Assembly: GCA_022340665.1 (NCBI GenBank)
Contig: JAJDNM010000020.1
Span: 1-53,004, forward strand
Reading direction: 5' to 3'
Source of the DNA: Acidobacteriota bacterium
GTDB lineage: Bacteria > Acidobacteriota > Thermoanaerobaculia > Thermoanaerobaculales > Sulfomarinibacteraceae
Length of the DNA: 53,004 nucleotides
How positions within the stretch are numbered: the stretch's first letter is position 1; the number at the start of each line of letters is the position of its first letter. Made by a program: the position numbers and the translations under genes. Below the pieces are notes generated by a model. That model was not told the origin of the DNA. It did not search any database and was given only the letters and a program-made list of their open reading frames with translations. Of the stretch, positions 1 through 53,004 are shown one piece after another.

Positions 1-254
1 GAAGGGACGCCCCACTCTTCGAGCACCCGCGCTCCCATCGCCATCACCGCCGCGCCGTCACCCGCGTCGAGCGCCTCGGCCCTGGCGAGGCCTCCGGCGC
101 CGCCGATGAAAGCCGCCAGCTCCTCCAGCCGATCCGCCCGGCGCGCCACCAGAACCACTCGCCAGCCTTCTCCGGCCAGGGCCCTCGCGGTGGCGGCCCC
201 GATACCACTCGAAGCACCGGTGACGACTGCAATGGGCGTGCCCTCCCAGTTCAT
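1..254 (-). CDS. Short-chain dehydrogenase/reductase, N-terminal part
   Basis: An ATG at 254 opens a frame that runs off the left edge, so only 84 codons are visible. The first residues form a Rossmann beta-alpha unit with the SDR cofactor motif TGASSGIG near residues 12-19, followed by a VVLVARR strand whose arginines usually favour NADP(H). The catalytic Ser-Tyr-Lys lies outside the window, so the substrate cannot be named. There is no Shine-Dalgarno; a weak TAACCT hexamer lies exactly six bases before the ATG, matching the leaderless pattern of other genes here. The gene is truncated by the window edge, not by mutation. Confidence 0.85.
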
Positions 255-604
255 CCTGTGAGGTTACACCAGCTCCAGACGACGCGAATCCTCCTCGAGG
301 ACAGAATACTCACCCACCTCGTCGCGAACCAAGAAGTCACCAAGACAGCAAGAAATGGAAGTGCTCTTCCGACTCAGTCACGACCCCTTTGCGGCTCTGC
401 GCATTTGCGTGGGCGGGTGGCCGGGTGGGCTTTGCGTTCATTCGGGCGCCTGGGCGGATCTCCGTTGATCTGCGTGATCTGCGGTTTCGTTTTCGGCAGG
501 CGGACCTTGGGGGGGGTTGGGCGGAAATTCGAAATCCGAAATTCGAAATTCGAAATGTGAATGAACTCTGTGCCCTCTGTGGTTCTTCCGGCCGGCGGAT
601 CTCG
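255..604. other. Non-coding spacer with low-complexity repeats
   Basis: No credible gene is seen in these 350 bases between the SDR start and the aroC stop. The stretch 400-500 is made of G-rich patches (GGGCGGGTGG, GGGTGGG) and near-repeats such as GATCTGCGTGATCTGCGG. It leads into the G-core plus GAAATTC tract listed separately, and then a CTCTGTGCCCTCTGTGG near-repeat at about 565-585. Open frames crossing it have repeat-derived composition and no family resemblance. Confidence 0.6.
509..557. repeat. G-core plus GAAATTC heptamer tract
   Basis: A run of eight G and GGGCGG is directly followed by a degenerate period-7 tract of GAAATTC/GAAATCC units. The same G-core-to-tract junction is seen at 1842-1888 and 35860-35928, and inverted at about 42895-42918 and 49290-49315. 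It lies 48 bases beyond the aroC stop. Confidence 0.75.
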
Positions 605-1795
605 CTAGCCGTTCGCAGGCACCCACCACGGGGCGAGGCGAGCGGTGAGGGCTCGCCACGCGGCATCGGTATCGGCGATTGCGTCTCCGCCGAGCTTCTC
701 GAGCAGGGCGTCGGCGAGCACCAGCGCCAGCATCGCTTCGACGATCACGGGGGCCGCTCCGATCGCCGTGACATCCGACCGCTCCCAGGCGGTCTCACCG
801 GCCTCACCGGTTGCCAGATCAACCGACGGCAGCCCACGGCGCAGGGTCGATATCGGCTTGAAAAAGGCCCGCACCACGAGGTCGGCACCGTTGGTCACCC
901 CGCCTTCGAGCCCCCCGGCCCGATTGCTCGTCCGCAGGAGGCGTCCTTTAACACGTTGGTAGGGATCGTGCGCCTCCGAGCCGAGCACCGACGCAACCTC
1001 GATGCCATCGCCGATGGTGGCCGCCTTGACCGACGGGATGGCGACCAACGCCTGTACGATCCGCCCGTCCAGCTTCCGGTCCCAGTGGACGTAGGAACCG
1101 AGCCCCGGGGGCAGCCCGCGCACCACCGCACCGACCACGCCGCCCATGGTCTCACCCTTCTCCCGCGCCGCTCGCACCGCTTCCACCAGCCGTTGCTCGT
1201 CATCGGGCCGCGGTGTCACAAGCGGCGATTCGAGGTCGACCGAATCCAGTCCGTCCCAGCTCGGCGAGCCGGCATGGATCTCCTCCGGGCCGACCCGGAG
1301 AACCGCCGATCGCATCCTGATGCCGTAACGCTCGAGGAGCTGGGCGCAGACCGCCCCCGCAGCGACCCGGGCCGCGGTCTCGCGCGCCGACGCGCGCTCC
1401 AGAACGTTACGCATGTCGCCGTGCTGGTCGGTGGCAGCGCCCCCCGAGTAGTCGGCGTGGCCCGGTCGCGGGCGGGTCACGACCCGTTTCGCCGCCAACT
1501 CGGCTTCCACCTCCCAGGGATCCATCACGCCCGACCAGTTCTCCCAGTCCTGGTTCCGGACACCGAGGACCAGTGGGGACCCGAGGGTGCGGCCGTCGCG
1601 CAACCCTCCGGTGACCTCGACCGTGTCTTTCTCGATTCGCTGTCGCCCACCACGGCCGAAGCCGTGCTGACGACGCTTGAGCCAGCCGTCGATCTGATGC
1701 CGGTCAACCTCCATTCCCGCAGGAAGCCCCTCGAGAATCGCGGTCAACCCCGGTCCGTGCGACTCACCGCCGGTCAGCAAACGCAGCTTTCGCAT
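605..1795 (-). CDS. aroC: Chorismate synthase
   Basis: Converts 5-enolpyruvylshikimate-3-phosphate to chorismate, the last common step of aromatic synthesis, using reduced FMN; cytosolic. The 396-residue length is normal. Signatures seen are GESHG at residues 10-14, the RQHGFGRGGRQRIEKD block, RPGHADYSGG, the RNVLERASARETAAR helix and a late RAGGLEGGVTNG loop. The N-terminus without extension is of the Gram-positive/actinobacterial style. The ATG at 1795 has no Shine-Dalgarno; TATAAA lies exactly six bases upstream (1802-1807), so the mRNA may be leaderless. aroB, another gene of the pathway, lies 2 kb away on the other strand, so the two are not one operon. Confidence 0.97.
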   Translation of the reverse strand: MRKLRLLTGGESHGPGLTAILEGLPAGMEVDRHQIDGWLKRRQHGFGRGGRQRIEKDTVEVTGGLRDGRTLGSPLVLGVRNQDWENWSGVMDPWEVEAELAAKRVVTRPRPGHADYSGGAATDQHGDMRNVLERASARETAARVAAGAVCAQLLERYGIRMRSAVLRVGPEEIHAGSPSWDGLDSVDLESPLVTPRPDDEQRLVEAVRAAREKGETMGGVVGAVVRGLPPGLGSYVHWDRKLDGRIVQALVAIPSVKAATIGDGIEVASVLGSEAHDPYQRVKGRLLRTSNRAGGLEGGVTNGADLVVRAFFKPISTLRRGLPSVDLATGEAGETAWERSDVTAIGAAPVIVEAMLALVLADALLEKLGGDAIADTDAAWRALTARLAPWWVPANG

Positions 1796-1801
1796 GCATC
1801 A

Positions 1802-1807
1802 TTTATA
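1802..1807 (-). promoter_or_regulatory. TATAAA -10 element of aroC (leaderless)
   Basis: TATAAA ends six bases before the aroC ATG, which would put the transcription start on the start codon. No clear -35 is visible. Confidence 0.5.
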
Positions 1808-1841
1808 CGCGGACCGGACGCGCAATCCTAGCCCGTGCCCC

Positions 1842-1888
1842 GGGGGGTCGGGTGGGAAATCCGAAATTCGAATTTCGAAATCCGAAAT
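1842..1888. repeat. G-core plus GAAATTC heptamer tract
   Basis: GGGGGG and GGGTGGG (1850-1856) run straight into a period-7 tract of GAAATCC/GAAATTC/GAATTTC units. Same architecture as 509-557, but here upstream of aroC and pointing away from it. Confidence 0.75.
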
Positions 1889-1927
1889 GACGTGACCACA
1901 TGCTGGCCTCGGCAACCCTGTGGGAAC

Positions 1928-1970
1928 GTCATCCCGAGTGAGGGAGCGGAGCGACCGAACCGAGGGATCT
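1928..1970 (+). repeat. GTCATCCCGAG...GGATCT interspersed repeat
   Basis: The sequence starts GTCATCCCGAGTGAGGGAGC and ends CCGAGGGATCT. It resembles a widespread interspersed repeat of the form GTCATNCNGAGCGNAGCGANGGATCT that I know from many environmental bacterial genomes. It has no coding potential, and only one copy is seen here. Confidence 0.5.
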
Positions 1971-1990
1971 ATGACCGAGCGGTCGGGCGG

Positions 1991-2022
1991 ATCGAGTATC
2001 CAGCATCCAGTATCGAGTATCG
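1991..2022. repeat. Heptamer tract, AGTATCC/AGCATCC units
   Basis: About four degenerate 7-base units. On the other strand they read GGATGCT/GGATACT, the unit of the longer tracts at 8253-8342 and 21533-21614, so this is a short inverted member of that family just ahead of the 5'-nucleotidase gene. Confidence 0.65.
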
Positions 2023-2056
2023 GTCATGTGATCGATGCTAAGATCGCCGCCGAGTC

Positions 2057-3715
2057 ATGAATAGAGTCAACATTCTCCTTGCGCTTGCACTCGGGGTGTC
2101 GGTGGCGCTGGCAGCGCCTTCGTTCGTAACCGCGGGTGAGGACACCGCGGAGCTGACGATTCTCCACACGTCGGATTTACACGGCTCGGTGATGCCCTTC
2201 AACGACTTTGCCGGCCGGCCGTCGGATCGGGGTTCTCTCGCCCAAGTTGCTACGTTGGTAAAGCAGATCCGTCAGAGTGCCGGCAACCCTGTGATGGTCC
2301 TCGATTCGGGCGACACGATCCAGGGCACGCCTTTCGAGCAGTTCACGAGTGTCCGATGGGGCGAGCCGAGTCCGACCATTTCAGCCATGAACCGCATCGG
2401 CTATCAGGCGATGGCGATCGGCAACCACGAGTTCAACTTCGGTCTCGAGGTCCTCGAAAGGGCGAGGAAACAGGCCGGGTTTCCATTCCTGTCGGCCAAC
2501 ATCCTGCACGAGGGCACCGAGGATCCTGCCTTCCAGCCCTACGCGGTCTTCGAGCAGGGCCCGATTCGGGTCGGCGTCCTCGGACTGACCACCCCGAACG
2601 TGCCGGGGTGGGAGAAGGAGGAAAATTACCGTGGACTCGCATTCGAGCCGCCGGATAAGGCGGCGAGCCGATGGGTGCCGGTGCTGCGTGAGAAAGAGAA
2701 ATGCGACCTTGTCGTGGTTCTCGCCCACACCGGATTCGAGGTGAATCCAGAGTCCGGCGAGCCCACCGGCACCGACCACGAGAACTTCGTCTGGCGGCTG
2801 ACCGGTGTGCCGGGCATCGACGTCCTGCTCACCGGACATACCCACGAGGACATCCCGCCCCGCCTCGTCCGCGGCGTCTACGTCGCGCAACCCCTGGCCC
2901 GGGCGAGAGTGCTGACCCGAGTCGACCTCGGCTTCGAACGGCACAACGGCGCCTGGATCATCGCCCGACGGCGGGGCCAGAACCTTCCGGTCAAGGGCGT
3001 GCCGGCCGACGCCGAAGTCGCCAACGCCTTCGCGGCGGCGAACCGGAGGGTTCAGGCGGCCCTCGATGGGCCGGTTGGAGAGGTCACCGCCGACGTGCGC
3101 GTCGACCGCTGCCGGCTCGAGGACTGCGCGGCGGTAGACCTCGTGCACCAGGTGCAGATGGATGCCTCGGGAGCAAAACTCTCACTGGCCGCGCTGCTCA
3201 ACTCGCACGCTCCGGTGCTCCGCAAGGGCCCGGTCAACTGGCGGTGGATCCACGCGTTCTACGTCTACCCGAACACCCTGGTAGCGGTGCGCCTGACCGG
3301 TACGCAGGTTCGTGACGTGCTCGAGCACGCTGCGCGGTACTACGACGGTCTGGACTGCACGCCGCACGGCGGATGCACGGTGATTGGCGACGATGCGATC
3401 CCGCATTACAACGTCGACAACGTTGCCGGGGTGGACTATAGGATCGATCCCACCGCCCCCGAGGGATCACGCATCAAGGACCTCCGCTACAACGGCATGC
3501 CGCTCGATCCCGAGGCGGAGTTCGTCGTCGCCTGCAATTCCTACAGGGCGGCCGGCGGAGGCCTTTTCCCGCACCTCGAGACAGCCGAGGTCGTATGGCG
3601 CTCTTCGCAGGAGATGCCGGACCTGATCGGTGACTACCTGAACAGGCACCGGCCATGGACGCCGGCGGTGGACGGCAACTGGCGCATCGGCCGCGACATC
3701 GTCGCGGAGGAGTGA
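2057..3715 (+). CDS. Secreted 5'-nucleotidase / metallophosphoesterase
   Basis: Family: UshA/CD73-like enzymes that hydrolyse nucleotides (or UDP-sugars) outside the cytoplasm. An N-terminal signal peptide (residues 1-26, cleavage near VTAGE) leads to a calcineurin-like domain with the metal-binding set DLHG (40-43), GDTIQG (85-90), GNHEF (122-126), a lone His near 224 and GHTH near 261-264. The C-terminal 5'-nucleotidase domain (about 330-550) carries a GGGLFPHL segment in the substrate-binding region. The 552-residue length fits. The ATG has no Shine-Dalgarno; an extended -10 (TGCTAAGAT, 2036-2044) lies 12 bases before it, so the leader would be very short. It stands alone between repeat-bearing spacers. 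The exact substrate is not shown by the sequence. Confidence 0.92.
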   Translation: MNRVNILLALALGVSVALAAPSFVTAGEDTAELTILHTSDLHGSVMPFNDFAGRPSDRGSLAQVATLVKQIRQSAGNPVMVLDSGDTIQGTPFEQFTSVRWGEPSPTISAMNRIGYQAMAIGNHEFNFGLEVLERARKQAGFPFLSANILHEGTEDPAFQPYAVFEQGPIRVGVLGLTTPNVPGWEKEENYRGLAFEPPDKAASRWVPVLREKEKCDLVVVLAHTGFEVNPESGEPTGTDHENFVWRLTGVPGIDVLLTGHTHEDIPPRLVRGVYVAQPLARARVLTRVDLGFERHNGAWIIARRRGQNLPVKGVPADAEVANAFAAANRRVQAALDGPVGEVTADVRVDRCRLEDCAAVDLVHQVQMDASGAKLSLAALLNSHAPVLRKGPVNWRWIHAFYVYPNTLVAVRLTGTQVRDVLEHAARYYDGLDCTPHGGCTVIGDDAIPHYNVDNVAGVDYRIDPTAPEGSRIKDLRYNGMPLDPEAEFVVACNSYRAAGGGLFPHLETAEVVWRSSQEMPDLIGDYLNRHRPWTPAVDGNWRIGRDIVAEE

Positions 3716-3716
3716 A

Positions 3717-3758
3717 GAGTTGAGAGTTGAGAGTTTTGAGTGTTGAGTTTTGAGTTTT
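3717..3758. repeat. Heptamer tract, GAGTTTT units
   Basis: Degenerate period-7 units (GAGAGTT, GAGTGTT, GAGTTTT) begin directly after the 5'-nucleotidase stop and end near a C-run. The same unit builds the arms of the hairpin element at 45461-45565. Confidence 0.75.
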
Positions 3759-3851
3759 CGGTCATTCTCCCCCCTCAAGAAAAGGTCCAGGAAGGGCGCG
3801 GCGAGTAGACGCCGCTCCGGTCGTTAGTGTGTCGCGAACTCCGAGGACAGG

Positions 3852-3857
3852 TAGGAT
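3852..3857 (+). promoter_or_regulatory. TAGGAT -10-like element of aroB (leaderless)
   Basis: TAGGAT (TANNNT form) ends exactly six bases before the aroB ATG. The preceding GG could be misread as a weak Shine-Dalgarno, but the spacing matches the other leaderless candidates of this window. Confidence 0.45.
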
Positions 3858-3863
3858 GGACCC

Positions 3864-4940
3864 ATGCAGCGGCTGGAAGTCGAAAGTGAACGTGGTGCTT
3901 ACAGCGTCATCGCCGATGCCGGCGCCACATCACGGCTCGGCGAACTCGTCGAACGGGAGGGCGTCGGCCGACCGCGCTCGGTGATCAGCAACACGACGGT
4001 CGGCCCGCTCTGGGGCCGGCCGGCCGCGAAATCGCTCGAGGTGCCCCTCATCGAGCTGGCCGACGGTGAGGAGCACAAAAGGTGGCGGTGCGTGGAGGAG
4101 CTCCTCGGCCGTTGGCTCGACAGCGGGCTCCACCGGCGGGATGTGGTGGCGGCCGTCGGGGGCGGTGTACTCACCGACACCGTCGGCTTCGCCGCCGCAG
4201 TCTACCTCCGCGGGATCGACTGGATCGCCGCACCGACGACCCTGCTGGCGATGGTCGACGCCTCGGTCGGCGGCAAGACCGGGGTCAACCTCGAGCAGGG
4301 CAAAAACCTGGTCGGCGCCTTCTGGCCGCCACGACTGGTGGTGATCGACGTCGAGACGCTGTCGACCCTGCCCCCCCGCGAGCTGAGGGCCGGCATGGCC
4401 GAGATCGTCAAGACGGCCTGGATCGGAGATCGCGACCTCTTGCGCCTCATGACCGGGGACGTCGAGGCCCTGACGCACAAACAATGGCAGGATCTCGTGA
4501 TGCGCTGCGTTGCGGTCAAGGCGCGGGTGGTGAGCGAGGACGAGCGCGAGGCCGGCGCTCGAGCCGCCCTCAATCTCGGTCACACCCTCGGCCACGCCCT
4601 CGAAGCGGCGACCGCATACCACCACTTCCTGCACGGCGAGGCGGTGGCCTGGGGACTGCTGGCGGCAGCGAAGCTCGGGCGTCGACGGGGACTACTGTCG
4701 GAGGCGGGGGAGAGCGCTCTCGGCAAGGCCGTTGCAGACCTCGGTCCACTGCCGTCCCTCGCCGAGATCTCCCCGGAGGCGGTGAGCTCGTACATCGGGC
4801 GCGACAAGAAGAAGAATGCCCAGGGAATCGGCTGGGTTCTGCCCACTGACACAGGGGTTGCAATCGATCAAAACATCGCCATGGACGAGGCCCTCGAGGT
4901 CTTTCGGGAGCTCAGGAACGGCCCATTTCAGAGAGACTGA
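3864..4940 (+). CDS. aroB: 3-dehydroquinate synthase
   Basis: Second step of the shikimate pathway: converts DAHP to 3-dehydroquinate with NAD+ and a divalent metal. The 358-residue length is typical. The glycine-rich NAD loop GGGVLTDTVGFAA begins near residue 99, followed by the PTTLLAMVDASVGGKTGVN block. Metal ligands are expected at the Glu of AEIVK and the His of GHTLGHAL and FLHGEA, all present. The ATG follows the TAGGAT hexamer. It ends 130 bases before the TonB receptor gene, which has its own promoter region. Confidence 0.96.
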   Translation: MQRLEVESERGAYSVIADAGATSRLGELVEREGVGRPRSVISNTTVGPLWGRPAAKSLEVPLIELADGEEHKRWRCVEELLGRWLDSGLHRRDVVAAVGGGVLTDTVGFAAAVYLRGIDWIAAPTTLLAMVDASVGGKTGVNLEQGKNLVGAFWPPRLVVIDVETLSTLPPRELRAGMAEIVKTAWIGDRDLLRLMTGDVEALTHKQWQDLVMRCVAVKARVVSEDEREAGARAALNLGHTLGHALEAATAYHHFLHGEAVAWGLLAAAKLGRRRGLLSEAGESALGKAVADLGPLPSLAEISPEAVSSYIGRDKKKNAQGIGWVLPTDTGVAIDQNIAMDEALEVFRELRNGPFQRD

Positions 4941-4969
4941 GATCGGGTCTATGATGCTCCTGAAAAAGT

Positions 4970-5000
4970 TTGCCGCGGTGTGACAAAAACCTGCTATAAA
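4970..5000 (+). promoter_or_regulatory. Possible promoter of the TonB-dependent receptor
   Basis: An extended -10 (TGC then TATAAA, 4992-5000) is preceded by a weak -35 TTGCCG at 4970-4975 with a long 19-base spacer. It gives a leader of about 65 bases. Confidence 0.35.
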
Positions 5001-5070
5001 ACCTCCTGTGACATCGTCAGTCGGTGATATCATGCCGACCATCGAGACGGCGAAAAAACGGGAGGTCAAA

Positions 5071-8000
5071 ATGACGAGGAAGTTGATTTTTCTGACAATC
5101 TGCACCCTCCTATGGGCGGGGCTCGCCCAGGCACAGGGTGTGACAACCGGTTCGCTGAGCGGCGTGGTGGTGGACCCGAACGGTGATCCGCTTCCGGGCG
5201 TCGCCGTGGTGGCGACGCTGCCGTCGACCGGCAACCGCTACGCCTCGGTGGCCGACGCCATGGGTCGGTTCCGGATCGTCAACGCCAAGGTCGGAGGCCC
5301 CTACGAGGTGGTGGCAAGCCTCTCGGGCTTCCAGAACATCACGGTTCCCGATGTCTACATCCGCCTCGGCGAGGTGACCTACCTCGAGATCGCGCTCCAG
5401 ATCGAGGCCGCGACCGGCGAGATCGAGGTCATCGGCGAGTCGAGCCCGCTGATTGCACCGACCAAGATGGGCGTCGCGAGCTCGGTGTCGCAGGGCTCTC
5501 TCGAGGCACTGCCCACTCTCGAACGCAGCGTCTACGACTTCGCGCGCACCAACCCGGTGTTCGCGACCTACAGTGAGAGTGACGGCGAGCCGACTGTGCT
5601 TTCGGTGGCCGGTCGCAACCCGCGCTACAACAACATCTCGATCGACGGGGCGGTCAACAACGACGTCTTCGGCCTCGCCGACAGCGGCACCCCCGGCGGC
5701 CAGAGCGGCACCCAGCCGATCGAGCTCGATGCGGTGCAGGAGCTGCAGCTCGTGACCTCGAGCTTCGACGTCCGCCAGGGCGGCTTCACCGGCGGCAGCG
5801 TCAACATCATCACCAAGTCGGGCACCAACAACTTCCACGGCGGCGTCTACGGCTACACCTCGAGCGACAGCTGGGTCGGTAGCGGGCCCGACGACTTCCC
5901 CGAGCTGGGCACCTACGACGACACCGAGTACGGCTTCTCCCTCGGCGGCCCGCTCGCCAGGGACAAGCTCTTCTTCTTCGTCAACTACGGCCACAAAGAC
6001 TACGACCAGCCGACCGGCTACTCGCTCGACGGCAGTACCGGCGCCTGCTTTGCAAACTGCGGATTCGTCGACGAGGCGCAAGCGGTCCGCCAGTGGACGA
6101 TGGACACCTACGGCTACGATCCGGGCGGACTCGGCGAGCTGACTCGCCCGCAACCCAGCGACAAGGTCTTCGTGCGCTTCGACTGGAACTTCAACCCGAG
6201 CAACAATCTCCTGCTGCGCTACAACTACGTCGACGCGGCCAAGCTGATCAACCGGCCGAGCACCTCGTACTACGAGTGGCCCAGCGAGGCCTACGACTTC
6301 AAGAGCGAAACGGACTCCTTCGTCGGCCAGTGGAACGCGGTCTTCAGCGACAATGCCTTCAACGAGCTGCGCGTCACCTACCAGACGGTTCGCGACCGGC
6401 GCAAATACGTCGGCGAACCATTCCCGCACGTCTACATCGACGATGTCACTGGCGCCGGTGATCGCTGGGAGTTCGGCAGCGAGAACTACTCGACCTTCAA
6501 CGAGCTGGACACCGACATCACCGAGATCACCGATGACTTCACCTTCTTCGCCGGCGACCACGAGATCATCCTCGGCACCCACAACGAGATCTACTCCTTC
6601 AGGAACCTCTTCATCCAGAACGGTTTCGGTGGCTACAGCTTCGACGACCTCGACGCCTGGTACGCGGGCACCGCCTACCGCTACGACTACACCTACGCCA
6701 ACGATCCGAACAACCCGGCCGATACCTTCGACACCTACCAGCTCGGCTTCTACGCCGGCGACACCTGGCGGGTGCGCCCGAACTTCACCCTGGTCGGCGG
6801 TCTCCGGGTCGACATTCCCTTCTTCCCCGACACGCCGCTCTTCAACCAGGGCGTCTACGACGACTTCGGCGTGCGCACCGACAGCATCCCGGACGGCAAC
6901 ATGCTGTGGTCGCCGCGCATCGGCTTCAACTGGGACATCAGCGACGACGGCACCAAGCAGCTGCGCGGCGGTGTCGGCCTCTTCACCGGCCGCACCCCCT
7001 ACGTCTGGGTATCCAACAACTACGGCCGCACCGGTACGCGCCAGACCACTATTCAGGTCTATGACGACATCACGTTCAACCCCGATCCAGACGACCAGCC
7101 GACCGACATCGGCGGCGCCTCGACCCAGGACATCAACGCCATCGACCCGGACTTCAACTTCCCGCAGACCTGGCGCGCCAACCTCGCCTACGACCAGCGC
7201 CTGCCGTGGTGGGACATGATCGCGACCGCCGAGGTGCTCTACGGCTGGAGCGCGAACGAGATCGATTACAAGAACCTCAATATCGAGCAGACCGGAGAGC
7301 GCCTGCCGTTCGACAACCGCATCCTCTACGACAGGGTGAGCAGCGACTACGTGGGACTCTTCTACCTCACCAACACCTCGAAGGGCGATGCCACCAACGT
7401 TATCCTCAAGCTCGAGAAGCCCTACGGCGCGCAGCCATTTTGGGGCACGGTCTCCTACACGTGGGGCGAGGCCAACGTGGTCAACGAGGGCACCTCGAGC
7501 CGCGCGATCTCCAACTGGCAGTACCAGGAGGCGCCCGATCCCAACAACGTCGAACTCTCGACCTCCGACTACCAGATCGAGCACCGCATGATGGTCAACC
7601 TCAACTACGAGTTCAACCGCCAGTCCAGGTGGTCGACGGTGGTATCGGTGTTCTGGAACCGCCAGAGCGGCCGACCCTATTCGACCATTTTGGCCGATGC
7701 CTACCCGTACACCACGATCAACGGCGACCGCTTCGACGACAACGACCTGATCTACGTGCCGACCGGCCCCGACGACGTGGTCCTCAATTGGGGCACCTGG
7801 GAGCAGTTCGAGGATTATCTCGAGACGGCCAACCTCACACAGTACGCCGGCCAGATCGCGCCGCGCAACTGCTCCTTCGCGCCCTGGATCACCCAGACCG
7901 ACCTTTCGATTCGGCAGAACATCCCGATCCCGGGAAAGTCGTCGCTGCAGGTCTCCTTCGACATGTTCAACTTCTGGAACCTGATCGACGACGAGTCGGG

Positions 8001-8181
8001 GCACGTGCAGTATGTTCCGTACGGCACCGTCACCGCGGCCCGTTACTCGGGTATGACCGACGACGGCAAGCCCATTTACGACCTCTACAGTGCGGTCACG
8101 GACCCAGAGAGTGGTCTTTTCCAGATCGACCAGCTCCGATCACGCTGGCGCATGCGCCTCGGCCTGCGGTGGAGCTTCTGA
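5071..8181 (+). CDS. Oar-like TonB-dependent outer-membrane receptor
   Basis: A 1036-residue outer-membrane protein. I start it at 5071, where GGAGG lies 5 bases upstream and the protein opens with a signal peptide (MTRKLIFLTICTLLWAGLAQAQ, in two parts: MTRKLIFLTI then CTLLWAGLAQAQ); an ATG 63 bases upstream has no such support. Residues 24-115 form a carboxypeptidase-regulatory-like beta-sandwich (SGVVVDPNGDPLPGV). Then comes a plug-like domain (about 120-260, SIDGAVNNDVFG, GGSVNIITKSGTNNFHGG) and a long barrel rich in Tyr/Asp/Asn ending in an aromatic residue (GLRWSF), as outer-membrane proteins do. Such receptors are abundant in Acidobacteriota and Myxococcota; ligand unknown, probably a polymer or peptide. 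Monocistronic, with an intrinsic terminator behind it. Confidence 0.9.
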   Translation: MTRKLIFLTICTLLWAGLAQAQGVTTGSLSGVVVDPNGDPLPGVAVVATLPSTGNRYASVADAMGRFRIVNAKVGGPYEVVASLSGFQNITVPDVYIRLGEVTYLEIALQIEAATGEIEVIGESSPLIAPTKMGVASSVSQGSLEALPTLERSVYDFARTNPVFATYSESDGEPTVLSVAGRNPRYNNISIDGAVNNDVFGLADSGTPGGQSGTQPIELDAVQELQLVTSSFDVRQGGFTGGSVNIITKSGTNNFHGGVYGYTSSDSWVGSGPDDFPELGTYDDTEYGFSLGGPLARDKLFFFVNYGHKDYDQPTGYSLDGSTGACFANCGFVDEAQAVRQWTMDTYGYDPGGLGELTRPQPSDKVFVRFDWNFNPSNNLLLRYNYVDAAKLINRPSTSYYEWPSEAYDFKSETDSFVGQWNAVFSDNAFNELRVTYQTVRDRRKYVGEPFPHVYIDDVTGAGDRWEFGSENYSTFNELDTDITEITDDFTFFAGDHEIILGTHNEIYSFRNLFIQNGFGGYSFDDLDAWYAGTAYRYDYTYANDPNNPADTFDTYQLGFYAGDTWRVRPNFTLVGGLRVDIPFFPDTPLFNQGVYDDFGVRTDSIPDGNMLWSPRIGFNWDISDDGTKQLRGGVGLFTGRTPYVWVSNNYGRTGTRQTTIQVYDDITFNPDPDDQPTDIGGASTQDINAIDPDFNFPQTWRANLAYDQRLPWWDMIATAEVLYGWSANEIDYKNLNIEQTGERLPFDNRILYDRVSSDYVGLFYLTNTSKGDATNVILKLEKPYGAQPFWGTVSYTWGEANVVNEGTSSRAISNWQYQEAPDPNNVELSTSDYQIEHRMMVNLNYEFNRQSRWSTVVSVFWNRQSGRPYSTILADAYPYTTINGDRFDDNDLIYVPTGPDDVVLNWGTWEQFEDYLETANLTQYAGQIAPRNCSFAPWITQTDLSIRQNIPIPGKSSLQVSFDMFNFWNLIDDESGHVQYVPYGTVTAARYSGMTDDGKPIYDLYSAVTDPESGLFQIDQLRSRWRMRLGLRWSF

Positions 8182-8208
8182 TCTGACGCACATATTCTTC
8201 TGACTCCC

Positions 8209-8236
8209 GGCCCGGGCGAAAGCCCGGGCCTTTTTT
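8209..8236 (+). terminator. Intrinsic terminator after the TonB receptor
   Basis: Perfect 9-bp stem GGCCCGGGC / GCCCGGGCC with a GAAA tetraloop, followed by six T. Confidence 0.95.
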
Positions 8237-8252
8237 GTCCCGCCAGCCCACT

Positions 8253-8342
8253 CGATTCTGGATACTCGATGCTGGATGCTGGATGCTCGATGCTGGTCAT
8301 TGGATGCCTGTCATCGGATGTTGGATTTTGGATGTTGGATTT
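8253..8342. repeat. Heptamer tract, GGATGCT/GGATGTT units
   Basis: About 90 bases of degenerate period-7 units (GGATACT, CGATGCT, GGATGCT, GGATGTT, GGATTTT). The first module of a two-module element whose order recurs at 21533-21795. Confidence 0.85.
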
Positions 8343-8363
8343 GCTCGCCCCGCCCAGTTGATT

Positions 8364-8535
8364 CGGCTCCACGGCTCGACGGCAGAACGGCTCGACGGCT
8401 GGACGGTTCGACGGCAAGACGGGCCGCCGGCCGCACAATCGAACCGATCGTGGGCGCGGTGAGCCGTCCTTCCGTGATCGGGTGGGCGGGGGAAGCCGTA
8501 TGGCCGTTTGGCCGTTTGGCCGTATAGCCGTCTAC
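8364..8535. repeat. Octamer hairpin module with G-rich core
   Basis: The left arm (8364-8421) is a period-8 tract of CGGCTCGA-type units. The right arm (8495-8535) repeats GCCGTTTG/GCCGTATA, also period 8; read on opposite strands both arms share GCCGTNNN. Between them lies the G-core GGGTGGGCGGGGG (8480-8492) followed by AAGCC. No gene is seen anywhere in 8240-8570. Confidence 0.75.
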
Positions 8536-8574
8536 CCGGGCAGCGGTGCATGACGCAAGTCACCCGTTCTCCGT

Positions 8575-8621
8575 AGAAATTCGTGACCGGGGAATCGAAG
8601 AGTCCACGGTCACGAATTTCT
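8575..8621. promoter_or_regulatory. Perfect 15-bp inverted repeat upstream of dnaB
   Basis: AGAAATTCGTGACCG (8575-8589) and its exact reverse complement (8607-8621) flank a 17-base loop. The right arm ends 4 bases before the TAGGAT -10-like hexamer (8626-8631), so it covers the -35/spacer region of the likely dnaB promoter. There is no T-run, so it is not a terminator. An operator site (arm centres 32 bp apart, about three helical turns) or a repeat end are both possible. Confidence 0.6.
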
Positions 8622-8640
8622 GAGGTAGGATTGCAGACCC

Positions 8641-10029
8641 ATGAGCAGCACCAAACCCGGAAACGTGGTCAGTGGCCCCGGCACCGTCGCCGATCGGCTG
8701 CCGCACGACCCCGAGGCCGAACGGGCGGTCCTCGGCGCGGTGCTGCTCGACCCCGGGGCAATGCTCCACATCATCGAGAAGCTCGGCGTCGAACACTTTT
8801 ATCTCGAGAGCCATCGCATCGTCTACCAGGCATGCCTCGAGCTGCACGAAAAGGGTGAAGCGGCCGACCTCCTCACCGTGCGCAACCACCTCACCGAGCA
8901 GGGCCGGCTCGAGCAGGTCGGCGGCGTCTCGTACCTCTCGTCGCTGGTCGATGCCCTGCCGGACGTGGCCAACGTCATCCACTACGCCGAGATCGTCCAC
9001 GACAAGGCGGTCAAGCGGCAGCTGATGGCGGCCGCCCAGCGCATCATCTCGACCTGCTCCCTCGATCACGGCGAGGCCCGCGAAGCCGTCGAGTCAGCCC
9101 AGAAAGACGTCTATCGGATCGCAGAGGACACCCTCTCCGGCGGTCTGATGCCGATCCGCGGCCTCACCGACTCGGAGCTGGCCAATATCGAGGCCGCGCG
9201 CGAGACGCGCTCGACCCTCACCGGCCTCGACACCGGGTATGTCCGGATCAACGAGCTCACCTCCGGGCTGCAACGCAAGGACCTGGTGATTCTCGCCGCA
9301 CGGCCGTCGATGGGGAAGACCTCGCTGGGCGTCAACATCTGCGCGCACGCGGCACTGCGCGGAGGAAAGAAAGTTGCCATCTTCTCGCTCGAGATGGCGG
9401 CCGAGCAGCTGGTTCGAAGACTCCTCTCCTCCGAGGCGCGCGTCGATCAGAAGCGCATCTCCGGTGGCTATCTCGCGAAGTCGGACTGGCCCAAGCTCGA
9501 GCTGGCCGCGCAGTCGCTGCGCGATGTCAATCTGTGGATCGACGATACGCCCGGCATTACCGCCCTCGAGCTCTCGGCCAAGGCGCGGCGCCTCAAGCAG
9601 GAGCGGGGGCTCGATTTGGTGATGGTGGATTACCTGCAGCTGATGTCGGGTGGCGCCCGTTTCAACAGCCGCACCGAGGAGGTGTCGGCGATCTCGCGCA
9701 ACCTCAAGGCGGTCGCCAAGGAGCTCGACGTACCGATGTTGGTGCTGTCCCAGCTCTCACGCCAGCCCGAGCGTCGCGGCGGCGACCACCGGCCGCAGCT
9801 CTCGGACCTGCGTGAGTCAGGTTCCATCGAGCAGGACGCGGACGTCGTGATGTTCATCGTCCGGCAGTCGGTCTACGACCGCGAGGTGGAGGACCCTCGC
9901 CGTGCCGAGCTCATCATCGCCAAGCAGCGGAATGGCCCGATCGGTGAGGTCGACCTGATATTCCAGCACGAGTTCACGCGCTTCGAGAACGCCGACTTCA
10001 GCCGCGAGGACGGTGACGCCCCGTGGTAG
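8641..10029 (+). CDS. dnaB: Replicative DNA helicase
   Basis: Hexameric 5'-3' helicase that loads at the origin and drives the replication fork. The 462 residues comprise the N-terminal primase-interacting domain (about 15-120, opening LPHDPEAERAVLGAVLLD), a linker, and the RecA-like C-terminal domain. The latter has Walker A (ARPSMGKTS, near 220-228), the SLEMAAEQLVRR segment, Walker B (LVMVDYLQLM), the SQLSRQPERR motif and LRESGSIEQDAD. No intein interrupts the Walker site. No strong Shine-Dalgarno is seen; GTAGGAT lies nine bases before the ATG. The 3' end overlaps mlaE by 7 bases, so dnaB appears to lead the dnaB-mlaEFD-radA string. Confidence 0.97.
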   Translation: MSSTKPGNVVSGPGTVADRLPHDPEAERAVLGAVLLDPGAMLHIIEKLGVEHFYLESHRIVYQACLELHEKGEAADLLTVRNHLTEQGRLEQVGGVSYLSSLVDALPDVANVIHYAEIVHDKAVKRQLMAAAQRIISTCSLDHGEAREAVESAQKDVYRIAEDTLSGGLMPIRGLTDSELANIEAARETRSTLTGLDTGYVRINELTSGLQRKDLVILAARPSMGKTSLGVNICAHAALRGGKKVAIFSLEMAAEQLVRRLLSSEARVDQKRISGGYLAKSDWPKLELAAQSLRDVNLWIDDTPGITALELSAKARRLKQERGLDLVMVDYLQLMSGGARFNSRTEEVSAISRNLKAVAKELDVPMLVLSQLSRQPERRGGDHRPQLSDLRESGSIEQDADVVMFIVRQSVYDREVEDPRRAELIIAKQRNGPIGEVDLIFQHEFTRFENADFSREDGDAPW

Positions 10030-10823
10030 ATGCGGCCGCCCGCCCGGCGGGCATCGTCGGCTGGCTCGACCACCTCGGCCGCTTCATCCTCGGCGCGCTC
10101 GACGAGCTCGGGCGCTTCTTCTACATCATGGCGTCGAGCGTGATGTGGACCTTCCGCCGGCCGTTCGACGGCACCGAGCTGATGCGACAGATGGTACGGG
10201 TCGGGTGGGACTCCGTCCCGGTGGTGTTCCTGACCTGTCTCTTCACCGGCATGGTGCTCGCGCTGCAGACCTTTCGCGGTTTCGAGCGGTTCCACGCCGA
10301 AGGCTTCGTCGGTTCGGTGGTCGCGCTGTCGCTGACCCGTGAGCTGGCCCCGGTGCTCACCGGGCTGATGGTCGCCGGCAGGGTCGGATCGGCGATGGCC
10401 GCAGAGCTCGGCACGATGCGTGTCACCGAGCAGATCGACGCCCTCTACGCGATGGCCACCGAACCCATCCACTATCTGGTGGTTCCCAGGGTCAACGCTT
10501 CGATCCTGATGCTACCGGTTCTGACGATCGTCGGCGACGCCGTCGGCATTATCGGCGGCTGGTTGGTTTCGGTCGGTCTCTTCGGAGCCAACAGTTATCT
10601 CTACATGGAGCGGACCTTCCAGTTCCTGGAGGTCAACGACGTCACCTCAGGCCTCATCAAGGCCGCGTTCTTCGGTCTCATTCTTTCAGTCACCGGTTGT
10701 GCCAAGGGCTTTTACACGTCGGGTGGCGCCGAGGGCGTCGGCAGATCCACGACCTCGGCCGTGGTGACCGCCAGCCTCTACATCCTTCTCTCGGATTTCT
10801 TCCTGACCAAGGTCCTCTTCTGA
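10023..10823 (+). CDS. mlaE: MlaE-family ABC transporter permease
   Basis: Inner-membrane permease of an MCE-type lipid transporter (MlaFED-like), expected to move glycerophospholipids between inner and outer membranes. The GTG start overlaps the dnaB stop by 7 bases. The 266 residues hold about five membrane segments after an amphipathic N-terminal helix. The family core LALQTFRGFERF...SLTRELAPVLTGLMVAGRVG and the conserved ELGTMRVTEQIDAL coupling helix are present. It overlaps mlaF by one base (TGATG). Substrate direction cannot be read from sequence. Confidence 0.93.
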   Translation: MVDAAARPAGIVGWLDHLGRFILGALDELGRFFYIMASSVMWTFRRPFDGTELMRQMVRVGWDSVPVVFLTCLFTGMVLALQTFRGFERFHAEGFVGSVVALSLTRELAPVLTGLMVAGRVGSAMAAELGTMRVTEQIDALYAMATEPIHYLVVPRVNASILMLPVLTIVGDAVGIIGGWLVSVGLFGANSYLYMERTFQFLEVNDVTSGLIKAAFFGLILSVTGCAKGFYTSGGAEGVGRSTTSAVVTASLYILLSDFFLTKVLF

Positions 10824-11617
10824 TGACGCCTCCTGCAACCTCACCCGCCAGCATCCCGGCCGAGCCGATGATCAGTGTCATCGGCCTCTACAAGTCCTTC
10901 GGCGACAAGCAGGTCCTCAGGGGCATCGACCTGGAGGTCATGCGGGGCGAGTCGATGGTGCTGGTCGGAGGCTCGGGCGCCGGAAAATCGGTTTTCATCA
11001 AGCATCTTATCGGCCTGCTGCAACCCGACGAGGGTCACGTGGTGGTGGACGGGATCGATCTGACCGTCGCCCCACCGGAGGTCGTGCTCGAACTGCGAAA
11101 GCGATTCGGCATGAGCTTTCAGGAGGGGGCGCTGTTCGATTCGATGACGGTCGGCGACAACATCGCCTTCCCGATCCGCCGCCACACGAAGAAGACCGAG
11201 GAGGAGGTCGCGGCCCGAATCCGCGAGTGCCTCCACCTGGTTCGGTTGCCGGGGATCGAGAACAAGATGCCCGCGGAGCTTTCCGGCGGCATGCGACGGC
11301 GCGTGGGATTCGCGCGCGCCATCGCCCTGGAGCCCGAGATCTTGCTTTTCGACGAGCCGACCACCGGCCTCGACCCCATCAACACTGCAGCCATCGGGCG
11401 GGTCATCAATCAGCTTCGCGACGAGCTCGATGTGACAGTTGTGACCATCACCCATGATATGAGCCTCGCCTACCGCATCGCCGATCGCATTGCCATGATG
11501 CGGCGCGGGCGCATTCTCGTTGTCGACACCCCGGAAAAGTTCGCCGAATCCAGAGAGAGCTTCGTTCGCGGTTTTCTCGAAGGTGAGCTGCCGGAGGTAC
11601 TGGAGGAAAAAACATGA
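10823..11617 (+). CDS. mlaF: MlaF-like ABC transporter ATP-binding protein
   Basis: Cytoplasmic ATPase of the MCE transporter. The ATG at 10823 sits in the TGATG overlap with mlaE and gives 264 residues; upstream extension would run through mlaE. Walker A is GGSGAGKS (about 50-57), the signature is LSGGMRRR, Walker B ILLFDEPTTGLDP and the H-loop TITHDM. A short Pro/Ala-rich N-terminal extension precedes MISVIGLYKSFG. Its stop overlaps the mlaD start by four bases (ATGA), which implies coupled translation of the three subunits. Confidence 0.95.
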   Translation: MTPPATSPASIPAEPMISVIGLYKSFGDKQVLRGIDLEVMRGESMVLVGGSGAGKSVFIKHLIGLLQPDEGHVVVDGIDLTVAPPEVVLELRKRFGMSFQEGALFDSMTVGDNIAFPIRRHTKKTEEEVAARIRECLHLVRLPGIENKMPAELSGGMRRRVGFARAIALEPEILLFDEPTTGLDPINTAAIGRVINQLRDELDVTVVTITHDMSLAYRIADRIAMMRRGRILVVDTPEKFAESRESFVRGFLEGELPEVLEEKT

Positions 11618-13098
11618 CACCAGCCGCACGCATCGGCCTCTTCATGCTGGTGGGATTGATCATCCTCGGCATCTTCATCATCAAGATCGAGGACATCCCT
11701 GTCGGCGAACGCGGCGACCGGCTCGAGGTCAAGGCCCGCTTTCCTTCGGTTGCGGGCCTCGACCGCAAGGCGGCGGTTCGGATCGCCGGGGTTCGGGTCG
11801 GCAAGGTGGAGGCCGTCAACCTCGACGGCTCCGAGGCCATGATCGAGCTCTCGCTCGATCCGCACGTTCGGCTTCACGAGGGCGCCTGGGCGCAGATCAC
11901 CAGCCTCGGGATGCTCGGTGACAAGTACATCGAGATCTTCCCCGGGGATCCGGCGGCTTCGGTGCTCCAGGGAGAGATCGAGCTTACCGGCACGACCTCG
12001 CCCTCGTTCAACGATGTCATGCAGGTGGCAACCGAAATCGGCGCAGACGTGAAGGAGGTCACCGAAGCCCTGCGCGGGTCCATCGGTGGATCCCAGGGCG
12101 AGGAGACAATCGAGGAAATTGTCTCCAACATTCGCGACCTCACGGCGTCGCTCAAGGTTCTGATCGCCGAGAACCAGGCCAACGTCAACGCAACCACCGC
12201 GAATTTCCGGGACTTCTCGGCGACCCTTCGCGACGAGCTCCCGCAGATCACCGAAAAGCTCAACACGCTCGCCGATCAGCTAAATGGCGTGGTCGGCGAA
12301 AACCGGGACGACCTCCAGGCGTCGATGGGAAACATCCGAGAGCTCACTGACCGACTTCAGGTGTCGGCCGAAAACCTGAACCAGATCACCGGTAAGATCG
12401 CCGCGGGCGAGGGTTCGATCGGCAAGCTGGTCAACGACGAATCGACGGTCGACAACCTCAACCAGACCCTCGATTCGATCGAGGGGGGCATTGACACCCT
12501 CAACGAGACGATGGGGCGCTACCGGCGCTACCAGCTCGAGGTCGCGATGCGTGGCGAAGCGATGCCGTCGACGAGCGAGAGTCGGATGGCCTTCGGGTTC
12601 GATCTCTGGACCACGGAGAAAAGGTTCTTCCGTATCGAGGGCGTGGACATGCCGTACGGCAAGACCAAGACCGACTCCCAGTTTGTCACCACGACCTACC
12701 CCGACGGCACACAGGACCAGTATCTCGAGGAGAGGGTGAGGATGTCGGACAAGCTCGGCATCAACGCCCAGGTCGGCTACCGCATCTTCCCCGACACCAT
12801 CGTTCGCGCCGGCCTCATCGAGTCGGCCGGCGGGGTTGGCGTCGACCACAGCATCCGACTCGGCAAGCGCCCACTGAGGTTGGTCTTCGAGGCATACGAT
12901 TTCAACCGCGCGTTCGATGAGGACGTTCACTTGAAATTCGAGGGACGGTATTTCATCAGCCCGAACATTTTCGTTACCGCAGGCTGGGACGACCCGTTGG
13001 TTTCGGACAAATCTTCGGTCCTCTTGGGCGGCGGCATCACCTGGAATGACGAGGACATCAAGTACAGCCTCGGTCTCGCCGGCGGCGCCCTGAACTGA
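11614..13098 (+). CDS. mlaD: Long MlaD: MCE domain, helical shaft and C-terminal beta-rich domain
   Basis: The 494 residues are far longer than the roughly 180 of E. coli MlaD. Residues 5-25 form one transmembrane helix. Residues 35-115 are an MCE domain (VRIAGVRVGKVEAV, LGMLGDKYIEI). Residues 125-305 are predicted helical with regular Asn/Leu heptads. Residues 310-494 are beta-rich with alternating aromatic and polar strands and Gly turns (GINAQVGYRIFP, FEGRYFISPNIFVTAGW, VLLGGGITWN), like an outer-membrane barrel. Long MlaD proteins of this plan are known from Veillonella, where they span from inner to outer membrane. That this one does the same is inference. No mlaA, mlaB or mlaC lies nearby. 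Confidence 0.88.
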   Translation: MTPAARIGLFMLVGLIILGIFIIKIEDIPVGERGDRLEVKARFPSVAGLDRKAAVRIAGVRVGKVEAVNLDGSEAMIELSLDPHVRLHEGAWAQITSLGMLGDKYIEIFPGDPAASVLQGEIELTGTTSPSFNDVMQVATEIGADVKEVTEALRGSIGGSQGEETIEEIVSNIRDLTASLKVLIAENQANVNATTANFRDFSATLRDELPQITEKLNTLADQLNGVVGENRDDLQASMGNIRELTDRLQVSAENLNQITGKIAAGEGSIGKLVNDESTVDNLNQTLDSIEGGIDTLNETMGRYRRYQLEVAMRGEAMPSTSESRMAFGFDLWTTEKRFFRIEGVDMPYGKTKTDSQFVTTTYPDGTQDQYLEERVRMSDKLGINAQVGYRIFPDTIVRAGLIESAGGVGVDHSIRLGKRPLRLVFEAYDFNRAFDEDVHLKFEGRYFISPNIFVTAGWDDPLVSDKSSVLLGGGITWNDEDIKYSLGLAGGALN

Positions 13099-13106
13099 CT
13101 CGCCTG

Positions 13107-14459
13107 ATGGCGGAGACCGTCTTCTTCTGTACCTCCTGCGGGCACGAGTCGGGGAAATGGCTCGGCCAATGTCCGGGCTGCAACGAGTGGAACTCCTTTG
13201 CCGAGCAGCCCTCGGCACCACGGAAGAAGAAGGGTGGCGCATCGCCGCCACGTGGCGTCCCGGCGGTGCCAGTGACGGAAGCGGCAGCAGTCCCGTCGGA
13301 GCGTCTCGCCACCGGGCTCGACGGGCTCGACCGGGTGCTCGGTGGAGGGCTTGTTCCAGGCTCGCTGGTGCTGCTCGCCGGGGAACCCGGGATCGGCAAG
13401 TCGACCTTGCTTTTGCAGGTAGCGGCCGAGCTGGCGCGCAAACACGGCCCAGTGGTCTATGTCACCGGTGAAGAATCTGCCGAGCAGGTCGCCCTCCGAG
13501 CACGGCGGATCGACGGTCTCCACCGCGACCTGCTGTTGCTGCCGGAAACGTCGTGCGACGCGGTTCTGGCTCAGCTCGAAGCTCTCGAACCGCGGTTGGT
13601 GGTAGTCGATTCGGTGCAAACCGCCGTCCTCGACAACCTCGAGGCCATAGCCGGCTCAGTCAGCCAGGTGCGACAGGTGGCCTCGCGGTTTCAGCATTTC
13701 GCCAAGACCCACGGTGTTCCGGTGATATTGGTCGGCCACGTAACCAAGGAGGGTTCGATCGCCGGGCCGAAGCTTCTCGAGCACCTCGTCGATGTCGTGA
13801 CGTCACTCGAGGGAGAACCGGGCCACGATCTCCGTGCCCTGCGCGCCGGAAAAAACCGTTACGGCACGATCGCCGAGCTCGCACTGTACTCGATGACCGG
13901 GAAGGGTCTCGAGCCGGTCCAAAACGCCTCGGCATGGTTGCTCGAGGATCGCCGAAGTGATGCCGCGGGATCGGCGGTGGCAGTTGCGCTCGAGGGCAGC
14001 GTGCCGCTGCTCGTCGAGGTCCAGGCACTGGTCTCCCCCTCGGTTCTCGGTACGCCGCGCCGGGTCGCTCACGGTTTCGATTCATCACGCCTCGCCCTCC
14101 TGCTGGCGGTGCTCGAGCGTCACGCCGGAGTTGCCTTTGCGGAACGTGATGTTTTCGTCAATCTCGTCGGCGGTCTGTCGCTCCGGGAGCCTGCCCTCGA
14201 CCTCGCGGTAGCGGCGGCGCTGGCGTCGTCCGCCGCCGATGTCCCCCTCGCTGCGGAGCTCGCAATCTTCGGCGAAATCGGTCTGCTCGGCGAGGTGCGA
14301 GCGGTGAGCCGGGCCGCAGAAAGGGTGCGCGAAGCGGCGGCCCTCGGCTTCGGTCGGGTCGCCCTGCCGACTCGCGATGCCAACGGCAAGCTCAACCTGC
14401 CGGCGACCGCAATCTCTACCGTCGTCGATCTGCCCCGTTTGCTTGTCGCGAACGAATAG
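13107..14459 (+). CDS. radA: DNA repair protein RadA/Sms
   Basis: A RecA-like ATPase that promotes branch migration in recombination. The 450 residues show the N-terminal C4 zinc finger (Cys 8, 11, 22, 25), Walker A GEPGIGKST near 92-100, the family-specific KNRYG motif near 249-253, and a Lon-protease-like C-terminal domain (about 290-450). The ATG follows mlaD by eight bases, with no strong Shine-Dalgarno, so it is probably translated from the dnaB-mla transcript. It converges on the M20 gene with 66 bases between stops and no clear terminator. Confidence 0.96.
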   Translation: MAETVFFCTSCGHESGKWLGQCPGCNEWNSFAEQPSAPRKKKGGASPPRGVPAVPVTEAAAVPSERLATGLDGLDRVLGGGLVPGSLVLLAGEPGIGKSTLLLQVAAELARKHGPVVYVTGEESAEQVALRARRIDGLHRDLLLLPETSCDAVLAQLEALEPRLVVVDSVQTAVLDNLEAIAGSVSQVRQVASRFQHFAKTHGVPVILVGHVTKEGSIAGPKLLEHLVDVVTSLEGEPGHDLRALRAGKNRYGTIAELALYSMTGKGLEPVQNASAWLLEDRRSDAAGSAVAVALEGSVPLLVEVQALVSPSVLGTPRRVAHGFDSSRLALLLAVLERHAGVAFAERDVFVNLVGGLSLREPALDLAVAAALASSAADVPLAAELAIFGEIGLLGEVRAVSRAAERVREAAALGFGRVALPTRDANGKLNLPATAISTVVDLPRLLVANE

Positions 14460-14525
14460 CAACAGAGACCCAAGAATCCGGATTCCAGATTTACCAACCG
14501 CCCGATCGAGACGAATCCCAGTGGC

Positions 14526-15767
14526 TTATTCGCCGGCCGCGGAAAATTCCGAGTACAGCTGCGGGAATGTCGCGTAGAAGGCGATTGCTGGACCCAGCTG
14601 GGCGAGCGGGATCTGGTCGTTGACGGTGTGGGAGTGCAGCTCGTCCGCCGGACCGAAGCCGACAGTCGGGATGCCGTAGATCCCGGCGGTGGCGCACCCG
14701 TTGGACGAAAACGCCGACCGGTGAATGCGCGGCGAGCGCCCCAAGACCTTTTCGGCGGTTGCCATTGCCGCGCGAACGGCCGAACCTTCAGACGGAGTTT
14801 CCCAGGCCGGAAAAACCTTGTCCGTCGGATAGGTGAAGCCTCGCCAAGAGGGCAATCCGTAATGCAACAAACGCACTTCCGCGCCTTCGGCGGTGGCCTC
14901 GGTGACCTCGCGAATCTGGGCCAGCGCGTCCTCGGGGTTCTCACCGATCGTCAGCCGCCGATCGATGTGAATCTCACATCCGTCAGGGATCGCCGTCAGG
15001 GATGGGGATTGGGAGGTGATGCCTGTCACCGCCAGTGAACCACGGCCGAGCATCGGATGGTCAATCTCCAAATCCCGGTGGAGTCGGACCAGACCCTCGA
15101 CTATGGGCATCATGGCGTAAATCGCGTTCTCACCTCGCTCGGGTTGCGAACCGTGGGTCGAGACACCGAAGGTCGCGATTTCGACCTCCATGCGACCCCG
15201 CTGGCCATAACAAATGCCGAGGTGCGATGGCATTGCTATGACCACCGCCTCGGGTCGAAGCGGAGTCTCATTGAGCATGTACTGCCAGGCCAGGCCCACA
15301 CAGTCTTCACCGTTGACGGTCGCGGTCACCCATAACGTCACATCACTCGGCAGCCCGACCTGATCCGCGAGGGCGGCCCCATGCACCAGAGTGGCCAGGC
15401 CACCCTTCTGATCAGACGCGCCACGACCGAAGAGCGTGCCACCGGTTACGATCCCTCGAAAGGGATCATGGCGCCAGAGAGTCGGATTGGAGATGCCAAC
15501 CGTGTCGATGTGGGCGTCATAGGCGATCACGCGCGGTCCCGTACCGAGGCGTCCGAGGACGTTACCCATCTCGTCGAGATGGACTTCCCGATAGCCGAGC
15601 AACTCCATCTCGCGCATGACCCGCTCGCAAGCGAGGCGTTCTCCCCGACTCGGCGAGGGAACCGTGACCAGGTCGTGGAGAAACTCGAGGCACCGAGGGG
15701 CCGCCTCTTCCGCGAGACGAGTCACTTCACTGTCGATTTGACGTTCTCCGCCGGCGATATCAGTCAT
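14526..15767 (-). CDS. M20-family metallohydrolase (YgeY-like)
   Basis: A 413-residue zinc hydrolase of the M20/DapE-ArgE-carboxypeptidase group. Metal-site motifs are DAHIDTVG (about 75-82), GRGASDQKGG, NGEDCVG with the base Glu, and a late GFGPADELHSHTVND carrying the last His. A dimerisation lid lies between (FGVSTHGSQPERGENAIY). The sequence is closest in feel to the YgeY branch, but no selenium-linked genes are near, so I leave the substrate open. I start it at 15767 because AGAGGTG lies five bases upstream; an in-frame start 66 bases earlier lacks a ribosome site. Monocistronic or weakly linked to yggS, 123 bases away. Confidence 0.82.
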   Translation of the reverse strand: MTDIAGGERQIDSEVTRLAEEAAPRCLEFLHDLVTVPSPSRGERLACERVMREMELLGYREVHLDEMGNVLGRLGTGPRVIAYDAHIDTVGISNPTLWRHDPFRGIVTGGTLFGRGASDQKGGLATLVHGAALADQVGLPSDVTLWVTATVNGEDCVGLAWQYMLNETPLRPEAVVIAMPSHLGICYGQRGRMEVEIATFGVSTHGSQPERGENAIYAMMPIVEGLVRLHRDLEIDHPMLGRGSLAVTGITSQSPSLTAIPDGCEIHIDRRLTIGENPEDALAQIREVTEATAEGAEVRLLHYGLPSWRGFTYPTDKVFPAWETPSEGSAVRAAMATAEKVLGRSPRIHRSAFSSNGCATAGIYGIPTVGFGPADELHSHTVNDQIPLAQLGPAIAFYATFPQLYSEFSAAGE

Positions 15768-15795
15768 CAGCCACACCTCTCTCGGACGGCTGAGA

Positions 15796-15824
15796 ATTTT
15801 TTCACAAAGTCCGAATTTCGGCAA
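15796..15824 (-). promoter_or_regulatory. Possible promoter of the M20 hydrolase gene
   Basis: On the minus strand, TTGCCG and AAAAAT are separated by 17 bases, about 30 bases before the chosen ATG. Both hexamers are imperfect. Confidence 0.3.
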
Positions 15825-15890
15825 GGAGAACATCCGCCAGCCGGTCTTGGTCTCAGAGAGACCGGTCGGCGTCGGTCCACGATCGGAAGG

Positions 15891-16592
15891 CTATTTCCTG
15901 ACGGATCGGGGACCGAAAATCGCAGTCCCCACACGAACCATGGTTGCCCCTTCGACGACGGCGATTTCGAAGTCGTGGCTCATCCCCATGGAGAGCTCGG
16001 GAAGATCATGACCAGTCGATTTTTCGAGCTGGTCGCGAAGCGTGCTCAGCTGCCGAAACCAGGGACGGGAAGCCTCCGGGTCATCCGTCCACGGCGGAAT
16101 CGCCATCAACCCGCGCACCAATAATGAATCGCACGACAGGGCATGATCGAGGAGGTTGGCAGCATCCTGCGGAAACGCGCCTGCTTTCTGCGGCTCCTCC
16201 GCCAGGTTGATTTCGAGCAAAACCTCCAGCCTGCGATCCGGCCAGCGCTCAGCCAGCAGATACTGGAGGCGGTCGGCAATCTCGAATCGATCGATCGTGT
16301 GCACGATGTCGAAGACTTCAAGTGCGGCGCGCGCCTTGTTGCGCTGCAGAGGACCGATGAGATGCCAGCGGGCGTCGGGGGCCGCGGCCCTCTTTGCGAC
16401 CCCCTCCTGAACTCGGTTCTCACCGAAATCGGTTGCTCCGGCCTTGAACGCTTGACCGATGATTTCAGCTGGAAACGTCTTGCCCACCGCTATCAGGGTG
16501 ATGTCGGACTGACTCCGTCCGCATTCCGCTGCGGCGGCTGCGATACGCCGCTCGACCGCGGCCAGCCGATCCGCTAAATGAGTGGTGGTCAT
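15891..16592 (-). CDS. yggS: YggS-family PLP-binding homeostasis protein
   Basis: A single-domain TIM-barrel protein that binds pyridoxal phosphate and tunes vitamin B6 and amino/keto-acid pools; no catalytic activity is established for the family. 233 residues. The PLP lysine is Lys38 in AVGKTF; other signatures are FGENRVQEG, WHLIGPLQRNK and the C-terminal LSMGMSHDFEIAVVEG...VRVGTAIFG. The start overlaps the zinc-ribbon gene by four bases (ATGA), so the two are translationally coupled. Confidence 0.95.
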   Translation of the reverse strand: MTTTHLADRLAAVERRIAAAAAECGRSQSDITLIAVGKTFPAEIIGQAFKAGATDFGENRVQEGVAKRAAAPDARWHLIGPLQRNKARAALEVFDIVHTIDRFEIADRLQYLLAERWPDRRLEVLLEINLAEEPQKAGAFPQDAANLLDHALSCDSLLVRGLMAIPPWTDDPEASRPWFRQLSTLRDQLEKSTGHDLPELSMGMSHDFEIAVVEGATMVRVGTAIFGPRSVRK

Positions 16593-17335
16593 TTTTCGGC
16601 TGCTTGGCTGTCGCTCGTGATCGTCTCCTCGATGTAGAGGATGCGGTGGCAGTGTTCGCAGTCAATGATCTCTTCACAACGACGGACCCGTTGCTGAAGG
16701 TGGGGGCGCAGCGCGAAGTGACACAACGAGCACGATCCGTCCACCACCCTGGACACCGAGGTGCCTTGCTTGCTTTCCAGCAGACGGAGAAAACGAGACC
16801 TGTTTTTCGGCTGGACATCCGCCTCGACCGACTTGGCCTGGCGCGACAGCTGATGCACCCGTTCGAGGAGTTCGTCTTTGCGCTTCTCCCAGGCCGCTAC
16901 CACTTCGCTGTGGGCGCTTTCCTCTTCGGGTCGTGCTTCGCGCCGTTCTTTGATGTCCGCGTGCAGCTGTTCGATGGCCTCTTCGAGCTCCTTACGACGG
17001 GCCCGCGTTTCATTAATCGCCTTGGTAGCGTAGTCGATCTCCGAGATCACCGCCGTGAACTCGCGCTCGTTGGTCACCATGCTTTTCTGCTTCTGGAAGT
17101 GTTCGAGCTCCAGCTCCCACTCGGTTTCCTTCTTGCGAATTTCCTTGATTTCTTCTTCGTGCGACTTGAGTTGGCGCTCCATCTCCTCGAGCTCTTCGAG
17201 GCGCAATCGGTTGTCTTCCTGCAGACTGCGAATCTCCGCAGGGGGACTATTGCGCTCGGCGATGGCCGCTGCAATTTCGTCGTAAATCTTCTGGAGTCGA
17301 ACCAGGTTGACGAGATCGTTGTGTGCGTTGCTCAC
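16589..17335 (-). CDS. Coiled-coil protein with C-terminal C4 zinc ribbon
   Basis: A 248-residue protein of the DUF164/CT398-like family. Residues 10-170 form a long, charged antiparallel coiled coil (Glu/Lys/Arg-rich heptads). The end holds two CxxC knuckles (CSLC near 200, CEHC near 225) that form a zinc ribbon. Family members are proposed to bind nucleic acid or act as adaptors; function is not established. The GTG start has GAGGGG nearby. It heads a two-gene unit with yggS. Confidence 0.88.
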   Translation of the reverse strand: MSNAHNDLVNLVRLQKIYDEIAAAIAERNSPPAEIRSLQEDNRLRLEELEEMERQLKSHEEEIKEIRKKETEWELELEHFQKQKSMVTNEREFTAVISEIDYATKAINETRARRKELEEAIEQLHADIKERREARPEEESAHSEVVAAWEKRKDELLERVHQLSRQAKSVEADVQPKNRSRFLRLLESKQGTSVSRVVDGSCSLCHFALRPHLQQRVRRCEEIIDCEHCHRILYIEETITSDSQAAEK

Positions 17336-17370
17336 CGTTGCCCCTCATTGCGATATGCAGCTCGGCCCTT

Positions 17371-17555
17371 CTAGCCCGGTCTTCCCGCCAAGTTCCTACT
17401 GCGGGCGGCTGATGACAGCGATCTGTCGTGCTTTTCGAAAACCGTGCTCCTCAACGTAGTGCTACTACGCCTGCGTCGCCCGATTTTCGAAAAACCCAAC
17501 ATCTCACTGCCCTTCGCCGCCCTCGTCACGAAACTCGGTGGGAAGACCGGGTTAG
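17371..17555 (+). repeat. Nested inverted-repeat element, possible structured RNA
   Basis: The outer arms 17371-17389 and 17537-17555 pair over 19 positions, with two mismatches that are both G-U if the plus strand is RNA. Inside are GGGCGGC (17403-17409) with GCCGCCC (17516-17522); a hairpin GACAG-CGAT-CTGTC (17414-17427); two copies of the palindrome TTTTCGAAAA (17432-17441, 17484-17493); and CGTAGT-GCT-ACTACG (17455-17469) between them. It lies between the tRNA and the zinc-ribbon gene. It could be a miniature repeat or a folded RNA. Confidence 0.6.
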
Positions 17556-17566
17556 CGGGCTGGCCA

Positions 17567-17639
17567 TGGGCCCACCAGGATTCGAACCTGGGACCGACCG
17601 GTTATGAGCCGGCGGCTCTGACCGCTGAGCTATGGGCCC
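17567..17639 (-). tRNA. tRNA with CAU anticodon (Met elongator or Ile2)
   Basis: A 73-base cloverleaf on the minus strand: acceptor GGGCCCA/TGGGCCC, D arm GCTC...GAGC, anticodon stem CCGG with loop CTCATAA, T arm CCAGG-TTCGAAT-CCTGG, discriminator A. CCA is not encoded. The first pair is G-C, so it is not the initiator, which lies at 52448. Whether the wobble C is lysidinylated (Ile2) cannot be decided by eye. Confidence 0.93.
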
Positions 17640-17645
17640 CGGCGT

Positions 17646-17674
17646 ATGGTAGCGCGACCCCGCCCGTACAGCAA
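17646..17674 (-). promoter_or_regulatory. Possible promoter of the CAU tRNA
   Basis: TTGCTG and TACCAT with a 17-base spacer on the minus strand; the -10 ends six bases before the mature tRNA, close to the expected start point. Confidence 0.35.
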
Positions 17675-17748
17675 GAAACCACACCTGAGGCTCGAGCTTG
17701 ATTTCAAGCCCCAGGTCCCAAGCCCTGGGTCGGGCGGGTAGGTGAGAG

Positions 17749-19479
<1,731 letters not shown>

Positions 19480-19702
19480 TGGTGCACTCCTTTCGACACG
19501 ATCAGACGTATCGCTCGCAGTTTTCCGCTGTCGAGGCGTCGTCGCAAAGCGTCCCCGAACACCGCCCTAGGGTTAGCAGTTCCCTTGGGTTTGGCATTCC
19601 CGAATCGGGTCAGTCAACAGATTCGTCCATCAAGATGAGTACATGGTGGGCATTGCGCCAATGAAACGGGCCATTCGCCCGCGCCCCATCGCCATCCAGA
19701 GG

Positions 19703-19731
19703 AATATGGGTCGCACAATCGGTTTTGGCAA
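19703..19731 (-). promoter_or_regulatory. Possible rpoD promoter in the dnaG-rpoD spacer
   Basis: TTGCCA and CATATT with a 17-base spacer on the minus strand, about 225 bases before the rpoD start. The rest of the spacer (19480-19700) shows no gene and no clear hairpin. A second -35-like TTGACT lies nearer to rpoD but lacks a good -10. Confidence 0.3.
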
Positions 19732-19750
19732 CCCCTAACCGCAAAATTCG

Positions 19751-21502
19751 TCAGATTTCTGTCGATTCCAGCCGCAACCGCTGTTTTTCGGCCAAAAGAC
19801 GTTCCACTTCCTCTTCATCGCCCCGTTTTTCGGCCGCGGCGATCAACGGTTCGAGACGTCGCGAACCTTCGCGCGCCTGATGCAGAAGGAGTGTCTGCAT
19901 CTGAACCCGGATGGACTCATCCGTGATCTCCGGCATCGGCGAGGTGCACAGCTCGGCAACCAGGATTTTCAACCCGGGGTCGCTGCAGCGCTCCAAAAGC
20001 ACACTGACGAAGTCGGTCTTGGACGACTCGTCCTTCACGATCGTCCGGCTGTCTTCGAGCAAGCGTCGCACCCGGGAATCCGTGATGTACTCGGGAAGGA
20101 CGAATTCCAGAATTCTCGATCGCCACCCACTTGAACACTCGAGCAACATCCTCGCCAACTCACGTTCACCGGGAGGCATCGACTCGCGCTTCTGCACGCC
20201 AGCAGTCGTCGACTCGCGCCGCCCTCGGCTTCCATGCTCCTCGATCACCTGCGGCCGCAGGTACAGCTGCCGCGCCAGCTCGTCGATCAGATTCTGCCGG
20301 ATGGCCGGATCCGAGGCGGAGCAGACGAGCATCGCCAGATCCAGGCCGGCGCGCCGCCTCGCCGCGGGATCGGGTGGCAGATCGGCGAGCAGAAACTCGA
20401 GCAGTGGCGTCGGTCGTTCGATCAGATCCTTCATCGCCTCCCCACCCCGCTCGCGAACGAGATCGTCCGGGTCCATCCCAGGAGGAAGCACCACGACCGC
20501 CACCTCGACCCCGGCCTCGAGCAGGACGCCGGCGCCGGTGGCCGCCGCCCGACGCCCGGCGGTGTCGGCGTCGTAGCACAGGAGGGCGAGCCCTTCTGGA
20601 CCGAGCCGGCGTTTGAGGAGACGGGCGTGATCCGGAGTCAGTGCTGTGCCCATAGTGGCGACAGAGTTCGTTACTCCAACGCGGTGCAGCGAGAGGCAGT
20701 CAAAATAACCCTCGACGATGAGAACCTTGCCCGAGTCCGCCAGGCTGCGGCGTGCGCGATCGAGACAGAAGAGAGTCGATCGTTTTCTGAATATCGCACT
20801 TTCAGGGCTGTTGAGGTACTTGGGTTCTCCCTCGCCAAGCTGACGTCCGCCAAATGCAATCAGGGAGCCGTCCCCGGAATGTATGGGAAAGGTCAGTCGA
20901 CTTCGAAAGCGATCGTACGGTGAGGTGCCGCTGTCCGGACGAACCGCGAGGCCGGATTCGACCAGCTTCCCTTCCGGGTGGCGCTTCTTCATATGGTCGA
21001 GCAGCCGACGCCAGTCGTCGGGGGCAAAGCCGAATCCGAACTCTCTCCAGCTCTCTCTCGGAAAACCACGGCGTTCCAGCTCGCTTCGCGCGTCAGATCC
21101 TTCCGCGTCCTCGAGCCGATCCACGAAGAACTGTTGCGCCTCCTGGAGCAAGCCACGCAGCTGTTCACCCGCTTCCCGCCGCCGCCGCATCTCCGGGCTC
21201 CTGGGCGGCAGCTTGACGCCGAACCGACGCGCCAGGCGCTCGACCGCCTCCGGGAAGTTGAGATGTTCGATTTCCATCACGAAACCGAACAGATCGCCGC
21301 CCTTCTGGCAACCGAAACAGTAGTACACGCCCTTGTCGGGATTGACCGAAAAGGACGGAGTCTTCTCCTCGTGGAAGGGGCAGAGGCCCTCCCAGCTGCG
21401 GCCTCGCTTCTTCAAGCGAACGTGGTCGCCGACAACATCCAGAATGTCCGCCGCCTCGCGTACGCGGGCGATAGATTCAGGGCCGAGGTCGACGTCTGCC
21501 AT
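19751..21502 (-). CDS. dnaG: DNA primase
   Basis: Synthesises RNA primers at the fork with DnaB. Numbered from the ATG at 21502, the zinc-binding domain has Cys41, His44, Cys62 and Cys65 (CPFHEEKTPSFSV, YYCFGCQKGG). The catalytic core follows with the RNA-polymerase basic segment (FRSRLTFPIHSGDG, AFGGRQLGEGEPKYLNSPE) and the TOPRIM motifs VEGYFDCLSLH and CYDADTAGRRAA. The C-terminal DnaB-interacting part is poorly conserved and highly charged. 583 residues. I prefer 21502 to a GTG 18 bases upstream on alignment grounds; neither has a Shine-Dalgarno. GAAAAT lies 8 bases before the ATG, so it too may be nearly leaderless. Confidence 0.96.
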   Translation of the reverse strand: MADVDLGPESIARVREAADILDVVGDHVRLKKRGRSWEGLCPFHEEKTPSFSVNPDKGVYYCFGCQKGGDLFGFVMEIEHLNFPEAVERLARRFGVKLPPRSPEMRRRREAGEQLRGLLQEAQQFFVDRLEDAEGSDARSELERRGFPRESWREFGFGFAPDDWRRLLDHMKKRHPEGKLVESGLAVRPDSGTSPYDRFRSRLTFPIHSGDGSLIAFGGRQLGEGEPKYLNSPESAIFRKRSTLFCLDRARRSLADSGKVLIVEGYFDCLSLHRVGVTNSVATMGTALTPDHARLLKRRLGPEGLALLCYDADTAGRRAAATGAGVLLEAGVEVAVVVLPPGMDPDDLVRERGGEAMKDLIERPTPLLEFLLADLPPDPAARRRAGLDLAMLVCSASDPAIRQNLIDELARQLYLRPQVIEEHGSRGRRESTTAGVQKRESMPPGERELARMLLECSSGWRSRILEFVLPEYITDSRVRRLLEDSRTIVKDESSKTDFVSVLLERCSDPGLKILVAELCTSPMPEITDESIRVQMQTLLLHQAREGSRRLEPLIAAAEKRGDEEEVERLLAEKQRLRLESTEI

Positions 21503-21532
21503 GGGGGAGCATTTTCGCACAGTGCGAGATTT

Positions 21533-21614
21533 TGGATGCCGGATGGGAGATGTTGGATGCTGGATGCTGGATGCTGGATGCTAGATGTTGGATGTTGGAT
21601 GTTGGATGTTGGAT
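21533..21614. repeat. Heptamer tract, GGATGCT/GGATGTT units
   Basis: About eleven near-perfect period-7 units, grading from GGATGCT to GGATGTT. Same unit and same following module as at 8253-8342. Confidence 0.9.
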
Positions 21615-21674
21615 ACAACAAATCGATGTTTTCTCTGGCCGAATTGTCGCGGGGAGGGCGATTTGCTCGTAGGC

Positions 21675-21795
21675 CTCGACGGCTTGACGACTTGACGGCT
21701 TGACGGCCAGACGGTCGGGTCTGACATTCTCAGCTCGAGCGCGCGAACCGGACGGCCGTGAACGGGTGGGTGGGGGAAGCCAAACAGCCGTCTGC
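21675..21795. repeat. Octamer module with G-rich core, second copy
   Basis: Period-8 units of the type GGCTTGAC (21675-21716), then the core GGGTGGGTGGGGG (21764-21776) with AAGCC, then AGCCGTCT. Order and orientation match 8364-8535, including the GATTTGCTCG linker seen just before both octamer arms (8338-8347 and about 21660-21668). Confidence 0.75.
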
Positions 21796-21805
21796 CAACC
21801 TTCTC

Positions 21806-24181
21806 TCAAGCCCCTGATTCGAGCTCGACTTCTGTCGCTCCCGAACCGCCGAGGTGCTGCGGCGGGTGGCGATAACCCCGGACGGCAGGATGAGACCGGC
21901 ACACATCAGCCACCATGCTGCGCAAGATGCCGGCGCCGTGACCGTGGACCACGCGCACGGCTGGTGCCCCAGCAGTCAATGCCTGATCGAGGAATCGCTC
22001 GAGCTCCTCGCGTGCGCTCTCGCTGTCGAGTCCAATGAGGTTGATCTCCCGTACGACGTCATCCGCGGAAACCACTTCCACCCTGGCCTGTTGCCTCTTG
22101 GGCGAAGGAGATTTCACCACCTCGAGGTCGGTGATCGGCACCCACAGCTTCTTTCCGGAAACATTCACCTGCGCCTGCGATCCTCGGATTTTGCGGAGCT
22201 CACCTTCACCCCCAATGGCAAGCCGAACGCGAGCGCCCTCGTCCAATCCGTCCTCGGGCTGCGCGGACTCTTCATCGTTGGGAAGCTCGAGGCGCAAGGC
22301 TTCGTCCCGGAGCTTTTGCAGCCGGCGGCGACCCAGAGCCTCGTGCTCCTCAGTCGCCTTCTTCAGCCTGGCAATCGCCTTGTCGAGCTTCAGCTTGGCA
22401 CGGCGGCGGAGCTCTTCCCTCTCCGCGGCCAGCTTATCGGGAAGCTCTCGACGCTCCGCTTCGAGCCGTTCGAGCTCGCGTTCGGCCTCGCCCCGGGCCC
22501 GCTCCGCCTCATGCTGCCGCTGGAGAACCCGGGCTCGCTCGAACTCGAGCTCCCGCTCCAATTTCTCCAGCCTTCGCAGCCAGCGGTCGAGCTCGAGGTG
22601 CTCACCGCCGAGCAGCTCCCTCGCGCGTTCCAGGACATCTTCGGACACTCCCATGCGGCTGGCGATCTCGAGCGCTCTCGACCGGCCGGGCCGGCCAATG
22701 CTCAGCGTGTAGGTGGGCAGCTCGGAGTCCTCGTCGAACTCCATCGCGGCGTTGTCCATACCGTCGGCGGAGCTTGCATAGAGAGCGATCGCCGCCAGGT
22801 GGGTCGTGACAACAGTCATTACACCGTGCCGGTTGAGCTCGTCGAGAAGGGCGCATCCGAGCGCCGCGCCCTCGAGCGGGTCGGTTCCTGCACCGAGCTC
22901 GTCGAACAGGACGAGGGTCTTGTCGTCCGCGTATTCGAGCAGTTGGGCGGTCGCCGCCATTGCCGCCGAGAATGTCGACAAGTCAGCGCCTACGTCCTGC
23001 TCGTCTCCGATGTGGCACCAGATGCGATCGAAGGCCGGAACAGTCGTTCCCTCGTCGGCCGGGACCGGGATGCCACTGAAAGACATCAGAACCATCAGTC
23101 CGATCGTCTTGAGCACCACCGTCTTGCCGCCGGCATTGGGACCGGAAATGACCAGTGCATTGATGCCCTCTGGCATCTTGAAGTCCAGCGGAACGACCCG
23201 GTGTTCCGGGTCTCGCCGTTCGGCGTCGCCAAAGACCTCGACCCTCAGGGCATGGAGGCGTTCATCGAGCAAGGGGTGACGCGCGGCCAGCAGCATCAGG
23301 TCCCCCGCACCACCGGGAACCACTACACGTCCCTCCGCCGCGCGCCCGAAGAGGACCTTGGCCTGGACCGCATCGAGCTCCGCGAGCACCCCGATCGCAT
23401 GCACGAGATCGTCTCCGGCGTCGGTGAACAGGCGATTGATCTCGTGCAGAATGCGCTGAATTTCTCGCCCTTCACCCGCGATCGCAGCGGCCAGTCTGTT
23501 ATTCAGTTCGACCACGCCGAAGGGCTCGACAAAGGAGGTCGCACCTCGAGACGAGACATCGAGGAGGAGGCCATCGAGCTGGGCTCTGGCCGAAGATCGG
23601 ACAGGCAGGCAATAGCGGTCACGCCGCATGGTCGGCGGCGCATCCGTCACCACATCCCTGTTCGATCGGCGAATCGCTTCGAGCTCCGCAAGAACGTCCG
23701 AGCGGGCGCGTGTGATCTCGCGCCTCAGACGGGCCAGCTCAGGCGATGCGTCGTCGGCGACGGTTCCGTCTCGACCGAGCATCGGGGCCACCATGTCGAC
23801 CAGCTCCTTGGTATCGGCGAGCCGGTCCAGAATGGGACCGAATTCATCGCTCTCAGAGGATAGGAGGCGACGACGGATGGCCGCTATCCGTCGCGCAAGG
23901 GCCAACAGGGCTACGAGGTCGCGGGGCTCCGATGGCGGTGGGGCGTCCTCTTCCAACCACGGCTCCGCCTCGTCCACTCCGGACATCGACAGCACTCCGT
24001 CGTCCTCGATCAGATGCGCCACGGCCTGGGTCAGGTGGGCATTTCGGACACGTTCCGTGGAATCGCCAGCCAGAACGGCAAGATCACGGATGACAACGCG
24101 GCCCACACGCGTTCGCGCATGGGCCGCGACCAGTTCGAGAACCTTATCGAATTCCAGTTCGACGGCAAGCGATCGGGACAC
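21806..24181 (-). CDS. mutS2: Endonuclease MutS2 / ribosome-rescue ATPase
   Basis: 791 residues. A helical core and clamp (about 1-320) lead to the MutS-type ATPase with Walker A GPNAGGKT near 346-353, the signature region (DVGADLSTFSAAMAATAQLL), Walker B (TLVLFDELGAGTDP) and VTTHLAA. A long coiled coil follows (about 510-640), then a KOW-like segment (GARVRLAIGGEGELRKIRG) and the C-terminal Smr nuclease domain with HGHGAG near 750. Family roles proposed are suppression of recombination and splitting of collided ribosomes. It starts with GTG four bases after the rpsU stop, so it is cotranscribed with rpsU, an unusual partner within the rpsU-dnaG-rpoD cluster. Confidence 0.95.
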   Translation of the reverse strand: MSRSLAVELEFDKVLELVAAHARTRVGRVVIRDLAVLAGDSTERVRNAHLTQAVAHLIEDDGVLSMSGVDEAEPWLEEDAPPPSEPRDLVALLALARRIAAIRRRLLSSESDEFGPILDRLADTKELVDMVAPMLGRDGTVADDASPELARLRREITRARSDVLAELEAIRRSNRDVVTDAPPTMRRDRYCLPVRSSARAQLDGLLLDVSSRGATSFVEPFGVVELNNRLAAAIAGEGREIQRILHEINRLFTDAGDDLVHAIGVLAELDAVQAKVLFGRAAEGRVVVPGGAGDLMLLAARHPLLDERLHALRVEVFGDAERRDPEHRVVPLDFKMPEGINALVISGPNAGGKTVVLKTIGLMVLMSFSGIPVPADEGTTVPAFDRIWCHIGDEQDVGADLSTFSAAMAATAQLLEYADDKTLVLFDELGAGTDPLEGAALGCALLDELNRHGVMTVVTTHLAAIALYASSADGMDNAAMEFDEDSELPTYTLSIGRPGRSRALEIASRMGVSEDVLERARELLGGEHLELDRWLRRLEKLERELEFERARVLQRQHEAERARGEAERELERLEAERRELPDKLAAEREELRRRAKLKLDKAIARLKKATEEHEALGRRRLQKLRDEALRLELPNDEESAQPEDGLDEGARVRLAIGGEGELRKIRGSQAQVNVSGKKLWVPITDLEVVKSPSPKRQQARVEVVSADDVVREINLIGLDSESAREELERFLDQALTAGAPAVRVVHGHGAGILRSMVADVCRSHPAVRGYRHPPQHLGGSGATEVELESGA

Positions 24182-24185
24182 CGGG

Positions 24186-24398
24186 CTAGAGCAAGCCGGC
24201 GCGCCGCTGCTTGGCCATCTTGCGAAGCATTTTTTTGCGGGCTTGAATCATTTCCCGCTTGCGGCGCTCGGACGGCTTCTCGTAAAAACGCCGCCGTTTG
24301 ACCTCGGAGAGGATGCCAGCCTTTTCGCACTTCCGCTTGAAGCGCCGAAGTGCCTGCTCGAAGGACTCGTTGTCACGAACTGTGACTCCTGTCGGCAT
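24186..24398 (-). CDS. rpsU: 30S ribosomal protein S21
   Basis: A 70-residue basic protein of the small subunit. The S21 signature is clear: [23 protein letters not shown] (in parts), [15 protein letters not shown], and a Lys/Arg-rich tail. It heads the minus-strand cluster rpsU-mutS2-dnaG-rpoD. A strong promoter lies about 75 bases upstream. Confidence 0.97.
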
Positions 24399-24470
24399 GT
24401 TGGCTCACCCCCTCTCGGTGCGGATTGCGCCGATGGCTGAGACGCCAGCGACGCGCACATCAAGATCGTG

Positions 24471-24499
24471 AGGATATCACCGAGGCCGAAAGGCGTCAA
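24471..24499 (-). promoter_or_regulatory. Promoter of rpsU-mutS2
   Basis: TTGACG and TATCCT with a 17-base spacer on the minus strand, ahead of rpsU. The remaining upstream spacer (24500-24676) contains a short hairpin CCGAC-AGCA-GTCGG followed by CCATTTTTTATT on the plus strand (24548-24572) and no gene. Confidence 0.6.
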
Positions 24500-24676
24500 T
24501 CGCACGGGATAACACCATCAATCACAACCATTTGACTGATATGGTTCCCGACAGCAGTCGGCCATTTTTTATTGGTACAGCGAGGGCGCCCCGAGGGACG
24601 CCCGTCTGGATCTTCGATTATCGATCCCGTGTCCAATCTCGGCAGCCCGAGAGCGACAACCGGGAAAAGTCCAGTC

Positions 24677-25474
24677 CTACTCCTCGACTACCTTGACCTT
24701 CACCGCGTCGAAATTCTTGTTGTAAACCTTGTTGTTGTTGGTTTTGAAGTAGACCGCTGCAGCACCGCCCTCACGCTTCCGATAGAGCCAGGTTTCGACC
24801 TTTCGTTTCTCGTCGACCTGGATGTTCTGGTAATAGGGCACCCCTGCGATTTCCTTGACCTCGTCCATGGTCATGTTCTTCTTCACCTCGTCGAATCGCT
24901 CCTGGGTGATGAAGCGCATTTCATCGAGCTCCGCCATCTTGTCGATCAGAGGCTGATAGGGCGGCAGTCCGATGGATTCGTAATAACTGCTCGCCGAATC
25001 CAGCTGGTTGATCGCCTTCTTATAGTCGCCGGCCTTGGCGACCGTGTCGTCTGCGATCAGGATGGCCTCGTCCGAGTACAGGTTGAGGCCTTCAGCCGTT
25101 GCTGGATGCTCGGGAAAATCGTTGAGGGCAATATTGAGGAAATCCGCCAAGGTCGATTGCACGGCGTCGTAAGCCGCATCTCGAGCTGCCGTCTGCTCTT
25201 CGATCGACGCCGGAAGTGTTTCGAGCTCCACCTTCTGCTCATCGGTCCGATCGCGCTCCTGAATAGCCTCGATCTCTGCGAGCCTGGTCTCCAAGGCCGC
25301 GAGCTCCGCTCTGGCCTGATTCAAATCTTCATGCTGCTGTTGCAGGGTTGCCAGCTGCTCCTCGAAGCGGGCTTTTTTCAAATCCTCTTCGCTCGGCCCA
25401 CTCGAGCACCCGAGCAACAGTCCAAAAACAACCAGAGTCGCAATGCCATGCGGCAGGAATCGGCTTTTTCTCAT
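24677..25474 (-). CDS. Lipoprotein with coiled coil and SmpA/BamE-like C-terminus
   Basis: 265 residues. A signal peptide ends in the lipobox LLLGC (Cys about 23). Residues 30-100 are a Gln/Glu/Leu-rich coiled coil; 100-190 is helical. The last 65 residues (MTMDEVKEIAGVPYYQNIQV...WLYRKREGGAAAVYFKTNNNKVY) look like a BamE/SmpA fold: a motif with DEV near a helix, then Tyr-Arg-rich strands. A role in outer-membrane or envelope assembly is a guess. GGGAGGAG lies just before the ATG. Divergent from the GAF gene. Confidence 0.75.
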   Translation of the reverse strand: MRKSRFLPHGIATLVVFGLLLGCSSGPSEEDLKKARFEEQLATLQQQHEDLNQARAELAALETRLAEIEAIQERDRTDEQKVELETLPASIEEQTAARDAAYDAVQSTLADFLNIALNDFPEHPATAEGLNLYSDEAILIADDTVAKAGDYKKAINQLDSASSYYESIGLPPYQPLIDKMAELDEMRFITQERFDEVKKNMTMDEVKEIAGVPYYQNIQVDEKRKVETWLYRKREGGAAAVYFKTNNNKVYNKNFDAVKVKVVEE

Positions 25475-25494
25475 GACTCCTCCCTTCGCCCTGC

Positions 25495-25523
25495 AAGCTA
25501 GCAGAAACCGCCTTTCGTTACAA
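25495..25523 (-). promoter_or_regulatory. Possible promoter of the lipoprotein gene
   Basis: TTGTAA and TAGCTT (with TGC just before, extended -10 form) separated by 17 bases, about 20 bases before the ATG. Confidence 0.3.
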
Positions 25524-25622
25524 CGTCAGTCGCGGGAATCCGTGAGACCGGTTCGCTCGACCGAATCGAGCCTCCATTTCGTCGCCCACCTCAGATCGCG
25601 GATCACACGTGAAATCAATTGC

Positions 25623-25652
25623 TTGACGAAAGGACGCATGGCTGGCGATAAT
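25623..25652 (+). promoter_or_regulatory. Promoter of the GAF-slt-yjbQ unit
   Basis: TTGACG and GATAAT (five of six matches each) separated by 18 bases, giving a leader of about 20 bases that contains the GGAGG at 25671-25675. Confidence 0.65.
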
Positions 25653-25679
25653 AGTTTTAGTGCGCGAATTGGAGGCCAT

Positions 25680-27131
25680 ATGGACCGGTACGATGCCATC
25701 CTCGAGCAGCTCAAACAGGCACAGAATCATGGTCTCGATTCGGTGGAAACCCGCCTCGATGCCATCGTCGCAAGCCTTGAAGAGCTGATTCAGTCGGCAA
25801 GGGCAGCTGTTCAAGACGCTCGACTCAAGGACGCCGAGGAGTTGCTGCCATTGGCCGAGGTCGAGGCACTGTTGGAAGAAGCCCGCGCCGAGGCCCAGGT
25901 CCCGCCACCGCCACCACCAGCGCCGGGCATCACGCTCGACAACCTGCGAAATCTGGACGCGGCACGCAGCCAGTCGGAACTCCTGAGGGCGCTGCTGCCG
26001 ATGATGGCCGAGCATGTCGGTCGTGCCGTCGTCCTGGTCATCCGCGACGGGGTTGTTTCGGCGTGGAGCGGCATTGGGTTCGCGGACGGAGAGAAACTAC
26101 GAAGCTGGCACGGTGGAGTCGCCGTTTCGCCGAGCTTTTCCGAGCTGATGGAAAACTCAAAACCGACGATGATCGATCCCAGGACCGACCCCCTGCTCTC
26201 CGAATGGCTGCAGGAGGATGCTGTTCCGGATGAAGGGGCTCTGCTTCCGATCTCCTTGCGCGGCAAACTCATGGGCATCGTCTATGTCGACCACCACGGC
26301 AACCAGCCGTGGAACATCGAGGCCGCACAGTCACTCAACGCAGTCGCCTGCTGGCTGATCGACACTCTGCACCATCGCATGACCATCCCGACGCCCACCG
26401 TTGCGGTGCTCGCATCGGCCGAGGGCGAGCCATCCGATGCCGAGGTCGCGGTCGGGGAAACACCGGAGCCATCCGCCGACGAAGAACCGGACGATGGCGT
26501 GTCCGAGGAAGCGCACGCAGTCGAATCCGAGTTTGAAGGCGGCAGTCAAGACGCTATCGAAATCGAGACTATCGAGGAAGACGACTTCGAGGAACCGGAA
26601 GTTTCCGGGGAGCCTGAACCGGCCGAGTTCGACTTCGAGCCCGAAGAGATGCCAACGGAGACCGGCGCCGAGGAGGAGGAGTTCGATTCTTCGGCAACGG
26701 TTCAGATCGATCCCACCGAAGAGGACTTGAGCCCGGAGCCTGCCGAGGAAGAGCTGCCCGCGGAGGCGGCTCCGCCTTCGGCCGAGGTCCAGCCGCCTGC
26801 CTCGGAGGTCGAAGCCCCTCCGCCTGTACGCCCGGTCGAACCACCGCCCGACATCGAAGCCGAACCCGTGTCGGACGAGGACGCTCGCCAGGAAGAGGCA
26901 AGGCGGTTTGCCCGCCTGCTCGTATCGGAGATCAAGCTCTACAACGAGGATGAGGTCGAGCGCGGTCGGGCTGAAAGGGATCTCTGCACACGTCTCAGGG
27001 AAGACATCGACCGCAGCCGCGAGATGTTCGAGAAGCGCATTCCGGCCGATGTCCGGGAAGGTCACGACTATTTTCAGGATGAGCTGATCCGGATTCTCGC
27101 CGACGGTGACGCAGATGCCCTCGGCGTGTGA
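25680..27131 (+). CDS. GAF-like domain protein with acidic linker and conserved C-terminal helix
   Basis: 483 residues from the ATG at 25680, which has GGAGG five bases upstream; a longer open frame upstream has no start signal. Residues 1-70 are helical (a leucine-rich coil). Residues about 85-220 resemble a GAF sensor (RAVVLVIRDG, LLPISLRGKLMGIVYVDH). Residues 230-405 are Glu/Pro-rich and nearly devoid of basic residues. The last 75 residues (EEARRFARLLVSEIKLYNE, then RAERDLCTRLREDIDRSREM) are conserved-looking and helical, of a kind I associate with Acidobacteriota regulators. No output domain is visible, so it may be a scaffold. The stop overlaps the next gene (GTGTGA). Confidence 0.7.
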   Translation: MDRYDAILEQLKQAQNHGLDSVETRLDAIVASLEELIQSARAAVQDARLKDAEELLPLAEVEALLEEARAEAQVPPPPPPAPGITLDNLRNLDAARSQSELLRALLPMMAEHVGRAVVLVIRDGVVSAWSGIGFADGEKLRSWHGGVAVSPSFSELMENSKPTMIDPRTDPLLSEWLQEDAVPDEGALLPISLRGKLMGIVYVDHHGNQPWNIEAAQSLNAVACWLIDTLHHRMTIPTPTVAVLASAEGEPSDAEVAVGETPEPSADEEPDDGVSEEAHAVESEFEGGSQDAIEIETIEEDDFEEPEVSGEPEPAEFDFEPEEMPTETGAEEEEFDSSATVQIDPTEEDLSPEPAEEELPAEAAPPSAEVQPPASEVEAPPPVRPVEPPPDIEAEPVSDEDARQEEARRFARLLVSEIKLYNEDEVERGRAERDLCTRLREDIDRSREMFEKRIPADVREGHDYFQDELIRILADGDADALGV

Positions 27132-29092
27132 ATCGAGAGATCGGTAATCGTCTTCACCTTTTCTTGATCCTGATGGTGGCGGTTGCGGCCGCCGCCTGCG
27201 TTGCCGACGCCCCGGAGCCGGAAAGCCGGTCCGAACGACACGAAATCCTCGAGACGGCGTTTTCGCAATCCGAGTCGGATCCAGCTCGAGCCGCGGCACT
27301 TTTCGCAGACGCCGGTCCAGGTTCTTCTTTGGAGACATCGCGTATGACGGTGTGGGCCGCCTGCCTGGAGCGGGCCAACGCCGGACCCGACGGGTGGCGC
27401 CGCTACCTGGAAGATCGACCTCCCGAACAACTTGCGACCCGCGCGCGCCTCGCATTGGTCAGGACACTGATCGAAAGAGGTTTTTTCGAGACAGCGTTGT
27501 CTGAACGATCGCGACTGCCAAGCCTGGCACAGCCACAGGCCGATCGGCTTCTGCTCGATGTCGACGATCCTGCGATACACGATCCAGCAGCACGTCGCCT
27601 GGCGATCAGCTCCCCGGCATTCCTGTCCTCGGCAGATGGCGAACTCGACCGCAATCTGGTCTCCACCCTGTCACGACAAGAGCTCCTGGCGCGGTCAGAC
27701 GCATGGATCCGTGCCGAGAGGCCATCGCGAGGAATTGCAGAGCTACGACGAAAGACGTGGTCGGGCGAAGATGAGAAGCGACGGCGGAGGGCCTTGGCTC
27801 GTGCCGCGCTTGCGGCAAACTCGCCAAGACAAGCGCTCAACGAGCTCCCTCACGAACGAAACTCCGACGCCGAAGATTTCATCCTCCGCGCACAGGCCCT
27901 GCGAGATCGCGGGTGGCATCTTTTCCCAGGTCGTGGCGAGCAGCGGGTTTTCCGAAACTGCGCGGCGGCAGCCCAGGCGGCGCTCGCCCTCGGAACGTCT
28001 GAAGAGGGACGACAATCCGCACTCATCCTCCGGCTCGAGTGTTCGACACAAGCGGAGCTGCTCGACGACGCTTATGAGAGCTGGCGAGTACTCGAGGCCG
28101 GCCAGTGGAGCGGCTCGCGTCGCAGTTGGCTCGGGCGACGCCTCGGGGTGGCGATGGCACGGGCGGGCGAACGGGATCCCCAGGTCCAGGAAATTGCCCG
28201 AAGCCTCCCCTCACAGAGGCGTTGCCTCCGTTACTGGATGGCCGTCGGCGCTCCGGGCGGCGACGACGCGATTCGTGCCGAGCTCGCCGGAGCCGAGATA
28301 GCCGATCTCTATGGCCAGTGGTCGCGAGAGGAGATCACAGCCTCGCCGAACACCGGACCTCGCTTCGGTGATGCGTCGACCCCTGCGACCCCACCGGGAG
28401 CGGTGGAGCAGCTCATCGCTGTCGGCGCCGACAAAGAGGCCCTGCGCGAGTGGCGGCGCATCCGGCTGTCGCGCCCACCGTTGCCTGAAAGGGCTTTGGC
28501 CGCCGCTGAGATGGCCGCAGGTCTCGGTCAGTCTCTCGAACCGATCCGTTGGCTACGCTCGGGCTTTCCGGAGCTCGGTACGATTGAAATGGCCCGCTCT
28601 CCGGAAAACGTGATCCGTGCCTATCTGCCCCTGCGCTGGTCGAATGCGGTCGTTGCCGCCGCGGGCGAGTCCGCAGTCGAGCCGTGGTTGATCGCAGGAG
28701 TCGCTCGCCAGGAGAGCGGCTTCTCGGCCCACGCGGTCTCCCCACGGGGGGCGATCGGAGTCCTCCAGCTCCTGCCATCGACAGCTCGCTTGCACGCGAG
28801 ATCCCTGGGTTTCGGTTCCAAACCCGACCTTCAGGATCCAGAGACCAACATTCGTTTGGGCGCACGCGAAATTGGCGCCCTGATTCGCCGTTTCGGCGAG
28901 ATCGAACCAGCCCTTGCGGCGTACAATGCAGGACTGACCCGAGTGCGTGGCTGGTGGAAACGGTGGCCCGATCGACACCGCTTCACCGAGGAGATCCCGA
29001 TCCCGGAAACCTACGACTATGTCCGCAGGGTGACGTTTCTCGCCGATGCATACCGCCTGGTTTACGAAGAGGAATGGAGCGACGCACGATGA
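27128..29092 (+). CDS. Soluble-type lytic transglycosylase (lipoprotein)
   Basis: Cleaves the MurNAc-GlcNAc bond of peptidoglycan to a 1,6-anhydro product in the periplasm. 654 residues. The N-terminus looks like a lipoprotein signal (AVAAAAC at about residue 24). Residues 35-490 form the helical superhelix of Slt70-type enzymes, including tetratricopeptide-like helices. The C-terminal SLT domain (about 515-640) has ARQESGFS with catalytic Glu near 528, GAIGVLQLLPSTA and AAYNAGLTRV. The GTG start overlaps the preceding gene by four bases and the stop overlaps yjbQ (ATGA). Confidence 0.92.
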   Translation: MNREIGNRLHLFLILMVAVAAAACVADAPEPESRSERHEILETAFSQSESDPARAAALFADAGPGSSLETSRMTVWAACLERANAGPDGWRRYLEDRPPEQLATRARLALVRTLIERGFFETALSERSRLPSLAQPQADRLLLDVDDPAIHDPAARRLAISSPAFLSSADGELDRNLVSTLSRQELLARSDAWIRAERPSRGIAELRRKTWSGEDEKRRRRALARAALAANSPRQALNELPHERNSDAEDFILRAQALRDRGWHLFPGRGEQRVFRNCAAAAQAALALGTSEEGRQSALILRLECSTQAELLDDAYESWRVLEAGQWSGSRRSWLGRRLGVAMARAGERDPQVQEIARSLPSQRRCLRYWMAVGAPGGDDAIRAELAGAEIADLYGQWSREEITASPNTGPRFGDASTPATPPGAVEQLIAVGADKEALREWRRIRLSRPPLPERALAAAEMAAGLGQSLEPIRWLRSGFPELGTIEMARSPENVIRAYLPLRWSNAVVAAAGESAVEPWLIAGVARQESGFSAHAVSPRGAIGVLQLLPSTARLHARSLGFGSKPDLQDPETNIRLGAREIGALIRRFGEIEPALAAYNAGLTRVRGWWKRWPDRHRFTEEIPIPETYDYVRRVTFLADAYRLVYEEEWSDAR

Positions 29093-29469
29093 ACACGATC
29101 GAAGTTCGCACCACGTCACACCGTCAGATGGTCGACATCACCCGTCGAGTGGCGGCGACTGTCGAAGATATCGAAAGCGGGATATGCCACGTTTACATCC
29201 CGCACACGACGGCCGCCGTGGTCATCAATGAGCACGCCGACCCGGATGTCGCGCGAGATCTGATTGCCGCCTACGAAGCGATGGTGCCGGATATTCGTTT
29301 CGCTCACGCCGAAGGCAATTCCGATGCCCACCTCATGACGACTCTGCTCGGCAGCTCGGTCACGGTACCAGTGGCAAATGGCCGATTGCGGCTCGGCACC
29401 TGGCAGGGGATCTTCTTCGTCGAGCTCGATGGACCACGCACACGGAAGGTCTGGGTCGACATTCGCTGA
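29089..29469 (+). CDS. yjbQ: YjbQ/UPF0047 family protein
   Basis: 126 residues from the ATG in the ATGA overlap. The family fold and motifs are clear: YIPHTTAAVVINEHADPDV, EGNSDAHLMTTLLGSSVTVP and LGTWQGIFFVELDGPR. The conserved His/Asp/Glu set likely binds a metal. Members have weak thiamine-phosphate-synthase activity by annotation, but the true role is unsettled. It is the third gene of the GAF-slt unit and shares no obvious function with them. Confidence 0.93.
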   Translation: MNTIEVRTTSHRQMVDITRRVAATVEDIESGICHVYIPHTTAAVVINEHADPDVARDLIAAYEAMVPDIRFAHAEGNSDAHLMTTLLGSSVTVPVANGRLRLGTWQGIFFVELDGPRTRKVWVDIR

Positions 29470-29667
29470 AGCGTGCATCTGCGCTTCGCGCCGAAGTGCT
29501 ATCGAGAGTCAATCACGATCTCCAGCCACGATCTGCACTAAGGGGCCTCATTCGAGTTACTTAACCGATTGTACATATTGTCAGACATACAAGTATAAGA
29601 AAACAAAAGATTTCTCCCTCTTGACAGTTCAGGAATCTTTCCGACAATGGAGTCGGAGGACCGTGCT
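29470..29667 (+). promoter_or_regulatory. AT-rich promoter region of the multiheme cytochrome gene
   Basis: This 198-base spacer is markedly more AT-rich than its surroundings between 29560 and 29640. Candidate elements are TATAAG (29594-29599) with TTGTAC 19 bases upstream, and a TTGACA near 29621 whose matching GACAAT would give a start at the Shine-Dalgarno. I cannot choose between them. Confidence 0.35.
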
Positions 29668-31728
29668 ATGCCTCGGTGGATTTCCCCGCGTTTCATCTCC
29701 CGTCAACTCGCTCTTCCCATTCTCGTCGCGGTTGCGTTCTGGGGCTTGGTCGGTGGCGGAACGGTGGTCGCTCAGGAAGAGGAGTACGAGCCGATCGACA
29801 GCACCGCCTGCGCCGACTGCCACGAGGCCACCCGATACGGGTCCGCCTTTGCCGATGACATCTCGCACTCCGCACACGATGGTCTCGAGTGTCTCGACTG
29901 CCACGTTGATCGCGACACCGTTCCCCACCGCTCGCTGGAGGAGACGTTCTTCCCGGGCTGTCAGGGATGCCGCACCTGCCACGAGGAAGCGTCGGAGGAA
30001 TATCAGGCGCACGGCCGCGCCCGGCTCGGCTCGTGCGAAGACATGCCGCAGTGTTCGGACTGCCACGGTTCACACGACATCCTGCCGTCGACCGCCGCGC
30101 GGTCCTCCGTTCACCCGACCAATCTTCCCCAGACCTGCGGCACATGCCACGAAAACCTCGACATCACGACAAAGTACGACATTCTGATCGACCACCCGAT
30201 CCAGATCTACGCGCGTTCCGTCCACGGACAGGCGACCCGCGGCGGCGTCTACGTGGCCGCGAGCTGTAATGACTGCCACTCCTCCGGCGGCACCGCACAT
30301 AAGATCCTGTCTCCGGGGTCCCCGGATTCGAGCATCAACCACTTCAACATCCCGAAGACCTGTGGCCAGTGCCACAAGGGCATCGAATCCGACTACTGGG
30401 AGGGCATCCACGGCCAGCTGGTGGCACGGGGAGAGACCGACGCACCGGTGTGCACCGACTGCCATGGTGAACACGGCATCCTGTCGCCAGACGATCCGCT
30501 GTCGCCGGTGTCCGGATCGAAGGTCGCCGAGATGACCTGCTCGCCGTGTCACGAATCGGCGGTGCTCAACGAGAAATACGGCATCAAGACCGAGCGTTTG
30601 ACGACCTTCATTGATTCCTACCACGGGCTCAAGTCGAAGGCCGGCGACACCCACGTCGCGAATTGCGCGTCGTGCCACGGCGTCCACCGGATTCTGCCGA
30701 GCTCGGACCCGACCTCTACAGTCAATCCGGCAAACCTGCAGCACACCTGCGGTGAATGCCACCCGAATATCTCCGAGAAGATGGCGTCGACGCCGATACA
30801 TGGTCTTGGCGGCCAGGGGCTGCGCACCCCAGCGGCAGACGTCGTCGAGAAGATCTACATCGTTGCCATCACAGTGATCATCGGGCTGATGATCCTCCAC
30901 TGGGTCATCGACCTCATGCGCCACCTCGCGGACAGGATCAAGGAGCGCCCGGCGGTCCTTCGCATGCATATCGACGAGGTCGTCCAGCACGCGCTGCTCA
31001 CGATCACGTTCATAACCCTGGTGATTTCTGGTTTCGCTCTCCGATACGACCAGGGCTTCATGGCGCGCTTCTTCTTCGGATGGGAAGGAGGATTCGAGAT
31101 CCGCGGCGTGGTCCACCGAGCTGCAGCGATCGGATTCATGATCACGATCATCTGGCATGTGCTGTACCTCTTCTCTCCGAGAGGCCGCACGTTCATCAAG
31201 GACATGTGGCCGATCAAGCGCGACTTCCAGTTCTTCGCCCGCCGCATGCTCTACAACCTCGGGCTGCGTCCGCGGATGGAGTGCGTCCAACGATTCAACT
31301 ACGTCGAAAAGGCGGAGTACTGGGCACTGGTGTGGGGCACGGTGGTCATGGTCATTACCGGTGTCATGCTTTGGTTCGACAACTGGTTCATCCAGTTCCT
31401 TCCGAAAGGGGTCCTCGACGTCGCCCTGGTGATTCACTTCTGGGAGGCCTGGCTGGCCTCATTGGCGATTCTGATCTGGCACTTCTACTCGGTAATCTTC
31501 CATCCCCACGTCTACCCGATGAACCCGAGCTGGATCACCGGCCATGTGCCAGAGGATATGTACGAACATGAGCACCCGGGCCACCTCGAAGAGGCACGAC
31601 GGGAAACAGAGCGGGTCATCGACCGTCGCATCGAACGCATGCGCAAAAGGGACTCCCAGACCGATCAGGAGGAACAGCCGAAGACAGAGGCGAAACCGAA
31701 AGAGGACACCGAAGACGACGAGTCGTGA
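29668..31728 (+). CDS. Eleven-heme cytochrome c fused to a membrane cytochrome b domain
   Basis: 686 residues from the ATG at 29668, which has GGAGG eight bases upstream. A signal/anchor segment (about 10-36) exports the N-terminal domain, which contains eleven CxxCH heme c sites between residues 48 and 365 (CADCH, CLDCH, CRTCH, CSDCH, CGTCH, CNDCH, CGQCH, CTDCH, CSPCH, CASCH, CGECH) and many extra His ligands. Residues 380-625 form a cytochrome b561-like membrane domain with at least four helices and His pairs (ILHWVIDLMRH, VVHRAAAIGFM, IWHVLYLF, VIHFWEAW, LIWHFYSVIFHPHVYP). The tail is highly charged. The design recalls CbcL-type quinol dehydrogenases of metal reducers. Electron donor quinol and acceptor are inferred only. 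Confidence 0.88.
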   Translation: MPRWISPRFISRQLALPILVAVAFWGLVGGGTVVAQEEEYEPIDSTACADCHEATRYGSAFADDISHSAHDGLECLDCHVDRDTVPHRSLEETFFPGCQGCRTCHEEASEEYQAHGRARLGSCEDMPQCSDCHGSHDILPSTAARSSVHPTNLPQTCGTCHENLDITTKYDILIDHPIQIYARSVHGQATRGGVYVAASCNDCHSSGGTAHKILSPGSPDSSINHFNIPKTCGQCHKGIESDYWEGIHGQLVARGETDAPVCTDCHGEHGILSPDDPLSPVSGSKVAEMTCSPCHESAVLNEKYGIKTERLTTFIDSYHGLKSKAGDTHVANCASCHGVHRILPSSDPTSTVNPANLQHTCGECHPNISEKMASTPIHGLGGQGLRTPAADVVEKIYIVAITVIIGLMILHWVIDLMRHLADRIKERPAVLRMHIDEVVQHALLTITFITLVISGFALRYDQGFMARFFFGWEGGFEIRGVVHRAAAIGFMITIIWHVLYLFSPRGRTFIKDMWPIKRDFQFFARRMLYNLGLRPRMECVQRFNYVEKAEYWALVWGTVVMVITGVMLWFDNWFIQFLPKGVLDVALVIHFWEAWLASLAILIWHFYSVIFHPHVYPMNPSWITGHVPEDMYEHEHPGHLEEARRETERVIDRRIERMRKRDSQTDQEEQPKTEAKPKEDTEDDES

Positions 31729-31794
31729 CCCCGGCCGCCAGCATAGACTCACGAATCGGAGACCGGTGTAGACTGGCGGGCGGAGGATCAACCG

Positions 31795-32043
31795 ATGTCC
31801 GTCGACCCCAAGCTGCTCGAAATTCTCGTCTGTCCGGTGGACAAGACCCCGCTCGAGGTGATCGAGCTGCCCGAGGCGGTTTGCCGCCAGCTGGTGGAAA
31901 AGTACCGGGATCAATTCAAGGGTGAAGAGCCGGTGGTCGAGATCGGTCTCGCTTCGCCCGCCGGACGCGTGTACCCGGTTGTTTCCGGCATTCCCGTGAT
32001 GCTGGTTGATGACGCTCTGTCGCGCGAGGAGATCGAGGGCTGA
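31795..32043 (+). CDS. Trm112/UPF0434-family small protein
   Basis: 82 residues. The pattern LLEILVCPVDKTPLEV followed by YPVVSGIPVML is that of the Trm112-like family. In this copy only one Cys of the usual zinc knuckle is kept (CPVD instead of CPxC), so metal binding is doubtful. Members act as small partners of methyltransferases or have no known role. GGAGGA precedes the ATG. It leads into the O-antigen ligase-like gene with at most a 29-base gap. Confidence 0.85.
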   Translation: MSVDPKLLEILVCPVDKTPLEVIELPEAVCRQLVEKYRDQFKGEEPVVEIGLASPAGRVYPVVSGIPVMLVDDALSREEIEG

Positions 32044-32072
32044 CCAGGCTCGAAAACACCGCCGCAGCTCTT

Positions 32073-33179
32073 TTGATTGTCGGTGTCGCAGCCAGCATCA
32101 AGATCGCCCTCAGCAACGTCCTGCTCGGCATTTCCGGTCTCTTGTGGTTGGCCGTTCTGGTCCGAGGATTCGCGCGTCGTCCCCGCGCATCTATCCTGGT
32201 GCCGCTCGCGGGATACGCGGTCGTCTCCGTCGCCTCCGCCCTGTGGTCCGCCGACCCGCGACACAGCGTTACCGAACTCGCGGACCTGCTGACTCTCGCG
32301 CTCGTGCCAATGATAATTTCGATGCTCGACCAGCGCAGATGGGATCGGCTCCTGATGCTCCTTGCAGCAGTTCTTGCCGCCTCTGCTACGACTGGGCTCA
32401 TGCAATATGTACTTTCTGGAGACCCCATCCACAACCGGATCCGAGGATTCGCCACCCACTACATGACCTTTTCAGGTTGGACCCTGGTCGTGACCCTGGT
32501 GCTGCTCGGCCGCGTTTTCTTCGACTGGAATCGGCGCCACCTGCTGTGGGCGCTGCCGGCCGCCGCTCTCGGTGTGGCAACTCTCCTGCTCGGCCTCACC
32601 CGCGGCGCCTGGATCGGTTTGGCAACCGGCCTCCTGCTCGCCGTCGCCGCCGGCCGGCCCCGGACTCTGGTCATGCTGCCACTCGTGATTTCCCTGCTCG
32701 TGCTTCTCACGCCACAGCCGGTATTGCACCGTGCAGCGACAACCCTCAACCCCGGTGATGCCGCGACCAGAGCGCGGCTCGGCATGTTTCGATCCGGGAT
32801 GGGAATGGTGCAAGACCACCCCTTCCTCGGCCTCGGCCCCGGGTTGGTGCAACCCGCATTCGCGGATTACCGTCGCCCGAACGGGCCCGAGCGAATCCCG
32901 CACCTGCACAACAACGTCATCCAGATCGCCGCCGAACGGGGCCTCGCCGGTTTGGCGGCCTATCTGGCGGTCCTGATTGTCTTCGCGACCCACGTTGTCA
33001 GGGCCGTTCGGTTTGGGCCGACCGAGGCGAGGCCAGCGGTCATCGGTTGTGCGATGGCGGTTGCGGGGGTGACGGCGGCGGGTTTGTTCGAGTACAACTG
33101 GGGGGATGCAGAGGTCTGGATCGTGACCCTGACAAGCCTGAGCGCGCCGTTTGCCCTCGCGCCCCGGGGATCGAAATGA
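32073..33179 (+). CDS. O-antigen ligase-like membrane protein
   Basis: 368 residues with about ten to eleven membrane segments and a periplasmic loop typical of the WaaL/RfaL-Wzy family: RSGMGMVQDHPFLGLGPGLV, then HLHNNVIQIAAERGLAGLAAYL (His-rich ligase motif, in parts). It should join polysaccharide to lipid A core or to another acceptor. Start choice is uncertain: TTG at 32073 has no ribosome site, while an in-frame CTG at 32040 overlaps the previous stop and sits nine bases after GAGGAG, adding eleven residues (TRLENTAAALL after the start). The stop overlaps xseA (ATGA). Confidence 0.88.
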   Translation: MIVGVAASIKIALSNVLLGISGLLWLAVLVRGFARRPRASILVPLAGYAVVSVASALWSADPRHSVTELADLLTLALVPMIISMLDQRRWDRLLMLLAAVLAASATTGLMQYVLSGDPIHNRIRGFATHYMTFSGWTLVVTLVLLGRVFFDWNRRHLLWALPAAALGVATLLLGLTRGAWIGLATGLLLAVAAGRPRTLVMLPLVISLLVLLTPQPVLHRAATTLNPGDAATRARLGMFRSGMGMVQDHPFLGLGPGLVQPAFADYRRPNGPERIPHLHNNVIQIAAERGLAGLAAYLAVLIVFATHVVRAVRFGPTEARPAVIGCAMAVAGVTAAGLFEYNWGDAEVWIVTLTSLSAPFALAPRGSK

Positions 33180-34600
33180 GCGAACCCATCTACACCGTTT
33201 CGGCGCTGGTCGCTGAGGTCAACGCCCTGCTCGAGCAGGGGTTTTCCGGGCTGCGAGTCGAGGGTGAGGTGACCAATACGAGCGCCTCCGGCCGCGGCCA
33301 CGTCTACTTCACGCTCAAGGACGAAACTGCATCGGTCGACTGCGTGATGTGGGCGTCGCGCGCCCGACGTCTCAAGTTCGAACTCGAGCACGGCCTCGCC
33401 GTACTGGTTCTCGGGTCGTTGACGATCTACCCACAGCGCGGCCGATTCCAGATGGTGGTCGACGATATCCAACCTCAGGGCCTCGGCGCCCTGCAACTGG
33501 CATTCGAGCAGCTGAAAGCGAAGCTCGAGGCCGAGGGCCTGTTCGCCACCGAGCGCAAGCGCAGTCTGCCGGCGCTCCCGAACAGAATCGGAATCGTCAC
33601 CTCGGCGACCGGCGCCGCGCTCCAGGACATGCTCAAGGTGCTTCATCGTTTTTCCAACCTCGAAATCATCGTTGCTCCCGCGATGGTGCAAGGCGAAGGG
33701 GCAGCCCAGGAAATCGCTGATGCCATTGGGCGCCTTGCCAGCTCCGGACGGGTCGACGTGATCATCGTCGGACGCGGCGGTGGCAGCCTCGAGGATCTGT
33801 GGGCCTTCAACGAGGAAGACGTCGCGAGAGCGATTGCCGCCAGTCCGGTCCCAGTGATCTCGGGCGTCGGTCACGAGGTCGACTTCACGATCGCCGACTT
33901 CGTGGCCGACATTCGCGCGACCACACCCACCCAGGCAGCCGAGCTGGTGGTATCCCGCCTCGAAGAGCAGCAACGCCGAATCGCGGATGCGCACGCACTT
34001 CTGCTACGCGGTTTCGATCGCAAGCTCGGCCTCGCACGCACCCGTCTGGCGGGCCTAATCGGTTCTTCGGGCCTGGCGCGAGTGCCGCAGCGGGTTCGCC
34101 TGCTGCGAGAGCGCTTTCAGCGAGCCCATCGGCTCGGCCCCGCACTGAGGCGGGTCCACGCCAACGCCAAAACTCGCCTCGACCATGCCGTACGGGGGCT
34201 CGAGCGACTGCCTGCTCGGGTCGCGGCCGGAGGGCACCGCCGGCTCCTGACAAGCCGAAAAGAGCAGCTCGCGCTGCTCATGGCGACGCGCCTGGCCGGA
34301 GCTCACGCGCGAATCAGGGCGGGAGAACGTGCCCTCACCCACCTCGGTCCCACGAAGGTCCTCGAGCGCGGCTACTCCATCACCAGCGTTGAAGGGTCAT
34401 TGACACCCCTACGCGATGCGTCCGCAGTTCGCGGCGGTCAGGCGTTGACCACCCGACTCGCCCGCGGGGTTATCCGATCCCTGGTGCGCAATGGGCCCGC
34501 CGGTCCCAAGCAGCCAAAATCCGACCCGGCACAACAGCCGTCTCTCTTCGACAACGACGCGGAATCCCAGCCCGAAAAACCTGGAGCAGAGCATGAGTGA
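33176..34600 (+). CDS. xseA: Exodeoxyribonuclease VII large subunit
   Basis: 474 residues. An N-terminal OB-fold (YTVSALVAEVNALLEQGFSG, FTLKDETASVDCVMW) leads to the catalytic domain with RIGIVTSATGAALQDML, GRGGGSLEDLWAFNEE and SGVGHEVDFTIADFVADIRA. A coiled-coil C-terminus follows with the LERGYSITS ending strand. Degrades single-stranded DNA together with XseB. The ATG overlaps the ligase stop; the 3' end overlaps xseB by 8 bases. The final 40 residues are a loose Lys/Pro-rich tail. Confidence 0.96.
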   Translation: MSEPIYTVSALVAEVNALLEQGFSGLRVEGEVTNTSASGRGHVYFTLKDETASVDCVMWASRARRLKFELEHGLAVLVLGSLTIYPQRGRFQMVVDDIQPQGLGALQLAFEQLKAKLEAEGLFATERKRSLPALPNRIGIVTSATGAALQDMLKVLHRFSNLEIIVAPAMVQGEGAAQEIADAIGRLASSGRVDVIIVGRGGGSLEDLWAFNEEDVARAIAASPVPVISGVGHEVDFTIADFVADIRATTPTQAAELVVSRLEEQQRRIADAHALLLRGFDRKLGLARTRLAGLIGSSGLARVPQRVRLLRERFQRAHRLGPALRRVHANAKTRLDHAVRGLERLPARVAAGGHRRLLTSRKEQLALLMATRLAGAHARIRAGERALTHLGPTKVLERGYSITSVEGSLTPLRDASAVRGGQALTTRLARGVIRSLVRNGPAGPKQPKSDPAQQPSLFDNDAESQPEKPGAEHE

Positions 34601-34832
34601 CAAGAAGAAAAAGGTTGATCGGTTCGAAGACCAGTTGGCCCAACTGGAGGACATCGTGGACCGTCTCGAGGATGAATCCGTAGGCCTGGAAGAAGCCCTC
34701 GGTCTCTTCGAAAGCGGTATGGACCTGGCGCGCCGTTGCCGTGCCCGCCTGGCTGAGGTCGAGCACCGGGTGACCCAGCTCCTGGAGACGGAAAATGAGG
34801 ACGACGAAGCCGCCGACGAGGACGCCGAGTGA
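34593..34832 (+). CDS. xseB: Exodeoxyribonuclease VII small subunit
   Basis: 79 residues. The pair of helices typical of XseB is clear (FEDQLAQLEDIVDRLEDES, GLEEALGLFESGMDLARRCR) followed by an acidic tail. GAGCAG precedes the ATG, which lies inside the end of xseA. The stop overlaps the GTG of the prenyl synthase (GTGA). xseA-xseB-ispA is a widespread gene order. Confidence 0.95.
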   Translation: MSDKKKKVDRFEDQLAQLEDIVDRLEDESVGLEEALGLFESGMDLARRCRARLAEVEHRVTQLLETENEDDEAADEDAE

Positions 34833-35731
34833 CCGTTGAGCGCCTGCTCGCTCGTGAGAGGGCAGTGGTCGAGACCGCTCTCCGGGAGCTCCTTCCCCCT
34901 TCGGGGGCCTGGCCGGAGCGCTTGTGGACGGCAATGGAGTATGCGGTCTTCGCCGGCGGGAAGCGCGTCAGGCCAGTGCTGGCCCGTCTCGCGTACCGTG
35001 CGGCGGGAGGGGACCCAGACGAGATCACCCGTGCCGCGTGTGGCCTCGAGCTGATCCACACCTACTCGCTGGTCCACGACGACCTCCCGGCGCTCGATGA
35101 CGACGTGCTGCGCCGAGGCCATCCAACGATCCATGTCGCCTTCGACGAGGCGACAGCGATCCTGGTCGGAGACGCCCTGCTCACGGAAGGGCTCCTCCAG
35201 CTCTCGCGCCATCCTGAAGGTGATGAATGGGCAAAAAGACGTGTCGAGGCCGTCGAGATGGTCGCCGATGCCGTTTCGGCGCGCGGGATGATTGGTGGAC
35301 AGGTTGAGGATCTGGAAGCAACCGGACTCGTCGAGAACAGCAACGAGGATCTGCAGACACGACTCGAGCGCATCCATCGACACAAGACGGGCTGCCTGCT
35401 GAGAGCCTCGGTCGAGCTGGGCGCGATTCTGGGAGGCGTCGAAACCTCGCTTCGCACGCTGTTCTCCGGGTACGGGGAGGAACTCGGTCTTGCATTCCAG
35501 ATCGCGGACGACATCCTCGATTCCACAGCCGACGCAAAGAAGCTCGGTAAGAGCCCCGGAAAGGACGAAGCCGGCGGCAAGCTGACCTACGTCACCCTGT
35601 ACGGCATCGATTTGGCCCGACACCGCCTCGACGAGCTCGAGCATCAACTCGTCGAGAAGGCGCAGGCGATCGAAGGCGTGGATGGTGAACTCGCCGCTGT
35701 GGCGCGATTTGTCTGTCGACGGAAGTCATAA
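34829..35731 (+). CDS. ispA: Short-chain polyprenyl (farnesyl) diphosphate synthase
   Basis: Condenses isopentenyl diphosphate with allylic diphosphates. 300 residues. First aspartate-rich motif DDLPALDDD (about 89-97), second DDILD (near 229-233), the GGKRVRP pyrophosphate-binding motif and KTGCLLRASVELGA are in place. The residue before the first motif is Tyr-Ser-Leu-Val-His, in line with a C15 product, but chain length cannot be proved. No dxs gene follows, unlike in many genomes; a repeat-filled spacer ends the unit. Confidence 0.93.
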   Translation: MTVERLLARERAVVETALRELLPPSGAWPERLWTAMEYAVFAGGKRVRPVLARLAYRAAGGDPDEITRAACGLELIHTYSLVHDDLPALDDDVLRRGHPTIHVAFDEATAILVGDALLTEGLLQLSRHPEGDEWAKRRVEAVEMVADAVSARGMIGGQVEDLEATGLVENSNEDLQTRLERIHRHKTGCLLRASVELGAILGGVETSLRTLFSGYGEELGLAFQIADDILDSTADAKKLGKSPGKDEAGGKLTYVTLYGIDLARHRLDELEHQLVEKAQAIEGVDGELAAVARFVCRRKS

Positions 35732-35758
35732 GTGCAGACACAAACCCGGTCCTGGAGT

Positions 35759-35838
35759 TGTAGGGGCGGGACATATCCCGCCCTTGGTCGCCGAAATCCA
35801 CGTCAATGACCATGGGCGCCATGTACGGCGCCCCTACA
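35759..35838. repeat. 80-bp cruciform inverted-repeat element
   Basis: The outer arms TGTAGGGGCG (35759-35768) and CGCCCCTACA (35829-35838) enclose two inner hairpins: GGGCGGGA-CATA-TCCCGCCC (35764-35783) and GGGCGCC-ATGTAC-GGCGCCC (35814-35833). This is a clean REP/MITE-like design. I recall similar GTAGGGGCG...CGCCCCTAC repeats in many environmental genomes. It lies 27 bases past the prenyl synthase stop. Confidence 0.75.
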
Positions 35839-35859
35839 CATTCTTCGCCTCAACGCCCC

Positions 35860-35928
35860 TGGGGGATGGGCGGAAAATCCGAAATTCGAAATCCCAAATC
35901 TAAATTCCGAAATCCCGCGGGCGGGCGG
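35860..35928. repeat. G-core plus GAAATCC heptamer tract
   Basis: GGGGG and GGGCGG run into degenerate period-7 units (GAAATTC, GAAATCC, AAATTCC), ending at a CGGGCGGGCGG patch. Same design as 509-557 and 1842-1888. The remaining spacer up to 36001 holds no gene. Confidence 0.7.
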
Positions 35929-36001
35929 ATTGTGGTTTTTCTGTCAATGATGGCGGCCATCTCTGGACGATGCAGCTGCACTTCGGGTACTGTTGAATCT
36001 G

Positions 36002-39000
36002 ATGTTGCGGAAACGCACCTTACTTCTTTTCCTGCTCGCTTTTGTCCTACGACTCATCCTTCAAGGGTGGGACTTCGGCGTAACCTCCTCATCGTCCCAT
36101 CCGGACGAAAGGCAAGTGGGGTTCGTCACCGAACGGGCAGAAGGATGGTTCGATGATCCTGAGTTCTATGCCTACGGTTCGCTCCACTTTCAGGTCATCC
36201 ACCTGACCGCGACCATTCTCGGTGTCGGCGACAACATTCGTGGATACATCGTCAGTGGACGGGCAATCTCGTTGATGGCGTCGATGATCGCCATCTTCCT
36301 CGGCTGGTTCATCGCCACCCGATCGTGGGGACGGAGAACCGGCGATCTCTTCGTATTCCTGGCAGCCTGGGTACCTCTCGATCTTCAACAATCACACTTC
36401 ACGACGGTCGAGGCACACCACGCAGCATGGGTCATGGCGGCGCTCGCAGCATGCATCTGGCTCGCCCATAGCGGGCGACCGATTGCGGCAGCCGCTTCGG
36501 GTGCCGCGATCGGTGCCTCGCTGGCGGTCAAGGTCGCATCTCTCGCACTTGGCCTTCCGCTTCTCGCGGCGGCGCTGATTGCCGCCCGCGGCCGAGGTGT
36601 GCTGGAGGCGATTCGGCTTCTCGCCATCGCCGGTGCCGCCGGCATGACCTGCTTCTGGCTCTGCCAGCCGTGGGCATTTGCCGGCGGCCGGCCGCCGATC
36701 AGCATCGTTGCGACGGCAGTCGTCGCCGCTGCAGCCATCGGGCTGGCCGATCGCACGTCTGGTGGCGCGAGGACGGTCTCTCTGGTCGTCGTGTGCATCG
36801 CCTGTGTTGTCGTAATGCTTCAGGGCGCAGCACTTCTCGGCATCGGCGGCGAACGGATCATCGGCAGGAGCGGTTCGGCGGCCCTCGTCGGCACTACTCT
36901 CAACCCGTCCTATCTGGAGGGTGTCGGCCACGAGATCGCGATGGTCACCGGTGCCTCCGATCTGGCCTACGTGCGGGTCTATGCGCACACGCTTCCGGTG
37001 CTCTATCCGCTGCGTGAGCTCGCTCTCTGGGGCTGGGGCGTCTTCCTGCTGCTCGCCGCGATCGCGGGTTCAGTCGCGGGCTGCTGGCGGCTGGGAGTTC
37101 GGTGGCGGCGGTGGTTGGATCGCCGCTGGACCGACTCCTCGATCCTCTTCGTGATCCTCGCTACATGGTTGCTGCCAATGGCCTCGAGGTTGAGCACTCT
37201 ACAGGTTAAGTTCCTCCGCTACTGGGAGCCCCTGACGGTGCCAGCGGCGTTGATCGCCGCCTGGTGGCTTCTGCGACTTCCGAAGAAGATACGAACTCCC
37301 GCAATCGCGGTAGTGGCTGCCGGCACAGCGCTGTGGGGTCTCGCCTATACCTGGTCCTTTGTCGAACCTCATCCCCATCGCACCGCTTCGAGGTGGCTCG
37401 GTCCGATGCTTGCTGACGAACAGGTCGTGGCCTTTGAACACTGGGACGAGCACATCAATTTGATGATTGAAGACGGTGCTGTGGAGACGGTCGATCTGCC
37501 ATCATACGACCTGCCTGACGATGGACAGAAGGTCGAGACCTGGACCAGCGCACTCGCTCGTGCCGACTGGGTGATCCTGACCTCCAACCGCGTCTGCAGA
37601 ACCGTACTCGCCAACCAGGACCGCTTCGAGAAGACGGCGCGACTCTACAAGCTGTTGTTGTCAGGAAATGCAGGCTTCGAAGTTCTGACCCGGGTGAACC
37701 GAGGTCCGAGGATCTTCGGTGTCCGGCTGCCCGTACAGCGGGCAGACGAGAGCTTCCTCAACTACGAGTTTCCGCAGGTCGTTATCCTTCGCCGCATCGC
37801 CGATGTCAACCCCGGGGAACTGACCGAACGAGTCAGACGGCCGCTGCCCTACCTCGAGGACATGGCCTACGCGGACATCGAACGCCACTTCCTGGCCGAG
37901 GTTCCGGAGCTGCCCCCGGTGCCAACCAAACCGCGTCAACTCTTCGACCTCACGATCTGGATTCTTCTTTTTTCGGGACTCGGTTTGGCGTCCTGGGGAC
38001 TGCTGCTGCCGATCTCCAAAAGTTGGCCGGATACAGGCGCCGGTCTGGCGCTGGTGACCGGGTGGATCGTGCCTGCGTGGCTAATGTGGATGGGCTCGGA
38101 ACTTCGAATCTGGGAAATCGGCCCGGCTACCGCCACATGGATCACACTCGCCCTGATGGCGGCGGGCGGCGTCGCCATCTTCAGGCGATGGTCCGTGATC
38201 AAGGACATTTTCCGCCGACGGAGATCCTCGGTCCTCATGGTGTTGGCAGTGACGGCAACTGTTGGCGCCCTGTTCCTCGTAGTGCGTGCCTGGAACCCGG
38301 CCATCCACTGGGGCGAAAAGCCGATGGACTTTTCGTTCCTCAACGCCTTTCTTCGTGCCCCGAACTGGCCGACTGGAGAGCCCTGGATGGCAGGGATGCC
38401 TCTCCACTACTACTACTTCGGCGAGGTGCTCGCCGCCTACCCGATCCTGGTAGCGGGCTGTACTGCAGGGGTGGGTTATAACCTGATCTGCGGGACCATC
38501 CCCGCCCTCTTCGCATCAGTTCTCGCCGGCCTCGGGCTCCTGCTCGGCCGCCGGTTTCCGATTCGAAAGCAGTGGCAGATTGCCGCTGCTTCGGTGTTGC
38601 CGTTGCTGGTGCTGCTGACCGGCAACCTCGCCTGGCCATGGCTGCTCGATACCTTGAAGACGGGCAACCTGTTCGATCTGTGGTGGGCAACATCCCGTGT
38701 GGTACCTGGGTTTGCGATCGATGAATATCCCTTGTGGACGACTCTCTTCGCCGATCTACACGGCCATTTCATCGCCTTCCCTGTTCTCGTCACCACGTTT
38801 GCGTGGGGCTGGCTCTGCGTCACGGCCCGGGATCGGAAATGGATCGCTGCGGCCTTCCTATGCGGCATCGGCGCGGCGGTTGTCGTCGCCACCAACCCCT
38901 GGGATTTGTTCATCCTCACCGGCGCGTTGGGGGTGGGTACGATTGTGGCAGCCCGCCGCCCCTTCCGCGGTCTCGCACGACTGGGTGCCGCGGCGACTCT

Positions 39001-41539
39001 CAGCGTACTCGCCGCCGCACCCTTTATCGTCGAGCTGGTGGCCGGCATCAGCGCCGGCGCGGGTGAGCGCGGACTATTCCTCACCGCCGCCGATTTCGCG
39101 CCAGCCTGGGCGATCCTGCGACACTTCGGACTGTTCATCATCCCGCTCACCGTCCTCGCGATCGTCCTCCTCGGCCGCCGTTTCTGGATCGTGCTGCCAA
39201 CCGCCGCCCTCGGGACAATTGTCGGGCTCAGCTTCAGGTCGAGCGCTGCGGCCTTCGCGCTCGCCATCCTTGCCGTCTTCGCGACGATGACGGTCCGTTC
39301 GAAGAATCGCCTCGATCGCCTTGCCTGGTCGATGGCCGGTCTTGGCATGCTCGCGGTTGCAGCCTGCGAGCGCTTCACCCTGATCGATCGCATGAACACG
39401 ATCTTCAAGATCTACAATGGAGTCTGGGTATTGCTGGCGTTCGCACTCGGCGCCGCCCTACTGCGGACACGCGGCCGGAAACTGGCCGTCCTGCTGGCTG
39501 TATGGGTTCCGCTGCAACTCGTCGCCCTCGCCAATCTTCCGTTGGGCATCGCTCAGGGCTGGAAGCTGCCGCGAATGACATCGCCGCGCCCGACCCTCGA
39601 CGGTCAGGCGTTTCTCGCCACACAAGACCCCGAGACCTGGTTCCTCGTCCGGTCTCTCCAGGGCGTCGCCCGGCCCGGTCAGGCCATCGCCGAAGCGGCC
39701 GGTCCCTACTACAGCGAAGTCACCCGCATCACCATGCACACTGGCCAGCCGACTGTGGTCGGATGGGACTGGCATCTCAAGCAACGCGGTCAACCGCCTG
39801 CCGAAATTGCCGCGCGCTTCGAGGATCTCGACCTGCTGTACCGAGGCGGGAACACGAGCCAGCGCCGCGCAGTCCTCGATCGGTATGCCGTTGCCTGGGC
39901 AGTGGCCGCACAGGTCGAGCGCAACCGTTATGGGATCGATGCCGAGGACCCCCTGGGCGATATCGACGGCGTGCTCGAGATGGCCGAACGCGACGGCGCG
40001 GTTCTTTACCGGGTACTACCGACCGGCGGTCCAACCAAACGGACCATTCTGCCGGCAGCCGAGATTCCACCCGGCATGAATCTCTTCGGCAGGCTGGTCG
40101 ACCCGGGCGACCAGATTGTCCGCTCCATGGCCCTCGACGACTCCGGCGCGACGGCTATTCTGGCCAACGGAAATATCGTCGACTTCAACCTCGAGGCCAA
40201 ACGCAACCGTAACCTGGCCGCCCCTCCGTGCGAATCTTCCGGGATTGCCCGACGCCGCAGCGAGCGATGGGCAATCTGCCGCAACGGCAGCACCTGGCGT
40301 CTCGCCGGGAATCGATGGGTCGGCGAGGGGCAGGTCGGTGGAGCGACAGGGCTGGCTGCCGATGGTGATCTGTGGGCCTGGGGGCCTGGAGGGATCTGGC
40401 GATACCAGGGCACTTCAAACTGGCGCCAGACCGTCGCGGCCGCGGTCACGGCAGCGGCCGCTCGAGGACAGCAGATCGCTTGGAGCGACGGCGCGAATAT
40501 CTGGATCGGTGACTACGGTCGGCCGGGCAAGGTTGGAGCAGCCCTCGAAGATGTCCGCGCCCTCGCCTGGCAGGGCGACGTTCTCTGGGCGCTCGCCGCA
40601 GACGGACTTCATCGGGCCGGCAGCACCGACCTCCCGTGGCGAACGGTGACCAACGGCTCCGATCCTCTGTTGGCCATGGCCGGTTCGACAAACTCTCTCT
40701 GGCTCGTGAACCGGGATGGTTTCGTTCTCCGGCCCGAACGCCACTCGTGCCCGTCTCCCTGGACCACCGGGGGCACCCTGGGTGCTGGCTTCCTGCACGA
40801 GCCGCGTGGCCTGGCAGTCTCGCCGCGGGGTTGGTTCGCGGTTGCCGACACATTCAATCACCGCATCCTCTGGTACACGGCCGAAGGCCGCTGTCTCGAC
40901 GAGATCGGTTCGGAGGGAACCGCTGCTGGAGAATTCCGCGAGCCCTCGGGTATCGCACTCGCGGGCGACGGATCACTGGCCGTTGCCGACACCTGGAACG
41001 GCCGCATCCAGGTGCTTCGGCCGAATGGCGTCACCGAGGTATTCGGCAGGAACCTCTTTGGTCCGCGGGGCCTGTTGTGGGCGCCCGACGGATCGCTGCT
41101 GGTGTCGGACACCGGCAACAAGCGACTCCTCCAGTTCTCGCCACCCGGATGGAAACAAGAGGACGTTGTCCGCCTTCCGGGACAGCCGGTTGGACTCGCG
41201 TGGTCGGCTGGCCTGCTTGCGGTCGCCACCCCGGCGGACGGCGCCCTCTTCCTGGTCGATGTGCCGTCCAGAGAGATCGTGCGAAGGATCGACCTTCGCT
41301 GTTGGAACTCGCACGACCAACAGGAAGCCTACCTGGCCACATTGCCCTCGGGCGAGATCGTCGCCAGTTCGCCCCAATACGGCGAGCTGTGGGCCATCGA
41401 TCCCACCGGGGACGATTCGCAACGGCTGCTGCACGACGGTCTCGACGGGATCACCGCCATCGCCCTCATGCCCGACGGAAACCTGCTCGCTTCACTCACC
41501 TGGGCAAACCGGCTGGTGAAGGTCCCGATCGAGGAATGA
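36002..41539 (+). CDS. PMT-like glycosyltransferase / YYY (DUF2298) / NHL-propeller fusion
   Basis: 1845 residues from the ATG at 36002; a TTG nine bases upstream is the alternative, and neither has a good ribosome site. Residues 1-450 are a multi-helix membrane domain with SSSSHPDER near the first loop (Asp35-Glu36), the DE motif of PMT/GT39-type lipid-sugar-dependent transferases. About 450-640 is a soluble segment. About 645-1180 is a second membrane block holding MPLHYYYFGEVLAAYP with YYY at 803-805, FADLHGHF and ATNPWDLF, which matches the Chlor_Arch_YYY/DUF2298 family of unknown function. About 1360-1840 is a beta-propeller with NHL repeats (EPRGLAVSPRGWFAVADTFN, EPSGIALAGDGSLAVADTWN, GPRGLLWAPDGSLLVSDTGN). 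It stands alone between repeats. Confidence 0.85.
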   Translation: MLRKRTLLLFLLAFVLRLILQGWDFGVTSSSSHPDERQVGFVTERAEGWFDDPEFYAYGSLHFQVIHLTATILGVGDNIRGYIVSGRAISLMASMIAIFLGWFIATRSWGRRTGDLFVFLAAWVPLDLQQSHFTTVEAHHAAWVMAALAACIWLAHSGRPIAAAASGAAIGASLAVKVASLALGLPLLAAALIAARGRGVLEAIRLLAIAGAAGMTCFWLCQPWAFAGGRPPISIVATAVVAAAAIGLADRTSGGARTVSLVVVCIACVVVMLQGAALLGIGGERIIGRSGSAALVGTTLNPSYLEGVGHEIAMVTGASDLAYVRVYAHTLPVLYPLRELALWGWGVFLLLAAIAGSVAGCWRLGVRWRRWLDRRWTDSSILFVILATWLLPMASRLSTLQVKFLRYWEPLTVPAALIAAWWLLRLPKKIRTPAIAVVAAGTALWGLAYTWSFVEPHPHRTASRWLGPMLADEQVVAFEHWDEHINLMIEDGAVETVDLPSYDLPDDGQKVETWTSALARADWVILTSNRVCRTVLANQDRFEKTARLYKLLLSGNAGFEVLTRVNRGPRIFGVRLPVQRADESFLNYEFPQVVILRRIADVNPGELTERVRRPLPYLEDMAYADIERHFLAEVPELPPVPTKPRQLFDLTIWILLFSGLGLASWGLLLPISKSWPDTGAGLALVTGWIVPAWLMWMGSELRIWEIGPATATWITLALMAAGGVAIFRRWSVIKDIFRRRRSSVLMVLAVTATVGALFLVVRAWNPAIHWGEKPMDFSFLNAFLRAPNWPTGEPWMAGMPLHYYYFGEVLAAYPILVAGCTAGVGYNLICGTIPALFASVLAGLGLLLGRRFPIRKQWQIAAASVLPLLVLLTGNLAWPWLLDTLKTGNLFDLWWATSRVVPGFAIDEYPLWTTLFADLHGHFIAFPVLVTTFAWGWLCVTARDRKWIAAAFLCGIGAAVVVATNPWDLFILTGALGVGTIVAARRPFRGLARLGAAATLSVLAAAPFIVELVAGISAGAGERGLFLTAADFAPAWAILRHFGLFIIPLTVLAIVLLGRRFWIVLPTAALGTIVGLSFRSSAAAFALAILAVFATMTVRSKNRLDRLAWSMAGLGMLAVAACERFTLIDRMNTIFKIYNGVWVLLAFALGAALLRTRGRKLAVLLAVWVPLQLVALANLPLGIAQGWKLPRMTSPRPTLDGQAFLATQDPETWFLVRSLQGVARPGQAIAEAAGPYYSEVTRITMHTGQPTVVGWDWHLKQRGQPPAEIAARFEDLDLLYRGGNTSQRRAVLDRYAVAWAVAAQVERNRYGIDAEDPLGDIDGVLEMAERDGAVLYRVLPTGGPTKRTILPAAEIPPGMNLFGRLVDPGDQIVRSMALDDSGATAILANGNIVDFNLEAKRNRNLAAPPCESSGIARRRSERWAICRNGSTWRLAGNRWVGEGQVGGATGLAADGDLWAWGPGGIWRYQGTSNWRQTVAAAVTAAAARGQQIAWSDGANIWIGDYGRPGKVGAALEDVRALAWQGDVLWALAADGLHRAGSTDLPWRTVTNGSDPLLAMAGSTNSLWLVNRDGFVLRPERHSCPSPWTTGGTLGAGFLHEPRGLAVSPRGWFAVADTFNHRILWYTAEGRCLDEIGSEGTAAGEFREPSGIALAGDGSLAVADTWNGRIQVLRPNGVTEVFGRNLFGPRGLLWAPDGSLLVSDTGNKRLLQFSPPGWKQEDVVRLPGQPVGLAWSAGLLAVATPADGALFLVDVPSREIVRRIDLRCWNSHDQQEAYLATLPSGEIVASSPQYGELWAIDPTGDDSQRLLHDGLDGITAIALMPDGNLLASLTWANRLVKVPIEE

Positions 41540-41547
41540 CCCGCCAG

Positions 41548-41585
41548 GGGTGCAGAGGGGCAGAGGAGAAAAGGGGAAGAGAGAC
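41548..41585. repeat. Purine-rich period-8 tract
   Basis: AGGGGTGCAGAGGGGCAGAG and onward: degenerate 8-base units of A and G. A reverse-complementary relative lies at 48183-48258. Confidence 0.55.
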
Positions 41586-41614
41586 ACTGGCGCCCGCTTG
41601 TGGGTCCCGGGTCT

Positions 41615-42352
41615 TCAACTCCTGCGAAACACCGCCAGCTCTTCCAGATTGCCTTTCTGACCGCGGATCGGTGACTCGACAACGCCGACCAGCGCCAGGC
41701 CGAAATCTTTCAGCGAGCGAACGGTCTCGTCAATCACCCTCCGTCGCGTCGGTTCGTCGCGCACGATGCCGCCCTTGCCCACCTGCTCACGACCAGCCTC
41801 GAACTGCGGCTTGACAAGGCACACGAGCCAGGCTCCCGATGTCAGATGTGGTAGAAGAGCTGGAACCACAAGCCTGAGAGATATGAACGAAACGTCGACA
41901 GTCGCCAACGCCGCAACGAACGGCAGGTCCACGGTGTCCAGATGTCTCGCGTTCACGCCCTCCATCACAATCACCCGAGGGTCGTTGCGCAGACGCCAGT
42001 CGAGTTGACCACGACCAACGTCTAATGCGATCACGCGGTTTGCCCCCCGTTCGAGGAGCACATCGGTGAAACCGCCGGTGGACGATCCGATATCGAGGCA
42101 ATCGACACCCTCAGGCGAAATCGAAAAGGCGTCGAGTGCTGCGACCAGCTTGAGACCACCTCGAGACACCCACGGATGGTCGGGCTCGATGATCTCGATC
42201 TCCGCGTCTTCAGAAACCTGCGTGCCGGCCTTGCTCTCGACCGCCCCTTCGAGCATCACCCTGCCGGCGAGGATCAGAGCTTGCGCTCTGGACCGGGACG
42301 GCGCGAGGCCGCGCTCGGTGAGCACTACATCAAGGCGTTGTTTCTTGCCCAC
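41615..42352 (-). CDS. tlyA: TlyA-family rRNA 2'-O-methyltransferase
   Basis: 245 residues. An N-terminal S4 RNA-binding domain (about 5-65: RLDVVLTERGLAPSRSRAQA) is followed by an FtsJ-like Rossmann domain with the SAM loop DIGSSTGGFTDVLL and later VDVSFISL, VKPQFEAGRE. Family members methylate C1409/C1920 of 16S/23S rRNA in mycobacteria; some are called haemolysins, though that activity is indirect. Start is GTG with TACCAT exactly six bases before it, hence probably leaderless. Confidence 0.94.
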   Translation of the reverse strand: MGKKQRLDVVLTERGLAPSRSRAQALILAGRVMLEGAVESKAGTQVSEDAEIEIIEPDHPWVSRGGLKLVAALDAFSISPEGVDCLDIGSSTGGFTDVLLERGANRVIALDVGRGQLDWRLRNDPRVIVMEGVNARHLDTVDLPFVAALATVDVSFISLRLVVPALLPHLTSGAWLVCLVKPQFEAGREQVGKGGIVRDEPTRRRVIDETVRSLKDFGLALVGVVESPIRGQKGNLEELAVFRRS

Positions 42353-42358
42353 CTGCCG

Positions 42359-42364
42359 ATGGTA
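42359..42364 (-). promoter_or_regulatory. TACCAT -10-like element of tlyA (leaderless)
   Basis: TACCAT ends exactly six bases before the tlyA GTG on the minus strand. A weak -35-like TCGACG lies 17 bases upstream. Confidence 0.45.
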
Positions 42365-42474
42365 TCGATTCGGGGAGAACCCGTCGAGAAGGATGATTCC
42401 TCTGCCACTCTTCTTTTCTCTTCCTCCCCCTGGAGAATCTAGGGCGCGATATCATTCTGGCCGAAGGAGCACCG

Positions 42475-42879
42475 ATGGACAAATATTCAATGACAGTTTC
42501 ATTTCCTGGCGGCAAGAAAGTTGACGCCAGCTACAACGGCTTCGTGATCAAGACCGACCAGGATGTCGACTCCGGGGGTGAGGGGTCATCACCCGAGCCC
42601 TTCGACCACTTCCTCGCCTCGATCGCAACCTGCACCGGAATCTACGTTCTCGGATTCTGTCAGAAACGGGATATCCCGACCGACGGCATCAGCCTGACCC
42701 AGAGCTGGAAATTCGAAGAGAAAACGAGGCGCCTGACGGACGTACGGATCGCGATCGAGGTGCCGACCGATTTTCCGGAGAAGTACCGGGGCGCTCTGGT
42801 CCGCGTGGCGAATCAGTGCAAGGTGAAAAAGACGATGGAAGATCCGCCGGAGTTCGTGATCGAGACAGTAACCGTTTGA
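42475..42879 (+). CDS. OsmC-family protein
   Basis: 134 residues. OsmC/Ohr-like peroxide-detoxifying fold: the first strand pair (MTVSFPGGKKVDASY), SSPEPFDHFLASIATCTG with reactive Cys53, then Cys115 in VANQCKVKK as resolving partner. A third Cys at 62 is extra. Members reduce organic hydroperoxides using dithiols, but some act on other substrates. AAGGAG precedes the ATG by a good spacing, and TATCAT lies upstream. Divergent from tlyA. Confidence 0.9.
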   Translation: MDKYSMTVSFPGGKKVDASYNGFVIKTDQDVDSGGEGSSPEPFDHFLASIATCTGIYVLGFCQKRDIPTDGISLTQSWKFEEKTRRLTDVRIAIEVPTDFPEKYRGALVRVANQCKVKKTMEDPPEFVIETVTV

Positions 42880-43001
42880 GTTCGGAACTCGGAGATCGGA
42901 ATTCGGAATTTCCACCCCTTCCCCCGATGATATGAAGGGTTACCCGGGTGAGTGGGCGGCATTTCTAATTCCTCATTCAGAATTCCGAATTCCGAATTCG
43001 C
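42880..43001. repeat. Hairpin-like repeat with GAATTCC heptamer arms
   Basis: The left arm (42880-42912) has GGAATTC-type units ending in TTTCCACCCC; the right arm starts with GGGTGAGTGGGCGG (about 42946-42959) and continues with AATTCCGAATTCC units to 43001. The arms pair imperfectly around a centre of about 30 bases. It shares AATTCGGAATTTCCACCC with 49262-49388. Confidence 0.75.
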
Positions 43002-43013
43002 GCCACGGGCGCG

Positions 43014-44525
43014 TCAGAGTTCGTCCGCCCGGGTGGAGATCGGTCCGCGGTAGTTGTGCTCGAGCCTGACCTGGGCGACCTGCGGACCGAAACCCCGGTA
43101 GGCCTCCTTGATCCGCGTCAGGGCATTCGAGCGCCAATCGACGTAAGGATTGTCGATCTGCACCGGATCGAGAGCGCCTGCGAGCGCGACCTTCGATGTC
43201 GCGCAGAAGCGGCTCATGAGGGTCTTGGCGAGATGGCGGTCGCCATTCTGAAGCTCATCCACCAGAACGATGGATCGCTCGATATCGAGGCCCCGCAGCA
43301 TCGAGGTCGAGACCATCGTCAGCCGATCGGTAGAACGCAGCTCCTCCATGAAATCGTGCTCGTTCGACAGGGACAGCGATCGAACAGCCTGAAAGAACGG
43401 CTCGAGCCACGGTGACAGCTTGCTCTCATAGTCCCCGGGAAGGTAGCCGAGGTCGTACTGGCTGGAGGCGTGCTCCGGCCGCAGGAGCAGCAGTCCGTGA
43501 TCGTAACCGTAGTCCGGCGTCAGCGGCTGCGACTGCGGGGCAACGCGCCAGGTGGTCGGCTGACCGACGAGCATATAGAGGCCGGTCGCGACCATCATCC
43601 GCGTTTTGCCCGAGCCAGCTGGGCCGTCCAGCACCACGAGCTGCACATCTGGGTCGAGGAGAAACTCCATCGCCAGGGTCTGCTGCGGGTCCCGCGGCGT
43701 GAATCCGAGGATCGGGCGAGGTTTGTATGTCATCCGCTTGCGGTCCCAATACTGGGCGAAGCGAAGGTCTTCGACCCGTTCCATCTCCGGATTGGCACGG
43801 GTGAGGAGGGTTTCATCACCACATTGCAGAACGACTCCCATGTTCCACAGAAGCTCCGGCGAATCCCTCAGCGTCAAGTCATCGCTCGCCAGCCATCGCT
43901 CACCCGGAGCACCACTGTCGAGAAAACGCTGCATCGTCTCTTCGCTGATCTCGCCCTCGACGATCCCCCGATAGATCTCGTCCACGCTCTCCAGGCTGAC
44001 CTTGCCGTAGCGCAGATTCTCCGCCGCGATTGACAGCGCGTCGCATTTGAGTAGGAGGTTGGAATCCTCGGAAATCACAACCACCTCATAGCCAGGGTGG
44101 CCGTTCGATCTCGCGACTTCGGCGATGCGCTGGGCGCTGGCGAGGATGTGGTTGTCTCCCGACTCGGCGCTGTAGGGCTCGGCGGTCATGCCTTCCGTCT
44201 CCCACGCGAGGATGCCCCCGGCTGATGTCCGCGGAAATTCATCCGCGTCCGCCTGGTGGCTAAAGAGGCGCTCGACGCTGTGATGGATGAGGTGGTAGCG
44301 GCGATATTCGAGCATCTTCCGCATCACCAGGCGCGCCGCGTGGCGCACACCTTCCGACTTGGACCTCGAAGCCTGGAGCCGACCCAGTTCCTCGATCACC
44401 TGGTGCAGGAGCACCACAACATTGCCACCGGTGAGGAGTCGATCGAGGGCGTCCGGGTTTTCGATCAAGGCCGAGGTGTCAGGGATGTACACCGTGCCGG
44501 ATAGGCCATCAGCCGTACTGTGCAT
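43014..44525 (-). CDS. PIN-PhoH fusion ATPase (PhoH2/YlaK-like)
   Basis: 503 residues. An N-terminal PIN ribonuclease domain (about 10-150; acidic residues in YIPDTSALIENPDAL, Glu in VIEELG, then SGDNHILASA and SEDSNLLLK) is fused to a PhoH-type P-loop ATPase/helicase (about 250-500; Walker A GPAGSGKT near 301-308, VLVDELQNG as Walker B, and the end-motif LEHNYRG). Such proteins unwind and cleave RNA, and are linked in some bacteria to a toxin-antitoxin-like partner; no partner is seen here. TACACT lies eight bases before the ATG. Divergent from thiN. Confidence 0.93.
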   Translation of the reverse strand: MHSTADGLSGTVYIPDTSALIENPDALDRLLTGGNVVVLLHQVIEELGRLQASRSKSEGVRHAARLVMRKMLEYRRYHLIHHSVERLFSHQADADEFPRTSAGGILAWETEGMTAEPYSAESGDNHILASAQRIAEVARSNGHPGYEVVVISEDSNLLLKCDALSIAAENLRYGKVSLESVDEIYRGIVEGEISEETMQRFLDSGAPGERWLASDDLTLRDSPELLWNMGVVLQCGDETLLTRANPEMERVEDLRFAQYWDRKRMTYKPRPILGFTPRDPQQTLAMEFLLDPDVQLVVLDGPAGSGKTRMMVATGLYMLVGQPTTWRVAPQSQPLTPDYGYDHGLLLLRPEHASSQYDLGYLPGDYESKLSPWLEPFFQAVRSLSLSNEHDFMEELRSTDRLTMVSTSMLRGLDIERSIVLVDELQNGDRHLAKTLMSRFCATSKVALAGALDPVQIDNPYVDWRSNALTRIKEAYRGFGPQVAQVRLEHNYRGPISTRADEL

Positions 44526-44581
44526 CGGCGTTCAGTGTACCACCAATTCTCCTATTGCAGTCTCCTCTGATAAGCGTCTTG

Positions 44582-44587
44582 TACCAT
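44582..44587 (+). promoter_or_regulatory. TACCAT -10-like element of thiN (leaderless)
   Basis: TACCAT ends exactly six bases before the chosen ATG at 44594; same sequence and spacing as at tlyA. Confidence 0.45.
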
Positions 44588-44593
44588 GAGCCC

Positions 44594-45229
44594 ATGACGC
44601 TCTTCGAGGGATCCCTGCTGGTCGCAAATGCACCCCTGAAATGGCATCCAAGACTGGCACGCATGGCGTCCACGGCGAGCCCTCTGCTGGCGGCGGATGG
44701 CGGCGCCAACCACCTTGCCCGTATCGGACTTCGGCCAGAAAAGGTGATCGGCGACCTCGACTCCATCAGCACAAGCGCCAGGGCCTGGCTCGGAGAGCCG
44801 AGCATGCTCCACCTCCCGGACCAGAGTCGGACGGACCTCGACAAGGCAGTCGCGTATGCGTTCGATGAGATGGGAGTCGAGCGACTCACCGTGCTGGCAG
44901 CCCTCGGAGGCCGCACGGATCACGATGCCAGCAACCTGGGGTTGCTCGCTCGGCTGGCAATGGGCGAGCGATTGGTTTTCGAGGATGTCGGTCAGCGGGT
45001 CCTGGCCTTGATCGGGGAAGCCGCGCTGCTCGCCGCCCCGGGTGAGGCCTGGTCATTCTGGACCTTCGACCCGGCGGTCCGGGTCTCGATTGACGGAGTT
45101 CGCTGGCAGGTTCGTGATGCCGACCTCAGCGCTGGGACCACGCCCTCGATATCAAACGAAGCGACCGGGGAAGAGATCCGCATCCAGGCGACCGGCGGCG
45201 CCGTCGTCGTAGCGCGCCACTACCGTTAG
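44594..45229 (+). CDS. thiN: Thiamine pyrophosphokinase
   Basis: Transfers a pyrophosphate from ATP to thiamine to make thiamine diphosphate. 211 residues. Motifs: AADGGANHLARIGLRPEKV, IGDLDSIS, QSRTDLDKAVAYA and GGRTDHDASNLGLL, then a small C-terminal beta-barrel (about 130-211). I start at the ATG at 44594; a TTG 39 bases upstream is possible but the TACCAT hexamer points to 44594. No riboswitch is seen. It is followed by the AACGTT repeats and a terminator that serves the opposite strand. Confidence 0.92.
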   Translation: MTLFEGSLLVANAPLKWHPRLARMASTASPLLAADGGANHLARIGLRPEKVIGDLDSISTSARAWLGEPSMLHLPDQSRTDLDKAVAYAFDEMGVERLTVLAALGGRTDHDASNLGLLARLAMGERLVFEDVGQRVLALIGEAALLAAPGEAWSFWTFDPAVRVSIDGVRWQVRDADLSAGTTPSISNEATGEEIRIQATGGAVVVARHYR

Positions 45230-45271
45230 AACGTTTGAACGTTAAACGTTAAAACGTTTGAACGTTCTAAC
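45230..45271. repeat. AACGTT-rich short tandem tract
   Basis: GAACGTTT, GAACGTT, AAACGTT, AAAACGTTT units of 7-9 bases; AACGTT is itself palindromic. It begins right after the thiN stop. Confidence 0.65.
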
Positions 45272-45272
45272 G

Positions 45273-45298
45273 AAAAGAGCCCGGCTGATGCCGGGCTC
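45273..45298 (-). terminator. Intrinsic terminator of tRNA-Gln
   Basis: 9-bp stem GAGCCCGGC/GCCGGGCTC with a four-base loop, followed on the minus strand by TTTT; 13 bases past the tRNA 3' end. Confidence 0.85.
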
Positions 45299-45310
45299 GA
45301 CGCTTCGAAT

Positions 45311-45384
45311 TGGCTGGGGTGCAGGGACTCGAACCCCGATTCTACGGTCCAGAGCCGCATGTCCTGCCATTGGACGACACCCCA
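45311..45384 (-). tRNA. tRNA-Gln (CUG)
   Basis: 74-base cloverleaf including encoded CCA: acceptor TGGGGTG/CACCCCA, anticodon loop CTCTGGA (anticodon CUG), T arm CGGGG-TTCGAGT-CCCTG, discriminator G. The weak U1-A72 pair is typical of tRNA-Gln. Own promoter upstream and terminator downstream. Confidence 0.97.
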
Positions 45385-45408
45385 GCACGGCCCCCAAACG
45401 GGGACGCG

Positions 45409-45436
45409 ATTATAACAACAGAGCGATTTGGGTCAA
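45409..45436 (-). promoter_or_regulatory. Promoter of tRNA-Gln
   Basis: TTGACC (45431-45436) and a perfect TATAAT (45409-45414) with a 16-base spacer on the minus strand; the start would lie about 18 bases before the tRNA. Confidence 0.85.
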
Positions 45437-45460
45437 CCGGTGCGAACCTCCGTTCGCCAT

Positions 45461-45565
45461 AGTTTTGAGTGTTAAGTTATGAGTTTTGAGTTATCCCCCG
45501 CCCACCCGGATGCTGTGGGCGGGGTGGGCGGCAACTCAAAACTCAAGACTAAGAACTCAAAACTC
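45461..45565. repeat. Hairpin repeat with GAGTTTT arms and G-rich core
   Basis: GAGTTTTGAGTT (45481-45492) pairs exactly with AACTCAAAACTC (45533-45544), and GCCCACCC (45500-45507) with GGGTGGGC (45522-45529), around a small loop. Outer heptamer units extend both ways to about 45461 and 45565. This is the clearest symmetrical form of the modular element, lying just beyond the gdhA stop. Confidence 0.85.
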
Positions 45566-45569
45566 CGTG

Positions 45570-46853
45570 CTACGCCCACCCTCTCAGGTGGCAGGCAGTG
45601 GCGACGCGCTGGATGGCGATCATGTACGCTGCATCGCGCATGTACTCACCGGTCTCGTCCGCCAGATCGGCCACCGCGCGAAATGCTCTGGTCATCTTCT
45701 GATCGAGGCGCTCGAGCACCTCCTGTTTCGGCCAGAAGAAGTTGGTGTTGCACTGCACCTGCTCGAAGTACGAGCAGGTGACGCCACCTGCATTGGCCAG
45801 GAAATCCGGGATGACGAAGATGCCCCGCTCCTTGAAGGCCTCGTCCGCCTCCGGCGTCGTCGGACCGTTGGCACCTTCGGCGACGATCTTCACTGTGTCC
45901 GGGATCCGGCCGACGTTGTCGGCGGTGATCTGGTTCTCGAGCGCGGCGGGGACCAGGATCTCTACCTCCTGGTCGAGCCACGCGTCGGCCTCGAGGATTT
46001 CGTAACCGTTGGCCTCGGCCTCCTTCTTATCGATGGTGCCGAACCGGCTGGTGATGGAGAGCAGATAGTCGACGTCGATCCCGTCGCTCTTGCGGAAGGT
46101 GTAGGCAGCCTGATCATCGTTGTCCCAGCAGGCCACCGCCACGACTGTCCCGCCGAGCTCGATGAAGAGCTTGGCGGCGTATTGGGCGACGTTACCGAAG
46201 CCCTGCATCGAAGCCCGCCCACCTTCGATCGAAAGGCCCTGCCTCTTGAGGGCTTCACGCACCGTGTAGATGACGCCATATCCGGTCGCCTCGGTTCGCC
46301 CCAGCGAGCCACCGAGCTCGACCGGCTTGCCGGTGATGGTTCCGGGGTAATGGCCGGCGGCGAGTTTCTCGTACTCGTCGAGAATCCACACCATGTGCTG
46401 CGGGTTGGTCATGACATCGGGCGCCGGCACATCCTGTACCGGTCCGATGTTCCGTGCGACCTGCCGCACCCAGCCCCGGCACAGAGCCTCCTGCTCGCGG
46501 GAAGAAAGGTCGTGAGGATCACAGATGACCCCGCCCTTGCCCCCACCGAGAGGAATATCGACCACCGCGCACTTCCACGTCATCCAGGTAGCCAGGGCCC
46601 GCACCGTGTCGACCGTCTCCTGTGGGTGGAAGCGGATGCCGCCCTTGGCCGGGCCGCGGGCATCGTTGTGCTGCACCCTGAAGCCCTTGAAGACGCGCAC
46701 CGTGCCGTCGTCCATCTTGACTGGAATCGTGAAGTGGTACTCGCGCTGCGGCCACCGCAGCAGTTCGCGGAGCCCATCCTCGAGCTGCAGCTTGTCGGCC
46801 ACGGCATCGAACTGGCGCTGGGCCATCGCGAACGCATTGAACTCTGTCGCCAT
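45570..46853 (-). CDS. gdhA: Glutamate dehydrogenase
   Basis: Reversibly deaminates glutamate to 2-oxoglutarate; hexameric, cytosolic. 427 residues from the ATG at 46853, where GGAGG lies six bases upstream; an in-frame ATG 63 bases earlier is less likely. Substrate-site lysines appear in ARGPAKGGIRFHP and PLGGGKGGV; VQDVPAPDVMTNPQHM and the Rossmann glycine loop GFGNVAQYAA follow; the C-terminal NAGGVTCSYFEQVQ is typical. Length near 420 fits the NAD- or dual-specific type of bacteria and archaea. Strong promoter upstream. Confidence 0.96.
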   Translation of the reverse strand: MATEFNAFAMAQRQFDAVADKLQLEDGLRELLRWPQREYHFTIPVKMDDGTVRVFKGFRVQHNDARGPAKGGIRFHPQETVDTVRALATWMTWKCAVVDIPLGGGKGGVICDPHDLSSREQEALCRGWVRQVARNIGPVQDVPAPDVMTNPQHMVWILDEYEKLAAGHYPGTITGKPVELGGSLGRTEATGYGVIYTVREALKRQGLSIEGGRASMQGFGNVAQYAAKLFIELGGTVVAVACWDNDDQAAYTFRKSDGIDVDYLLSITSRFGTIDKKEAEANGYEILEADAWLDQEVEILVPAALENQITADNVGRIPDTVKIVAEGANGPTTPEADEAFKERGIFVIPDFLANAGGVTCSYFEQVQCNTNFFWPKQEVLERLDQKMTRAFRAVADLADETGEYMRDAAYMIAIQRVATACHLRGWA

Positions 46854-46887
46854 TGTCGCCTCCTCGAATGCGCAGACGCGCGCTGGG

Positions 46888-46916
46888 GTTATACGCCCTG
46901 CAACGTAGCACGTCAA
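46888..46916 (-). promoter_or_regulatory. Promoter of gdhA
   Basis: TTGACG and TATAAC (five of six matches each) with a 17-base spacer on the minus strand, about 35 bases before the ATG. Confidence 0.8.
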
Positions 46917-47037
46917 CCACTCGCTGGAGGCGGGAGATCACGACGGCCAAAGGCCGCCCGTAACACACCGCATTCACAGAGGTCCGTAATTCGTGAATCG
47001 GCAAGTCCCTCGGGGCCTCTCGCACCCTTCATCGCCA

Positions 47038-47043
47038 TATACT
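47038..47043 (+). promoter_or_regulatory. TATACT -10 element of the GT4 gene (leaderless)
   Basis: TATACT (five of six matches) ends exactly six bases before the GTG at 47050. No clear -35. Confidence 0.5.
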
Positions 47044-47049
47044 CGGTGC

Positions 47050-48165
47050 GTGCCGTCGAAGCTGCGCATTCTCCATCTCATCGACAAAAACCGGCTCACG
47101 ACCGGATCGGTCGTGCAGATGATGGAGGCTGCTCGAGGACTCGCACGACGAGGGCATCGGGTTTCGATCGGGGGTACACCCGGCGGAGATCTCGAGGATG
47201 CCTGCGGTGAGCACGGCGTCGGATTCCTCGGTCTCCGATTTCGCGGGCCGCGGTCGTGCTCCTCGATCAGGAAGCTCCGGCGGTACCTGCGGGCGCAGGA
47301 AACGGAGATCCTCCACGTCCACAAGGGGCGCGCGCACGCGGCGGCTCTCGCCGCAGCCACAGGTCTCGGACGCAACCCACGATTGGTCGTCAACCGGGGA
47401 GTCGTCTTCCGGCTCGACTCCTTCAACAAATTGAAATACCACCACCCCAGAGTCCGCGCGGTAGTGTGCGTCGCCGATGCGGTGCGCGAGGTCTCGATCG
47501 GATCGGCTGCTCTCGACCCGAGCATCGTCCACACCGTCTACGGAGGCACTGACGTCAAAGCCTTCGATCCGAAGCGTGCGTCGCGAGAGCCTGTGAGATC
47601 CGACCTCGACTTCGATTCCGAACATGTTGTGATTGGCCAGGTTTCGGTACGGGACTGGAAGGGATGGGCAGAGCTCATCGAAGCGTTCGCGCGCGTACGT
47701 ACAAATCGTCCCGAGGCCCGGCTCCTCCTGATCGGTTGTGAGGGGCCGCGCGAACGATCAAAGATCGAAACGGCAGCGCGAGTGGCGGGCGTTATCGATT
47801 ACGTCGTGAAACTGCCGTATCGCACCGACATGGCAGACATCCTTGCCGCATGTGATGTCGTCGTCGACGCCTCGTTTGCCGGCACCGGCATCACCGGCAC
47901 CATCCGCGAAGCGATGGCCCTGGAACGCGCGGTCGTGGCGACTGACTGCGGTGGCAACAAGGAGCTCGTCATCGACGGCGATGTCGGCCTGGTCGTGCCG
48001 CCACGCGACACCGATGCTCTCGCGTCCGCACTCATCCGCTTGGCCGAAGATCCTTCTCTCCGCCGGAGGCTCGGCACCGCGGCCAGGAAACGAGTCGTCG
48101 ATCACTTCACCACTGAACATCGGATTGACAAGCTCGAGGCGCTGTACCGCGAGATCCTCGATTAG
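47050..48165 (+). CDS. GT4-family glycosyltransferase
   Basis: 371 residues from GTG 47050, chosen because TATACT sits six bases before it; an in-frame GTG 57 bases upstream would add residues not expected of the fold. Two Rossmann domains (GT-B). The N-domain starts LRILHLIDKNRLTTGSVVQM; the C-domain has IGQVSVRDWKGWAELIEAF, a TGITGTIREAMALERAVVAT block and the acidic GNKELV donor-site motif. It adds a sugar from a nucleotide-sugar to an acceptor, probably a surface glycan; specificity unknown. Not near other glycan genes. Confidence 0.88.
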   Translation: MPSKLRILHLIDKNRLTTGSVVQMMEAARGLARRGHRVSIGGTPGGDLEDACGEHGVGFLGLRFRGPRSCSSIRKLRRYLRAQETEILHVHKGRAHAAALAAATGLGRNPRLVVNRGVVFRLDSFNKLKYHHPRVRAVVCVADAVREVSIGSAALDPSIVHTVYGGTDVKAFDPKRASREPVRSDLDFDSEHVVIGQVSVRDWKGWAELIEAFARVRTNRPEARLLLIGCEGPRERSKIETAARVAGVIDYVVKLPYRTDMADILAACDVVVDASFAGTGITGTIREAMALERAVVATDCGGNKELVIDGDVGLVVPPRDTDALASALIRLAEDPSLRRRLGTAARKRVVDHFTTEHRIDKLEALYREILD

Positions 48166-48182
48166 GCTGGCGGTCCGCCTGC

Positions 48183-48258
48183 TCTTCCCCTCTGCGCCTT
48201 TTCCCCCTGCTCCCTGCTTCTTCTCGAGATCGGGAGCGGGATCGGGATCGGGAGCGAG
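48183..48258. repeat. Pyrimidine tract and GATCGG/GAGCGG hexamer tract
   Basis: CCCCTCTGCGCC and CTGCTCCCTGCTTC units (reverse-complement relatives of 41548-41585) pass into GATCGGGAGCGGGATCGGGA units of period 6. Non-coding; between the GT4 stop and the tRNA-Asn terminator. Confidence 0.55.
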
Positions 48259-48261
48259 GAC

Positions 48262-48287
48262 AAGAAAAACGGAGCTGACGCCCCGTT
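48262..48287 (-). terminator. Intrinsic terminator of tRNA-Asn
   Basis: 8-bp stem AACGGGGC/GCTCCGTT (one G-U) with a GTCA loop, followed on the minus strand by TTTCTTG. Confidence 0.7.
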
Positions 48288-48299
48288 GTACCTCTTCTT

Positions 48300-48374
48300 T
48301 GGCTCCGCAGGAGGGACTTGAACCCCCAACCTAGTGGTTAACAGCCACCCGCTCTACCATTGAGCTACTGCGGA
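48300..48374 (-). tRNA. tRNA-Asn (GUU)
   Basis: 75-base cloverleaf including CCA: acceptor TCCGCAG/CTGCGGA, anticodon loop CTGTTAA (GUU), T loop TTCAAGT, discriminator G. Confidence 0.97.
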
Positions 48375-48393
48375 GCATCAGTGGCAATCGCAT

Positions 48394-48421
48394 ATTGTAG
48401 ACACGGGTGGTTGAATGTCAA
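48394..48421 (-). promoter_or_regulatory. Promoter of tRNA-Asn
   Basis: Perfect TTGACA (48416-48421) and TACAAT (48394-48399) with a 16-base spacer; the -35 overlaps the last codons of the DUF3891 gene. Confidence 0.85.
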
Positions 48422-49224
48422 CCGACCGCCGACGATCTCAGCAGCGTGAAGACCAGGCGCACCGTCGGCGCACGCGCGACGGTTTCCCGCAACTCCTCCT
48501 CAGAGGCAAAAGACGTCGTCTGCAACCTGCGTCCCTCGCACTGAAGCCTGAGACGCTCACCCTCAAGGGGCCAGGGGTGAACGCGAAACGTCGTGTCGTC
48601 GACAACCTCAAAGGTGATCACCTCGGTTTCACCATTCGCGTTCTGCGCCCAGACCTCGAATGGCGCCGGCAAGGACCCGCACAGATAGACCGAAATTCGG
48701 TCGCACGTGTCGAGTAACCGCGAGTTGATTTCTCGGCCAGGTCCGTCAAGGTACGGCTGATAGCGGGCGTCGGTTGCGAGCTGCTCCCTCCACGACCGCT
48801 GGAGTCGTTCCATTTCGGCACCGAAGCTCTGCGCCGTCCGTGCCCCACCCGTATCGTTTCGATCAAGCAGGTCGGCCAGCTTGCGATCGGCCATCGCACC
48901 GAAATGCGACGCCGTCAGGAGACCAGAGTATCGGTTGTACTGAGCGCACCGGATGACGCTGCGACGCCAGATCGCGAGATGCCCGGCGACCGGCATTGAA
49001 TCGAATGCCCGAGGGCGCCCATCGCTGTCAAGCGATGGTTCCGCATCGAACTCCGTCCAGCCGCAGTCGTGCAGCAAGATCGCGGCCAGAGTCTCTGCCC
49101 TCGGCGCCGGTCGCGCAAAAGATCGGTTGCCCCAGTGCTCTGCGATCTGCCACGCGAGCCATGCGTGGGACACCTGCGGAATCAGGTAGCTGCCGGCCGG
49201 ATGGCCATCCCGATGAATGAACAC
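48418..49224 (-). CDS. DUF3891 family protein
   Basis: 268 residues. His/Asp pairs in the N-terminal helical part (SHAWLAWQIAEHWG, AILLHDCGWTEFD, VAGHLAIWRRS, ASHFGAM) suggest an HD-like metal site, though the usual HD order is not proved. A beta-rich C-terminal part follows (about 200-265). Function unknown. The start is GTG with TAGAAT exactly six bases before it; this hexamer lies inside a perfect 17-bp inverted repeat, so the promoter is probably under control of something that binds or melts that repeat. Confidence 0.82.
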   Translation of the reverse strand: MFIHRDGHPAGSYLIPQVSHAWLAWQIAEHWGNRSFARPAPRAETLAAILLHDCGWTEFDAEPSLDSDGRPRAFDSMPVAGHLAIWRRSVIRCAQYNRYSGLLTASHFGAMADRKLADLLDRNDTGGARTAQSFGAEMERLQRSWREQLATDARYQPYLDGPGREINSRLLDTCDRISVYLCGSLPAPFEVWAQNANGETEVITFEVVDDTTFRVHPWPLEGERLRLQCEGRRLQTTSFASEEELRETVARAPTVRLVFTLLRSSAVG

Positions 49225-49226
49225 CC

Positions 49227-49272
49227 CGCGATTCTACAACGCGCTGCAGTTGCTGCGCGTTGTAGAATCGCG
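49227..49272. promoter_or_regulatory. Perfect 17-bp inverted repeat containing the DUF3891 promoter
   Basis: CGCGATTCTACAACGCG (49227-49243) and its exact reverse complement (49256-49272) flank a 12-base loop with CTGCAG. The minus-strand -10 TAGAAT (49231-49236) lies in the left arm, and by symmetry a TAGAAT faces right in the other arm. Promoter/operator or a repeat end. Confidence 0.7.
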
Positions 49273-49388
49273 AATTCTCAATTTTGAATTAGGAATTCGG
49301 AATTTCCACCCACCCTCCCCTTGTCGGTCAATACCAACGATGATGGGATTGACGCCGAATTCCGAGCTCAGAATTCCGAATTTGCAGC
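49262..49388. repeat. Hairpin-like repeat with GAATTCC heptamer arms
   Basis: The left arm to about 49303 holds GAATTC/GAATTAG units ending in TTTCCACCCACCC; the right arm (about 49357-49386) holds CCGAATTCCGAGCTC and AGAATTCCGAATTTG. Closely related to 42880-43001. Its left end overlaps the 17-bp inverted repeat. Confidence 0.7.
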
Positions 49389-49407
49389 TGCGTGATAACC
49401 TTCCTCC

Positions 49408-52524
<3,117 letters not shown>

Positions 52525-52533
52525 GCAAATATA

Positions 52534-52567
52534 CGACCTCCTCTATGTCGAGGAGGTCGCTTTATTT
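52534..52567 (+). terminator. Intrinsic terminator of tRNA-fMet
   Basis: 10-bp perfect stem CGACCTCCTC/GAGGAGGTCG with a six-base loop, followed by CTTTATTT. Confidence 0.9.
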
Positions 52568-52622
52568 AAGAGATAATCGCCCGGCAGAGTCCGATTTGAA
52601 TCTGCGAGCTCGGAGCCCTGAT

Positions 52623-52841
52623 TCAGCCACCCGCTCGCATGGTCTTGAGATCTTTCGTGGTCAGGGCCTTGCCCCCGATGCCCCACTGTCCACTTGGCAC
52701 GTCGTGGACCCGCACCCAGGTCACGCCGCGCATGATCTCGCCTTCAATGGCGACCATTGTGTCAGTGACCTTGCTGATCATGTTCTGCTTCTCGGCAGCG
52801 CTGAAGACGCCCTCGATGACATGGATATCTACTAACGGCAT
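52623..52841 (-). CDS. 4-oxalocrotonate tautomerase-family protein
   Basis: 72 residues from the ATG at 52841, chosen because Pro follows Met directly (MPLVDIHVIEG), giving the catalytic N-terminal proline, and AAGGA lies upstream. Arg and the beta-hairpin (VTWVRVHDVPSGQWGIGGKAL) fit the small tautomerase fold. Substrate unknown; it may be a promiscuous keto-enol tautomerase. Confidence 0.87.
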   Translation of the reverse strand: MPLVDIHVIEGVFSAAEKQNMISKVTDTMVAIEGEIMRGVTWVRVHDVPSGQWGIGGKALTTKDLKTMRAGG

Positions 52842-53004
52842 TTCACTGTCCTTTCTCTGGTCCACCGCCGCAGTGGAAGTACGCGGCTGACAGCGGTGGT
52901 GACTGTTGGCAATCGATGTCAGGCTGGAACACGTTGAGACGTTGGATGACGAGGCTGCCGATCACTCAGCTTCGCCCTTCGTGGATGGCACCACTCTCTT
53001 CGAT
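52842..53004. other. Window end, no assignable gene
   Basis: After the tautomerase start only about 160 bases remain. A minus-strand frame entering from the right edge would end at a stop near 52966 (IEESGAIHEGRS), which may be the tail of a gene beyond the window, but it is too short to name. Confidence 0.3.

Follow-up and report, generated by a model that had tools for sequence, protein, structure and literature searches.

A lone gene for an eleven-heme cytochrome c fused to a diheme b-type membrane domain, a probable CbcL-like quinol dehydrogenase of an Acidobacteriota bacterium

The locus studied here raises the question of what function a multiheme cytochrome c fused to a b-type membrane domain has in an Acidobacteriota bacterium. 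In the window, i.e., the whole stretch of 53,004 nucleotides analyzed, the open reading frame (ORF) at 29647-31728 (+) encodes 693 amino acids from its upstream ATG and 686 amino acids from the ATG at 29668. Residues are numbered on the 686-residue form, the start of which is that of the initial annotation; the in-frame ATG at 29647 adds seven residues. The initial annotation had placed eleven CxxCH sites ahead of a b561-like region in one polypeptide, and this arrangement was confirmed by motif count, Pfam analysis, and a five-helix b-type domain. The ORF contains exactly 11 CxxCH motifs (first Cys at residues 48, 75, 101, 129, 157, 200, 232, 262, 291, 333, and 361), every one of which is N-terminal to the membrane domain. 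The Pfam families Cytochrome_C7, Cytochrom_c3_2, and Paired_CXXCH_1 matched the N-terminal half, and Ni_hydr_CYTB ("prokaryotic cytochrome b561") matched residues 439 to 615 with 43.1 bits (cut-off 30.1). A DNA pattern for paired CxxCH motifs missed the gene because its motifs sit too far apart. No relatives of the protein were retrieved in a scan of viral contigs or in a plasmid tblastn search.

The start codon and signal peptide cover residues 1 to 36 (29668..29775, +), with a hydrophobic segment near residue 16 and a cleavage site placed by eye. The periplasmic c-type domain with its 11 CxxCH motifs follows at residues 37 to 385 (29776..30822, +), as defined by motifs, Pfam, alignment, and model. 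Transmembrane helix A (residues 388 to 419; 30829..30924, +), which carries H411, was assigned from the alignment and the model, and the FdnI-type diheme b domain (30970..31500, +), with helices at residues 435 to 459, 475 to 501, 545 to 569, and 580 to 611, from these and Pfam. Together, these segments are the five long membrane helices of the AlphaFold2 model, which was built with 50 sequences and had a mean pLDDT of 83.3 and a pTM of 0.70 for the whole protein. A charged C-terminal tail and the stop codon (31501..31728, +) complete the gene. The numbers of Lys and Arg residues are 4 in loop A-B and 10 in loop C-D, as compared to 1 in loop B-C and 0 in loop D-E; this pattern fits a periplasmic heme domain and a tail predicted to be cytoplasmic.

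All 11 motifs were invariant in the 50 aligned homologs, which come from many phyla, and were kept in the 24 eleven-heme members of the class that were compared; judged by this conservation, the eleven-motif array is not due to chance. The c domain contains 11 further conserved His residues outside the motifs (H70, H87, H115, H136, H186, H211, H248, H269, H319, H340, and H378), ten of them present in 50 of 50 homologs and H87 in 49. Apart from the start residue, no c-domain Met was conserved in at least 35 of the 50 homologs. With eleven spare His residues for eleven hemes, every c-heme is therefore probably bis-His coordinated. Modeled alone, the c domain had a pLDDT of 88.3 and a pTM of 0.84. 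The fold matches listed for it are multiheme cytochromes, and the Z-scores are modest: hydrazine dehydrogenase (6hif_I; Z 8.6, 181 residues, rmsd 3.3) leads within a tie that includes MtrA (6r2q_A; Z 8.3, 212 residues, rmsd 4.5). Foldseek alone gave no match for the c domain under an E value of 0.001. The domain thus resembles the MtrA/DmsE decahemes in its structural match to MtrA and by profile, given that hhalign aligned it with three DmsE-type decahemes at a probability of 98.6 over 216 columns, a figure inflated by the shared CxxCH motifs. It differs from these decahemes in its membrane anchor and its 11 hemes, and the TIGR03508 profile (DmsE/MtrA decaheme) did not match the window protein up to an E value of 0.1.

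In the b domain, H441, H483, H590, and H605 were present in all 50 homologs and align with H18, H57, H155, and H169 of FdnI, the gamma subunit of E. coli formate dehydrogenase-N, which we take to be the b-heme ligands of FdnI. H411 of helix A is a His in 43 of the 50 homologs and a Tyr in the others. The best solved match of the b domain was FdnI itself (1kqf_C; Z 15.3, 209 residues, rmsd 4.7), followed by the cytochrome b of hydrogenase-1 (Z of about 11). In its diheme fold of four helices and its full set of four b-heme ligands, the window protein thus agrees with FdnI, whereas FdnI has neither helix A nor a c-heme domain and works with FdnGH.

The survey by Zhong and Shi (2018; PMC6295460) describes CbcL/MtrH/MtoC homologs with 3 to 23 CX2CH motifs and 416 to 1,034 amino acids in 15 phyla; members have conserved membrane His residues, and some adjoin mtrAB-type genes. 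The window protein has the same order, with a multiheme c domain N-terminal to a b-type membrane domain in a single chain; its 11 motifs and 686 amino acids are within the published ranges, and its four invariant b-domain His residues correspond to the conserved membrane His. On sequence grounds, it is a member of this known broad family related to Geobacter CbcL, on a separate branch. The latter was seen in a b-domain tree of 88 rows drawn from 203 b domains plus HyaC, for which repeat loci and eight fragments or odd rows were left out and larger groups were sampled at random, and in a second version, to which the organism's own 23-heme protein was added and from which HyaC and a single long-branch row were removed. 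In the second version, the window clade fell into a branch of mostly 11- and 13-heme fusions (46 rows, support 99/93), whereas the 9-heme CbcL-like rows were in another branch together with 19- to 23-heme fusions (28 rows, 100/99). Branches of CbcL-like rows and 19- to 23-heme fusions, supported at 98/87 and 100/99, were apart from the window protein, and the organism's 23-heme paralog (contig C125) was placed within the CbcL-like branch. Judged by these trees, the window protein is not in the CbcL branch proper, and the 23-heme paralog is nearer to it. The 9-heme rows are presumed CbcL proteins, recognized by 9 hemes, a heme 1 near residue 35 (after renumbering of the start where it was uncertain), and a domain mass of 27.2 to 27.7 kDa, as compared to 28.9 kDa for the published tagged construct (PMC9129911); they come from the phylum to which a Syntrophaceae genome belongs. 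None of the best 80 of 455 relatives was titled Geobacter.

The resemblance to CbcL-type quinol dehydrogenases proposed in the initial annotation was borne out by the same fusion order, a probable all-bis-His c domain, and an FdnI-type diheme b domain. CbcL of Geobacter sulfurreducens (GSU0274) likewise has its multiheme c domain at the N terminus, joined to a diheme b domain, and only bis-His c-hemes, as would the window protein to judge from the conservation of its 11 extra His residues. The additional helix A with its His is also common to CbcL-like proteins and the window protein. The difference in heme count and spacing noted at the outset stands as well, with 11 hemes versus 9 in CbcL and a different spacing, and several CbcL-like proteins have a sixth, C-terminal helix that the window protein lacks. 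CbcL is needed for low-potential extracellular acceptors and reduces PpcA. At one CbcL-like locus (L202), a six-heme three-helix protein adjoins, an arrangement that we compared with the consecutive accessions of ImcH and CbcL of D. acetexigens.

Close relatives (59 to 84% identity) were found in 14 of the 20 genomes of the taxonomic family searched, its own included, three of them as pieces at contig edges, and in three more genomes of the class (G047, G113, and G066). The best 80 of 455 relatives belong to Acidobacteriota, Zixibacteria, Latescibacterota, Krumholzibacteriota, Gemmatimonadota, Planctomycetota, Ignavibacteria, Bacteroidota, and others. The nearest named ones among these 80 (60 to 66%) are from "Candidatus Polarisedimenticola svalbardensis," two Aminicenantes, a Neomarinimicrobiota, and an unclassified bacterium; metal-oxide respiration has already been proposed for "Ca. 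P. svalbardensis" (PMC8528874). In our literature search, which for most papers covered the search listings, no eleven-heme CbcL relative was named. The broad family is known; added here are the separate 11/13-heme branch, the accounting of His residues, the pattern of odd heme numbers, the lone conserved gene address, and the link to acidobacterial MtrCAB without a nearby gate.

The gene is alone among housekeeping genes. Its neighbors, none of which is redox related, are a lytic transglycosylase (SLT; 27128..29092, +) and a UPF0047 family protein (29089..29469, +) upstream and a Trm112-like protein (31795..32043, +) downstream, the first and the last being conserved in the family, with exonuclease VII genes beyond them. 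Of the 15 clade loci that were compared, 9 show this order at least in part, whereas it was not seen in the other six (L061, L062, L063, L074, L075, and L077). The window yielded no second cytochrome: apart from this gene, a single called ORF (16589-17335) has two CxxCH motifs, and it encodes a C4 zinc-ribbon protein. No conduit or other multiheme gene was present near the clade gene in the window or in the seven loci read at length (L062 is cut at the gene). In the loci of the 80 named relatives (the best 80 of 455), the main gene was cleanly called in 70, and the ten in which the gene caller lost it were dropped. Another gene with at least three motifs was found within 4 kb in 58 of the 70, and an ImcH-like gene with 5 to 7 motifs and three helices was nearby in 26; the lone state is therefore the exception. 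The initial statement that no partner cytochrome lies nearby consequently applies to the window and its lineage but not to most relatives. A separate feature of the window is a gene at 35993-41539 (+) for a protein of 1,848 amino acids that combines DUF2298 and about 20 hydrophobic segments with NHL repeats in its C-terminal part; in some relatives, homologs of this protein are encoded near the clade gene.

Porin-cytochrome genes, for which a search had been suggested in the initial annotation, were found elsewhere in the same genome, on contigs C12 and C72. C12 encodes, in this order, an OmcA/MtrC-family decaheme (TIGR03507, 436 bits; cut-off 209), a DmsE-family decaheme (TIGR03508, 201 bits; cut-off 192), and an MtrB/PioB porin (MtrB_PioB, 25.7 bits; cut-off 23), whereas C72 encodes a GSU2203-family decaheme (338.6 bits; cut-off 325) and a GSU2204-family protein (492 bits; cut-off 350). 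The C72 segment (L072:3065-9655, +) comprises genes for a monoheme cytochrome c, a DUF3373 protein, an octaheme-type cytochrome, and the latter two proteins. The mtrCAB survey in PMC8805035, which did not examine other parts of the genomes, found no inner-membrane quinone oxidoreductase beside acidobacterial mtrCAB clusters. The present genome contains an OmcA/MtrC-DmsE-MtrB set and, at other locations, encodes two candidate gates, namely, the 11-heme and the 23-heme b-fusion, and these are specific candidate genes for the acidobacterial quinol gate. The 23-heme paralog on C125 (L055:9149-12292, -; 1,047 amino acids, 23 CxxCH motifs, and a b domain) adjoins a five-CxxCH NapC/NirT-type membrane protein. 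C141 carries two NrfD-type modules (L069:4648-8380, -, and L070:4290-7704, +) in which iron-sulfur proteins accompany multiheme c3 cytochromes, one of them with 16 CxxCH motifs; these modules are possibly further quinone gates.

Co-occurrence was analyzed in 148 genomes of the class, and a genome was counted as having the 11-heme fusion if its match had an E value of at most about 1e-100; matches confined to the c part or to the 19- to 23-heme paralog did not count. A DmsE-type decaheme was present in 47 of 53 genomes with the fusion versus 49 of 95 without, and OmcA/MtrC in 23 of 53 versus 17 of 95. By genus (69 genera), DmsE-type decahemes were found in 31 of 33 versus 25 of 36 (P = 0.013), and the P value for OmcA/MtrC was 0.006, both uncorrected for phylogeny. 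In G065, another genome of the class, a 42%-identical homolog adjoins a DmsE-like decaheme that is below the DmsE cut-off (171 versus 192) and a beta-barrel that scores weakly.

Based on the observed fusion, motifs, ligand conservation, fold match, tree position, and presence of conduits, we consider it fairly likely that the protein is a single-chain CbcL-like quinol dehydrogenase of the cytoplasmic membrane that passes electrons through its 11 hemes to the periplasm, probably to outer-membrane conduits encoded elsewhere in the genome. Quinol as the donor, the direction, the electron path, and the use in extracellular respiration are what we infer from this basis. Electrons from quinol would enter the FdnI-type b domain near the cytoplasmic-side b heme (H441/H605) and move to the periplasmic-side b heme (H483/H590) and from there to the c domain, whose eleven bis-His hemes would form a wire into the periplasm. 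The c domain would then probably deliver them, directly or via other cytochromes, to the conduits encoded on C12 or C72. The quinone site of FdnI is on the cytoplasmic side; with such a site, outward flow would proceed without energy conservation, whereas inward flow would conserve energy. For a CbcL homolog, a recent paper (PMC12545173) speaks of a scalar proton-motive mechanism.

Two other readings assign the protein to known enzyme types. The b domain could be a subunit of a formate dehydrogenase or hydrogenase that has become detached from its partner, since the four ligand His residues and the fold are common to FdnI and HyaC. However, the formate dehydrogenase gamma profile TIGR01583 scored 48.4 bits against a cut-off of 115.85, a scan of ten flanking proteins (window 21809-35728) turned up no dehydrogenase subunit, and FdnI and FdoI were far apart from the window protein in the b-domain tree, with full support (84 rows, 100/100). 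A grouping with such subunits, which the initial annotation had named as contrary evidence, was thus not seen in the trees, and we regard this origin as extremely improbable. Scarcely more credible is a catalytic multiheme enzyme for hydroxylamine, hydrazine, or nitrite chemistry on a b-type anchor, as might be read from the c-domain matches to 6hif_I (Z 8.6) and to hydroxylamine oxidoreductases. At such Z-scores a shared arrangement is common, and MtrA scores the same; moreover, eleven conserved non-motif His residues for eleven hemes leave no open site and, together with the lack of a conserved c-domain Met, argue that there is probably no open catalytic heme.

The remaining alternatives keep the enzyme type and change the partner or the direction. 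It is possible, though doubtful, that the protein acts as a general hub between quinol and the periplasm and supplies soluble periplasmic reductases instead of outer-membrane conduits. This would agree with a solitary gene in housekeeping surroundings, with a seven-CxxCH protein on C72 that resembles octaheme tetrathionate reductases (304 bits, under the cut-off of 375), and with the taxonomic-family genomes that carry the clade, in which OmcA/MtrC is present in 5 of 14 and none is shown in the other 9. DmsE-type decahemes, on the other hand, were found in 13 of these 14 genomes, the exception being G016, which is 66% complete. Unlikely in our view is the reverse direction, in which a quinone reductase would fill the quinone pool with electrons from donors in the periplasm or outside the cell, for example, Fe(II). 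The MtoC homologs of Fe(II) oxidizers belong to the same broad family, and the survey in PMC6295460 found no feature that tells the direction; the genome has two COX1-type oxidases, and inward flow would be the energy-conserving one. The characterized CbcL nevertheless works as a quinol oxidase (PMC9129911). Because it also encodes the COX1-type oxidases and the NrfD-type modules, the latter together with multiheme cytochromes, this genome has further gates and further roles besides the proposed CbcL-like quinol dehydrogenase.

Considering the different heme numbers in the family, we inspected 172 distinct b-fusions with at least two motifs. After removal of 33 that were truncated at an edge or had no hydrophobic N terminus, 139 counted as full length. 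An odd number of motifs (3, 7, 9, 11, 13, 17, 19, 21, or 23) was observed in 135 of the 139, and an even number (12 or 18) in only 4. To judge from the spacing, a single motif seems to have been lost in one or more of these four, including L136. A simple way to read the numbers is that diheme units were added to an odd base; the 135 odd cases are not independent events, because the sequences are related. Eleven extra His residues and mostly odd heme numbers provide a simple rule for reading an otherwise confusing family. A bolder version, which we think quite unlikely as a whole, would see the c domain as a fixed, genetically measured periplasmic wire, an image based on motif spacing and fold matches. 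This wire would grow in diheme steps (9, 11, 13, 17, 19, 21, and 23), and its long forms would span the periplasm, so that they could dock onto decahemes of the outer membrane with no need for a soluble shuttle. The two proteins of one cell, with 11 and 23 hemes, would then be gates of short and long reach, and they would supply acidobacterial MtrCAB with the quinol gates that it lacks. Among the 139 fusions, six have three hemes and the reverse order, with the b domain first and then three CxxCH motifs. Such reverse-order fusions are encoded at L192, L193, L195, L196, and L197, and at several loci they adjoin genes for six- and 22-CxxCH proteins.

Follow-up and report, generated by a model that had tools for sequence, protein, structure and literature searches.

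A tandem GT-C-like membrane protein with an NHL propeller from an acidobacterium as a candidate extracytoplasmic glycosyltransferase

The locus and the architecture of the chain

The window, that is, the whole stretch of 53,004 nucleotides analysed here (contig JAJDNM010000020.1, positions 1 to 53,004, of the Acidobacteriota assembly GCA_022340665.1, family Sulfomarinibacteraceae), carries an open reading frame on the plus strand, 36002-41539, whose stop-free translation of 1845 residues joins, in this order, a PMT/ArnT-like membrane block (residues 1-640), a DUF2298/YYY block (643-1345) and an NHL propeller (about 1590-1845). The features considered below are the following:

34829..35731, +, polyprenyl (farnesyl diphosphate) synthase gene, ispA-like, upstream; neighbourhood conserved in the family
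36002..41539, +, whole coding sequence of the PMT-like/YYY/NHL protein, 1845 aa; ATG start, with the TTG at 35993 as an alternative
36002..37921, +, block 1, residues 1-640, PMT/ArnT-like GT-C module with a C-terminal extracytoplasmic domain (about 455-640), from PMT_2, AlphaFold2 and Foldseek
36098..36112, +, HPDER (residues 33-37) in the first extracytoplasmic loop, with the putative catalytic acid pair D35-E36; invariant in 61/61 aligned sequences
37928..40036, +, block 2, residues 643-1345, DUF2298/Chlor_Arch_YYY module, from Pfam, NCBIfam, AlphaFold2 and Foldseek
38312..38329, +, GEKPMD (771-776) in the first loop of block 2 (position taken from the model), with E772 as putative catalytic acid; E772 invariant in 66/66
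38408..38422, +, YYYFG (803-807); Y803 and G807 invariant in 66/66
38723..38767, +, E908 and D918-x-H920-x-H922, a possible metal or pyrophosphate site; all four invariant in 66/66
39386..39400, +, DRMNT (1129-1133); R1130 and N1132 invariant in 66/66
40049..40768, +, Trp/Gly-rich stretch of about 240 residues (1350-1589), after the YYY block and ahead of the propeller; 36-51% identity to five relatives
40769..41536, +, NHL beta-propeller (1590-1845); matches NHL (E 1.6e-18) and NHL propellers in the PDB
41615..42352, -, TlyA-like S4/FtsJ methyltransferase gene, downstream and convergent; no functional link is supposed

The initial annotation had read this frame as one fusion of a PMT-like transferase, a YYY domain and an NHL propeller, and the reading frame itself, the Pfam and NCBIfam searches and the relatives all agree with it. 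Proteins co-linear with the whole chain occur in the same genus and the same family (70, 59, 58, 58 and 54% identity, essentially full length), so that the single chain is no assembly accident, and a chance or frameshift fusion is likewise ruled out. Some genera of the same family encode a version of 1341-1398 aa which ends after the YYY block; thus, the tail was gained or lost inside one family.

The domain searches place the middle block firmly in DUF2298 (PF10060, residues 692-1145, E 2e-61, 208.9 bits against a cut-off of 27.8) and in TIGR03662, Chlor_Arch_YYY (650-1338, 316 bits against 300.25), that is, above both curated cut-offs, as the initial annotation had proposed from the YYYFG motif. 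The propeller at the end of the chain is equally well supported, with an NHL repeat near residues 1645-1671 when the whole protein is searched against Pfam (E 7.6e-15, 54.6 bits against 20), a stronger match when the last 256 residues are searched alone, and similarity of the latter to the solved NHL propellers of Thin (E 5e-37) and TRIM71 (E 2.1e-36). The label 'PMT-like' for the first block stands in part. The match of this protein to PMT_2 (PF13231) is weak, at E 1.9e-4 and 22.1 bits, under the cut-off of 26.1, and only marginal (26.2 bits) in a search of the genome with its neighbours; among thirteen relatives the match becomes clear (best E 2.8e-16), and the label gains further support from the predicted fold described below. 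The segment of about 240 residues ahead of the propeller had been overlooked earlier; residues 1350-1589 yielded no match in Pfam or the PDB, and possibly form a second, divergent propeller.

The giant gene adjoins ispA and/or tlyA in several of those relatives that have enough flanking sequence. We considered and rejected the proximity of ispA as functional evidence, which is weak because the xseA/ispA/tlyA surroundings resemble a neighbourhood of housekeeping genes. An O-antigen ligase (Wzy_C) gene (32073-33179) precedes xseA, ispA and the giant gene at a short distance, and a single open reading frame at 29647-31728 combines multiheme cytochrome c domains with a cytochrome b561 membrane domain.

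Predicted folds, invariant residues and topology

The AlphaFold2 models of block 1 (mean pLDDT 87.9, pTM 0.88) and block 2 (pLDDT 94.5, pTM 0.94) are both of the GT-C fold with a multi-helix core. In Foldseek searches of the PDB, all 37 best matches of block 1 were GT-C enzymes, including AglB (E 1.5e-9), OST/STT3, ArnT (1.9e-7), ALG9, ALG12, PglB, Pmt4 and the Emb proteins, and for block 2 the top ten were again all GT-C (probability 1.00), among them DPY19 (E 1.2e-6), AftA (2.5e-6), OST, AftD, ArnT and ALG12; for both blocks these matches are remote, with TM-scores of 0.3-0.5 and 10-16% identity, modest values as expected for remote GT-C families. Of the unrelated transporter-like helix bundles that rank below these for block 2, most have a probability of 0.05-0.15. 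Because the YYY block, too, is GT-C by its predicted fold, the chain would consist of two glycosyltransferase-like modules. The initial description of two polytopic modules and a propeller in one chain accordingly holds as to domains and order, and is amended in that the second module is not unrelated to the first. Neither of the two outcomes that it had named as refuting it was observed, since the middle block matches DUF2298 strongly and the first block is GT-C by fold. Direct comparison of the two block profiles gave a short match confined to the middle helices (probability 94.9, E 4.6e-8).

Block 1 resembles ArnT and PMT (GT39 and GT83-type) in its PMT_2 homology, the D-E pair of the first loop and its predicted fold, but is very divergent, has a C-terminal soluble domain of its own and is fused to YYY at nearly all of the loci seen. 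The nearest solved folds to block 2 are those of the DPY19 C-mannosyltransferase and the AftA arabinosyltransferase, to which it nevertheless bears no detectable sequence relation and from which it differs in its motifs (GEKPMD, YYYFG, E..D-x-H-x-H and DRMNT). Sequence comparison of DUF2298 with solved structures returned only chance matches to triosephosphate isomerase, and a sequence link between block 2 and the Agl23 family was rejected (E 0.065).

The HPDE acidic pair noted at the outset in the first membrane block occupies residues 33-36 and belongs to a set of positions invariant in all 61 aligned block-1 sequences: H33-P34-D35-E36-R37, R87, Q129, P223, R406, W481 and R530. In block 2, besides the motif residues given above, R899, W967, Y1237, H1258 and R1272 are invariant in all 66 aligned sequences, which take in stand-alone YYY proteins and second YYY copies. 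In GT-C enzymes such as ArnT, PglB and Pmt, the catalytic acid lies in the loop that follows the first core helix. The models place D35/E36 and E772 in the equivalent loop of their respective blocks, so that both blocks display the GT-C trait of a conserved acidic residue in the first extracytoplasmic loop.

Judged by hydropathy, charge and the models, the two first loops share one side of the membrane with every soluble part of the chain. K/R residues abound in most inner loops, one sampled loop being an exception, and are scarce in the first outer loops of both blocks; there is no convincing membrane helix after residue 1185, a single segment near 1736-1756 falling inside the propeller. From this topology, the soluble domains and the NHL propeller should be extracytoplasmic, in line with the location initially suggested for the propeller.

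Spread of the fusion and its genomic partners

A survey of 84,980 species genomes recovered at least 486 relatives, and the best 80 loci were analysed. They derive from Acidobacteriota, Chloroflexota, Myxococcota, Binatia, Oligoflexia, Verrucomicrobia/Kiritimatiellae, Schekmanbacteria and others, the nearest ones from Thermoanaerobaculia, Thermoanaerobaculales and Holophagae. Block 1 and YYY share one reading frame in 76 of these best 80 loci, mostly in Chloroflexota, Acidobacteriota and proteobacterial lineages, although retaining the best matches to a two-block query inflates this share. A unique fusion is thereby ruled out: the PMT-YYY fusion is an old and common architecture, and only the NHL tail is lineage-specific. 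The tail varies among loci, being NHL, TPR or absent; it is NHL-positive in 16 of the 76 fusions and in none of the records titled Chloroflexi. A few stand-alone copies of block 1 occur. In 25 of 43 long loci the fusion is joined by stand-alone YYY genes. At one locus (L033:6724-12874), a divergent reading frame on the minus strand encodes the membrane part of block 1, with the soluble part still fused to YYY on the plus strand; this is either a real split of block 1 or an inverted contig join.

In chains of the Chloroflexus type (L071, L050 and L073; 2521-2525 aa), block 1 is followed by two YYY copies and then a tail, which in L071 and L050 is TPR according to Pfam; another YYY gene comes next. 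These chains fit a class in the TIGR03662 entry that combines additional N-terminal sequence with a pair of YYY copies and TPRs, and the extra N-terminal region of that class is identified here as the PMT-like GT-C module. The giant protein differs from this class in having one YYY copy and an NHL tail instead of two copies and TPR. The PMT-YYY architecture is an existing and widespread one, which the TIGR03662 entry probably covers in part; the new elements appear to be the NHL-tailed version, the model-based assignment of DUF2298 to GT-C, judged apart from the Pfam clan listing, and the link to Agl23 and GtrB.

Among 149 Acidobacteriota genomes, which are kin and hence not independent samples, nine contain a strong DUF2298 match; Agl23 (TIGR03663) scores above its cut-off in all nine, compared with 15 of the 140 others, and a stand-alone DUF2298 gene adjoins the Agl23 gene on one contig in eight of the nine, sometimes with a GtrB-like lipid-sugar synthase gene as well. 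Agl23 is the genomic partner of DUF2298 and often bears an NHL tail of the same kind as the giant protein, from which it is distinct as a separate protein of a family, TIGR03663, to which block 1 does not belong. Compact cassettes occur in some genomes, with the order YYY, PMT-YYY, Agl23, GT2 (L087), GT2, YYY, PMT-YYY, Agl23 (L035), or Agl23-NHL, NHL, NHL, PMT-YYY-NHL, YYY (L107); in the last of these, two distinct components of the system bear NHL tails of one kind. A GtrB-type GT2 gene and a flippase gene are encoded together with the GT-C gene in L087, L035 and L031, and are dispersed in the source genome. The cassette is not universal, since a strict search found a GtrB-like GT2 in 2 and Agl23 in 12 of the 43 long loci.

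In the source genome, the giant gene adjoins neither Agl23, GT2 nor a stand-alone YYY gene. Contig C125 (L104:7744-10793) carries a stand-alone DUF2298 gene and a GtrB-like GT2 gene 29 bp apart on the same strand, divergent from gcpE/ispG, the GT2 being closest to GtrB sll0501 (E 3.4e-94). Contig C96 (L105:9327-11717), the only one with a TIGR03663 match in a search of this genome, encodes an Agl23 fused to an NHL propeller (797-800 aa); this gene adjoins a pilin-like GspH/N_methyl gene. Elsewhere, a PRK07233-type FAD oxidoreductase gene adjoins the stand-alone YYY gene in L029, L031, L038 and L083.

Candidate function and its alternatives

The protein probably attaches sugars to a cell-surface target from lipid-carried donors. 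The specific reading that we favour, and regard as rather likely, is that of a tandem GT-C glycosyltransferase acting on the outer side of the cytoplasmic membrane on polyprenyl-linked sugar donors, with a separate GT2, flipping of the Agl23 type and a propeller that holds the acceptor or a partner. A GtrB/Dpm-like GT2 would load a sugar onto polyprenyl phosphate inside the cell, and Agl23 or a similar carrier would flip the lipid-linked sugar; blocks 1 and 2 would then each take a sugar linked to polyprenyl phosphate (or pyrophosphate) out of the membrane and pass it on at the outer face, using D35/E36 and E772, respectively, as putative catalytic acids, the latter perhaps helped by E908 and D918-x-H920-x-H922. 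The propeller, outside, would most likely hold the acceptor or a partner protein. The general glycosylation function suggested initially is supported by the predicted folds, the invariant residues and the linkage to Agl23 and GT2. By contrast, the notion of a self-contained machine probably does not apply, because a GT2 that makes lipid-linked sugars and the flippase-associated Agl23 family occur alongside the chain as separate proteins.

The overall logic would be that of Gtr-type three-component systems. GT136 enzymes, GT-C proteins with outer carbohydrate-binding domains (CBM) and a three-part pathway, offer a precedent (PMC11127046). The proposed likeness lies in the combination of a lipid-P-sugar synthase, a flippase and a GT-C enzyme with an extra outer domain; the differences are Agl23 in place of GtrA or MATE, two GT-C modules per chain and a propeller instead of a CBM. 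The TMTC1-4 O-mannosyltransferases resemble the giant protein in joining a GT-C core to a long extracytoplasmic repeat domain but have a single GT-C core and TPR repeats and reside in the eukaryotic ER (PMC7801869).

The main rivals of this reading are a pair with one inactive module and a flippase-transferase fusion. One block could in practice be catalytically dead or regulatory, and PMT and Emb enzymes do act in pairs (Pmt1-Pmt2 and EmbA-EmbB entries are among the Foldseek matches), so that one module, probably YYY or block 1, might be a scaffold or acceptor-binding partner of a catalytic one; yet neither block varies at its putative catalytic residues in any of the aligned sequences, a constancy that a dead module would not need, and we deem such a pairing unlikely. 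Still less probable is a fusion in which block 1 mainly flips the lipid-linked sugar and the YYY block transfers it outside, leaving the chain nearly self-contained. A profile alignment of block 1 with Agl23 does extend over 324 columns and takes in the H-x-D-E motif (probability 98.7, E 2.7e-16), and the Agl23 of H. hispanica, a putative flippase of hexose-P-dolichol, flips lipid-linked oligosaccharide in liposomes as a purified protein (PMC11182771). However, block 1 is no closer to the Agl23 of the source genome (E 1.6e-6) than to ordinary PMT_2 proteins of that genome (2.8e-9, 1.4e-8 and 5.9e-8), so that a specific relationship to Agl23 is not supported and the flippase role is weakened; moreover, the NCBIfam search gave no TIGR03663 match to the giant protein at E<1, and separate Agl23 genes coexist with the fusion.

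That the protein is no glycosyltransferase, and reuses two GT-C-like folds for lipid handling, sensing or envelope assembly, its NHL propeller serving as a platform for binding, seems highly improbable. NHL propellers are usually binding domains, and we found no functional study or reported activity of DUF2298 in the literature searched; against this stand the invariant acidic, His and Arg residues at GT-C active-site positions, the PMT_2 homology and the linkage to Agl23 and, in places, to a GtrB-like synthase. The tandem glycosyltransferase that we favour can be taken further, albeit tentatively and with rather more doubt than confidence: the chain may be bifunctional, so that a single acceptor receives either two sugars or a sugar plus a linker, with Agl23 as the flippase. 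DUF2298 would then be a new family of GT-C enzymes, and three-component systems for extracytoplasmic glycosylation would include a third kind, common to Acidobacteriota, Chloroflexota and archaea.

Among the large families without an assigned function, DUF2298 would become a testable enzyme family through its predicted GT-C fold, its invariant putative active site, its fusion to a PMT-like GT-C module and its link to the lipid-glycan flippase Agl23. If this interpretation is true, it would point to a surface-glycosylation route in Acidobacteriota and Chloroflexota, phyla in which little is known of such routes.
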